DNA of 64,000 nucleotides from Watersipora subatra (Eukaryota; Bryozoa; Gymnolaemata; Cheilostomatida; Watersiporidae): contig NC_088708.1 in assembly GCF_963576615.1 (NCBI RefSeq), positions 67,124,672 to 67,188,671 on the forward strand, in the 5' to 3' direction. The position numbers and the translations under genes are program-made. The first letter of the stretch is position 1. Every line of letters begins with the position of its first letter. The notes under the pieces were generated by a model, which saw nothing but the letters and a program-made list of their open reading frames with translations, did no database searches and was not told the DNA's origin. This document shows positions 1 through 64,000 of this stretch, one piece after another.

Positions 1-949
1 GGAAGGAAAATATTATATGTTTATATCTCTCCACTGCAATAGGAGAAATGCAATCTTGGCCAATATTAGAAGTAAAATGCACTGATATTATTAGAATAAC
101 CAATATTATTAATATAGTAATAATAGAAAACTAATGCACAATTTTGTTTACATTTCAAAAGGTCATAGCTAACAATATCAAGAAGTTGTGATATTTATGT
201 AGTTTTTTAGAAAATCTATCTAATAAAACTATTTACAAAAAATAATAACAGTAACATATTACCCATCATCGATGTTGTTAGTGTGACTATTACACTTCAA
301 TAGTCTTCCAAACTTATAATTAAATATTGTAATAATCTCAAAAGAATCGTTAGATAAAATATCATCGTCATTTCCTTTACTTTCACTGCTTTGGACATCA
401 GTTAGAATACCAAAGTACTCAAAAGTGTCCAAAATGTCAGTTACTTTGAAATCGGCAAAAAAGAAACATTTATATTTCAGTACTTATACGTTAATAACAA
501 AAACCTTCGACAATTCGACAATGCTATAGACTGGTGAAATGTGCACATTATTTTTTCGTGAAATACGCACGACTTGATGGCTCTATTCTTTGTCGCTCAG
601 CGTTTCATTTGCCGGTCTTAATTTTGATAAAAGTAAGGCTTGGCAAGTTTTAATAACGATTTTTGGCCAAATTAATCTGTCTATTTGTGTATAATCCAAT
701 CAGATGGGTAAGTTTCAAGATATTGTCGACAATTTACAAAGACTCGGTAACATATTTAAATAGGTTTTTATGTGTTTTTTGTATCGTTATTATACTTAAA
801 CCACTCCATTGAAAATTGGTTAAATTTGTTGATGAGATTTCAGTACAAGGGTTTGTGACGGTATTGATGAATAATTTTCGTGAGTTGTGTGCACGCGCAT
901 TTATCATAAAACTCTCAACCAATCGCTCCGCTCGTGTTTGGTCGTGGGA
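1..949 (-). mobile_element. Helentron-like non-autonomous element, cut by the window start
   Basis: Reverse-strand copy of a roughly 1.3-kb element that recurs at 40609-41903 and 46661-47945. Its 5' terminus (TCCCACGACC, reading the minus strand from 949) abuts the 3' tail of the LINE at 950. It encodes nothing recognisable. The 3' end lies outside the window. Assignment to the Helitron2/Helentron group rests on the terminal layout seen in the 40.6-kb copy (5'-terminal motif repeated inverted near the 3' end); boundaries are by eye. Confidence 0.45.
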
Positions 950-2190
950 AAATGTTTCCTCACCCCGGTTAACCCATGTGGGTGGTAATTTCTGCTCTAA
1001 CTCGGGTCTCCTACCAGAGACCTGGGAGTTTGAACACTCGCCTCAAGATCTTAGCTGTTCCCAATAGCGCACCTTTCTGCAACTCACTTGAGCTTATTGC
1101 TGTCGGTATCTGGGTGTAGTGAAAATGCCACGAATCGAGATGACAGCAGGTTTTGCAGTGGTTTAAACTGAACTGATCGTATTCTGGTAGATATGACTGT
1201 TTATTTTACTAATAGCCAGAATAGACCGTGAAGTCTACAAAAGTACATGTCACAATAAAACTACAGTGTAAAGCATAATAACGTAAAACAAACATTATAT
1301 ACTTGACTTGAAAGTCACATTAAAACAAAAGCATTCAATTTAGTCAAATAAAGTACATATAAGTATATAATAAAACTGACCTTTTGCCTCCGTAGGCCTG
1401 CTAGTCTCTCACTTATAATTTTGTCACTTATTGATAATAAAACTTTCTGTGCTGGGTTACATGCTGCCCACAGCACTAAAACTGCTACTGTGTGGCTAAT
1501 CTGAAACTGGCGTATATATATGTAAAGGCAAATGTGGGTCAGCAAACAATGTCACCATTAAGGAAACCAGTGGAAGTCGTTTAGAAAAACCGTTCCCAGT
1601 ACACGCAGCATGAGTATGTTTTAATAAGCAGTGTAATTATGGCATAACTGCAATTTTAATGTGTTTCGGCAAGATTAATGAGTTTCATGCATGGCCCAGC
1701 GGTGGCAGCGAACTATAGACATTACAATGAACTGTAATTTGCGAGTACATAGGCAATGGTACTAGCTGACTTTACACTTCACACTGGGCAAGCCACATTT
1801 TGCCACAGGTGTGCCAAAGTGTTGCACAAGCAAGGCACGCTACAGATGTTATTGCACTCAGTACCCCAATGACTACTGGAATTACAGTTGTTCTTACATC
1901 CCAGCATTTTTCAATCTCTTCTGCAAGAGGGTGATATTTCTTTACTTTTTCTTTTTCTTTGCTGGCTATATTTTAATCATTGGGTACTTTTATATCTGTT
2001 ATAGTAGCCCTCTTGTTCTCCTTGCCCACCACCACTATATCTGGTTGGTTTGCTAAGACATACTTGTCAGTCCAGATGTAGAAGTCCCAGAGGATCTTAG
2101 CACGGTAATTTTCATTGATCTTACCAGGAGCTTCCCACCAGTGTTGTGGTTTATTAAGGCCATACTCATCAAATAAACTACTGTACTTGA
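950..2190 (-). mobile_element. 3' fragment of a restriction-like-endonuclease LINE, interrupted by a solo LTR
   Basis: The minus strand at 2190-1789 encodes the C-terminal part of a non-LTR retrotransposon, closely similar to the plus-strand copy at 58.1-58.8 kb. Visible are the KPQHWWEAPG stretch and the endonuclease core QPDIVVVGKENKRATITDI, matching the PD-X12-14-D motif of R2/NeSL-type LINEs. The frame stops just after VPND, where Tyr has become TAA. The coding match breaks at 1784 and resumes at 1114, with a 669-bp solo LTR between. The 3' tail (1010-950) contains the palindromes CCCACATGGG and GGTTAACC. A dead 5'-truncated copy. Confidence 0.7.
1115..1783. mobile_element. Solo LTR inserted in the LINE fragment
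   Basis: A 669-bp segment starting TGTAGTG and ending TTCACA, flanked on both sides by the 5-bp direct repeat CTGGG (1110-1114 and 1784-1788). Comparison with the uninterrupted LINE at 58.7 kb shows that exactly this segment plus one copy of the pentamer is extra. TG...CA ends with a 5-bp target duplication and no coding content fit a solo LTR. Family (Gypsy or BEL) and orientation are unknown. Confidence 0.65.
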
Positions 2191-2347
2191 TCGTTATATA
2201 TATATGCTTGTTGTTTATATACAGTATATATATAAAAAATTGGTCTAACACAGCGGTTAACCCATATGGGTAGTAGTTTCTGCTCTAATAGGGCCGTACC
2301 TTTTACAGAGAGCTCAACCAAACAGAAGTAAGGGAGCATATACTTAT

Positions 2348-2393
2348 GCTACAGACAGTACTGTTTCGGCTATTGAAGCCTCATCAGTGCAGC
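2348..2393 (-). ncRNA. Type I hammerhead ribozyme, complete core
   Basis: On the minus strand every conserved part is present in order. Stem I is GCUGCA (2393-2388) paired with UGUAGC (2353-2348), one G-U pair. The CUGAUGA box is 2387-2381. Stem II is GGCU/AGCC (2380-2377 with 2371-2368) with a five-base loop. The GAA box is 2367-2365. Stem III is ACAG/CUGU (2364-2361 with 2358-2355) with a two-base loop. Cleavage is expected after C2354, in the canonical GUC triplet. The very short palindromic stem III resembles those of newt and Penelope hammerheads, which are thought to cut best as dimers. All catalytic positions agree with the family consensus. Confidence 0.87.
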
Positions 2394-2608
2394 TCAGAGC
2401 AGTCAAGGTGGACAAATCTCATTGCCAATGAAAGTTGACTTCCTGTCATGAAACAACTAAGTTGTCTCACAGACTTTAAGAATTTCGATGTACTGACACC
2501 AGAGTGATCAAATCACAAACCTGATGAGCTATGCACGAAGGCTAATAGCGCCGCCCCTCCCACAGAGTGCTCAACCAAACTGAAGTAAGGGAGCATAATT
2601 ATAATCAT

Positions 2609-2656
2609 GCTACAGACAGTATACTGTTACCGCTATTGAAGCCTCATCAATGCAGC
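2609..2656 (-). ncRNA. Decayed hammerhead ribozyme in the second repeat unit
   Basis: Counterpart of the intact motif 261 bp away. Stem I and the loop of stem II are kept. The CUGAUGA box has become UUGAUGA, the closing pair of stem II is G-G, and the GAA box reads GUA. Stem III has grown to the 12-base palindrome ACAGUAUACUGU. The changed core positions are ones needed for catalysis, so it should be inactive. Confidence 0.65.
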
Positions 2657-2799
2657 TCAGAGCAGGCAAGGAAAACATATCCCATTGCCAATAAAAGTTG
2701 ACTTTCGGCCATGAAACAACTCAGTTGCCTCACAGACTAAAAGAAAGTCGATGTGGTCAAAAGTCAAAACAAAACATTAATGTATAATAAACAGGTTGG

Positions 2800-3561
2800 A
2801 AAAAGATTGGCGCTCGATGTCAAAATCTGCACACATCTTTTTGCAATTTAGTTCATCACACTCCTGCTGTATCCTATATGTATTGTCCATATTTATATAT
2901 CAAAAATTTATAAACCATTATATAACATTTGATAGAAAAAATAACTTTAGTCACTGCTTTTACTGTATGAAATTCAACAGTAATCATCTAAGCATACAAC
3001 AAAGCTATTTGAAAATGAAATGATGTAGAACGATCATTCAAAGGATGACATACATAGAATTTGTAAATGTAATGAAGTCTACAAGACCAGCTGTAAACCA
3101 TGGATCAATAGCACGGTGAGAACATGCCTTAATTTGTACATGTCAAGGTTGAATGTCATTGAAGCATGAGATGAGTAGCCTAGCCTTCAAGCCTGAGTCA
3201 TGGTGTTGACGTGACTCTGAAACATATTGTCAGCCTGAAGCAAAGGCTAAGTAAAGACCAGATTGTTCTTTTCAATAAAAACCCTTGTAGAACTGTAAGA
3301 CAATATAGTTTTTACAAGAGTAAGTATTTAAGCAGTGTACTGATTTTACTTACTTGTGTACTAATTTACAACCATGATGGTTTATTTTATATTACTTAGT
3401 TATTACTTTGCAAGTTTTAGTAAATTCTAAAAGCTAAATTAAGATATGAAATTGACAAAGGAGAGAAGAGAAATTTTACATTTGTTTAAGTAAACTTAGG
3501 CTAACCAACAGTTGTGTAGAGTTTACAGAAAAGAAACAATATTTTTAATAACAATATTGCT
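2800..3561 (-). other. 3' flank of gene A, duplicated with the array
   Basis: Non-coding. Much of this block (for example the stretch around 2955-3110 with the phrase ACTGTATGAAATTCAACAG) recurs downstream of the other copies at about 18955-19290, 34140-34700 and 45650-46100. It therefore marks the 3' edge of the duplicated unit. Just after the stop codon of gene A the minus strand has ATTAAA, a possible weak polyadenylation signal. Confidence 0.5.
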
Positions 3562-6500
3562 TCAATTGTGACACTTTTGCAGTAAAAGAATGGAGTGGAG
3601 TAGGAGGCTTATTAGATAGCTAGCTCCGCCCATGTAGTAAGTTGCATCATAGTCTCCTGTGATGTCATACAGCAGCCCTGTCAGTAAATAAAATGATATT
3701 TTATTAAGTCCTAGTTACTTGCTCAGTAATAAGACATAATTATTAACTGATTTCTCTATGAACCATGCAGCCATAACAATGGCGATATACCTGCTATTGT
3801 AGGCCCCACTATGGCAGCGACTCCACGAGTTAGGCAGATTAATCCAATTCCATTGTTTAGTTTTCTCAAGCCCACAAGATCACAGATGATCACAGGAGCT
3901 AATGAGTGGAAACCCACTATAAGAAACAAAGAGAGGTATACGTAATCTTTTACGCTATGCTTAATATGATCACTATAATAGCTGTCTGTCGTAGCTATGA
4001 ATTTTAGATTAATATCTCTGATACAAACATTGTTGATTTAAAATAATTAGTTGTTTTTTTTTCAAACTAGCAAAACAATGCATTTGTTTTTGATTTTGAG
4101 ACTTTTTATACAAACTTGTTGCTATAATGAATGGTTGACTGACCTGCAGTGAAAGAAATGCCAGTAGTAGCAATAAATATAGTACTGATTGTGTGGCACT
4201 GAGACATTGCAATCATAGAGACTCCAGCTACCAGAAGACACCCGTTATTCCACATCAAAGCACTGATTTTGGGTATTGCCACTATTACTATTCCAGGAAG
4301 GATTCGTCCCACTATACCCATAGCTCCTACATACATGTAATAACTACATTTCAATAATCTTCATATACTATACAAAATAAAACCACAACAGCAGGTATTG
4401 GTACTATTTGATAAGGGCACAGACAGTAGCCACTACTTCGGTGCACAAAATGATGGCGTATTAGTTAACCTTCTCACACTCTTCAGACTCATTGTTTTAA
4501 CATGTTAGTCAGTTTTATTAGAATACTGAATTGAAAACGACAATACTTTTGTTACTCAAAAGCCGATAGCACGGTGAAAGGAAGCGAAAATTATAGTGAA
4601 TTATGGGAAGGTATCGATGACAAGATAAGGTAAGGCAATTCCAAAACAAAAAAACAAAGCCATGTATAAACAAAATTCAAAACCTATTATTGACAACACT
4701 CCCCCTTAGTTGTAAAATTTTAATCAGGGAATACAAATTGATAACAATGTAAGATCCTGCTAACTAACCTACCTAACCGGCCAAACGTCTAACGACCTAC
4801 GCTACACCTAGCATATCTCTGAGTTTCTCGAATCGATCACGACAAAGTGGTTTTGTGAAAATGTCAGCCACCATATGATCAGTGTAGCAGTGCTTGGTTC
4901 AAACGTGGTTGTTCATGATTTCCTGGCATATGTAGTGATACTTAGTGTCTATATGTTTGGAGCGTTTGCTTGTTTTGGTTTGCAATGTTTATAGCAGACA
5001 GATTGTCGATGTTGAGCTCGATTGGTTGTATTGGTGTGCTGTTGATGCACAGGTAAAGTTGGTGTAGCCAGGCGGCTCCTTTCGTTGCTTCATGAGTTAC
5101 AATGTACTCGGCCTCTACCGTTGATAAGGCAACAACATTTTGCTGTTTGCTGATCCAACTAATGGGGCCACCACAATGCATAAACAGTACACCTGAAGTA
5201 GAGTGCCGACCCTCACTTTCTCCCCACTAGCATCAGAGTAGGCGATTGGCTGCTGATCTGCTTTCTTGTAACAGATGCCAAGATCTGGCGTTGCCTTGAG
5301 GTAGCGTAGAACTCTTTTCACCGCTGTAAGGTGCGTTTCAGTTGGGGCAGTGTTAAATTTAGACAACACTCCCACTGCGTATTGTATGTCTGGCCTGGTG
5401 AAAGTGGCAGCATAGAGAAGACTACCGATTATGGATTGATACAAGGCTTGGTTTACAGGTTTACTTCTATTGTTCTTCACTAGCTTGACGTCTGCAGCCA
5501 TGGGGTAGCGGTAGTTTTGCAGTCCGCCATATTGTATTTGTGCAGAATTTGTCGAATGTATTGTTTTTGAAGCAGTTTCAGAGAACTCGGAATAAATTCT
5601 GCTTGAATGCCCAAGCAGAACTTAAGCTTTCCCAAGTCCTTCATCTGAAATCGAGCGCTGAGGGCCAATTTAATTTTATCTAGGACTAACTGATTGTCAC
5701 AGATTAGAACTAAGTCATCTACATACACTTCTATAATGGCCTGGATATTATCATACTGGCGTATATACACACGTTGATCTGTGCTTGACTGGGTGAAGAA
5801 TGTGGATTTAAGAGACTGGTCCAACACTTGGTTCCAGCAGCATGAAGCTTGTTTGAGTCCGTATAGAGACAGTTGCAAATTACACACAAGGTTTTCTTTA
5901 TCAGGGAGGACAAATTCTTCAGGTTGTCTCATTTAAATTTGTATGTATGTATGTAATTTGGATGTAACAACATCCATTTGGTGAACAATCATGTCACGGC
6001 TTACTCCATATGAGAGCAGAGAACAAAGAGATGATCGCTGAATGACTGGAGCAAAAGTCTCATCGTAGTCTACTCCGTGCTGATGAGCAAAACCCTTCGC
6101 GACGAGTCTAGCTTTGTATTTTGTAATGTTGCCATCAGTATCGTACTTCACTTTAAAGACCCATCTGCAACCAATGGCTTGTCGATTTAGCGATAACTCT
6201 ACCAGCGTCCACGTTTTATTCTTCATTTGAGCCTCATACTCTCTCTGGGCCGATTTCAACCACTCATCAGACTGAGGGCTAGACTGGGCTTCCTTGAAGG
6301 ATTTTGGTTCAATCAGATCGGTTACATAGTTGGCGGCATGTCCCTTACCCGTGTAATCATGTATACCATATCTCTTGGGCTCGGTAGAATTGCGAGCACT
6401 TCAACGCAATGCTAATTCGAGTTGGTGATCGTGACTTTGGTTATCTACTGGTTCGATCTCGACTTGACCGCTGGAGTTGTGTGCTCTCACACAATCAATG

Positions 6501-9500
6501 TGTTTCTGTGGAAGGACCAGTTTTGATTCATCAAAAATAACATCTCTGCTCACAACAACCTTCTGGTTTACAGGGTCGTATAAGCAATATGCTTTGGATC
6601 TGAGGCTATATCCGACATGGATCATCGTTTCAGCTTTATCATCCAGTTTCTGCCTCAATTCATCTGGAACATGGGCGTAAGTGATGCAGCCAAAGGTATG
6701 AAGTTGGTTTAAATCTGGTTTATCACCATTCCACATTTCGTATGGAGTTGTGCACTCTTTGTGAGCATTGTTCGGAACTCGGTTGCATACATATACGGCT
6801 GTACTAATGGATTCGGTCCAAAACGACTTTGGCAGCTCCGATTCAATGATCATTGCTCGAGCGGCTTCACATGCCGTCCGTTTGAATCATTCTGCTAAGT
6901 CATTTTGTTGGGGTGAGTAACGAGTTGTCAGCTGATGCTGAATACTATGAGAACGAAGGTGTTGTTCAAGCTGTTTGGATATATATTCTCCACCTCCGTC
7001 AGTACGTAACGTTCCGATTGTTTGGCCAGTTTGATTTGTAACTAAGGCTTCATAATCTTGAAAAACTGAAAACACATCAGATTTATCTCGAATGAAATAC
7101 ACATGCACAAACCTACTGTAATCATCAATAAAGGTGACAAAATATTTACTGTTACCAATAGACTGATTTTGCATGGGGCCGCAAACCTCACTATGTACAA
7201 GCTCTAATACCCTCTTAGATTTGATATCACCGGTAGACTTGAACGGTTTACGCGCTATTTTACCCTTGATACATGACTCGCATTGACCTACTGATACGTT
7301 GGATAAATCGGCACCAGTTACTAATGATTCTCGGTTCATCTGATGGATAGTTGACTAGTTTAAATGAGCTAGGTGTTGATGCCATAAAGTGTTACATGAT
7401 GCCAGACTCGTGCGATGATTTGATGATTCAAGATCTACATGTATATAGTATAGTTTACCAACACGTGTGCCCATAGCGTGTGTTTGACCAATATTATTCT
7501 TCACCTAGGCTCTGCTATGGCCGAATTGAATAATCATACCTATATCTGTTGTAGACTTGACCGAGATTAAATTTTGCTTCAGATCAGGCATGTGAAGTAC
7601 GTCATAGAGGGCGGCTTTTCTAGTCAAACGCTTATTTACTCGCACTGTGATGTGTACATTACCGATAGCTATACCATCAACGGCGCGTTCATCAGCAATC
7701 ATCACCCTTTTCGGTTCGTTTAGTAGTGTATAGGACTTGAAGGACGACTTGTTTAGTGTCACGTAACGCGTTGCTCCTGAGTTCATTAGCCGTTCTTGTA
7801 CAAGATCACTACTGTAGCAAGCTGGGAAAGCAGATTCATCACTGTGATGGTTGTTATCAACTTCTGCTACATACTTTGCTCTGTGTGAGCATTGTGGGAC
7901 GCGTCCACAACTCATTCCCCGTCGACCATAACTCATTCTAGATTTCGGACAGTCTCGGATGATGCTGAGTAGAGTTACAGTTATAACATTCACGTTTGGT
8001 GTATTCTCTGTTAGCGGAGAGAACAGTGGCAGAACTCGCTGAGTGTTTGACGTTACTTGAGACAGCTGTCTTGTCAGGTGCTCTTTGTTCACCATGCTTT
8101 TGTTCTTCATTCAATAACGCGTTTTGGACAAATTCGAAAGTGAGGCCTTCACCTCGAGCTTTTAGCGCTGTTACCACTGTGCTGTAACTGTCGGGCAAGC
8201 TGTCAAAAAGAGTTATGACCTGATCCTCCTCGGAGACCGGAGCTCTGATAGCAGCTAATTTGTCAGTGATGTTTTTCATGTGTTTTAGATGGGTTTCTAT
8301 CGATGTATCCTATGACATCACCGAACGAAAATAACGGTTTTTTAAGAAATAGACGATTAGCCAGCGAGTCACGCCCCAAAATGTGATTGTAATCTGTCCT
8401 AGGCTGCTTTGAGAGTTTTGCATTCGGAAACTTGATATAGCACTTCATCACTTACCGATAGAATAATGTTACTGAGGGCTTTAGACTACTTAGATTTATA
8501 CTCTGCTTTGACAGGGGCTTCAGCTGTGTTTGTTGGAACAGCGATACTTATATCTGTATAGCCATAAAGCTTTTTAGCTATGAGAAAATGCTTCATCTTT
8601 AATTTTCACGTTGTATAATTTGTTGTGTCCAGCTTAGATACAGTCCCTCTTTCTTCCATGATGGTAGGTTGGCTGATATTAATTTAAGAAGAGTGTCCTG
8701 GGCCCATAACCTATTAGAATACTGAATTGAAAGCGACAATACTTTTATTACTCAAAAGCCAATAGCACAGTGAAGGGAAGCGAACATTATAGTGAATTAT
8801 GAGAAGGTATCAATGACAAGATCAGGTAAGGCAATTCCAAAACAAAACAAAGCCATGTATAAACAAAATTCAAAAACTATTATTGACAATAAGTCTTTCC
8901 TTACTGAGTGTAAAAAGCATGTTAGTCAGTCTTTTCTGGCACATTATACAAACATTAGCGAATCTTCCCTCACTCAGTATTGTAATTGTAGAAATGTGTT
9001 TATACATTTGTTGATAAACAAACCAACTCTAATAGTATGAAAGGTTGCAGCGAAAATGAGACGCTTATGCTCCACACATATTTATATTATTTAACTTCGT
9101 ACATATTTATAAGCATATTAAGCTAACTTAAGTATATAACTGAATTAACCTTGAATCCTGCAATTTAGATACAATATTTATGGTATTATAAATTTGGCAT
9201 TAAAACCATATTTGAATATTATGCAATTTTGGTATAAATTACTGTCTGACAAAGAAACAAGTATTTGTCATGTTATTCTGATAAATAAGGCAAAATATGT
9301 ATTTGCGCTGTTATGAAAGATCAGGCAGTTATGTGTACTTGTTATAAAAGCTGACACTTACCCATATACGATACCAGCAGTGCTGCTTCTCTTTCACCAA
9401 TACCCAGTCTTTTAGCCCTGTCTGCTGTGTACATTGGATGTACATAATAGCCCACAATTCCAAAAAGGTTGCCAATGCATAATATTATCATTGACTTGTT

Positions 9501-12500
9501 TTGAAGTATCTCTATGTCTATGACATCAGCTAGAATATTTGCTAAAGGTTTAGGACAGAAACTGAGACACTGTAATCTCTTTCTGGGTTCCTGAAAATCA
9601 TAAACAAAGATTTCATTACTAAAACTTTACTTTAACATTTTACGAAACAGTACAGCAATTCTAGAGTTTGTACATCTACTTGCTGAATATCTTTTTACCT
9701 CTATTTGTGATGGTAAACTAGTTGATGACTTTACCTCCACTTCTGTTGGTAAACTTACTAATGATCCAGTGTTTGAAACAGGATATCTGTAACATAAATA
9801 ATAACCAGCAATGCATTATATATCACTTGTTTATGCTATACTGACCAGCTGAGTGACCTAATGGCTTACAAACTAACTAACTGTACCAGCCACATTTGAT
9901 ACCTGTTATTTTGTCTATTGTCAAGTTTCAAGAACTCAAAGTTGTCTTCTTCATCCTCATCTTTTCTCTTTCCGTTATCATCCAACTCAATTAATTTGAC
10001 AGTTTCAGGTTTTGGAATTGCGTTTCGTTTAGCTGAGAGAGGTCTGATTAATGCTGAGAATACACAGCCCTGCAGCAGTAAACCAGCTAAAATGAAGAGA
10101 GAGTTGTCTCATCTTGTTGGTTTCCATCAATGCTCAGGCTTATGTGTAGTATGTGAGAATACAAGTTTTTATTCCTGTTACTTTTGACTGATTGCTTGAG
10201 CACAGTCATTAGAATACTAATTTCCATTTACTAAAATGGCTTCACATAAAAATCTCATGGTAGGAATATTCAACCCAATATTCTAATTAAAGCCTGCTTA
10301 GCAGGTGCTTTCTTATTTTACAACTTTCATAAATTCTGCTTTAGCAACAATTGAACAGAGCAAGTTGGACAGTTGAAATTAGCTGTGTGGCTACCGGCTG
10401 CTGTCTGCTACAGCTGTAGCAAGCTTCAACTATTGTTAATGCATATAAGTCAAGCTTCTAACATCAGCTCAAATGAGGTTTTGCAAGACTAATACCCAAC
10501 GATTACCCAGTATGAAATGGGTGCCTCTCCAGCCATATGAGGCAAGCAGAAAGTCAGCGAAAGGTGCTACTCCCATCATTCCAAGTCCACCTCCGCACTG
10601 AGCAATTCCATTTGCCAAAGCCCTTCTCTTATCAAAGTAATGACCAACGGAAGTGATAGCTGGTAGGTACATCATACCAAAACCAAGACCTGCCAAAGAC
10701 AAGAGTTAATGACTACTAGAGAGCTTCTGTGGTCTAATAAACTGTGTGTTACTTTTAAAATGATGCTTCTAGAACATTGCCATTACAGAAACATTATGAA
10801 ATCCTTTCTAAAATGTTGTACGTCAACTATTTTTGATAGTTTCCATATTTTAATGAAAGCTTAAAAGTGTTAGAATTGAACAGAGTTTTATACTGAGTTC
10901 CGACAGCTAAATTATTTAGGTCTAGTTTTAAACTTTAAACGTTTTTACAGGTTTGAAACTCACATGCCATATGTTTGAAACTCACATGCCATATGTTTGA
11001 AACTCACATGCCATATGTTTGAAACTCACATGCCATATGTTTGAAACTCACAACCATGCCATATGCTTCTGCTAACTTTTCTATTTCTTTTTTCAAGTGA
11101 AAGCAATACATTACATTCAATTTGGTGACTGACATTGAAACAGGGTCAAAAGGTCAATCCTTTTTTTATGGGTAGTACATTACTGACTGCTCTACATTCT
11201 CTCTGTATATTAGATGCTTTAAGAAGTCCTCACCTCCTAGTATACCGTATACAATCTGAAACACAGCAACATTTGGTGAGAAAGAGCTGATGATAAAGGA
11301 AGCTGCTGCTGTCAGGCTGCCAATAAGTCCCATGGCTCGGCAGCCCCACTTGTTTATAAGAGCAGAAACAAAAGGGCCTGAAATATGTAGATATATTCAA
11401 ACATACACGTACATCATGGGCTGGATCATACAGCTAAATTGACAATCTCTCTGCCTCTGGTAAATAATATTATCATATTTACTGCCAGTCTAATTTTTCA
11501 CCTCTGCTAGTTTATACCTTCCTACTCTGACTTTGTTTACAACAGCAAACAGGTGCTCACTTTAGAATAGTGACAATCTTAGCAAGTGACATATGGCATC
11601 CTGGTGACCTTCAAAGAGAAGCAGTTTGTTTATATATGCTTTCTAAGTGAAAGTAGGCCAACATACCATTTATTTCTAAACTGAAAGAGGTACGGACATT
11701 TTTTACCTTCCCAGCTATATAGTAGTAGATAGTATAAGTTCTGCTCTAAGATGCTATAACTAAAGTATGCAGTTATTTATAGACCATTTACAGTTTCAAT
11801 AAGCACCATTTATACACTCTGACTCTGTTGTGGTTATTTACAGTTATTTATAGAAGTTAATGTTGAGGATAACCTAAGGTACCACATCATACAACACATC
11901 CTCTTACTGACAGTGCTACATGCATCATTGTAACAGCACAGGAACTCACTTTATACCAAAAAACTGTTTTCAAACACAAGCTAACTTGTTCTACTAACGT
12001 ATCTAAATTATTCCTGAAGTCTCACAGATAAAAGATAATTGTCATACTTTTCTACAGCAATCAAATGTATTTCTTGCGCAATGCTTTTCATTATTTTATT
12101 TTAGACGATATACTGTTGCCCGGAGTATAATTTACTGTTGTTTAATGTTGACATACAAAAATATCAAGTTTCAGCTAGTTAAGGAGACAAAAATACAATA
12201 TCGAAATACATTCAAATGTACAAACCCGTGTAAGTGCTATAGAAGTGAGGCTAAAGTTTTGGTCAGTTAGTCAATTCACTATAATAGTAATCTATATGTA
12301 TTAGTTATGGTTTCTTACCGGCAACCTTCAGTCAGCTTGAAAAAGCTATAAAGTTCAATCAATGAAGTTTAAATTGTATTTTTTAAATTATAATAGGCTA
12401 GGAATGTGCTGCCATATCTAGTTTACAGGCATCTTCAAGAAAGGAAGCTATTAGCATTAGGGCAAGGTATCAAGAAATATAATAGTGAGGAACTTACCAA

Positions 12501-13734
12501 TTATTTGCAGGATTCCAACCAGCAACGAGTTAGCGAAAACTACAGGTGCCACCCCTGACTTGAATGCAATGGTATAGTCTTCTATATACAGGGAGAAAGT
12601 CTGAGATATACCCAAAACCAAAAAGTTCAGGAAGCAGCTTGAAAAGACAACTACCCATCCCCACCCACCGTCTGGTGGCTCAAGAATCCTGTTTTCACAG
12701 GCAACTAAAACATGCAGAAACAGCTTTACATTTCTAACTGACAGCGCTGTTGATGAATAAGGATCACGCATAATGGTTTGCTCAGTTTGCTATATTCTGA
12801 TTTTTGATTAGTCAACGTTTAGCTGGTTAATCATGAGACATTTTAATGTTGAAATAATTTGATTTGTTTCAGAAAGGAACATGAAAAACAATTTTTCAGT
12901 TGCAAAGCTAAGATCTCCGCTGATACAAACAACAGGTTAATTATTCTATGCAATACAGAATATACTCCTTGTATATGTTCATAAGTGAATATCAGTCATC
13001 TGAACCAATCTTGTAAATATGACTATTAGTATTTCAGATACTAATCCATATAGTTACAACAAGGGAGAGTTTAAAACTAGAGAAGTCCTTTGAGAGGTCT
13101 TCAACAAATGACTTTCTAGTTCCTCTACTCACTCTGCCATTCCAATGCTATACCTACCTATGTGTACACTACTGCCTTTTGGGTAAAGTTAATCAATTGA
13201 CGCATGGCGAGGGCAAGAAAAACATCGTGTTTCACATCGCAAGACAAAAAGTTGTATTACAGAGTCATTGTAACCCGAGGGTACACCGTTAAATTAGAAA
13301 AAGGCAATTTTTAATACCATGCAATCCAAAACAGATATACAGTATATGGTAAAAGCTATGGGAAGGATAAGAATGTCTTAGCGTTGTGGTTATGTGAGCT
13401 CTTTAGCAGACTTGTGAATTTAATGTAGTGACTTCAAAACCAGTACAAAGGTTGTTTTTCATTGCTATAACTTTATCTCTTTAACTTGGTGAGCCAATGG
13501 CAGACAAACCCTGAGATTTATATATATATATATATATAGATACAATGCATACCAACATACACCAGATAGGAGTATTTACACGTATGTTGTAAATTGAAAA
13601 TTTTTTGCTGTCTTCATACCTTCATTTGCTGATAAAGGTTCTTCAGTATTGAACTTGGAGAATGACCCGTTTGGCACTAGAGTGTCTTTATTTAAATTTT
13701 CTGTATCAAGGGTTTGAGATGCTCTCCTGTCCAT
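3562..13734 (-). CDS. Monocarboxylate-transporter-like protein (SLC16 family), gene A
   Basis: Plasma-membrane carrier of the major facilitator superfamily, predicted 12 membrane segments. Coding exons, 5' to 3': 13734-13620, 12704-12498, 11377-11234, 10689-10507, 10086-9903, 9786-9699, 9590-9362, 4326-4144, 3916-3791, 3677-3562. All junctions are GT-AG with matching phases, giving 524 aa ending in TGA. The SLC16 signature DGGWGW is at residues 50-55 (TM1) and the second signature GHYFDKRRALANG at about 171-183 (TM5). The acidic cytoplasmic loop between TM6 and TM7 is encoded by exons 5-7. By gap-free eye alignment to MCT1, Lys38 is Gln73, Asp302 is Gly387 and Arg306 is kept as Arg391. Intron 7 is over 5 kb because a copia element sits in it, sense to the gene. 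Substrate unknown; possibly an orphan MCT. Confidence 0.87.
4516..4695 (-). repeat. 3' LTR of the copia element
   Basis: The 180-bp copy of the 5' LTR, about ten substitutions and one 3-bp gap apart. It is preceded on the minus strand by the purine-rich tract AAGGGGGAGTG that would prime second-strand synthesis. Confidence 0.8.
4942..6259 (-). pseudogene. Copia reverse transcriptase and RNase H, broken
   Basis: RT starts near 6259, with the copia hallmarks GCRWVFKVKYD and KARLVAKGF. It continues in a new frame with SLYGLKQA and the catalytic YVDD (about 5730). The connection domain contains YQSIIGSLLYAATFTRPDI. RNase H ends with STVEAEYI and a C-terminal helix near 4950. At least three frame breaks (about 5935, 5490 and 5170) divide it. 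Confidence 0.85.
6401..7339 (-). pseudogene. Copia integrase region, broken
   Basis: The N-terminal part holds a pre-integrase zinc-finger remnant (CESCIKGK) and the catalytic core with TFIDDYSRF, RTDGGGEYIS and YSPQQN. A stop at 6887 falls where the family has GVAER. The downstream piece (6853-6401) carries FWTESISTAVYVCNRVP and FGCITYAHVP, the usual C-terminal half of copia integrases. It is inactive because of the stop and frame change. Confidence 0.8.
7505..8451 (-). pseudogene. Copia gag and protease region, broken
   Basis: Gag fragments run from 8451 to about 7940, with a zinc-knuckle start CYNCNSTQHH near 7985 that is lost to a frameshift. Downstream in a second frame is the protease region, where the active-site motif DSGA reads NSGA (near 7790), so the catalytic aspartate is gone. 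The pieces lie in overlapping different frames, showing at least one indel. Confidence 0.75.
8698..8711 (-). promoter_or_regulatory. Copia primer binding site for the anticodon arm of initiator tRNA-Met
   Basis: The minus strand reads GGTTATGGGCCCAG immediately after the 5' LTR. This is the complement of the CUGGGCCCAUAACC anticodon arm of eukaryotic initiator tRNA-Met, the half-tRNA priming mode known for Drosophila copia. Fourteen matching bases next to the LTR make chance unlikely. Confidence 0.85.
8712..8888 (-). repeat. 5' LTR of the copia element
   Basis: The 177-bp partner of 4516-4695. On the minus strand it starts TGTCAATAATAG and ends AGTATTCTAATA. The end is not the usual CA, so a boundary error of a few bases is possible. 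Confidence 0.8.
10951..11050. repeat. 22-bp minisatellite, about 4.5 copies, intron 3 of gene A
   Basis: Tandem units of GTTTGAAACTCACATGCCAT plus AT begin at 10951, 10973, 10995, 11017 and 11039. The other gene copies have only a single related stretch here, so it expanded after duplication. Confidence 0.9.
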
Positions 13735-14186
13735 TTATCTTAAGAAACAATGCCATAACATAATGCATCACATCTGGCTATCTCCAAGCAATAAAACTTC
13801 TATAGATGATGAAAGCTGAAAGGTTTGACGTTGACGTTTACATGAGCCAATGTACATAAATCTCACAACTTGACTTACCTACCTGTATGGAAAGAAAGAA
13901 GGCGGATGTGTATGTAGCATTTAATCATAAACAGATTCAATAGTAATGGATTAACAACTTGTTCAGATTTAGAAATACAGATCAGATATCAATCAGCAGT
14001 AAGAAATGCAGTGCTGACAGATAAGATACTGATCAGGTTTGTGTACAAGCATTGTTTATAGTCTTGTACCTGTATGTTTGATAGTCGCTCAGAGTCAGCT
14101 AAGAACTTGTAGAAATGCAGTAGCGCTTGATAAGCACAATGGGCTACATATACAGGCTATTTGCTATAAGTAAACTTTGCACTTAC

Positions 14187-14345
14187 CCTGAGTGTCTCAA
14201 GTCGTACCACTGTGTTTGGTGTTATGGGATGACCTGATCAGTTCAGTTGTCAGTTGACTGTTATGGGATTGGCTGACAGCTCAATCAAAAACACAGCTAG
14301 CCGCAACTTTTGCTATGTTTACTAATGAGCCCATGAGTGTAATAA
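14187..14345 (-). other. Probable untranslated leader exon of gene A
   Basis: The minus strand ends at 14187 with a good donor (GTAAGTGC). The block is alignable to leader segments upstream of genes B, D and E, including the shared words AAAAGTTG and CAGTCAACTGACAACTGA. Its 5' limit is not visible. There is no in-frame join to the ATG in coding exon 1, so I call it 5' UTR. Confidence 0.4.
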
Positions 14346-15077
14346 TATAAGTGGATCTGCAGTGCTCTGTTGTTTACCATTCTAGGAGTTTACTTCTATC
14401 AATAGGCGCTATATCCAGGCCATTGCAAAAGGATTTCATGCGCTTGCTTGTGTAACATTAATTTAAATTGTCCCCTGATATGAGCTAACAATACCTAACA
14501 AACCAGTAACACATAATTTTAATATTATTCCCATACTTTGTATTTTCGTGTAGACATTTACTACAGATACATTTAGTATATAGTTTTCACATGATGTATA
14601 GTAAGGGTGTTTCATATATAATGTAAATTGCTTGTCTCACACTTTCCACATGTCGAGCCTTCTGTTAATAATAATGCTGTTTTGGTCCTATCAAATCACT
14701 AACTAAAAACAAATACTTACATATGTATGTAAGAGTATGAGTATGTGTATATATAAGTATAGGAGTATGTATACAAGCAAACATATGTATGTATGAAGTG
14801 TATAAATACACATCTATGTATTTTTGACGATAAAAAAATTGATGGTTACCAAAAAATGTGTAGCTGTGGTTCACAGTAAACAACTAAAACATCAATCATT
14901 ATGATATGACCACTAACTGAAACCAATTGCTTACCTAAAGAATGCCATAAGTAGATGCATACAATCTGTGACATTCATTTAGTACTGACGAAAGAAGTAC
15001 TTATTATATATTCTGGCAAGAAGTATGAGGTAGCGCTTACTGCTGAGGTTATTTTGAGCCATCACCATTGTCATCAC
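14346..15077. other. Intergenic, no gene seen
   Basis: AT-rich sequence with TATG-rich simple stretches around 14715-14800. No exon, RNA gene or repeat array recognised. Confidence 0.4.
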
Positions 15078-15366
15078 TAGCCTGTCTTGACAAACTGTTG
15101 TTTTTTGAAATTTAGATGTTGAAAAATGTTGAAATAAACGTTCTTATCTAAATTTTTCTACATAAATTTTTGTGCGAAATCCGTTATGATTACCAATGGA
15201 GCGACCGACATAACATCGCAACCAAGCCGCGTAGACGGGAGATAACAACTCCTTATAAGTGCAGCTGATGTATCAGGTGCAGTACATCTTGTGACAAGCT
15301 GTTGTTGCTCGCCCACTCGACGAGGGACAAATCCGCAAAAAAACAACAGTTTGTCAAGACAGGCTA
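15078..15366. mobile_element. 289-bp MITE with 29-bp inverted repeats and 9-bp target duplication
   Basis: Perfect inverted termini: TAGCCTGTCTTGACAAACTG onward to 15106, mirrored at 15338-15366. The 9-bp direct repeat TGTCATCAC flanks it at 15069-15077 and 15367-15375. It encodes no transposase. A 9-bp duplication suggests a Mutator-like or Merlin-type source, but the superfamily is not settled. Confidence 0.75.
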
Positions 15367-15375
15367 TGTCATCAC

Positions 15376-18335
15376 CTACAGTAAGAAAAAATACATCAGT
15401 GACAACACTATTTCTCTTCATACTGTTGACACTATAGCTATCGGTGTCTGCTTAGTTGATATCAGCATCATTACTAATATTATTAAAGCATCATCGCAGC
15501 TAATATTACTCATAGTTACTATCATCATTTCTTTGCATTGATAGAATTGACAGCCAGTAGTTGAGCTTTTGACTGAAAATGGTTTTAGATCTCACGCTAG
15601 AAACAGCTATGCTAAAAATTCCTAAGTATTTTTTCTGAGTATTTTCACTAACTGCAGAGATGCAGAGAATTGCCTTAGAAAATTTCCTTCTCATTTGTAT
15701 TTAAGTTGATCAGTTCTCCAAAGATGGTAAGATAAATTTGCAATGACTTCATCAATACAATCTTGGTGCCCAATACTTGAACGCATCTATGAAAAAAACT
15801 GTCCATTGCATCGTGGGTGTAACAGCTAAAAAAAAGTGCTGAGAAAGATTACACCTGCAAAACTGATCCCCAACCATGATAAACCGCAACAGAAAACAAC
15901 ACTTGGTTTTGAGAGCAATAGCGTTTCAGGTCTGGCACTGCCACCAGTTGATGGAATTCAAGGCAGATGGAGTTGGTAAGTTTGTTAATGAAACCAAAAT
16001 AAAAAACTGAGTAGAAAATATCGTATTCTTCTAATTAAAAATCTTCTAATTAATTGCACACAGCGGAATAAAAATGTGTTACATAAATCTAGGAAAAAAC
16101 TGAATACTTAAAACTAAATCATTCATAAAAAAAGTATACTGTGATGGATTTGCTAAGCCCAGTTTTCCTAATCTTCTTTGCCATATGCGTTCAGTTATTC
16201 TCTGAGTAGCCCAGGATTGCAAAAGTCAGCTCGCATAGAAAATCTGAAGCTCGCATGAACTAACTTCCAGCACTTGCTATATAAGCAACTGTGATCCAAT
16301 GTTGGGGAGACAACAAAGAAAACAGAACAAGGAACTGTGAACTATGAAGTCGAGAACTACGTTCCAATATAATAAAGAACAGCATGGTAACGCTCTTACA
16401 TTTACAAGTGTAACCGTTTGAGTATTTATTATTTAAACTCATTTCGGCATTACGCCTGATCGCATTGAATTGCACTTAAAAAATGTTCTGTCTTTTCGTA
16501 CTTGTAAAGCTTGCGTAATAAAGAGTTGTACTTATTCGCCAGTCACATTACTTACAACAATTACACTTGTGTATGAGAGCTATTACTCGCTCAGTATAAA
16601 AAAACTTGTATGCAGAACCCACTCGAACATGGCTAGTCAGCTTTGATTTCCACAACAGTATTTTTGATTTGATTTTGATTTGAGTTTATTTTCGTCATAA
16701 AAACAGATAATAATATTATATAAATATAATGTATTATAATGCACGCTCTATAATATAAAAACAATATTAATACAGCATGCATGCAGAAAGTTAACTAGAC
16801 TAGCTTAGACATGGTAAATGCAGCTAATCTAGGCTGTTTAGAATCATCGTCTACACCTGCACATTGTGCAGTGTTCTAAAAGAATTCTGAAACTTGTAGT
16901 TGGTGCTACCCTGAGCACTGTATTTATATATGCAACTGATAACTGATAACTGATGGGTTATCAGTTATATTCAGTTAATTGCTGGTCTACTAGTTCAGGT
17001 CACCAGTTAATAAGTTCATTTTGTCAACACCGCTTCTCTCGGGTTTTTGGCTTTCAAAAAAAAAATGATGTAGGAAGAATAAGTCAGCTTACAAAGTGGT
17101 GAAATAGTTAAGCCAATACCAAGAGGGAACAACTCTAACAGACAAAGGTTAATTTTTGGCAATAAACCTGTAGAGTGCCCGTAGTTCGAGTGCTCCCACT
17201 GACTTATTGTCCTAGAGTAGTTATGACGTAAAAATGTGAAAACTACAAAACAAGATAAAATAACTCATTGTATGTAATTACAAAAAGGATGAAAAGAATG
17301 ACAAACACATAACTTATAAATTAAAAGAGAGAAAGAGATATCCAATTAATATTTTCACCTTGTACTAGCTTCAAGGATCACTAGAAGGTGCAATATTCTG
17401 TAGTGTGAATTTAATGATACATATAGGGATGTTCGTCAAGATAGAGGCATAGGCTACAGCCTCGAAAAGAGAAACTAAATTAGATGAGTAATAAGAGTTC
17501 AGCGCAGTATTTTTCTTAGCATGAGTACCTATTAATGTTTTGTATGTATATACAGCATCGCAGGAGTATTTAAATATATGATAAGTCCCATAATGAATGA
17601 TATTAGGCTAAAACAACAACAAAAAATAAAACCATCGGTGGTGTGCATCTGTAACAAACCTACTTAGGTGATTAAATTGCTGCCAGCTGTCCAAGATGTA
17701 GTAACATGTACTTTAGAGTTATCTTCCCACTATTGTACCAGTTTATTAATCGCTTGCTTTATCAGAAGTATCCACCAACAATACCACACAAGATAGACTG
17801 TTATTGCTAAAGGGTTAAAGGTCAAATAGATAACTAATTAAACATGTACTATTTTTTTCTAACAAAGACAGCACATTTGGTACCTTATTAGGAAACAACA
17901 ACCTATTATTGATAATACATTACTAGAAAAACCCTCCCACCTTACGACTACAAAATGCTGTTACTCATGAGTTCCACCAAAATTTTGAACGAGGCATGAC
18001 ATTCACTTTAACAAATCTCGCACCTATGTTTTCTAACCAAAAAGCATAAAGCAACATGAATATCTTATCATAATCATGTTAACATGAATAGGCAATATTT
18101 GTAACAGTGTCTTCATTAATCCAGTCGCTGTGAGACATTTCAATAGCAGTTATCCTCTCATTGTTATTTTATTGGTCCTCATCGACGAAAGTTTACTTCA
18201 ATGAAAGCTTCAGGTTCCTGAAAAAATGAATTTTTTGGCTGACTTTTTTTCTGCCCAATAAGCTGCTGAAATTTGTTTGAGTTGATATCATTTCTCCTCC
18301 CATTGCTTAAAATCATGCTGAATACCTTATTACTC
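15376..18335. other. Intergenic, no recognised gene
   Basis: Low-complexity and unique AT-rich sequence. Noted here are a short palindromic cluster of TAACTGA/TCAGTTA words at about 16936-16980 and a TTTGATTT-rich stretch near 16660-16690. One possible plus-strand exon ending at a GTAAGT donor at 15979 (last residues GRWSW) could not be linked to anything. No tRNA-like fold was spotted. Confidence 0.35.
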
Positions 18336-18344
18336 ATTGATTAG

Positions 18345-18640
18345 TGGTTGCTTCTGATTGGTTGACTAGTACTGAAAGTGGATGATTACTCATGAGTGGA
18401 GATTGTCTCTGATTGGTTGACTAGTAATCAAAGTTGATAATTACTCATGAGTGATGGTTGTCTGCTTGGTTGACTAGTACTCATAGCTGATGATTACTCA
18501 TGAGTGATGGTTGTCTCTGATTGGTTGACTAGTACTCAAAGCTGATAATTACTCATGAGTGGTGGTTGTCTCTGATTGGTTGACTAGAAATCAAAGCTGA
18601 TAATCACTCATGAGTAATGGTTGTCTCTGACATGCATTCA
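18345..18640. repeat. 55-bp minisatellite, about 5 copies
   Basis: The phrase GGTTGACTAGT recurs at 18360, 18415, 18468, 18523 and 18578, and each unit carries the palindrome ACTCATGAGT. Units are diverged by a few bases, so the array is not very recent. Confidence 0.85.
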
Positions 18641-18839
18641 AAGCTGATTAGCCTCTCTGAGGACTCAACTTCACTGTCTTTAACGACAGTGAGTAAATTC
18701 TAAATGGTCATGTCAACTTGATGATAGCAGAAAGAAAACCAGTTTTTAAAAGCTTGTTACTTTTACCAAATAAAATGAACTGTTCGCAAAAAATAGGGTA
18801 ACCAACTATTTTATACATTTTTGGGTTGTATTAGACCCT

Positions 18840-20636
18840 TTGAGGTATTCTATATTTAATGCACATATTTATATAAGCAAGATTTATTAATCATTATATA
18901 TAGCATTTTATAGTTTGGTAGAAGTTATGAATCAAGAACTTTAGCACTTCAGCAGCTGTTTTTACTGTATGAAATTCAACAGTGACCACCTGTCAAAAAA
19001 CGGTCATTCAAATGATTACATACATAGAGCATGCTAATATAGTGGCATCTACGTAAACAGGTGTAAGCTATGGATATATAGCATTGTTAAAATATGCTAT
19101 AATTTTTATAGGTGAAGGCTGAATGTCATTGAAGCAATGGTACTGAGTAGCCTAACCTTCACACCTGAGCCATAATGTTGTCGTAACTCTGAAACAAGTA
19201 GCTAGCTTGAAGCAAAGGCTAGGTAAAGACCAGATTGTTGCTTCCAATAAGAACTCTTGTGGGCAAATATATTCTTTACAAGTGTAAGAGTTTTAGAAGT
19301 GTATTGTTTTCACTTACATAGCAGAAAACTCCTGGATCACTTCTATGAAATGAAATTCGCATCTAGTTAATTTTTCAACTTTATACATCAAGTACATCAT
19401 ATTCTACAATAGTTTCTAATACAATCAACAATTTAATATGACTATAAAATCATAATTTTAATAGCCTAACCCTTAAAATAGTATTTCAAAATGTGAATCT
19501 AAGACTACTTCTTTATGGACAACATTCTTTGTTTTTTTTTCTCGATGATTAAATTAATAGATTCTTTAGCTTTTTAACTCTTGAGCATCTGACTTGTAAC
19601 TGACCTTGAAAGAAGCGTGGATCTTCTAAATGTAGTAGAGTGATAAAGAGGATTTGTCTTTGAGACCTATTTCTGGACAAAACACAACTGATCCTAATAC
19701 AAATTATAGTTTTTTGAACTTGAAAAACACCTGAAGGAATATGAGGAACTCTTGGAATAAATACATCTCTCCTTTTTCAACATCCAGTGTAAATAATGAT
19801 GTATCAGATGTAAATATTGGACAGTTTTGTTTATTACCATTTGCCTATGTTGTAGGTTCAAGATACATACATTACTGCTGAATTTTTTATTTGAATCAGA
19901 CAATTATGATATAAGTTATAATGATTATTATGGATTAATAGGTTCTAAATCCAGTACTATAACCCAAAGATCAATATGTTTAAACCTTCCTTACATATAT
20001 AGCAATTTCCTTTCAAAGGTTTGATTTAAATGTTACAAATATGACTTAAGTTGTAGTGGTGACTTTGAATTAATATAGTTTAGCCACCAAAGAGCCTTCA
20101 ACTCAGTCATACTTCAGTTTTTATTCAGAATGTCAACATCTTAACAACATGTTTAAATTCACAGATTTTTAACTGCAAGTTTCATTCATATCTAAAACTT
20201 GAGGTTATGTTATAGCGGTAACAGTTGAATACATCTTAAAATGATGCAGTTGCTGATCCTGAGGTAGCCTCTAGCCTCAGCCCATTACAACTATATAGCT
20301 CAAAACCATCTCCGCATCCATAGAAGTTGTTACGCAAAAGTTTGTTCCCAATTCATTCACTGGCTTCAAAATGCTTAAAGGACAAACGAACAGACAAACA
20401 AAGACAAACTATATATAGATGAGTATCGTTTTACGGAAACGATGATTCAATTTGTACATGTATTGCTTAGTTATTGCTGTGCAAATTTCAGTAAACCCTA
20501 AAAGCCAAATTAAGATATGAAATTGACAAGAAAAATTAGAAAAGTTCTATATTTGTGAAAATAAACCTTATGCTAACTAACAGTATGGTAAAGCTGCTCA
20601 CTGAATAAAAATAAATTTATTAGTAACGATGTCGCT
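18840..20636. other. 3' flank of gene B with a roughly 1.1-kb extra segment
   Basis: About 18840-19318 and 20455-20636 match the continuous 3' flank of gene A. The sequence between them has no counterpart downstream of A, D or E and looks inserted. It has no inverted or direct terminal repeats that I could see and no protein match. An AATAAA signal for gene B lies on the minus strand at 20621-20616, 15 bases past the stop. Confidence 0.4.
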
Positions 20637-23600
20637 TCAAGTTCGAAACTTTTGCAGCAAAAGAATGGAGTGGAATAAGAGGCTTGTTAAATAGCTAGCT
20701 CCGCCCATGTAGTAAGTTGCATCATAGTTTCCTGTGATGTCATACAGCAGCCCTGTCATTAAATAAAATGATACTTTATTAGGTTCTAGATAGTTTCTCA
20801 GTAATAAGACATAATTATGAACTAATTTTTCTATTAATTATGCAACTGTAAAAAATAGTGGTATACCTGCTATTGTAGGCCCCACTATGGCAGCGACTCC
20901 ACGAGTTAAACAGATCAATCCAATTCCGTTGTTTAGTTTTCTCAAGCCCACAAGATCACAGATGATCACCGGAACTAATGAGTGGAAACCCACTATAAAA
21001 CACACGTATACATGTACGTAATCTTCTACGCTACGTTTAACATGATCAGTATAATAACTGCCTGTAGTAGTTATTACTGTCATAGAAAGTTATTACATTA
21101 CACTCATCATAACAACAGATGAGAATGAAATATAAATGCTTTCAGCATGTACATGAGTGGATATCTAAATAACTGAAGACAAAAGTTAGATACTAAATTT
21201 TAGATTAATTTCTCTGGTACAAACATTATTGATACAAAATACTTAATTGTTTTTTGTTTTTACACCAGCAAAATAATACATTTGCTTTTGACTTGGAGAC
21301 TTTAATACAAACTTTTTACAAAATAGATGGTTGACTGACCTGCAGTGGAAGAAATGCCAGTAGCAGCAATCAATATAGTATTAATTGTGTGGCACTGAGA
21401 CATGGCAATCAAGGACACTCCAGCTACCAGAAGACACCCGTTATTCCACATCAAAGCACTGATTTTGGGTATTGCCACTATTATTATTCCAGGAAGGATT
21501 CGTCCCACTATACCCATAGCTCCTACATAATTACTATATTTCAATAATCATAATAAAAATAGAAACACAACCGCAAGTATTGATACTATTTGACAAGAAC
21601 AAAAGAGAACAAGCCACTGTGTTGGTACACAATAAGATGGCATATTAGTTAACCTTCTTGTAATTTTCATGAAAACATGCTAGTCAGTCTCTCCGTATTT
21701 ATTGTATTGACATGTTTGTCAAACTTCTCTGACTGGGTGTGAAAGCATGGTCTTCTTTTGCCTAGTGTGTATAAACTCTTAGTGACTCTTCCCTCAACCA
21801 GTACAGTAATACGTTAGTCAGCCTTCCTCTGATTAGTTTAATGGCATGTCAGTTATTTATCTTGTAACCATTGAAATGTCATGTTAGTCAGTCTACCCAT
21901 ACTTATTTTAATGGCATGGCTGTCAGTTTTTTCCTTAACTGGTTTCATGGCATGTTAGTCAGCTTACAGCAAAAAACAGTCAGATTAGCTGTAGCCTGAA
22001 ATTATTTACTGTAAGAAATAAATAAGCCTTCAAACACGCTCATTACAGTGGTATGATTCAAACAACAGTTAGTTTGCCAAAATGAAAGATGGCTGCAGTG
22101 TTTTACTGCCATTAAACCGTTTACAAAATATCAACCAGTACCAGTGATCATAATCTTTCAGTTGATTGATATGTAAGTAAAATTAGCTATTACAAACCTC
22201 TATCAATATTATCCTTACAGGTTCTCAAAATCTCATTCATTTGTTGGTAAACAAGTCAACTCCAGTAGTATGAAAGGTTGCAGCATTAATCATGAAACCC
22301 GCATGCTCCATAACTTTGTACATACAGTAGAAGCTTTTACAATGTAAGTTATTTGTTCAAGGAATGTTTAGGTTATGGCGATGTAACGCTGTACGAAGAG
22401 TAACATACATGTAAATAGTTTATTCCATTTCAAGATTTTCCCAAAATCACTCTTTTGATTCTTCAGAATAGAAAAAGCTAATCATAACTTGTTAATTTAA
22501 TGACTGGACAATAACTGCAGTAATGTTGGCTTGTTTTGACCTTTCACCTCTTTTCATACAACTTACACTTACTCTCTTCATATCAAATACCCATGATTTA
22601 TAGTCTATGATTTATAGTCTATGATTTATAGTCTATGATTTATAGTCTATGATTTATAGTCTATGATTTATAGTCTATGATTTATAGTCTATGATTTATA
22701 GTCTATGATTTATAGTCTATGATTTATAGTCTATGATTTATAGTCTATGATTTATAGTCTATGATTTATAGTCTATGATTTATAGTCTATGATTTATAGT
22801 CTATGATTTATAGTCTATGATTTATAGTCTATGATTTATAGTCTATGATTTATAGTCTATGATTTATAGTCTATGATTTATAGTCTATGATTTATAGTCT
22901 ATGATTTATAGTCTATGATTTATAGTCTATGATTAAGGCAACTTTAACGTTAGATTAACAGAGTGCATACCTTTGATGCCAAAGTAGATGTTTAAATAGT
23001 GATATTTTGACTTTTTTTCTCTACAGCAAGGTGTACAGTGCAAAAAAGGAAAAAAAATTGTATATGTTTAAAATAAAGTAAACAAAATTTAATAAACACT
23101 TCAAATACCCTTATACAATGTACATTGTTTTGTCTCCCAAATGCAGCAAAACAAAAAAATTATACTTTTACTGCTAACTATAGAACTCTTGTTATTCAAA
23201 TTGAATTTGAAAACTTACACCGACTTGATAACACATTATATAAAACCTCTCAAATAACGTGCTGCAAAAGATTCACACAAATTTCTTATGTGCCATGAAT
23301 TTTATGTAAAAGGAGGTGTGCCTTACATGTGTACTGTATTTATAAGTATGTTAGGCTACACTAACTTAAATATTCAATACTAGTCAGCTGTGCTAACCTT
23401 GGAGCCTGCATATAGATGTATATAGTATTGATGATATGATAAATCTAGTATTACAACCATATTTACATGTGAATATTAGGAATTTTTGGTATAAATCTAT
23501 CATCATGTCGGATGATAGTGACAAGGATTTATTACATTTATTACAAGCAGAGCTTAGGTTCTACCTTAGCTCTGTTTGGTGAGCATTAGTGTTTACGCCT

Positions 23601-26600
23601 TATGCTGTCGACTTGGGCCTGCGACCGGTTTAGCTCTGCTATTTTGCACTAGCCCCATCATCTCTGCTTTTGTTTGATTGTTGATATACAATTGTATGAA
23701 ACTTTTCTTGGTTTTCTTTTTTGTATGTGTGCAATTGTATGTACTATGTATTTGATAAAATAAATTACACAAGCACGCGCACACACATTCTGATTAATAA
23801 GGCAGAATATATATTTGTGCTGTATGACAGATCAGGCAGTTATGTGTAATTTCCAGAGAAGCTGACACTTACCCATGTACGATATCAGCAGTGCTGCTTC
23901 CCTTTCACCAATACCCAGCCTTTTAGCCCTGTCTGCCGTGTACATCAAATGTACATAATAACCCACAATTCCAAAAAGGTTGCCAATACATAAGATTATC
24001 ATTGACTTGTTTTGAAGTATCTCTATGTCTATGACATCAGCTAAAATATTTGCTAAAGGTTTTGGACAGAAACTGAGACATTGTAATCTCTTTCTGGGTT
24101 CCTGAAAATAACAAACATAGATTTCATTACTAACATTCTAATTTAGCATTTTATGAAACAGAACAGCAACTCCAAAGTTTGTACATCTATGTACTGAATA
24201 TCTGTTTACCTCTATTTGTGATGGTAAGCTAGTTGATGATTTTATCTCCACTTCTGTCGGTAAGCTTACCAATGATCCAGTGTTTGAAACAGGATATCTG
24301 TAACATATATAATCACCAGCTATGCATCATTTATCACTTGCTTATGTTATACTGACCAGTAGAGTGACCTAATTGTTTACAAACTAGATAAATATACCAA
24401 CCACGTTCAATACCTGATATTTGATCTATCAAGTTTTAAGAATTCGGAGTTGTCTTCTTCATCCTCATCTTTTCCCTCTCCATCATCACACAGCTCAACT
24501 AACTTGATAGTTTCAGGTTCTGGAATTGCTTTCCGTTTGACTGAGAGAGGTCTGATTAATGCTGAGAATACACAGCCCTGCAGCAGTAAACCAGCTAAAA
24601 TGAAGAGAGAGTTGTCTCATCTTGTTGGTTTCCATCAATGCTCAGGTTTATGTGTACTATGTGAGATTACAAGTTTTTATTCCTGTTAATTTGAATGGTT
24701 GCTTGGAATCAGTTATCAAAATATTAGATTTTATTTACTAAAGTAGCTTCACATGTAAATCTCATGTCAGGAATATTCAACCCAGTATTCTAACTCAAGC
24801 CGGCTGAGTATTTCATACAGTGCATGAAATGCTTTGTAACGATCATATTGCAGCTGTTGAGGTTTATGCAACTGAAGAGATTGAGAAGAAAGAAAGGTAA
24901 AGGAAAAAACCAGAATGATAGAGAAATTTATTTTGTTTTTTAAAATTTGCGATATGCTTAGAGAGTCTCTTGCTGTTATAAAACCTGCATGATCAACAAT
25001 TGAACCAGTTGAACAACTAAAATTAGCTGTGTCACTAAATGAATGCTTCATGTTTTCTGCCTACTGCAGTTTTAGCATGTTCCAATCACTGTTATTGTGT
25101 CCAAGTCATGCTTCTAACATCAGCTCCTTTCAAGGTTGACTTGCAATAAAATTCACAGTACAGTTATTTAGTATCAAAAGATTCACCATGTCTTACTCTG
25201 TTGTGTTGTAGGTGCAAAATATGTGGAAAGGTGATTACAAGCTCTTAAAATCTAAAAATCGAACAGTTAATTGCAGCCACACGAGACCGCCGTAGTTTGG
25301 ATTCTCTTTTCAAAACGGTTCAAATGTGACGTAGCTGTGGTAGATGGTTTCTGTTTACACTTTCATGCAAACTTATTCGTCGAAATATTTTCACAAATAT
25401 ACTTCATGCATTCAATAAAACCATGTCTATTGTTCTTCCGCGTCTGTTTTATCGTCATTGTAATGCTGTCACTTTTAGCAGTGATATCTTATAACTTACC
25501 ATAAAGATTCGTTTAGATTTTTAGCCTTACCTTGAATGAGTACATATCATTGTCTGATAATCATGCCAAGCCTGTTGGTCACTTGTGATAATCGAAAAGT
25601 GCTGCAGAAATTATTTGCGAAGTATTGGGTCACATGATCAGATTACGACTTGCCGATTTGACCAAACCGAAACAAAACTGTAAAGTAGCGAGCATCTATA
25701 TTTGATACGTGGTCTTTGGTAAAACCCGAAGTGTTTGTCATAAACTAGTGCTACGATAAAATTTATATTGAGCTTTTTATTGGCCTTTCAACTCACGTGA
25801 TAACATCACGTGACAAGACAATAAATAAATTTCATGACTACGTCAGATAAATAAAGAGATTCCAATCTACGGCGGTTTTTCGTTTTTGAGCTTTTAAGAG
25901 CTTGTAATCACATTTCCACATATTTGGCACCTACAACACAACAGAGTAATACATGGTGAATCTTTTGATACCAAATAACTGTAATGTGAATTTTGTTGCA
26001 AGTCAACCTTTAAGGTTTTCATGATTAATACCCAACAATTACCCATTATAAAATGAGTGCCTCTCCAGCCATATGAGGCAAGCAGGAAGTCAACGAAAGG
26101 TGCTACTCCCATCATTCCAAGTCCACCTCCGCACTGAGCAATTCCATTTGCCAAAGCCCTCCTCTTATTAAAGTAATGACCAACGGAAGCGATAGCTGGT
26201 AGGTACATCATACCAAAACCAAAACCTGCCAAAGACAAGAGTGAATGATTACTGAGAGCTTCCGTGGTCTAATAAACTGTATTACTTTTAAAATGATGCT
26301 TTTAGAACATTGCAATTACAGATATGTTATGAAATCTTTTCTAAAATTGTGTATATCAACATCTTTGATAGTTGTAATATTTTAATAAATGTGTAAGGAT
26401 GTTAGAATTGAACAGATTTTCATATTGAGTTCAGGCAGCTAAAGTATTTGGGTTTAACTTTTAAATTTTTACCTTTAAAAATTTTCTACAGGTTTGAAAC
26501 TTATAACCATGTCAATTGCTGATGCAAAAATGATAATTTTTTTTAATGCTCGCAACCAAACCAATCCTCGTGCGTGCGCGCAAGCAACACCAATGCAAGC

Positions 26601-29280
26601 AACAGTTTGGTGACTAAATCATAGAATAAGGTTCAAAAGGTCAATCTTTTTCCTACGAGTAGTCAATCACTGACTGGTCTACATTCTCTCTGCATATTAA
26701 ATGCTTTAAGAAGTCCTCACCTCCTAGTATACCGTAAACAATCTGAAACACTGCAACATTTGGTGAGAAAGAGCTGATGATAAAGGAGGCTGCTGCTATC
26801 AGGCTGCCAATAATTCCCATGAGTCGGCATCCCCACTTGTTTATAAGCGCAGAAACAAAAGGACCTGAAATATGTATATTCAAACATACATGTACATCAT
26901 AGGCTTTAGCATACCACTAAAGTGGTAATGCCACGTCCTCTTGTAAATAATATCATAATAATATCATATGCCAGCCTGATTTGTCACCTCTGCTGGTTTA
27001 TTCCCTTCTATTCTCTCTTGTAAACAATATTATCTTGTTTACTGCCAGCCTAATTTGTCACCCCTGCTAGTTTGTACCCTTCTATTATCTCTTGTAAGCA
27101 ACATTATCTTGTTTACTGCCAGCCTACTCTGTCCCCCTGCTAGTTTATACCCTTTTATTTTGACTGTTTGCAACAGCAAACAGGTGCTCGCTTTAGTATA
27201 GTGACAACCTCAGCAAGTCATATATGGCATCCTGGTGGCCTTTAAAGAGAAGAAGTTTTTCATATATAATACAAAGCGAAATTCTGCCAACATGTTTTTT
27301 AGTTTTAAACAGAAAGGGTACATTTTCTAAATTTACAGCTATGTAGAATTAGCAAGTATAAGGTCTGCTCTAAAATACTATAATTAAAGTCTGCAGATAT
27401 TTATACACAGCTTACATAAAGTTCTAACAAGGATCATTCGTACAATATGGCCTAGTTGTGGTTATTCACAGTTATTCACAAGAGTTACTGTAGAGGATAG
27501 CCTAAGGTACTACATCATGCAACACATCTTCTTACCGACACTGCTATATGCGCCATTGTAACAGCACAAGAATTCACTTTATGCAAAAACTGCTTTCAGA
27601 CATAAGCTAACTTGTTATACCAACATATCTAAATTATTCCTGAAGTTTCAGAAATAAAAGAGAATTGTCATACTTGTCTACTGTAATCAGATGTCTTGCT
27701 TGCGCATTGCTTTTCATTATTTTATTTTAGATGATAGATTGTTGCCTGGAGTGTATCTCAATGTTATAATAGACTATGAATGTGCTGCCATATCTAGTTT
27801 ACAGGCATCTTCAAGAAAGGAAGCTATTAGCATTAGGGCAAGATATGTGAAAATGTATTGGTTTGAAACTTACCAATTATTTGCAGGATTCCAACCAGCA
27901 CCGAGTTAGCGAGGACTACAGGTGCCACCCCTGACTTGAATGCAATGGTATAGTCTTCTATATACAGGGCGAAAGTCTGAGATATACCCAAAATCAAAAA
28001 GTTCAGGAAGCAGCTTGAAAAGACAACTACCCATCCCCACCCACCGTCTGGCGGCTCAAGAATCCCATTTTCTTTGACAACTAAAACATGCAGAACTTTA
28101 TCGAATCTGTCACAATTTACTGCGTTTGTCATGAAGGACTCACGATCAACAGCAGTGGAAGTGCTGCTAGTTAGAATAGCACTCTGGCAAGTCAGGAACA
28201 GTTCTATATTTCTAACTTACAGATCTGGTGTTGTATAAAGATCACACGTGGTGGTCGGTGCATTTGCTAAATTTGATATATTTTAATCCTTGATAAGTCA
28301 ATGTTTAGGTAGCCATTAGAGCTTTTAATCTTTTAGCAATTCGGTTTGTTCCAGAGAGGAACATGAAAAACACTATTGTAGTTGCACAAACACGAAAAAC
28401 AATTTCCCTATAGCACAGCTAAGGTCTTCGCTGATACAAGCAACAGTTTAATACTCTATAGTGTACAGAATATACTACTTGTATATATATGATCATAAGT
28501 GAATATCAGTCATCTGATCAAATACAGTTTAATTGAGCCTTAAAAACCTGCTACTCTTCGTGTTTAAACTAAGTGTGGGTTATTCAGCACTAGAATAAAA
28601 TGATGGTCATATTTACTACTTGTAAATATGACCATCAGTATTTCAGAGCCTGATCCACACAGTTATCCTAAGTTTAAAACTAGAGAAGGCCTTTGTGAGG
28701 TCTTCAACAAATAGCTTTTCAGTTCCTCTTCTCTATCTGGCATCCTATTGATATATCTACTTGTACACTACTGCTTTTTGACAAAAATAGTAAATTGGCG
28801 ATACATGAAAACTAGCTTTGCTTTTTTATAATTCTACTTGACCTGACACAAATAGTAGCTAACCAATCAACAATCATGAGATCATAAACTTCTAGACCAT
28901 TAATTTTTTTAAGTGTCAAGATTATTTTCTACATAATACTTTTTTAAAATGTTCTGATTATAAGTGGATGTCCAGCAATTCATCACAGATGTTTTAGCAT
29001 TGAGGAGTGGTAAAAATAGCAGATTTATGGTGGGATGACACGATGAAAACTGCTACATGCATATAAGCTTATACAATGCCTAGCCAGCACTACACAAACT
29101 AAATGAAATACATGTTATATTGGCAGGAAAAATACTTTATTAATAATTCAATGTTGTCTTTTTACCTTCATTTGCTGATGAAGATTCTTCAGTAGTGAAC
29201 TTGGAGAATGATCTGTTTGGAACTGGAGTATCTCCATTTAAACTTTCTGTATCAAAGGTTTGAGATACTCTCTTGGCCAT
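20637..29280 (-). CDS. Monocarboxylate-transporter-like protein (SLC16 family), gene B
   Basis: Second intact member of the array, 523 aa. Exons: 29280-29166, 28080-27874, 26864-26721, 26225-26043, 24594-24414, 24297-24210, 24101-23873, 21522-21340, 20992-20867, 20752-20637 (TGA). Lengths and phases match gene A except exon 5, which is one codon shorter. DGGWGW is in exon 2 and GHYFNKRRALANG in exon 4 (Asp to Asn against the other copies). The C-terminus ends KFRT. The start ATG is the first after a plausible acceptor and is shared by all copies. Intron 4 holds a long-TIR transposon and intron 7 a 14-bp satellite. Same inferred role as gene A: a 12-segment carrier of unknown monocarboxylate-like substrate. 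No inactivating change seen. Confidence 0.87.
21655..21975. repeat. Diverged interspersed units (TTAGTCAGTC family), intron 7 of gene B
   Basis: Loosely repeated words of the ATGTTAGTCAGTC type, related to the regular 35-bp array at 33.3-33.6 kb and to blocks in intron 7 of genes D and E. An old, degenerated minisatellite carried with each duplicate. Confidence 0.5.
22592..22935. repeat. 14-bp satellite, about 24.5 identical copies, intron 7 of gene B
   Basis: Unit ATGATTTATAGTCT repeats without a visible change over 344 bp. Perfect identity implies very recent expansion or an assembly-collapsed longer array. Absent from the other gene copies. Confidence 0.95.
25136..26006. mobile_element. 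Long-TIR non-autonomous DNA transposon, intron 4 of gene B
   Basis: 871 bp with about 125-bp inverted termini beginning TTGACTTGCAA and ending TTGCAAGTCAA. The arms differ at only a few positions. The flanks CTTTCAAGG and CCTTTAAGG could be an imperfect 9-bp target duplication. Gene A lacks the insert at the same intron position. No transposase is encoded. A Mutator-like origin is possible. It has a relative at 42289-43180 with its middle reversed. Confidence 0.7.
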
Positions 29281-29761
29281 TTTTCTTAAGAAACAATGCC
29301 ATAACATAATGCATCACATCTACACTAGCTATATACGAGCAATAAAACTTCTATAGATGATGAAAGTTAGAAAGTTTTTTATGGAGATCTACATGTGCCC
29401 ATACACATTGATTGCCCGACTTGGTTTGGAAGGAAGGATACATTAGTAGATGGTTTAACAACTTGCTCAGACTTTTAAATACAAATCAAATATGAACCAG
29501 CAATAAGAAATGCAAAGCTGACAGATAAGGTACTGATCAAGTTTGTGTACGAAAACTGTTTATAGTCTTGTACCTGTATGTTTGATAGTCACTCAGAGTC
29601 AGCTAAGAACTTGTAGAAACGTGTCAGCATGTTTATAGCCTTGTGCCTGTAAAAATGAAGCTTCATAAACACAGTGGGCTATATAGAGACCACCCATATT
29701 GTGCTAATAGTGAACAATGAGAAGGTTCTCTCTGCCTCATATACATTGCTGTAGATCCTAC

Positions 29762-29865
29762 CTTTTTTCTGTTTCAGTTCATGCCACTGTGTTTGGTGTT
29801 TTGCAGTGCTTTGATGGCTGACTGTACAATCAATGGAGCAGCAAGTCGCTACTAGTAGCACATTT
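29762..29865 (-). other. Probable untranslated leader exon of gene B
   Basis: Ends at 29762 with donor GTAGGATC and shares the CCACTGTGTTTGGTG word (plus strand) with the leader of gene A. The 5' limit is unknown. The short reading frame through it is not kept in gene A. Confidence 0.35.
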
Positions 29866-30266
29866 ACTAATACGCCAATGAGTGTGAGCGAGTCTGCGCG
29901 CTCTATTGTTTACGATTCTAGGCTTTTACTGTGTCAATAGTTCAGGCCAACACAAAAGGACTTAATATCCTTGCTTGTGCAGCAATGACTTAAGGATATG
30001 AGCTACTAATATATGACAAAGCAGTAACACATTGTTTGTATTTTTGTGTGAACATTTGCTACAGATTTACTTAGAATGTAGTCTTTACCTGATCTGTAAG
30101 GCCTTCGATATATAATAATGATAACCTCACACTTTGATAAAATAGTCAGCCTTCTATGATGCTGCTCTGGTCAAATAACATTATTTTCATTTCAAATACT
30201 ATTATTTCATTTGCTTGTTGTAAATCTCAAAAACTATTTCTATTACAAAAACTCAAACTTATACAT

Positions 30267-30605
30267 GTTTTTGCTAGTTTATAGGTTCATCTAAAGACAC
30301 TGTTGCCTTCTGTTGTACTTGTGCAGGTCTGTCAAATATAAGAGAGGTTGAGTTTTGCTAGTTTATAGGTTCATCTAAAGACACTGTTGCCTTCTGTTGT
30401 ACTTGTGCAGGTCTGTCAAATATAAGAGAGGTTGAGTTTTGCTAGTTTATAGGTTTATCTAAAGACACTGTTGCCTTCTGTTGTACTTGTGCAGGTCTGT
30501 CAAATATAAGAGAGGTTGAGTTTTGCTAGTTTATAGGTTCATCTAAAGACACTGTTGCCTTCTGTTGTACTTGTGCAGGTCTGTCAAATATAAGAGAGGT
30601 TGAGT
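30267..30605. repeat. 84-bp tandem repeat, 4 nearly identical copies
   Basis: The word TTGCTAGTTTATAGGTTCAT starts at 30271, 30355, 30439 (one C/T change) and 30523. Each unit ends AGAGAGGTTGAG. It lies upstream of gene B. Near identity suggests recent amplification. No open frame runs across it. Confidence 0.95.
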
Positions 30606-32290
30606 CACTAAATCTGGCAGATCAATCAGTTATTACGGTGTCAAAGAATTTCATTTTGTAGTCAGAGCTTATATAAAGTTCCAAAACTTAGAAATTTATT
30701 TAGCATTAATCGCTTCTTGACTTCAGCTACCAGTTGCAATTTAACTGTTGCTTCCATTTTGGCATTTCAGCTTCATTTCATTTCCCAAATTTTTCTTAAC
30801 TTTTTCTACCATAAAAAAATCTTTTTCACTGCTGTGCTAATTAATATCAGCATTCAAATGAACTTTTTAGGAGAGCAGGAAATTTTTTAGTAGATTTTAT
30901 GAACACTTTTCACTAAACGGAAGAGGTTTTATCAAGCTGCAGAGCTTGTGTATGTGTTCTAAGACAAATATTAGCTTTAAAATAGCAGTATAGATTGTGT
31001 AGTGGTTGTTGAAATCGATGGTTAGCTGCTTATCACACAAGTTTATATATGAATTAAATGATCTTAAAAAGGAAGATTGAAGAGTGTGTGCTGGCAGGCT
31101 GTGTTAGAATTGGTCTGTTAAGGGTTAAAAATAGAGGCACCCATTCACATCAAACCTCAATTCTATACCAATCTTTGCAGGCTGGATTGAAAAGAAAAAC
31201 TAGCCATATCTGGTCCACTGGCCATAGTTTGCCAACCTATGCTCTAAAAGAAACCCACCTAGTTTCTATGGGAACCTAGGTGTGCAAAGGATCAGTGAAT
31301 CTTCAGTGACTACAGGGAACCTACAGACTATTAGGCTGCAAAGGAGAACTAGTCCTCCCGGGATCTACCAAAATTCAAATGTGGGCACCATCAAATGAAA
31401 AAGCTGCTACTGTTAAAAAAAGAGAGATGGGATATACATGTAATCGACTTGTTGTAACTCTGCCCTTGACTTTGACAAAAAGCAAAAAAACAAGATCAAA
31501 AAAGCAGGATTTTTAACTCGCTCTCTTACATCTTCTAGCTCGGTAAATACGATAAGTACGGGCGGGTTTATTTTGTCTTTTGACAGTAGCGGCTTGTAAA
31601 AGACTCACTGAACTAAAACCCTTTGAGTTCAAATGGTACCATGAGTGTTTACTTTCAGAAAAATAGTTGTACAGTGATGTAGTGTTAAGTAATAAAGGCT
31701 GGTTTACAAACAGATACACAACACACCTTATTCTCTGTTAAAGTACGTAGTCGCACCAAGTTATGATGTGGTGGCTGTTTTTATTGGCACTCTAGTTGGT
31801 AGCTAGTGTTGAATTAATGTTAAGTTTGTAGTTATATTCACTGTTGTTTAATGCTGAGTGGTACGGGAGTTTGATTTTATCAAGCAAAGGAACATTTTAA
31901 ATGAGGATTAAATTTGGCTTTTTTTATATAAGCTTACCTATTCACCTGTTCAATTTAATATGAGTCCTTTCTTTAACATCTATTATGTCTCTGGTGAGTT
32001 AAGCGATGTTTAACCATGTTGATTGCTTGTACATAAAACTAAACTTGCACACCATCAATGGGAAGATTACTCCCAAATCTTATACACAACAACTAACAAA
32101 AGTCTGACATGAAGGAAAACTATTCATGAAAAAGTTATGTCAAAATGCAAAACAAAATGTTTATGTTCACATCAACAAATCTCACAACCACTCTTTTAAA
32201 CAAAAGACATACAACAACATATTTATCTAACCACAGCTATGTTAAGACGAATACATGGATAAAAATGGATTTATTGATAAAAATGATGCT
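30606..32290. other. Intergenic, no recognised gene
   Basis: AT-rich sequence between the leader of gene B and remnant C. No splice-linked coding segment, RNA gene or terminal repeats found. Confidence 0.35.
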
Positions 32291-33141
32291 TCAATTGCGA
32301 CACTTTTGTAAAAAAAGCAGAGAGTGAAATAAAAGGCTTATTAGAAAACTAGCTCCACCGAAGTAGTAAGTTGCATCATCGTTTCCTGTGATGTCATACA
32401 GCAGACCTGTCATTAAATAAAATAATACTTTATTACATCATAAATAATTTTTAGTAAGAAGATATAATTGCAAATTACGGTAATTTATCTGTGAAATCCA
32501 CAGCTGAAAACATAGTGGTATACCTGTTATTTTAGCCTCCACTATGACAGCGATTCTACGAGTAAGGCAGATCAATCTAATTCCATTGTTTAGTTTTTCA
32601 AGCCCACAAGATTACATATAATCACAGGAGCTAATGAGTCGAAGCCTATAAAACACTGAGATAGGTGTAAAAAATCTGCTATGCTATATTTAATTTACAT
32701 CTAGTTGTATAAATTAAAGTAGTTGTCTGTAATATTATTATTTGCATGTATTATACTCATCATAACAACACACTGATGAAATGTAACTGCTCTCAGCATG
32801 TGCATGAGTCAATATCTAAATAGATGAACACAAAAGTTAGATCCGAGGTTTTAGATTGATTTCATTCATACAAGCGTTATTAATATAGAAATACAGAGTA
32901 ACCTATTTACTGTAAACAAAATATGTAAGCTTTTTACTATATTGACTGGTTGAATGACCTGCAATAAAAAAATGGCCAGTAGCAGCAATTAATACTGTGC
33001 TAATTGTGTGGTACTGAGACACTGCAATCAAGGACACTCCAGCTACCAGAAGACACCCGTTATTTCACATCAAAGCAGTGAACATGGGTATTACCATTAT
33101 TAAAATTCCAGGAAGGATTCGTCCCACTATATCCATAGTTT
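32291..33141 (-). pseudogene. Remnant C: last three coding exons of an SLC16-like gene
   Basis: Three exon-like blocks match coding exons 8-10 of genes A, B, D and E: 33141-32959, 32645-32524 and 32406-32291. Block 8 keeps the GRILPG stretch but has TGA where the others have a Trp codon (MWNN). Block 9 is 122 instead of 126 bp; a frameshift after GLKN gives an immediate TAA. Block 10 is open and ends in TGA like the functional copies. Exons 1-7 are absent, so it is a truncated duplicate that decayed afterwards. Confidence 0.85.
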
Positions 33142-33296
33142 CTACATAATTACTATATTTCAATAATCTTCATATTCTATACAAAATTGAAACACAACAG
33201 CAAGTATTGGTACTATTTGACAAGAGCAAACGTGCAGGGACCACTAGATTAGTACACAATATGATGGCGTATTAGTTAATATTTTCGTATTTTTCA

Positions 33297-33640
33297 TGAA
33301 ATATGTTAGTCAGTTTTTCCTGTACTCACTGTATTAACATTTTAGTCAGCTTTTCCGTACTTATTGTATTAACATGTTAGTCAGTCTTTCCATACTTATT
33401 GTATTAAAATGTTAGTTAGCCTTTCCATACTTATTGTATTAAAATGTTAGTCAGCCTTTCCATACTTATTGTATTAACATGTTAGTCAGTCTTTCCATAC
33501 TTATTGTATTAACATGTTAGTCAGTCTTTCCAAACTTATTGTATTAACATGCTAGTCAATCTTTCCATACTTATTGTAGTAGCATGTTAGTCAGTCTTTC
33601 CATACTTATTGTATTAACATTTTACTCAGTCATGTCAGTC
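33297..33640. repeat. 35-bp minisatellite, about 9-10 copies
   Basis: Units of the CATACTTATTGTATTAACAT form followed by GTTAGTCAGTCTTTC, upstream of remnant C in the place equivalent to intron 7. Units vary at several positions. Related dispersed units are in intron 7 of genes B, D and E. Confidence 0.85.
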
Positions 33641-34425
33641 AATCTACCTGTATATTGTAAAATCATCAAAGATCCTTGAAGTTGTCTTCTGATATTTTTG
33701 CTTTGTTATAATCACTGTACATTAAAGCTGTGATGAATCTTCTTATAATTGCGTAATCTCAGTGCGTATTTACTTACTGCGTGTAGACATCTGGGGGTGT
33801 CGCTTTTTGCTCTTGTAAAAAATTAAAAGTACTAGATAATATGTAAAAGAAGTCAAGAAGCCAAGACCAAGTGATTGTGTGCTTTTAATGTTTGCTTTTT
33901 ATTTATCATTTTTGCTTGAATATCAACGTATTTCTTTGAACACGTAATTTACCGTAGGGACTGCAAGTAAGCAATTATATTTTTAAAATTTTGTTGTTTC
34001 TTCGTTTTGGACAAACACTAGTTTGTACAAATACACTACATATAACTAAGAAAACAGTAAACCATAGATGAGGTCGTAATCACAATTATATGATATTTTA
34101 TAACTTGATGGTAAAATTATGAATAATGGTCTTTAATACATTAGGAGTGGTTTTTATTATATGTAATTTAACAGAGGTCATTTGTCTGTGTATACAAAAA
34201 GACTACTTGAAAATAACATAATGTAGAACGCTCATTCAAATGGTGACATACATAGAGTTTGCGAATGTAATGAAGTCTACAAGACCAGCTGTGAGTCATG
34301 AATATAAATGTATAGCATGGTTAGAATATGTCATAATTTGTACATGTCAAGGTTAAACGCCATTGAAGCAGTGTACTGAGTAGCCTAGCCTTCAAGTCTG
34401 AGTTATGGTGTTGACGTGACTCTGA
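33641..34425. other. Spacer between remnant C and gene D, shared with the D-E spacer
   Basis: 33690-34420 is closely alignable to 45160-45930 between genes D and E, for example the shared GTGATGAATCTT and CATCTGGGGGTGTC words. It marks the duplication unit boundary. No gene seen. Confidence 0.5.
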
Positions 34426-34555
34426 AACAGGTTGCTGGCAGGAAACATAGGAACAGGTTGCTGGCATGAAGCATAGGAACAGGTTGCTGGCATGAACATA
34501 GGAACAGGTTGCTGGCAAGAAGCATAGGAACAGGTTGCTGGGAAGAAGCATAGGA
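34426..34555. repeat. 26-bp minisatellite, 5 copies
   Basis: AACAGGTTGCTGGCATGAAG plus CATAGG, starting at 34426, 34452, 34478, 34503 and 34529. The equivalent place downstream of gene E (about 45920) has one unit only. Confidence 0.9.
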
Positions 34556-34854
34556 TAGGTAAAAACCAGATTGTTCTTTTGAATTAAAGTCTTTTTAAAA
34601 TAATATAATTATAACAGAAGTAAATGCTTTAACAGTTTGTTGTCTATTCATAATGTGTATCACTTTACAGCCACGATAGCTTCTTTTATATAACTTAGTT
34701 ATTGTTAAGCAAATTTTGTAAATTCTAAAAGCCAAGGTAAAGTATGAAATTGACAATAGAGAGTAAAACAATTTTATATTTGATAAAGTGAAATTAGGCT
34801 AACCAAGTGTTGAGCTCAAAGGAGGAAAATCAGTTTTTTAATAAAAATGATGCC

Positions 34855-37800
34855 TTAATTGCGACACTTTTGCAGCAAAAGCATAGAATGGAATAGGAAA
34901 CTTGTTAAATAGCTAGCTCCCCCCATGTAGTAAGTTGCATCATAGTTCCCTGTGATGTCATACAGCAGCCCTGTCATTAAATAAAATGATACTTTATTAG
35001 GCTCTAGATAGTTTCTCAGTAATAAGACATAATAACAAACTAATTTATCTATGAATAATGCAAATGTAAAAAGAATAGTGATATACCTGCTATTGTAGGC
35101 CCCACTATAGCAGCGACTCCACGAGTTAGGCAGATAAATCCAATTCCATTATTTAGTTTTCTCAAGCCCACAAGATCACAGATGATCACAGGAGCTAATG
35201 AGTGGAAGCCAACTATAAAACACCAAAATAGGTGCATAGAATCTACTATGCTATATGTAATATAATTGTATAATTTATAGTAATTGCCTGTAATATTATT
35301 ATATGCAGGTATTACACTCATCATAACAACACACTGATACAATGTAACTGCTTCAGGATGTGCATCAGTTAATATCTAAATAGTCAAACACAAAAGTTCG
35401 ATTCTAAGTTTAGTTTGATTTACTTGATACAAACATTATTGATAGGGAGATACAACGTAATCCATTTGTTGTCACCACAAACTTCACTGTAAACAACAAC
35501 TTTAAAAACCTTTTACAAAATGAATGGTTGACTGACCTGCAGTGAGAGAAATACCAGTAACAGCAATCAATATGGTGCTGATTGTGTGGCACTGAGACAT
35601 TGCAACCATAGACACTCCAGCTACCAGAAGACACCCGTTATTCCACATCAAAGCACTGATTTTGGGTATTGCCACTATTACTATTCCAGGCAGGATTCGT
35701 CCCACTATACCCATAGCTCCTACACAATAACTAATTTTCAATAATCTTTACACTCTAGAAAAAATTGGAACACAGCAGTGAGTATTGGTACTATGTGATA
35801 AAAGCAAAAGCATAGGAGCCACTATATTGGTACACAATATGATGGTGTATTATGTAACCTTCTCATACTCTTTGTGAAAACATGTTAGTCAGTCTTTCCA
35901 TACTTATTGTATTAACATGTTTGTCAGGCTCCCCTTACCAGGTGTGAAAGCATGTTAGTCGGTCTTCTGATGCGCTATGTACAACTCTTAGTGATTCTTC
36001 TTTATCCAGTATAATGGCATGTTAGTCAGCCTTCCTCTCGTTAGTTCAATTGCTAGCTATTTGGTTAATTATCCGTTACTTATTGAAATGGTATGTTAGT
36101 CGATCGTTCCATATCTATTGCATTAACATGCTAGTCAGTCTTTCCTTACTTATTTCAATGAAATATTAGTTGATTTATTTATAATTGTTGCATTAATAAG
36201 TCAATCTTCTCTTACTCAATGTGAAAGCATGCTAATTAATCATCTATTACTAGTGTGAAAACCTTAGTAACTCTTCTCTTACCCAATATGTCGGTTACAT
36301 ACTATTTCAATGGGTATCCTTTACTCATTGAAATAGAATGTGAGTCAGCTTACTCATACCCATTTCAATGCCATGTATGTCTGCCTGGTCTTAATCAATT
36401 TAATGGCATGTTAGTCAGTGGTGTTTAGATAGTAAAAAACAACCAGACTGGCTGCAGCCTGAAATGATTAACTGTGAGAAATAAGTTTTGTACATAAGCC
36501 TTCAAACACATTTATTACAGTGGCATGTGATAAGATAAAAAATGACTGCAGTTTGACTGCAGCTTGTGTTTTATTGCCACAGCATCAGTTATTGTAACTT
36601 TTCAGTTGGCTCCTTATGTATTGTTAAACAAAACAAGTTGCCTAAATTTTTTTTCACATATTATTTATAGCAGTTTTCAAAATTTTATTCATTCGTTGAT
36701 AAACAAACTAACTTTAACCGTATGAAAGGTTAAAGCATAAATGAAACACTCATATGTTACGCACTCATATGTTACGCACTCATATGTTACGCACTCATAT
36801 GTTACGCACTCATATGTTATACACTCATATGTTAAGCTAACTTGAACATTTAATGCACATTTTTCCTAGCCTTAGAGCATGCAATTTAAATATACTATGG
36901 AGGGGGTTATAAATCTAGTACAATAATCTGGTAAAATATGTTTTCTCAATTAAATTTTTATCTGATGCTAATAAACAAAAATGACTTCATTGTATTATTT
37001 GGTCAAATAAGGCAAAATATATACGCGTAGCTGTGCTGTAAGTCTGTGCAAGTATGCACAGTCTACACAGTCTATGCAGGTAACTGCCGTGTGTATTCAC
37101 CATAGAAGCTGCCACTCACCTATGTATGATACCAGCAGTGCAGCGTCTCTTTCACGAATACCAAGCCTCTTAGCCCTGTCTGCGGTGTACATCACATTTA
37201 CATAATAGCCCACAATTCCAAAGAGGTTGCCAATGCATAAGATTATCATTGATTTGTTTTGAAGTATTTTTACGTCTATGACATCAGCTAGGATGATTAC
37301 TAAAGGTTTTGGACAGAAACGGAAACATTGTAATCTCTTTCTGGGTTCCTGAAAATCACAAACAAAGATTTCATTACTGAAATTCTGGTATGGTGTTTTA
37401 TGAGACAGCACTGTAACTCCAGAGTTTGTACATCTATTTACTGAATATCTGTTTACCTCTATTTGTGATGGTAAACTAGTTGATGACTTTATCTCCACCT
37501 CTGTCGGTAAGCTTACTAATGATCCAGTGTTTGAAACAGGATATCTGTAACATAAATAATCCCCAGCTATGCATCATATATTACTTGCTTATGTTATACT
37601 GACCAGCTGAGTGACCCAACTGTTTATAAACTAGATAAATATACAGCCACATTTAATACCTGATATTTAGTCTATCTGATAGGCTCTGAGTTTTTGAAAC
37701 TTGATAGACTGTATCAAGTTTCAAGAATTCGGAGTTGTCTTCTTCATCCTTATCTTTTTCCTCTCCATTATCATCCAACTCAACTAACTTGATAGTTTCA

Positions 37801-40800
37801 GGTTTTGAAATTGATTTTCGTTTAGCTGAGAGAGGTCTGATTAATGCTGAGAATACACAGCCCTGCAGCAGTAAACCAGCTAAAATGAAAAGAGAGTTGT
37901 CTCATCTTGTTGGTTTTCATCAATGCTCAGGCTTACACGTACTATATGAAAATACAAGCATTTATTCCTGTTACTTTTGAGTGGCTGATTTGGCTTATTT
38001 TTTAGAATATTAAATTTAATTTACTAAAAAGGCTTCACATAAAAACTTCGTGTCAGGATTATTCAACCAAGTATTTTAACTCAAGCCTGCTTAGCAAGTG
38101 CCTTTAACATATAAGCGCTATGCAGTGTAGTTGTCAAATTGCATCTGTTATGGTGTTAATAAAAAGAGCAAAATGAAGGAGAGGGAATGAGATAATGGAA
38201 GAACAAATGAAGGAAAGAAAAGGGGCGAAAGAGGGAAGAAGCGGAATAAAGAAGGAAAAGGAGGTAAAAAAGAGAGGGTCAAAGGTCAAGAGAGGGTCAA
38301 AGGAAAAAGAAATAAAAGAGGTTAATGAGGGAGAGGGATTGAATGAGCGAAAAGTTGGCAAAAGAAGGAGGGAAAAAGAGAGAGGATAAAAGGAAAAGGT
38401 TTAAAATAAATAAAAAGTAAAGGAAGAAAAGAATATGACAAAAGGAGAAGGTGTGAAGAAGGCGTCACGAAGTTTCGTACATACATTTTAAACACTTATT
38501 TTCCTTTTTCAAACGTGTGATACGCTTAGAGATTCTCATGTTTGCATAACTTCTGCATCATCAACAATTGAATAAGTTGGACAACATAAATTAGCTGTGT
38601 GACTAAATGCTTCATGTCTTCTGCTTACTACAGCCTTTAGCTTGCTCTAATTACTGTCATGGTGACAAAGTCATGCTTCTAACACCTCCTGTAGATTTTT
38701 CCAAACTCATGCCTGAAGATTACCCAGTATAAAATGGGTGCCTCTCCAGCCATATGTGGCAAGGAGAAAATCAGCGAAAGGTGCTATCCCCATCACTCCA
38801 AGTCCACCTCCGCACTGAGCAATTCCATTTGCCAAAGCCCTCCTCTTATCAAAGTAATGACCAACGGAAGTGATAGCTGGTAGGTACATCATGCCAAAAC
38901 CAAAGCCTATGAAAGCAACAGTGGTTTCTTGTTAAAGAGCTAACATTAAAAATATCTTTTTAGAGCATGGAAATTACCTTAATGTATAAAACATATGACA
39001 TTCTTACATTACTATGTCATTTATTTTTGAATAGCTTTAACATTTTAATAAATGTTTGTGAGTGTTACAACGGTGCATATTTTATATTGAGTTCAAGCAG
39101 CTAAATTATTTGAGTCTAGTTTCAAACTTTAAAATTTTTTAAAGGCTTTAAACTTATAACCATGTCAATTGTTTTTCATAAATGTCAATTTTTTCTGTAA
39201 TGCTTGCACCCAAAACAATCCTTGTACATGTGAAATGCAAGCAGCAATTTAGTGACTAAATCACTAAATAAGGGTCAAAAAGCCAATATTTTTTATGAGT
39301 AGTCAATCACTAACTGGTCTACATTCTCTCTGCACATTAGATGCTTTAAGAAGTCCTCACCTCCCAGTATACCGTATACAATCTGAAACAGTGCAACATT
39401 TGGTGAGAAAGAGCTGATGATGAAGGAGGCAGCTGCTATCAGGCTGCCAATAATTCCAATGACTCGGCAGCCCCACTTGTTTATTAGAGCAGAAACAAAA
39501 GGACCTGAAACATTTGTACATCATAGAACTTTGCATTCAACTTAGGTGGCAATGCCACTTATAGATTTTGCAACAAGTATATTTTACTTCTATTTAATGT
39601 TGAAATAATTATATGAATATGAGTGGACAAAAATGTAATTTTATAAATACATTCGAATGTACAAAGTTTTGTAAGCGCTATAAAAGTGGTGCTTAAAATG
39701 GGGTTAGTTCAATCAACTCCCTATAGTAATCAGTAGTTCAGTCAACTCGCTTTAGTAATCAGTAGTTCAGTCAGCTCACTATAGTAATCAGTAGTTCAGT
39801 CAACTCACTATAGTAATCAGTAGTTCAGTCAGCTCACTATAGTAATCAGTAGTTCAGTCAGCTCACTATAGTAATCAGTAGTTCAATCAACTCACTATAG
39901 TAATCAGTAGTTCAGTCAACTCGCTTTAGTAATCAGTAGTTCAGTCAACTCACTATAGTAATCAGTAGTTCAGTCAACTCACAATAGTAATCAGTAGGTC
40001 AGTTAACTCACTATAATAATCAGTAGTTCAGTCAACTCACTGTATAGTAGTAGTCAGTAGTTCAGTCAACTCACTATAGTACTCAGTTTTTAGTACTGTA
40101 ACTCTGTTCTTTTCTCCCCTGAAACATCTAGCCAACTCAAAGCAATCAATTGCTGTTTAGTTCTTTATAGTATTTCATAAGTTGTATTAATTTCTTCTAA
40201 TGTGTATCAGTTGTACATTAGCAGAGGCTATGAATGTGCTGCTATCTCCAGTTTACAGGCATCTTCAAGAAAGGAAGCTATTAGCATTAGAACAATGTAT
40301 TTGGAAATGATGTGATAGTCAGGAACTTACCAATTATTTGCAGGATGCCAACCAGCATCGAGTTAGCAAGAATTACAGGAGCCACCCCTGACTTGAATGC
40401 AATGGTATAGTCTTTTATATACAGGGCGAAGGTCTGGGACATACCGAAAACCAATAAGTTCAGGAAGCAGCTTGAAAAGACAACCACCCACCCCCATCCA
40501 CCATCTGGTGGCATGAGAATCCCCTTTTCGCTGACAACTAAAACATGCAAAAATTTATTGAATTGGCTGTGACTAAAGATTCATGATCATAGATCTGAAA
40601 GTGCTGGTTCCACAATCAAACACGAGTGAAGCAATTGTTTGGGAGCTTTATAATAAATGCATATGCGCACACAATTCCTGAAAAATTATCCATCAACGGA
40701 CGTAACCAAACCCTTGTACAAAAATCCCATCAAAAAATTTAACCATTTTTGTCTAGAGCCGTATAAGTATAATAATGATACAGAACACATATAAATCTTT

Positions 40801-43652
40801 TTAAATATATTACCAAGTCATTGAAAAGTTAAGACAATATCCTAAAACTTACCCATCTGATCGGATAATACATAACTAGACAGATTAATTTGGCCTAAAA
40901 TCGCCATTAAAACCTGACAAGCCTTTTTTAATCAAAATTAAGACCGGCAAACAAGAAACCAATAAAGCCGTGCGACAGATAGTAGAACTATTAAGTCGTG
41001 TGCATTTCACAAGAAAAACGTGCACATTTCACCAGTCTATGGCATTGTCCAATTGCCGAAGGTTTTTGTAATAAACGTAGAAGTACTGAAAAGTAATCGT
41101 TTCTTTTTTGCCAATTCTACCGGACTCTGACATTTTGGACACATATAATGAGTACTTTGGTATTCCAACTGTTGTCTAAAGCAGTGAAAGTAAAGGAAAT
41201 GATGTTGATATTTTTCTAACAACTCTTATAAGATTATTACAATATTTAATTGTAAGAATAATTATTTGATTTTATAGGATTATTATAAGATTTAGTTATA
41301 AGAATAATCATTCGAATTTACAAGACCGAAGTATATAGTGACTGATGGTGTGCAATATGTTACTGTTATTATTTTTCTAAAGATTTTGTTGATTTTGCTG
41401 TGCCCAATATCGAGGTACTGCCAAGCCGTTTTTAATATCTGAAAAATTAAGTAATAGGCCTACATTTTTTTATAGATATACATCTATTTCTATGACAACA
41501 AGCTAAAATCTGTTTAGGTTTTTAAATTCAGCATAATTTTTTAGATATAACATCAGAAATCTAGATAAATATTACAACTTCTTTATATTGGTTGCTATGA
41601 CCAATGATATACACCCCCCTCCCCAGCCTGTGTATATTACACAGCAGCTGGCCATTTTACTTCTAATATTGCATTTCTCCTATTGCAGGGGAGAGATAAA
41701 CATATAATCTTTCCTTTTATTATTGCTGTTTGTTGTACATATTAACACCCGGTACATTACAGCTACCATTGCAGCTACCATTGCAGTTCTCCTATTGCAC
41801 TGCAGTGCCATTTGACTGCTAATATTGCATTTCTCAACCAGCAGTACCCTTTCTTTTTCCATTATCACTTTGGTCGTGGGCTGTATGACAGGGGAATTTT
41901 TAGTAATAAGAACAGCACTCTGGAAAATCAGAAACATTTCTACAATTCTAACTGACAGATCTGGCGCTGGATATAGATTAGGCATAATGGTTGGTGCATT
42001 TGCTCGAGTCTCTATATATCATACAGTTACAACAAGTGAGATTTTGAAGCTTGGGAAAGGCCTTTGAGAGGTCTTCAACAAATGACTTTTTAGTTTTTCT
42101 ACTCACTCTGCCATCCTAATGCTATACCTATGCGTACACTACTGCCTTTTTTGCAAAGTTAATCAATAGACAATATATGAAACTAGCGAAGTGCTTTTTA
42201 AGTCTACTTGACGCGACACAAATATTAGCTAGCCAATCAAAAATCGAGAGACATTGCACTCCTAGACTAAATTTACTAGTGTTAAAAGTTGACTTGCAAC
42301 AAAATTTACATTACAGCTATTTGGTTTCAAAAGGTTCACCATGTCTTACTCTGCTGTGTTGTAGGTTCAAAATATGTAGAAATATGATTGCAAGCTCTTA
42401 AAAGCTCAAAAACAAACAGTTAAAAAAACGGCAGTAGGTTGGAATCACTTTATTTTGATAACGTACTCAACTCGATGTGGTTATTGTTTTGACACGTGAT
42501 GTTATCACCTGAAATGAAAGGCCAAAAAAGGCTCAATATTATACGTCTCACAGCAATAGTTTATAACAAACACTTTAGGTTCTACCGGAAAGCCCTTATC
42601 AAATATAGGTGCTCGCTACTTTACAGTTTTGTTTCAGCTTGGTCTAATCATCTAGTCATAATATGATCATGTGACCCATATTTTTTGCCAAATAACACGA
42701 CAAATTTTTGCAGCATTTTTTGACCATTACAAGTGACCAGCAGGCTCTTCATGTTTATTAGAAAATGATATGCACCCCCTCAAGCTAAGGTTAAAAAATT
42801 AAACTCCTTTTTAAGCTAGGTTTTGAGATATTAGTGTTCAAAGTGACAGCATTACAATGATGATGAAATAAATGCATAAGGACTATAGAAATGGTTTCCT
42901 TGAATGCATGAAGTATATTTGTAAAAATATTTTGACGAATGAGGTTGCATGAAAGTGTAAACAGAAGCACATCGTGTTCAACTACGCCCCATTTCAGCTG
43001 TTTTGGAGAGGGATTCCAACCAGCGGCGTTTTCATGATGGCTGCGATTAACTGTTCGCTTTGAGATTTTAAGAGCTTTTAATCACATCTCCACATATTTT
43101 GCACCTACAACACAGCAGAGTAAGGCATGGTGAACCTTTTAATACCAAATAACTGTAGTGTGAATTTTGTTACAGGTCAACTTTTAAGGAGCCTTTAAGG
43201 TCATTTTATGCATCGGACTCTTTTAGAGAAGTTCAAACCATAAATAGATGTTTTGTGATTTATCACAGACGTTCTAGCGTTTGGACCTGTAAAGAAAGCG
43301 CGTATCGTAAAACTTCTAATTGAATGCCACCTCCAATTGACCGCCACTATAGAGGAAGGGTTGAAAGATAGAGTGCCATAGCATTCAATTAAAGGTTTTA
43401 CGGTATATGGTAAGACACTTGACAAGCTAAAAAACGCTATATAAGCTTGTGCAATGCATTCATCACATTAGATTATTCACATGTACATTATAAACTGACA
43501 AGGTTAATTTATCAAGTAATTCTTTGATGCTTTCTACCTTCATTTGATGATGAAGATTCTTCAGTATTGAACTTGGAGAATGACCTGTTTGGCACTGGAG
43601 TATCTCTATTTAAACTTTCTGTATCAAGGGTTTGAGATACTCTCCTGTCCAT
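34855..43652 (-). CDS. Monocarboxylate-transporter-like protein (SLC16 family), gene D
   Basis: Intact member of 536 aa, the longest. Exons: 43652-43538, 40537-40331, 39504-39361, 38906-38724, 37879-37660, 37544-37457, 37348-37120, 35719-35537, 35212-35087, 34970-34855 (TAA). Exon 5 is 220 bp against 181 in B and E; the extra 39 bp add 13 residues in frame to the cytoplasmic loop and look like a local duplication of a TATCAAGTTTCAA-like sequence. The TM1 motif is MPPDGGWGW, and TM5 has GHYFDKRRALANG. Intron 1 carries a Helentron-like element and a long-TIR transposon, intron 2 a 29-bp minisatellite, intron 4 a purine tract. Function inferred from family only. Confidence 0.87.
35880..36430. 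repeat. Diverged TTAGTCAGTC-type units, intron 7 of gene D
   Basis: Irregular repeats of ATGTTAGTCAGTC-like words, alignable block by block to 48555-49095 in gene E, so inherited by both from a common ancestor. Confidence 0.5.
36746..36835. repeat. 15-bp minisatellite, 6 copies, intron 7 of gene D
   Basis: Unit ACTCATATGTTACGC, the last copies with small changes. Gene E has two units at 49430-49458, a copy-number difference since duplication. Confidence 0.9.
38164..38465. repeat. Purine-rich (GGAAAR) tract, intron 4 of gene D
   Basis: About 300 bp in which the plus strand is almost all A and G (words such as GGGAAAAAGAGAG). It could form triplex DNA. The homologous tract in gene E is at 50747-51025. 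The Lys/Glu-rich frame through it is a by-product. Confidence 0.8.
39706..40087. repeat. 29-bp minisatellite, about 13 copies, intron 2 of gene D
   Basis: Unit AGTAATCAGTAGTTCAGTCA plus ACTCACTAT. The same unit at about the same copy number is in intron 2 of gene E, while genes A and B have no array there. Confidence 0.95.
40609..41903 (+). mobile_element. Helentron-like element, most complete copy, intron 1 of gene D
   Basis: 1295 bp, closely related to 46661-47945. The 5' end begins TCCACAATCAAACACGAG (CCCACGACCAAAC in the other copies). Its inverted match TTTGGTCGTGGG lies at 41869-41880, 23 bp before the 3' end TTTTTAG. This asymmetric arrangement is typical of Helentron-type elements. 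Genes B and E lack the insert at the equivalent site and indicate insertion between two T residues without target duplication. No Rep/helicase is encoded. Confidence 0.55.
42289..43180. mobile_element. Long-TIR non-autonomous DNA transposon, intron 1 of gene D
   Basis: 892 bp with inverted termini of the same family as 25136-26006 (TTGACTTGCAAC ... GTTACAGGTCAA). Its internal part is in the opposite orientation, showing an independent insertion. Gene E lacks it at the matching place (near 53580). No coding capacity. The target duplication is unclear. Confidence 0.65.
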
Positions 43653-44097
43653 TTATCTTATGAAACAATGCCATAACATAACACATCAGTTTCAAGCCAC
43701 ACTGCTATCTGCATGCAATAATACTTATATAGGTGTTGAACAGAATTTGGAAATTTCATGTGTAAGTCTACACGAGCTCATATATTTCAATTTCACAACA
43801 TGACTTACCTAATGTATTTGTATGGAGGAATAGAAGACAGATGTGTATGTAGCATTTCACCATAAGCAGATACACTAGTAGATGGATTAACAACTTGCTC
43901 AGATTTAGAAGTACAGATCCAATCAGCAATAAAAAATGCAATGCTTACATAAGATACTGATCAGGTTTGTGTACAAGTACTGTTTATAGTCTTGTGCCTG
44001 TATGTTTGATAGCCAGTCAGAGTCAGCTAAGAACTTGTAGAAATGTGTCAGCATATCATAAACACTGTAAATACTTCATAAATGCTGTAAGATTTAC

Positions 44098-44286
44098 CTT
44101 GTGTCTGTTTTGTATCATGTCTTCGAAGTTCTGATCAGTTGTCAGTTGACTACTTTGGGATTGGTCGACTGTAAAATTAACGGTACTGTTAGCCACAACT
44201 TTTGGTATGTTTACTAATGTGCCAATGAGTGTAAGGGAATCTGCAGCTCTCTGTTTTTCATGATTATAGGCTTTTACTGCTATCAA
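44098..44286 (-). other. Probable leader exon of gene D with an upstream reading frame
   Basis: Donor GTAAATC follows 44098. An ATG at 44286 opens a 63-codon frame to the donor that is also open in gene E. If joined to the AG just 5' of coding exon 1 (TTTCATAAG), this frame runs out of register with the main ATG and stops 33 bases later, so it would be an overlapping upstream ORF rather than an N-terminal extension. Confidence 0.4.
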
Positions 44287-44809
44287 TAGTTGTTATAGTC
44301 CAGCCAACACAAAAGGACTTGATATCCTTGCTTGCGCAGCATTAATCTGAATTAGCTGAAGATATGAGCTACCCATATGTGACAAAACAGTAACACGTCA
44401 TCATAATTTCATGACTTTTTATTCTCATGGGAATGTTTACTACAGATTTATTTAGTATACAATTTTTACTTGATTTGTAGTAATGTTTCAATATATAATA
44501 TTGATAGCCTCACACTTTTCACATGACCAGCCTTCGATTGATAATCTAATCAACTATTGGATACCCGATATCGAATATCTCAGATCAAATATCTGCACCA
44601 ACTCCTACAGTATTTGCTGGAGATCCATTGGAGTTTATAGACTTGAAGTTCTAGCTTAAGACTCTACCACAGAATAGAGGCATTCCCCGCAGGATCGCAT
44701 TTTCTACTTGAAAAAGTTTGTAAGTAAAGGAGCCAAAAAGGCGATCAGTGGAGTTTTATACACCCATTCTAAAGACAGCTGTAGCTTAGAATATAGCTTT
44801 TGTAGCTTA

Positions 44810-44864
44810 GAATGTAGCTTTTGTTCTAAGCTTCCTAATATAGCTTAGAACAAAAGCTACATTC
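44810..44864. repeat. Perfect 23-bp hairpin with a 9-base loop
   Basis: The arm starting GAATGTAGCTTTTG at 44810-44832 is exactly complementary to 44842-44864. A further partial arm follows at 44870-44890, so the region 44781-44895 is a cluster of nested inverted copies of TAGCTTTTGTTCTAAGCTA. It lies between genes D and E. Confidence 0.85.
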
Positions 44865-44895
44865 CTAATGTAGCTTTTGTTCTAAGCTACATTAG

Positions 44896-46249
44896 GAACA
44901 AATCAATAAGGTTGAGCACATAGGTATGGGGCAAACAGGGTTAAAAAAAAACTTGGCCATAAGCTTGTGGCAGGTGGAGCACAGTTCTTGGGATCACATC
45001 TATGGGTGATCGAGAGAAGTATTATAAACACATTTTAATGATGAGTTTTCTTTCTTCATATCATTATTATCATCTCGCGTAGGTACAGTTGTTTCTCATA
45101 TCTTCATCGTGTAATCATCATAGGCCTATATCCTTAAAGATGTCTTCCCCTGTTTTTGCCATGTTATAATCACCGTACATTAAAGCTGTGATGAATCTTA
45201 TAATTGCATAATCTCAGTGCGTATTTACTTACTGCGCGTAGGCATCTGGGGGTGTCACTTTTCGCTCTTGTAGAAAATTAAGAGTACTAAGTCATATGTA
45301 AAAGAAGTCAAGAAGCCAAGACCAAGTGATTGTGTGCTTTTAATGTTTGCTTTTTATTTATCATCTCTGCTCGTATATCAATGCATTTCTTTGAACACTT
45401 AATTTACTGCAGTGACTGCATGTAAGCAATTATGTTTTTAAAATTTTGGTTGTTTCTTTGTTTTGAACAAACACTAGTTTGTCCAAATACACTATGTGTA
45501 TATATATAACTATGAGAACAGTAAGCCATAGATGATGTCGCAGTCACAATATATGAGTATATTATACTAATATACAAGTCACCTATATGATATTTTATAA
45601 TCTGATGGTAGAAATTATGAATAATAGACTTTAGTTCATTAAGAATGATTTTTGCTATATGAAATTTAACAGAGGTTATCTGTCTGTGTATATAAAAAGG
45701 CTACTTCAAAATAACATAATGCAGAACATTCATTCAAATAATGACATACACAGAGCATGTTAATATAGTGGCATCTACAAGACCAGCTGTAAGTCATGAA
45801 TATATAGCATGGTTAGAATATTCCATAATTTTTACATGACAAGGTTGAATGCAACTGAAGCAGCGTACCGAGTAGCCTAGCCTTCAAGTCTGAGTCATGG
45901 TGTTGACGTGACTCTGAAACTGGTTGCTGGCATGAAGCATAGGATAGGTAAAAACCAGTTTGTTCTTTTGAATTAAAGTCTTTATAAAATAATATAATTA
46001 TAGCAGAAGTAAATGCTTCAACAGTTTTTTGTCTTTACATAATGTGTGTCACTTTACTGCCACGATAGCTTCTTGTATATAACTTAGTTATTGTTAAGCA
46101 AATTTTAGTAAATTCTAAAAGCCAAGGTAAAGTGTGAAATTGACAATAGAGAGTAAAACAATTCTGTATTTGTTAAAGTAAAATTAGGCTAACCAATGGT
46201 TGCATAAAGCTCACAGAATGAAAATAAGTTTTTTAATAAAAATGGTGCC
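44896..46249. other. Spacer between genes D and E, duplicated
   Basis: From about 45160 it is homologous to the spacer upstream of remnant C and to the 3' flanks of genes A, B and D. No gene recognised. Minus-strand ATTAAA lies just past the stop codon of gene E. Confidence 0.45.
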
Positions 46250-49200
46250 TCAATTGCGACACTTTTGTAGTAAAAGCATGGAGTGGAATAAAAGGCTTGT
46301 TAGGTAGCTAGCTCCACCCATGTAGTAAGTTGCATCATAGTTTCCTGTGATGTCATACAGCAGCCCTGTCAGTAAATAAAATGATACATTATTAAGTCCT
46401 AGATAGTTTCTCAGTAATAAGGCACAATTACTAACTAATTTATCTATGAATAATGCAGCTATAAAAATAGTGATATACCTGCTATTGTAGGCCCCACTAT
46501 GGCAGCAACTCCACGAGTTAAGCAGATAAATCCAATTCCATTGTTTAGTTTTCTCAAGCCCACAAGATCACAGATTATCACTGGAGCTAATGAGTGAAAG
46601 CCAACTATAAAACATCAAGATAGGTGCATAGAATTCACTATGCTATATGTAATATAATTGTCCCACGACCAAACACGAGCGAAGCGATTGTTTGAGAGAT
46701 TTATGATAAATACATATGTACACACAACTCCCGAAAAATTATCTGTTAACGGCCGTGACCAAACCCTTGTACCGAAATCTCATCAACAAATTTAACCATT
46801 TTTGTGTAGAGTCGTTTAAGTATAATAATGATACAAAACGCATATAAACCTATTTAAATATGTTACCAAGTCTTTGAAAAGTTTCTGCAATATTCTAAAA
46901 CTAACCCATCTGATCGGATAATACATAAATAGACAGATTAATTTGGCCTAGAATCAAAATAAAAACTTGACAAGCCTTTTTTAATCAAAATTAGGACCGG
47001 CCAACAAAACACCGATAAGGCCGTGCAACAGAGAGTAGAACCATTAAGTCGTGTGCATTTTACGAGAAAAGCGTGCATATTTCACCAGTCTATGACATTG
47101 TCTAATTGCCAAAAGTTTCTATAATTAACGTAGAAGTACTGAAAAGTAATCGCTTGTTTTTTGCTGATTTTACTGGACTCTAACATTTTAGACACTTATA
47201 ATGAGTACTTTGGTATTTCAACAGATGTCCAAAGCAGTGAAAGTAAAGGAAATGACGATGATATTTTTTTTTAACAATTCTTATAAGATTATTACAATGT
47301 TTAATTATAAGAATAATTATTTGGTTTTATAGGATTATTATAAGATTTAATTATAAGAATATTCATTCAAATTTACAAGATCGAAGTATATAGTTACTGA
47401 TGGTGTGCAATATGTTACTGTTGTTATTTTTCTAAAGATTTTGTATATGATACTGCGGCTGTGCCCAATATCGCGGTACTGCCAAGCCGTTTTTAATATC
47501 TGAAAAATTAAGTAATAGGCCTACATTTTCTTATATATATACATATATTTCTATTTCTATGACAATCAGCTAAAATCTGTTTAGATTTTTAAATTCAGCA
47601 TAATCTTTTAAATATGAATACAGAAATCTAGATAAATATCCCAACTTCTTGATATTGGTTGCTATGACCAATGATATACAGCCCTCCGGCCTGTGTATAT
47701 TACACAGCAGCTTGCCATTTTACTTCTAATACTGCATTTCTCCTATTGCAGGGGAGAGATATAAACATATAATCTTTTCCTTTCATTATTGCTGTTTGTT
47801 GTACATAATAACACCCAGTACATTACAGCTACCATTGCAGCTACCATTGCAGTTCTCTTATTGCACTTCAGTGCCATTTGACCGCTAATATTGCATTTCT
47901 CAACCGGCACTACCCTTTCTTTTTCCATGACAGAGAAATTTCTAGTATAATTTATAGTCATTGTCTGTAATATTATTATATGCAGTTATTACGCTCATCA
48001 TAACAATACACTGAAGAAATTTAACTGCTATCAAGATGTACATGAATTAATATCTAAATAGCCGAACACAAAAGTTAGATTCTAGGTTTAATTCAATTTA
48101 TTTGATACAAACATTATTGATAGGGAGATACAGAGTAATCCAGTTGTTGTTACCAAAACCTTACTGTAAACAAAAACTTTAAAAATTTTCTACAAAATAA
48201 ATGGTTGACTGACCTGCAGTAAGAGAAATGCCAGTAACAGCGAGCAATATAGTACTAGTTGTGTGGCACTGAGACATTGCAATCAAGGAGACTCCAGCTC
48301 CCAGAAGACACACGTTATTCCACATCAAAGCAGTGAGCTTGGGTATTGCCACTATTACAATTCCAGGAAGGATTCGTCCCACTATACCAATAGCTCCTAC
48401 ATAATAACTACATGTATATTTTGATAATCTTCATATACTATACAAAATAAAAACACAATAGCAGGTATTGATACTATTTGACAAAAGCACAGGAGCCACT
48501 ATATTGGTTTACAATATGATGGCATATTAGTTAACCTTCTCATACTCTTTGTGAAAACATGTTAGTCAGTCTTTCAACGCTTATTGTATTAGCATGTTTG
48601 TCAGACTTCCCATACTGGGTGTGAAAGCATGTTAGTCGGTTTCTGATGCACAATGTATAACTCTTAGTGACTCTTCTTCACCCAGTATAATGGCATGTTA
48701 GTCAGCCTTCCTCTTGTTAGTTCAATGGCATGTTGATTAATTATCCCTTACCTATTGAAATGGTATGTTAGTCGGTCTTTCTATACGTATTGCATTAACA
48801 TGCTAGTCGTTCTTTCCTTACTTATTTCAATGAAATATTAGTCAATTTTTCCAAAACTATTGCATTAATAAATCAATCTTCTCTTATTCAGTGTAAAATC
48901 ATGCTAGTTACTCATCGATTACCAGTGTGAAAATCTTAGTAACTCTTCTCTTACCCAGTATGTTGGTTACATAATATTTCAATGGGTATCCTTTACTCAT
49001 TGAAATAGTATGTAAGTCAGCTTACCCATACCCATTTCAATGCCGTGTCTGTCTGCCTGGACTTAATCAATTTAATGGCATGTTAGTCAGTGGTGCTTAG
49101 ATAATAAAAAAACAACTAGACTGGCTGCAGTCTCAAATGATTAACTGTGAGAAATAAGTTTTGTAAATAAGCCTTCAAACACATTTATTACTATGGCATG

Positions 49201-52200
49201 TGATATGATACAAATAACAATTAGCAGTTTGAAAGTTTGACTGCGGTTTGTGTTTTATTGCCACAGCAGCAGTTATTGTACCCTTTTAGCTGGCTCCTTA
49301 TGTATTGATAAATAAAACAAGCTGCCTAAATTTTGTTTACATTTTATTCATAGTGGTTTTCAAAATCTCATTCATTCGTTAATAAACAAACCAACTTTAA
49401 CAGTATGAAAGGTTGGAGCATAAATAAAACACTCATATGTTACGCACTCATATGTTAAGCTAACTTGAACATTCAATGTATATTTTTGCTAGCCTCAGAG
49501 CATGCAATTTAGATATAGTATTGAGGGTGATATAAATCTAGCACAATAATCTGGTAAAATATGTTTTCTCACTTGAATTTCTGTCTGATGATAGTGAACA
49601 AGAATAAGTTTATTGTATTATTTGGTTAATTAAGGCTAAATATATAGCTGTGCTGTATGACAGTTTATGCAGGTAACTGGGGTGTGTATTTACCATAGAA
49701 GCTGGCACTTACCCATATACGATACCAGCAGTGCAGCGTCTCTTTCACCAATACCAAGCCTTTTAGCCCTGTCTGCCATGTACATCACATTTACATAATA
49801 GCCCACAATTCCAAAGAGGTTGCCAATACATAAGATTATCATTGACTTGTTTTGAAGTATTTCTATGTCTATGACATCAGCTAGAATATTTGCTAAAGGT
49901 TTAGGACAGAAACTGAGGCACTGTAATCTCTTTTTGGGTCCCTAAAAATCATAAACAAAGATTACATTACTAAACCTTTACTTTAACATTTTATGAAGCA
50001 GCACAGCAACTTCAGAGTTTGTACACCTATTTACTGAATATCTGTTTACCTTTATTTGTGATGGTAAACTAGTTGATGACTTTATCTCCACTTCTGTTGG
50101 TAAGCTCACTAATGATCCATTGTTTGAAACAGGATATCTGTAATATAAATAATCACCAGTTACGCATCATATATTACTTGCTTATGTTTTATTGATCAGT
50201 TGAGTGACCTAATTGTTTATAGACAAATTAAACCAGCCATAATAATAATAATATATCAGCCACATTTAATACCTGATATTTAGTCTATCAAGTTTCAAGA
50301 GTTTGGAGTTGTCTTCTTCAGCCTCATCTTTTCCTTCCCCACTATCATCCAATTCAATTAACTTGATAGTTTCAGGTTTTGGAGTTGCTTTCCCTTTGGC
50401 TGGAAGAGGTCTGATTAATGCTGAGAATACACAGCCCTGCAGCAGTAAACCAGCTAAAATGAACAGAAAGTTGTCTCATCTTGTTGGCTTCCATCAATGC
50501 TCAGGCTTACATGTTTTAGGTGACAATACAAGTATTTATTCTTATTCCTTTTGAGTGGCTGTTTTGGCTCATTTATTAAAATGTTAAATTCTATTTACTA
50601 AAATAGTTTCACATAAAAACCTCATGTCAGGAATATCCAACCAAGTATTTTAACTCAAGTCTGCTTAGAAGGTGCTTTTAACAAATACGTGCAATGCAGT
50701 GTAGCTGTCATATTGCATCTTTTATGATATTAATAAAAACAGCAAAATAAAGAAGAGGTAATGAAGTAATGAAACAAGAAATAAAGGAAAGAAAAGCAGT
50801 GAAAGAGGGAGGAAGAGGAATAAAGAAGGAAAATGAGGTAAAAAAAGAGGGTCAAAGGAAAAAGAAATAAAAGAGGAAAAGAGGTTAATGAGGGAAAGGG
50901 ATTAAAGGAGAGCGAAGTTGGCAAAGGAGGAAGGAGTGAAGAAGAGAGGAGATAAAAGAATAAGGCTTAAAATAAATAGAAAGTAAAGGAAGAAAAGAGT
51001 GTGACAAAAGGAGAAGGTGTGAAGGAGGCGTCACACTGTTTTGTACATACATTTTAAACATTTATTTTTCTTTTTCAAACTTGCGATACGCTCAGAGATT
51101 CTCATGTTTGCATAACTTCTGCATCATCAACAATTGAATAAGTTGGACAACATAAATTAACTATGTGACTAGATGCTTCATTCCTGCTGTCTACTACAGC
51201 CTTAGCATGCTCTAATCACTGTCATTGTGTCCAAGTCAAGCTTGTAACATCAACTCCTCTAAGGTGTTGCAAGATTAATACCAAAAATTACCCAGTAAGA
51301 AATGGGTGCCTCGCCAGCCATATGTGGCAAGCAGGAAGTCAGCGAAAGGTGCTACCCCCATCACTCCAAGTCCACCTCCACACTGAGCAATTCCATTTGC
51401 CAAGGCCCTTCTCTTATCAAAGTAGTGACCAACGGAAGTTACAGCTGGTAAGTACACCATACCAAGACCAAAACCTGTAAAAGCAAGATTGGTCCATTGC
51501 TAGAGAGCTTCTGTGACCTTGTGAACTGAGCGTAACTTTAAAAATATCTTTTTAGAGCATGGCAATTACCTTAATGTATAAAACATATGACATTCTTACA
51601 TTACTATGTCATTTATTTTTGATAGCTTTAACATTTTAATAAATGTTTATGAGTGTTATAACTGTGCTTATTTTATATTGAGTTTAGGCGGCTAAATTGT
51701 TTGAGTCTAGTTTCAAACTTTCAAAGCTTTTTTAATGGTTTTAAACTCATAACCATGTCAGCTGCTTCTGATAAATGTCAATTTTTCAATGCTTGCACCC
51801 AAACCAACTCTTGTATACGTGAAATTCAAGCAACACTTTGGTGACTGACATTGAAACAGGGTCAAAAGGTCAATCCTTTCTCTTTTGAGTAGTACATCAC
51901 TAACTGCTCTACATTCTCTCTGCACATTAAATGTTTTAAGAAGTCCTCACCTCCCAGTATACCGTATACAATCTGAAACACTGCAACATTTGGTGAGAAA
52001 GAGCTGATGATGAAGGAGGCTGCTGCTGTCAGGCTGCCAATAATTCCAATGACTCGGCAGCCCCACTTGTTTATAAGAGCAGAAACAAAGGGACCTGAAA
52101 CATGTGTACATTATAGAACTTCACATTCAACTAAAGTGGCAATGCCACTTATATATTTTGCAACAAGTATACTTTACTTCTATTTAATGTTGAAATAGAT

Positions 52201-54052
52201 ATATAGATATGAGTGGACAAAAATATAATTCTAAAAGTACATTCAAATGAACGAGCTAATGTAAACGCTATAAAATTGGTGCTCAAATTTAGGGTTAGTT
52301 CAGTCAACTCACTATAGTAATCAGTAGTTCAGTCAACTCACTATAGTAATCAGTAGTTCAGTCAACTCACTATAGTAATCAGTAGTTCAGTCAGCTCACT
52401 ATAGTAATCAGTAGTTCAATCAACTCACTATAGTAATCAGTAGTTCAGTCAACTCACTATAGTAATCAGTAGTTCAGTCAACTCACTATAGTAATCAGTA
52501 GTTCAGTCAACTCACTATAGTAATCAGTAGTTCAGTCAGCTCACTATAGTAATCAGTAGTTCAGTCAACTCACTATAGTAATCAGTAGTTCAGTCAACTC
52601 ACTATAGTAACCAGTAGTTCAGTCAACTCACTATAGTAATCAGTAGTTTAGTCAACTCACTATAGTAATCAATTTTAGTACTGTAACTTGGTTCTTTTTC
52701 TCTCCCCTGAAACATCTAGCCAGTTCATAGCAATCAATTCCTGTTTAGCTCTAATAGCATTTCATAAGTTGTAATAATCTTTTTCAATGTTGATCAGTTG
52801 TACATAAGCAGAGGCTATGAATCTGCTGCCATCTCCAGCTTACAGGCATCTTCAAGAAAGGAAGCTATTAACATTAGAACAATGTATTTGGAAATGATGT
52901 GATAGTCAGGAACTTACCAATTATTTGCAGGATCCCAACCAGCATCGAGTTAGCGAGAATTATAGGAGCCACACCTGACTTGAATGCAATGATATAGTCT
53001 TGTATATACAGGGAGAAGGTCTGAGACATACCAACAACCAAAAAGTTCAAGAAACAGCTTGAAAAGACAACCACCCATCCCCACCCACCGTCTGGTGGCA
53101 TGAGAATCCCGTTTTCACTGACAACTGAAACATGCAGAAATTTATTGAATTGGCTAGTACTAAGGATTCATGATCATAAATCTGGAAGTACTGGTAGTGA
53201 AAACAGCACTCTGGCAAGTCGGAAATAGCTCTACAATTCTAACTGACAGATCTGACGCTGTATATACTGTAGGTTAGGCATGATGGTTGGTGCATTTGCT
53301 CAATTTCCTATATTTCAGATAGTTACAACAAGTGAGAGTTTGAAGCTTGGGAAAGGCCTTTGCGAGGTCCTCAACAAATGGCTTTTTAGTTCCTCCACAC
53401 ACTCTGCCATCTCAATGCTATACCTACCTATGTGTACACACTGCTTTTTGGGCAAAGTTCATTCATTGGCAATACATGAAACTAGCATAATGCTTCATAA
53501 TTCTACTTGACGCGACAAATATTAGGTAGCCAGTCGAAAATCATGAGACATTGCACTCCTAGACTATAAATTTATTAATGTTGAGGTCATTTTATGCATT
53601 GAACTCTTTTAGAGAAGTTCAAACCATAAATGGATGTTTTGCAATTTTTCACAGACGTTCTAGTATTTGGGCCTGTAAAGAAAGCATATACCGTAAAACC
53701 TCTATTTGAACGCTGCCACTAATTGATTGCTACTATAGAGGAAGGGTAGAAAGATAGAGTGCCATAGCATTCAATTAGAGGTTTTACGGTATATAGCAAG
53801 TCACTTGAATTTCTAAAAATCGCTCTGTAAGCTTATACAATGCATAGCCAACATACATCACATTAGATTAGATTATTTACATGTACATTATAAGTTGGCA
53901 AGGTTAATTTATTCAATAGTTTTTTGATGCCTTCTACCTTCATTTGATGACGAAGATTCTTCAGTATTGAACTCGGAGAATGACCTCTTTGGCACTGGAG
54001 TGTCTTCATTTAAACTTTCCATGTCAAAGGTTTGAGATACTCTCTTGTCCAT
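46250..54052 (-). CDS. Monocarboxylate-transporter-like protein (SLC16 family), gene E
   Basis: Intact member of 523 aa, closest to gene D (shared MPPDGGWGW, minisatellites and purine tract). Exons: 54052-53938, 53124-52918, 52094-51951, 51474-51292, 50453-50273, 50137-50050, 49941-49713, 48396-48214, 46604-46479, 46365-46250 (TGA). All joins are GT-AG in the phases of the other copies. Exon 7 starts GPKKRLQC rather than EPRKRLQC, and its acceptor is TTTTTAG. Exon 4 has GMVYLPAVTS. Exon 8 has GRILPG with the MCT1 Arg306 equivalent kept. Intron 8 carries a Helentron-like element. Function inferred from family membership; 12 membrane segments, loop between TM6 and TM7. Confidence 0.87.
46661..47945 (+). 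mobile_element. Helentron-like element, intron 8 of gene E
   Basis: 1285 bp starting TCCCACGACCAAACACGAGC and ending TTTCTAG. Gene D has the uninterrupted site (AATATAATTG joined to TATAATTTATAG at about 35262), fixing the boundaries and showing no target duplication. The inverted subterminal motif present in the 40.6-kb copy has been deleted here. Confidence 0.6.
48555..49095. repeat. Diverged TTAGTCAGTC-type units, intron 7 of gene E
   Basis: Counterpart of the block in intron 7 of gene D, with the same order of variants. Confidence 0.5.
50747..51025. repeat. Purine-rich tract, intron 4 of gene E
   Basis: Homologous to 38164-38465, nearly all A and G on the plus strand. Confidence 0.8.
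52297..52675. repeat. 29-bp minisatellite, about 13 copies, intron 2 of gene E
   Basis: Same unit as 39706-40087 but more uniform, suggesting homogenisation within this gene after duplication. Confidence 0.95.
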
Positions 54053-54500
54053 TTATCTTAAGAAACAATGCCATAACATAACACATCAGTTTCAAGTCAC
54101 ACTGCTATCTGCATACAATAATACTTCTATAGGTGTTGAATAGAATTTGAAAATTTCATGTGTAAGTTTACATCAGCTCATACACTTCAATCTCACAACT
54201 TGACTGACCTATCTGTATGGAGGAATAGAAGGCAGATGTGTATGTAGCAATTAACCATAAACAGATACACTAGTAGATGGATTAACAACTTGCTCAGACT
54301 TAGAAATACAGATCAGAAATCAATCAGCAATAAGAAATGCAATGCTGACAGATAAGATATTGATAAGGTTTGTGTACAAGCACTGTTTATAGTCTTATGC
54401 CTGTATGCTTGATAGTCACTCAGAGTCAGCTAAGAACTTATAGAAATGTGTCAGCATTTCATAAACACTGTAAATACTTCATAAATGATGTGAGTCTTAC

Positions 54501-54689
54501 CCTGTGTCTGTTTCGTATCATGCCTCTGAAGTTCCAATCAGTGGTCAGTTGACTACTTTGGGATTGGCCGACTGTAAAATTACCGGTATTGCTAGCCGCA
54601 ACTTTTGGTATGTTCACTAATGTGCCAATGAGTGTAAACGGGTCTGCAGCGCTCTGTTGTTTCCAATTATTGGCTTTTACTGTTATCAA
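54501..54689 (-). other. Probable leader exon of gene E with an upstream reading frame
   Basis: Ends with donor GTAAGACTC after 54501. The 63-codon frame from ATG 54689 is alignable along its length with the one in gene D (shared LIGTLVNIPKV and SQSSQLTTD). It is out of frame with the main start. Confidence 0.4.
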
Positions 54690-54854
54690 TAGCCGCTATA
54701 GTCAAGCCAACACAAAAGGACTTGATATTCTCGCTTGTGCAGCATTAATCTGAATTACCGGTATCTGAAGGTATGAGCTACCCATATATGACAAAACAGT
54801 AACACATCTTCATAACTTTACGACTTTGTATTTTCACTTTCTGACTTTGCATCT

Positions 54855-55185
54855 GCGTGTGCATGTGTGTGTATGTGTGTGTGTATGTGTGTGTGTGTGC
54901 GTGCATGCGTGTGTATGCATGCGTGTGCACATGTGTGTGGGTGCGTGTGTGTGCGTGTGTGTGCACGCGTGCGTGTGTGCGTGCGTGCGTGTGTGTGTGC
55001 ATACGTGTGTGTATGCATGGGTGTGTGTGTGTACGCATGGGTGTGTCCGTGGGTGTATGCACACGCGTGTGCATACATGTGTGTGTGCATGCATGCGTGC
55101 TTGTGTGTGTTTGTGTGTGTGCATGGGTGTGCATGTGCATGTATGCGTCAGCATGTGCGTGTGTACGTGCGTGCGTGTTTGTCTC
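54855..55185. repeat. Compound (GT)n / GTGCATGCGT microsatellite
   Basis: About 330 bp of alternating purine-pyrimidine sequence, likely to favour Z-DNA. Long Cys/Val- and His/Thr-rich frames through it on both strands are artefacts of the repeat. Confidence 0.95.
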
Positions 55186-58040
55186 CCTGGAAAATTTTTT
55201 ATTGCCACGTCTACAAGTTCCATTATATTGCCATTTATTGTTATAAAAACTTTTATTTTTTTCCATGAATCTCGTCGTATTTTTTACCAAATCAGTGAGT
55301 TTATCATTTTTAGTGTCCAACAGCGAAGTAGCGAGTTTTAGGCACCTTTATTAGGCTATCCATCCCATAGCTAAATCAGTATGTTTTTAGTAGTCGTGCA
55401 AAATTGCTTGATCTAACATCAGATACTTTTTAGTAACATGATTATTTCTTTGATAGCCTAGGTTCCTCTTCAATCACACATTATGTTTCATAAATTTAGC
55501 CTAAATCAGATATAAAACTATTGTAAAGCTAATTATTTTATGAAAAGCCTATGCAACTTCAAAGTAACGTACAGCATTCATGAGAGTTTAGCCCCACTTC
55601 TCCGTTTCATTAAGTTTTTATCAACACTTGATAGTGTTTTGTAGTTTTACTCTTTTAATTTTTAATAATGTTTTTGTTAAAGCTTAGGAAAAATATCATG
55701 ACATGTTTGGCTGGTGCAGTAATAGTAAAGTAACTCTATTACATAATTCAATTACCTTTTACACTAACTATATTGAATTTACCATTCACATTTCGATTTA
55801 CTATTCATACAAGGTACTATCGCAGAGAGCAGATAATTCCACTTTTCACTTGCAGTGTTCTATACGTACCTGTTTATTGAACAATCAATAATTTGTAGTT
55901 AAAGCAATAGACTGGATACCTTTTCAACTCTAGACAGAGTTTGGAGGTGTTCTTTGGGAAGCGAGTTGTACAACACAGGCTACGGAGCAGGAAAGGAGTT
56001 GAGGGTGGTTGAGCATATTGACCGTATTCTTCTTTATTATTCATTCCATTCTATATCATTTTCATGGCATATTATTATTCATGTTTTACTTCTTATCATT
56101 TCATACAATATTTTTTTCAATCATTTTATACGGTGTATATGTATATATACTATGTATATATACTGTATATTTAATGTTCTATTATTTTTCAGATGTTTTA
56201 TATATTTTTATTTTTTACAGACAGTGTCTACAGCTTGTTTGAGCAAAATACAAAAATATTGGAGCTGTTGTGTTTAAATAGAGGTAAATATGCATATCCA
56301 TCATTTAACTAGAAGAAAAAGAATTATGTAATAGCTATACCGCTGAGTTTGTTAGATTCAATGAAATCATATAGCGTTTTTTAGCTTGAAATAAGTAAAG
56401 AAATTGAGATTTTCACAACTTGTGCTCCTTACATGTGATTTCCCAAGCTCAAACAAAGTCTTTTATTCTCTACTCAATCACATTATGCTGCTCTGCTCCT
56501 TCCTCAGACCTGATTAAAATCTGTTATTGTCATCCGGCGCGTGTAACTCAAGATGGTCCCACTATAAGCCTTTGCTTAGAGATACACAAAATGCAAGGTG
56601 ATCACTGACTTCTTCAATTGCATTTATATTTTTCAAGTTGAAAAATATAAGTGCAATTGAGTTTGCGTAGCGGACACTGAGGAATGTCTTTTTATGAAAG
56701 AAGTCTGAGAAATCATCTGATAGGAGTCATACACTTGCATCCAACTTCGTGATTGATTTGGATCAGCAGATCAGGTTACTCATGCATTATAAGCTAATTT
56801 TGTTCAGCATGTTCAAAGGAGAATTTGTGTACCGGACGTCTGTAGGAGAGGGTCAGCTGTTTCACTAATGCCAAAGTGCTATGTGAGTATTATTTGGTTC
56901 TGTTAATTTAGAGATTGCCAAACAGAATTGTAAAGATTTTTAACAACAATGTTTGTTTGTAATACACGCAACATAATCAATATAGCTCTCTTACGTATAA
57001 ATGCAATTTTAATAATTAACAGACAAATTACCAGATAAACATTCAAAGTACCAGTAAAAGTTTACAGTTTTTTTAAAATGAAAAATAAAAATTTTTTATG
57101 TTTATGCACCATAATGCTTGAATCATTCTCTGAGGTTATAAAACAGTATAAAATTCTGAATAACGCATTTTGAACTGACCTCATTTCATACATGACCAGA
57201 ATTTTGTTCTGAATGGGAGTTTAATGTAAATATTATCAATGGATTTTTTGAGCGGCAATCTGTTTGCAGTAGGGTTTATGTTCAATTATACAAATTTACA
57301 ATGCAAGCAGCTCAGCTATTTCTTATACCCACACAAAAGAAGTTTCACAAGCACAAGCTATGATATGGTCTTTGTAACATAACCAGCTAAAGTATAAGAT
57401 TTTTATATATTAAATTATAATAATGCACACGCTGTGTGAGCTTTGTTTCTACAAGTTAGATAAAACTTTTGAGCACATGGCTGTCGGTTTAAAAGAAAAT
57501 GACATATTTTTATTAGTCGTGACAGGAGGAAATCCGTACAAATGGCAGAAAACAGAGAAAATCATGGTCTGGAATCAAATGATGCAGGTAATATGCAGCT
57601 ATCATAATTGTAAAATAACCATTAAAGTCTACAGATTACAGGTAATAGCTACTTCAATGAACAACATTGATATACATGTATTTTTTTAAGAAGCAATCAT
57701 AAACTATATACGTACATCAAATACCAACTTATTCGACAATACAATTTTCTCCGGGTTTAATAAGTTGCAGTTATATTTGCATTTTATCTCCAACATTGTC
57801 TTTTTTAAAGACCAGTCAAGCATATTTCATATTTCAAAGACATTTCAATTTAATCATTTTTCCTTGTCTGTAATGTTGCATTTTTGGGCATGCCTCACTA
57901 AAACATTCTTATTGAATTAGATAAACAGTATTCTATTAAGGTTATATATAAGAAATACTGTAATTCCAGTAGTTATTAGAGATTTGGGTGTAATAGCATC
58001 AACACAGCAATTTGACTTGCCCAAAGATCGGTAACAATCA
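55186..58040. other. Intergenic, no recognised gene
   Basis: Strongly AT-rich. A frame at 57423-57689 (plus strand, starts MHTLCELCFYK) is 88 codons without recognisable domain or splice context; I do not call it a gene. An inverted pair (AATTGCA..TTATATTTTTCAA and its mirror) lies at about 56614-56660. Confidence 0.35.
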
Positions 58041-58872
58041 ACGCAAGTCAGTTTCAGAAAAAAAAATCTTTGAGGTGAGTACACAAACTCCCAGGCTTTT
58101 GGTAGGAGGCTCGAGCCTTGGCCTTAACGGCCAATACAGAGTCACTAATCATGGCAGCCCAGGAGCAAGTGCTCCCAACAAGGCAACTACAAACAAAAAT
58201 CTATCCCACTAGAGATGATCCTAGATGCAGACTGTGCAAAGATGCACCTGAGACCATCCATCACATCATCAGTGGATGCAAGCAGCTAGCAGGAAATGCA
58301 TACACTGAGCGGCATAATCATGTCGCAGGTATTGCGTATAGAAGTCTATGTGATGAGTATGGCCTTAATAAACCACAACACTAGTGAGAAGCTCCTGGTA
58401 AGGTCAATGAAAATGACCGCGCTAAGATCCTCTGGGAATTCTACATCCAGACTGACAAACATGTCCTAGCAAACCAACCAGATATAGTGGTAGTGGACAA
58501 GGAGAACAAGAGGGCTACTATAATAGATATAGCAGTACCCAATGACTATAATATAGCCAGCAAAGAAAAAGAAAAGGTAGAGAAATATCTCCCTCTTGGA
58601 AAAGAGATTGAAAAATGCTGGGATGTAAGAACAACTGTAATTCCAGTAGCCATTGGGCCATTGGGCGCAATAACACCGGTGCATAAAATGTGGTTTGCCC
58701 AGATACCGACAGCAATCAACTCAGGTGAGTTGCAGAAAAGTGCGCTATTGGGAACAGCTAAGATCTTGAGGCGAGTGCTCAAACTTCCAGGTCTCTGGTA
58801 GGAGACCCGAGTTAGAGCAGAAATTACCACCCATATGGGTTAACCGAGGTGAGGAAACAATTTTTATATATG
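58041..58872 (+). mobile_element. 3' end of an RLE-type LINE (R2/NeSL-like)
   Basis: The frame 58118-58801 encodes the C-terminus of a non-LTR retrotransposon protein. It contains a CX2CX8HX4C knuckle (CRLCKDAPETIHHIISGC), a YTERHNHV stretch, then the restriction-like endonuclease core QPDIVVVDKENKRATIID (PD-X14-D) and a VEKYLPLGKEIEKCW helix. Two Trp codons seen in the 2.1-kb copy are TAG and TGA here (58382-58387), so it is dead. The 3' UTR ends CCCATATGGGTTAACCG and CAATTTTTATATATG. A 30-bp phrase (CCAGG...GGTAGGAG...CGAG) occurs at both 58089-58115 and 58789-58812. Confidence 0.75.
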
Positions 58873-59282
58873 TGTGAGGGAAACTCATCGCAAGCAGAGC
58901 CGGTGCCAGCGTGACAGCCAAGCGACAGGCTGGGCCAGGCCTCCCCCTCTCGCCCGGAGAGTGGGCCGGCGATAAGGCAGAGTGACGCGGGTCATGTGGC
59001 CACTAAACATACGGTGAGAAGCGAAGCTACAAGTGGGCGAAGCCAACAAGAACGAAGCAGATAAAAGAACAGACGCGACGGAAAGGCAGGCAGAGCAGCG
59101 CAGCTCCCTGCATACGAGAGACACTTTATCTTTATACTGTGTAATATTTATGTATGTATTGTTATATTAATACAACTATATTTATTATGTAAATACACAT
59201 TGTATGCTCAGATAACAACTTGGTCTTCGTGATTACTCGGCTTGTGGGAAACTGTGAAAGTGGCACGATAAAATCCACCACA
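58873..59282 (+). repeat. 5' LTR of the Gypsy-type element
   Basis: 410 bp, TG...CA ends. A GATAAAAG box near 59061 could act as the TATA element. Confidence 0.9.
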
Positions 59283-59283
59283 C

Positions 59284-59298
59284 TGGCGGCAGCGGTAG
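59284..59298 (+). promoter_or_regulatory. Putative primer binding site
   Basis: TGGCGGCAGCGGTAG starts one base after the LTR. TGG matches the CCA tail of a tRNA; which tRNA is not determined. Confidence 0.55.
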
Positions 59299-59678
59299 GA
59301 TACTTAGCCCGAATCCACAACAACCGAGTAAGCACTACGAGGAGCAAACCTGATCTCGGCTGCCGACCTTGCTTATAAGCATCGATTGAGCACACCGGGG
59401 TTAGCTAGCACTCGGACGGAAAAAGCACACCGGATCCGGCTGCCGACTTTGCTGTAGCATCGCTCGGACACACCGAATTGGTGAAGGCCTCGGAATAAGA
59501 AGAAATTACCGAGGCGTTATTCCCTGCTATTGGCCGACCATGCTGATGCACGGCATATATACCAATAACAGGCATACTTTCGGCTAGGAAAGAACAACGA
59601 GACGTTATTCCCTGCTACTGGCAGACCGTGCTGAGGCACGCAGTCGACCCCCAGTAAACAGGCATACTCTCAAACAAA

Positions 59679-60512
59679 ATGCAAAGGAGGGCGCGGAGCG
59701 CAGAGCGCGGCACCGACCAATTGGTCAAAGTACTGGAGTGCCTAGCAATGGCCCCACGAACTGATGCTCCCGGGCCACAGTTCAAGACCCCTCAGTACAA
59801 TGGGATCGGCGACATGGAGTATTTCATCCGCCGGTTCCGAGAGGTGGCGGAGGCCAACCGATGGACGAATGGAACCAGCCTGTTGCATCTGAGAGAGGCA
59901 CTCCAAGAGGATGCCGAGAACTGCGGAGAGGCAGGCGAGGTGGTAGTCATCTTTGAGATGCTCTGGGCTCGGTTCGGTCTCTCTCCTCGACAGGCAAGGA
60001 CTCGGCTAAACAGCCTTCGGAAGACGGTGACCGCCTCGCTACAGGAGCACGCCTGTCAAGTAGAACGCCTAGTTAAGATGGCCTAAGGGGACTTGCCGGT
60101 ACCTTACCAGGCCGATATGGCAAAAGAATTATTTTGCAACTCGCTTAATGACACCAATCTGCATCGGCATCTGCTGGCTGTGCCCACGGTGACCTTAACA
60201 GACGCTGTGCAAGCAGGCACGGAATTTTTGCAGATTCGGCCGGAAAGGAAGAACCAGCCGAAGGTGCGAAGCATCGAGGAGCCCGCCAGAGACCAGGCTG
60301 CAGTGTTTCAGGATGCCACGCTGGACCAACTCACTCAATCGGTCCAACTTCTCACCCGGCAAGTACAGAAGATTACGGAGGAACACACACCGCGTGAAGA
60401 TGTTCCCATAAAGCGACCCCTGCAATGTTGGGGGTGTGGGAAGATACGGCACGTCCGAAAGGGGTGCCCTCGGAGTAGATCCGCTGTTCCGGAAAATGGG
60501 AAGGGGCCGTAG
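59679..60512 (+). pseudogene. Gag of the Gypsy-type element, one in-frame stop
   Basis: A single frame of about 277 codons broken only by TAA at 60084-60086. The N-terminal half holds the retrotransposon gag domain (FIRRFREVAEANRW, LWARFGLSPRQART). The second half has LFCNSLNDTNLHRHLL and ends in a zinc knuckle CWGCGKIRHVRKGC (CX2CX4HX4C). Either a nonsense mutation or a site of programmed readthrough; the former is simpler. Confidence 0.8.
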
Positions 60513-61023
60513 CAGTAGGGCCAACTACTGCCTGCACCATGGCCCTGAAGTCTCCACCACTCGGCAAATACCAGCAGGCGAGACCCGGCCACTCCGGTCG
60601 GGCCTCAGCCCCTAGAAGCCGACAGGAAGAGGGACCAATTCCAGGACAGCGAAGACAGGACAGGCAGGGTCGTGCTGTGCCACCCTCATGGCCAGACCAA
60701 TCCGGACTTGTCCCTCTTTGGAACTACTGCGAGTCTTTGGAAGGATTGGACCCAACTCCTGTTCACAAAGAAAAAGAGACGGACCCCGGTGCCCCCAGAC
60801 ACCGAGGAGGTCGAAAACCGAGGAACCCAGGGAGACAGGAGAAGCAGCTAGCCAAACCTGCTGGTATCCCTGCAACCCGGTGAAAAGACACAAGAACAAG
60901 TTCCCACTTGAGAAACCTTGGACGCCCCTGTAGGGCGGATCAAAGGAAGGGACCCCCTTCGCCCGATGAGAAGCCTGCCTTAAAGATGGCAGGGCTCACC
61001 CCAGTGAAGCACCAGAACCCTCC

Positions 61024-61545
61024 TTGCGGATATCTCAGGGCTCGGGCCCAGGAGTATCCGGACCTGTGGCAGGTACCTGTAATGGCGCCGAGCTGATCAG
61101 AGCCCGGGCACTGAGCCGGCCTCACTCCACGAGCTACTTTCTTCCTGGAAAGGTGGAGGGGAAGCCCGTCCAGTTTCTGATTGACACAGGGTGCACCACG
61201 AACCTCCTGAGCAAACAGGTGTTCGATAAGCTCTCTCCGGCTACGAGAAGCTTGTTGGAAGAGAGTGACAGCTACGGTCTCATGGCCGATGGGACCCGGC
61301 TGACATTCTACGGGGTTGTACGCCTGCCAGTACGACTCTGGGATATAAAGACCGAGGAGGTCTTTGTGGTGAGTCAGATAAGCGAAGACACTATCTTAGG
61401 GATGCTCTTCCTGGTGGCTCACCAGTGCGCAATGACCTTCGAGCAGCCCGTCGTGACCATGCGGGGTCGTCCCTTGACCTGCACAGACCGACAGGACTGG
61501 TTGCTCCTAAGTAAAGTTCAAAAGTACCCGCGAGGACAGAGATGA
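61024..61545 (+). CDS. Aspartic protease of the Gypsy-type element
   Basis: An open 173-codon frame that is probably part of a longer pol. The catalytic motif FLIDTGCTTNLLS is at about residues 56-68, with the flap-like YGLMADGTRL and the second hydrophobic motif TILGMLFL (usually ILG.DFL) downstream. It belongs to the retropepsin family and would process Gag-Pol. It lies in a different frame from gag. The start shown is the first Met, not necessarily used. Confidence 0.75.
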   Translation: MRISQGSGPGVSGPVAGTCNGAELIRARALSRPHSTSYFLPGKVEGKPVQFLIDTGCTTNLLSKQVFDKLSPATRSLLEESDSYGLMADGTRLTFYGVVRLPVRLWDIKTEEVFVVSQISEDTILGMLFLVAHQCAMTFEQPVVTMRGRPLTCTDRQDWLLLSKVQKYPRGQR

Positions 61546-62576
61546 CAGTGCCTTGCCGAGTCACCACGGAGAACCACTGCCCGCTCGGATTAATAGAGAG
61601 TTGCCTCGATAGACCACCCTTGGCTGCCAGCTTAAACCGGCCTGAGCCAAAGGGAGGCGTGACAGCTAGATGTCTCAACCTCACGAACCAACCCTATCAC
61701 TTGCGGGCTTCCACCAAGTCTTATCAGTCGCCGCCATCTCCCAAGCCCAGCAGAAAGCCAATCGTAAGGACTGAACGTTTCGTGGACGGACCACTTGGGA
61801 GAAGACACGGGCCGCCATTTCTGCACCCGGAACCTGTAACCTCTGCCAGATCGAGACAAGCACGTGGAGGGTCTGGCAGCATGTCATGCAACACTTCACT
61901 GTCTTTGTGTGCCCCTGCCGATGTCAGCATGTGTCACGCGACCAGCTGATGTCACACAGGAGGACCCCCGGAGGCGGTGAATGCGGAAGCACCATCTACC
62001 TGGTGGACGGACCACGCTGGCAGTCTTTCTTGCACCTCTGCTGATGGCCGGCAGACCTGCCCATGCGAGAGTGTTGGCCCACACTCACCCCACCCGAGAG
62101 GCCGGCCAGGGCCTTGACCATTCGGGCAGAAAACAACTACCCCCGGGAGAAGCCACGACGAGAGAAGCCAGGACGAAAGCAGCCCACATCTAGAGAAGAG
62201 AAGGTTGGACTCGCAGACAGACGGCCTTCCCGCCCCTATAAGGAAAAGGAGAACTTTTCGCCGGTGCCAATCCTACCCACTAGAGCAGACCGACTTCGGA
62301 ACCTGTTGGGAAAGCGGTTTGAGGAGGAGGAGCTTCGGCGACTGCGAAAGGGCCACTGCGACCGGTTACAAGAGGATGGTTGCCGTTGGCATCGGATGGC
62401 CATCCGGGCTCGAGGACTCGTTAGGGGTGCCCGACATTGAGGCCAGGATGCCCTGTTCCTGGACGACACAATCTCCCAGTGGGAAGAAAAGGCTTGAGAG
62501 CACCGGCTCTGGGCCCAAATGTTCTCTCCCTCCGGCGTCAATCGGATGGCCCCCATGGCCAGTCCTGGGGGGAGAG
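61546..62576 (+). other. Internal remnant of pol, no RT or integrase
   Basis: The first part (to about 61710) continues a typical post-protease linker (frame with LIES and ARCLNLTNQP). After that no conserved RT block, RNase H or integrase motif is seen in any frame. The last part (about 62063-62440) is Arg/Glu-rich. An internal deletion of roughly the RT-to-integrase length is inferred. Confidence 0.6.
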
Positions 62577-62986
62577 TGTGAGGGAAACGCATCGCGAGCA
62601 GAGCCGGTGCCAGCGTGACGGCCAAGTGACAGGCCAGGCCAGGCCTCCCCCTCTCGTCTGGAGACTGGGTCAGCGATAAGGCAGAGTGACGCGGGTCACG
62701 TAGCCACCAAACATACTGTGGGAAGCGAAGCCACAAGTGGGCGGAGCCAACAAGAACAAAGCAGATAAAAGAACAGACGCGATGGAGAGGCAGACAGAGC
62801 AGCGCAGCTCCCAGCATACGATAGACACTTTATCCTTGTACTGTGTAATATTTATGTATGTATTGTTATATTAATACAACTATATTTATTATGTAAATAT
62901 ACATTGTATGCTCAGATAACAACTCAGTCTTCGTGATTACTTGGCTTGAGGGAAACCGGGAAAGTGGCACGGTAAAATCCACCACA
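62577..62986 (+). repeat. 3' LTR of the Gypsy-type element
   Basis: 410 bp, aligned without gaps to the 5' LTR. Confidence 0.9.
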
Positions 62987-63058
62987 TATGTATATATAAC
63001 GTATATATATGTATATATATATCTATACATATACATCTTATATCTATACATATATACG

Positions 63059-63095
<37 letters not shown>

Positions 63096-63139
63096 GCATA
63101 GGTATATATAGATATATATGTATAGATATATATATATAC

Positions 63140-63173
<34 letters not shown>

Positions 63174-63222
63174 GTGTATATATATATATATACATATAAA
63201 TCTATATATCTATACATATATA

Positions 63223-63293
<71 letters not shown>

Positions 63294-63361
63294 AGATATA
63301 TATAGATATATATGTATAGATATATATACGTATATATATATACATTATATATATACATATA
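62987..63361. repeat. (TA)n-rich microsatellite
   Basis: Long runs of TA mixed with TATG and TACA units; it continues the TATATG at which the Gypsy element inserted. Confidence 0.95.
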
Positions 63362-63405
63362 TAAAAATTGTTTCCTCACCTCGGTTAACCCATATGGGTT
63401 AAAAC
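63362..63405 (-). mobile_element. LINE-type 3' tail, inverted relative to 58.8 kb
   Basis: The minus strand reads ACCCATATGGGTTAACCGAG, then GTGAGGAAACAATTTTTATA, the same tail as the LINE at 58835-58868. Only about 40 bp are recognisable. It makes an inverted repeat around the Gypsy element and TA array. Confidence 0.7.
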
Positions 63406-63429
63406 TGCTATATAAACGGCAATTGTTGT

Positions 63430-63472
63430 CTGTGTGTGTGTGTGTGGTGTGTGTGTGTGTGTAGTGTGTGTG

Positions 63473-63504
<32 letters not shown>

Positions 63505-63679
63505 TGCGTGTGTGTGTGGTGTGTGTGCGTGCGTGCGTGTGTGCGTGTGTGGTGTGCGCGTGTGGTGTGCGCGTGTGGTGTGCGCGTGTGGTGTGCGCGT
63601 GTGGTGTGCGCGTGTGGTGTGCGCGTGTGGTGTGCGTGTGTGCGTGGGTGTGTGTGTGCGTGTGTGCGTGTGTGTGTCC
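63430..63679. repeat. (TG)n microsatellite with a 13-bp GTGTGGTGTGCGC array
   Basis: TG and TGCG runs flank about seven copies of the 13-bp unit (about 63545-63635). Frames through it are low-complexity artefacts. Confidence 0.95.
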
Positions 63680-64000
63680 GCCTTATAGAGTACCGAACTT
63701 TTCAGACTATTAGCTGCTACTAGGTATTTAGGGCACATTAACAAGAATCTCCTGTTAGTGCGCCTCTATACATAACCTATTCATCGTTTTCAGTTTTCAC
63801 ACACAAATGACGTCATATTCGGTTAGTTATCTCCGCCTCTTTCCAGTGCCCAACGTTACTGTTCCGTTTTAAACAGCAAAGTTGCTGCCGTGTTAAAAAG
63901 CACCGTCCTGAGTTCTGTGGCCTATACAAAGGTGCCCATACAGGTATACAAATGTACTACTCATTAAATAAATTAATGAGTAGTAATTTACATGTAATTA
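63680..64000. other. No recognised feature
   Basis: Unique sequence to the window end; no gene or repeat identified. Confidence 0.35.

Follow-up and report, generated by a model that had tools for sequence, protein, structure and literature searches.

The hammerhead motif on the minus strand at 2348..2393 belongs, judging by its sequence and that of its relatives, to a family of non-LTR retrozymes of the metazoan type in the bryozoan Watersipora subatra. Each 259-bp unit of this retrozyme carries one type I hammerhead, and we think it probable that the element enters (TA)n microsatellites by target-primed reverse transcription. How retrozyme circles return to animal genomes, and where the reverse transcriptase comes from, is a question left by those who described them (PMC7229834 and PMC7761336, represented here, like the other papers cited, by excerpts). 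From a single genome we obtain a precise rule for insertion, the bases at which reverse transcription is likely primed, a candidate LINE that is young and has full-length open frames, and one locus where the two elements are physically fused. Below, the window means the whole 64-kb stretch of DNA that was analysed.

The hammerhead motif and its folding

Read from 2393 to 2348, the minus strand has the letters GCUGCA-CUGAUGA-GGCUUCAAUAGCC-GAAA-CAGUACUG-UC^UGUAGC, where a stem I of 6 bp, CUGAUGA, a stem II of 4 bp with a 5-nt loop, GAAA and GUC follow one another, with an intact core and a predicted cut after C2354. CUGAUGA, GAAA and the NUH site stand in the correct order among three helices and the molecule is open at helix I, as in type I hammerheads. 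We assessed the motif by base reading, a descriptor, Rfam and folding energy. The descriptor demands CUGANGA, a stem II of at least 3 bp, GAAA, UH, a stem I of at least 5 bp and a stem III of at least 4 bp with A15.1-U16.1 among them, and it finds this single site in the 64-kb window and none in 150 simulated windows with matching nearest-neighbour make-up. The original prediction of a full minus-strand hammerhead with an invariant core and a GUC site agrees with this reading, and the motif is genuine as far as its letters can tell, cleavage being the expected activity.

The Rfam covariance models, which the original prediction had named as a check, did not lend their support: nothing in the window attains the gathering score of any family, and with relaxed settings the best hammerhead model is Hammerhead_HH9, whose 18.5 bits (E 0.21) fall short of the 52 required. 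Seven units of a tandem array at another locus (L052) score 21.7-23.5 bits against the same 52, and 20 further whole loci gave no match at the gathering score, which is a criterion of detection and not a biological one. A plus-strand hammerhead near 2520 (CTGATGAG..CGAAG) was considered and rejected, as it is without GAAA and is missed by the descriptor.

Of three stems proposed at 6, 4 and 4 bp, stems I and II stand as read, but the palindromic stem III needs a loop and cannot close on itself. In the window monomer it can pair only A15.1-U16.1 and 2 bp round a GUAC loop. The perfect palindrome ACAGUACUGU makes self-folding at full length impossible and gives a 10-bp stem III between two units, stem III of the window hammerhead being complete in the dimer only. 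The energy computation gives -38.0 kcal/mol for the double hammerhead versus -22.0 for two monomer hammerheads, and the suggestion that such a stem III suits dimer action is in line with the sequence, with this energy and with a family of tandem copies. Unconstrained two-strand folds lie lower than the double hammerhead (-40.2 for the window strands, -44.6 for the consensus strands), the monomer has another fold at -16.7 versus -11.0 for the hammerhead, and the minimum-energy circle forms stems I and II with the core in other pairings. Because of these lower folds and the otherwise paired core, the folding computation does not prove the hammerhead.

A family of dispersed retrozymes

The 25-nt core has 2,308 matches in the 784-Mb assembly at up to 3 mismatches, with none for the reversed control. 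The sample that we examined consists of 73 fetched loci and the window, covering 100 core matches from the head of the list. The sampled loci are exact core matches on the first contig and the start of the second; the sample is therefore biased to young copies, and the conservation of the core among them is not used as evidence. They contain 80 copies, the shortest of 0.19 and the longest of 6.78 units, and at least five loci seem to be duplicates of others by their flanks (L036/L037, L040-L043, L074/L077). The unit has 259 bp and a G+C content of 46%, and the L052 array has seven cores at 259-base spacing with identical units. A short tandem unit (150-450 bp), one hammerhead in each, dispersal and a G+C content below 50%, the features of metazoan non-LTR retrozymes, were all found. 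Viral contigs, from which records of the window's own genome were possibly excluded, gave no match to the ribozyme pattern and none to the LINE protein described below.

It might be argued that the hammerhead look is due to chance or is a decayed relic without cleavage activity, which would fit both the scores under the Rfam threshold and the competing folds of lower energy. We consider this very improbable, given 2,308 core matches with a control of zero, a strict-descriptor match that is the only one in the window and has no counterpart in the simulated windows, and a 259-bp tandem unit such as a retrozyme should have.

A fixed 3' end in TA repeats

If the C of CUGAUGA is taken as unit position 0, the match ends at position 46-49 in 74 of the 80 copies. 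At this usual 3' end the last bases are ..GUC^UGUAGCAUGAGUAUAU, which puts it 16 nt downstream of the predicted cut. The six exceptions end at 42 (three copies), 37, 100 (the window copy) and 123 (L079, where the usual end sequence recurs slightly further down). Copies of at least one unit provide the fairer test, since selection by core matches favours ends soon after the core, and 43 of these 45 end at 46-49. The rule was derived from the first 60 loci and then applied to 13 loci fetched later, where 13 of 14 copies obey it.

TA runs of at least 10 are present at the 3' end of 58 of 66 copies and of 9 of the 14 later ones, hence 67 of 80, against a background of 51 in 9,139 window 30-mers; the measured stretch takes in the last 6 bases of the element, and the background is that of the 64-kb window alone. 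On the 5' side, only 29 of 66 copies have a TA run. Over the genome, the 3' end is joined to TA repeats at 1,220 places and the inner unit-to-unit form occurs at 732 (each at up to 2 mismatches, with a control of 0). At one locus (L022), the retrozyme 3' end passes into a short tandem array whose units resemble TGTACCATGCATGTATATAACAGTACTG.

Variable 5' ends and a probable circular template

A fixed 3' end combined with ragged 5' ends is a hallmark of target-primed reverse transcription. The 5' ends of the retrozyme occur all along the unit and pile up at positions 37-49, where 15 of 80 copies begin and 4.0 would be expected. Most copies in this cluster make about one or two turns, starting at the UAUAU at which they also end. 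The remaining 5' ends are not spread quite uniformly (KS p 0.011), for which the duplicated loci are partly responsible. The fixed 3' and variable 5' ends mark target-primed reverse transcription at TA repeats, and the template was probably a circular RNA. With 16 nt between the cleavage site and the 3' end, the template must have continued across the cut, which rules out a linear monomer cut once and leaves a ligated circle or an uncut multimer.

The copies with several units (at least 440 bp) bear on the same question. Within-copy unit identity is at least 98.8% in 10 of these 16 copies and 85-97% in the other six, and identity between copies has a mean of 92.1% and a median of 94.2%. Of the 54 variant positions in those ten copies, 40 recur in every turn and 14 do not; the sixteen copies together have 66 that are common between turns and 137 that are not, the latter mostly in the six older copies, which thus lack the pattern. 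The near-identical units of young copies are consistent with several turns on one circle, and local exchange could equally have produced them. The 259-nt circle is predicted to be unusually stable (z -4.2, with 0 of 100 shuffles equally low), and at the putative priming site UAUAU the middle AUA is unpaired with a probability of 0.79-0.99, the outer U's being mostly paired.

A young LINE with an R2-like protein

The candidate partner is a LINE that is present in the window in several pieces. The 3' part of one copy lies on the plus strand at 58124..58871 and ends in CAATTTTTATATATG, its start having been set by eye against an intact frame at another locus (L116). The restriction-like endonuclease domain of its protein is at 58388..58801 (plus strand), in an open piece after an in-frame stop that is not read through. 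An older, 5'-truncated copy of the same family, which is also that of the tail fused to the retrozyme, is found on the minus strand at 1847..2186 (90% to 58336-58675); the 3' part of a LINE copy at 949..1114 (minus strand, 95%) probably belongs with it, with about 730 bp of other sequence between. At 63362..63399, a minus-strand LINE 3' tail enters a long TA-rich tract (62986-63363). The repeat at 961-1000, considered as a tRNA-derived SINE, was rejected, being LINE 3' tail.

The best named protein matches for the window piece are from W. subatra itself (83-84%), followed by fish and tunicate proteins. A single-sequence search with the C-terminal piece gave no match. The profile search led to R2 proteins (9nl3_A, E 0.0021; 9dou_A, E 0.0029), as did the fold comparison (9dou_A, E 2.4e-5; 8iby_C, E 7e-4; model mean pLDDT 77). 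The whole frame of L116 matches RVT_1 (E 7e-28), with zf-RVT under the cut-off, and its closest solved structures are those of R2 (E 4e-31), with LINE-1 next (4e-16). A reverse transcriptase followed by a C-terminal restriction-like endonuclease related to that of R2 places the LINE in the R2 superfamily. Among 150 scored copies of 7,800 candidates, 11 have an open frame of 1123 aa and 16 have one of at least 1100 aa, and most of the copies listed have one identical score, 282.9 bits, for the 137-aa end. By this single score and the 1123-aa frames, the R2-type LINE looks strikingly young.

The pattern for the LINE tail was made without TA, so that a TA context is not presupposed, and has 1,999 matches in the genome and none for its control. 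In 30 tail loci (two in the window), the next 40 bases have a TA run of at least 8 in 26 cases and of at least 10 in 17, against 1.3% and 0.7% of 9,138 window 40-mers. A set of 20 LINE 3' ends from the window and the 73 loci has such runs in 17 and 15 cases, respectively, and these TA tracts at the 3' ends mark the LINE as target specific. In 8 of the 73 fetched loci, a LINE tail lies within 35 bases of a retrozyme with TA-rich sequence between them. Facing pairs of a LINE tail and a retrozyme end were found in seven of the first 60 loci (gaps of 5-33 bases) and at L070, in both orientations, and at L015 the LINE in front of the retrozyme has an intact frame. TA-rich 3' ends are the only feature common to the retrozyme and the LINE, which makes a recognition of the retrozyme by the LINE protein putative.

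The window copy and its fusion to a LINE tail

The window copy amounts to 1.8 tandem units on the minus strand, which are 83.6% identical over 213 columns. The downstream unit 1 (2285..2541) has its 3' end at unit position 100, where 49 is usual, and the upstream unit 2 (2542..2755) is 5'-truncated at unit position 152. The hammerhead of unit 2 is degenerate (2609..2656, minus strand, located by alignment with coordinates set by eye), its core being broken by UUGAUGA (C3 to U), by GUAA for GAAA (A13 to U) and by a mismatch in stem II, and its palindrome is longer by TA. The 261-nt unit of the original prediction holds in so far as 261 bases separate the two GUC sites, but the idea of a self-cut unit of that length from the window copy alone falls away, since one of the two ribozymes is core-broken. 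Its likeness to the L052 unit, 86.7% for the copy as a whole, suggests that the copy is probably old.

Fused to this retrozyme is a LINE 3' tail (2228..2288, minus strand) that aligns over 61 columns with the LINE end at 58812-58871 (83.6% identity) and ends in a TA tract. The two share a 4-nt microhomology, TTAG (2285..2288, minus strand), between retrozyme CTATTAG and LINE GAGTTAG as aligned by eye. With as many as 3 mismatches allowed, the only occurrence of the junction in the genome is the one in the window. The idea that a whole family of retrozymes had inherited a LINE tail was therefore rejected, the more so as 74 of 80 copies end at 46-49. Target-site duplications are not readable inside TA tracts, and at the window copy a 7-nt word is the only one common to both flanks.

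For the fusion we prefer a template switch in the course of one LINE insertion, which is simpler than a later deletion because the fused piece is just the 3' end of the LINE. We nevertheless give some weight to a deletion that joined the retrozyme at TTAG to a downstream LINE of the same orientation, a scenario that is possible though somewhat doubtful and would make the fusion uninformative on mobilisation. It draws on the 8 of 73 loci with the two elements at most 35 bases apart and on a junction that is single in the genome and has a microhomology of 4 nt; beyond the greater simplicity of the template switch, nothing positive speaks against it.

Proposed mechanism and alternatives

In the mechanism that we propose, multimeric transcripts would be cleaved behind GUC, most likely where two hammerheads form a common 10-bp stem III, and the 259-nt RNA would be closed into a circle, following the pathway known from metazoans. 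Once nicked, a TA tract could anneal to the UAUAU found 12-16 nt downstream of the cleavage site and so prime reverse transcription. On a presumed circular template, the enzyme would travel less than one full turn in some copies and almost 7 in others, the range seen in the copy lengths, before the 5' end of the copy would be joined to the target, which is often TA-rich. The enzyme would most likely come from the young LINE with its R2-like reverse transcriptase and restriction-like endonuclease. For the full scheme, in which the self-cut and ligated circle is the rolling template and the TA microsatellite is nicked by the R2-type LINE protein, with up to about seven turns, we see the chances as evenly balanced.

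A linear, SINE-like RNA seems rather unlikely as the template. Read-through transcripts with a (UA)n tail from the flank would then pair with the TA target, and unequal exchange would build the arrays. Most examined copies adjoin TA runs, so linear transcripts would bear such tails, and tandem exchange could also yield identical units such as the seven cores of L052. The cluster of 5' ends at the same UAUAU (15 of 80 copies, against 4.0 expected), with lengths of about one or two turns, is unexplained by a linear template, however, the near-identity of units in 10 of 16 multi-unit copies fits the repeated copying of one circle, and metazoan retrozymes are reported to build up as circles (PMC7229834).

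Similarly, the reverse transcriptase might be supplied by a Penelope-like or another unseen retroelement, the TA targets common to the retrozyme and the LINE being coincidental. Elsewhere, Penelope-like elements bear hammerheads and form tandem copies, and the authors who described metazoan retrozymes consider both LINEs and Penelope-like elements as the enzyme source, favouring the latter (PMC7229834, PMC7761336). For W. subatra we hold this source to be improbable. The GIY-YIG search of the 784-Mb assembly, which covers only Penelope elements with a recognisable GIY-YIG domain, gave one match among 16 candidates. The frame of this sole match reads like SLX1, presumably a host gene, which makes the LINE, being abundant, young and TA-directed, the likelier partner. 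No Penelope gene attached to the hammerhead was seen in the window, and, by the GIY-YIG search, the hammerhead is not placed in the terminal repeats of an element with a Penelope reverse transcriptase and the usual GIY-YIG domain.

Other features of the window

A Copia-type LTR retrotransposon occupies 4516-8889 on the minus strand, with RVT_2 in one ORF and direct repeats at 4516-4696 and 8712-8889 (93-96%). The ORFs at 59658-60512, behind the LINE end, resemble gag with a zinc knuckle by eye and are possibly an LTR element. Four similar minus-strand ORFs with PPDGGWGWVVVFSSCFLN (12457-12789, 27833-28216, 40287-40580 and 52874-53167) look like exons of what we take to be tandemly duplicated monocarboxylate-transporter-like genes; a Pfam search with one of the four gave no match. 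One 29-bp unit forms two 13-copy arrays at 39705-40087 and 52296-52671, about 12.6 kb apart, which perhaps reflects a segmental duplication including these gene copies. At 22593-22934, there is a perfect 14-bp tandem array of 24.4 copies (100%).

Comparison with known systems

Retrozymes themselves are known; what is new here is that, for one from an animal, the insertion rule is resolved and a candidate partner can be named. A search of the available literature for hammerhead ribozymes and bryozoa gave no match. Judged by the listings, a search for retrozymes and microsatellites gave only a plant study and a curation guide, and one for hammerheads, microsatellites, retrotransposons and target priming gave only a plant review. 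If the mechanism is true, it would tell which autonomous element a metazoan retrozyme depends on and where its copying is primed, and it would show a LINE that copies a circular RNA repeatedly.

The family most resembles the metazoan non-LTR retrozymes described by Cervera and de la Pena in 2020 (PMC7229834), which are likewise built of short tandem units (about 170-400 nt, versus 259 here) that each contain a type I hammerhead, and which have a low G+C content, dimers to multimers, many dispersed copies and a weak stem III suited to dimers. The Watersipora family differs in its bryozoan host, in its fixed 3' end in TA microsatellites, in 5' ends that are variable or a whole turn away and in its candidate LINE partner. 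For the retrozymes of that paper, the excerpt only calls the target duplications larger than the 4 bp of plant retrozymes, and the word microsatellite is absent from the main text.

The SINE-like SMalpha elements of schistosomes, compared by description, are likewise non-autonomous and carry a type I hammerhead, and the excerpts of PMC8490949 and PMC6155905 make no mention of TA targeting. The hammerheads of Penelope-like elements and Terminons (PMC6155905, PMC7761336) are similar in that stem III is very short or absent and dimers are expected, whereas no GIY-YIG Penelope element was found in the W. subatra genome. On the side of the enzyme, LINEs with a restriction-like endonuclease often target microsatellites (PMC4640811). 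Some HERO families and Togen, which inserts into (TG)n, share with the W. subatra LINE a C-terminal endonuclease and insertion into microsatellites, as well as the kinship of the reverse transcriptase, for which R2 is the closest among solved structures, but the target of the W. subatra LINE is TA-rich.
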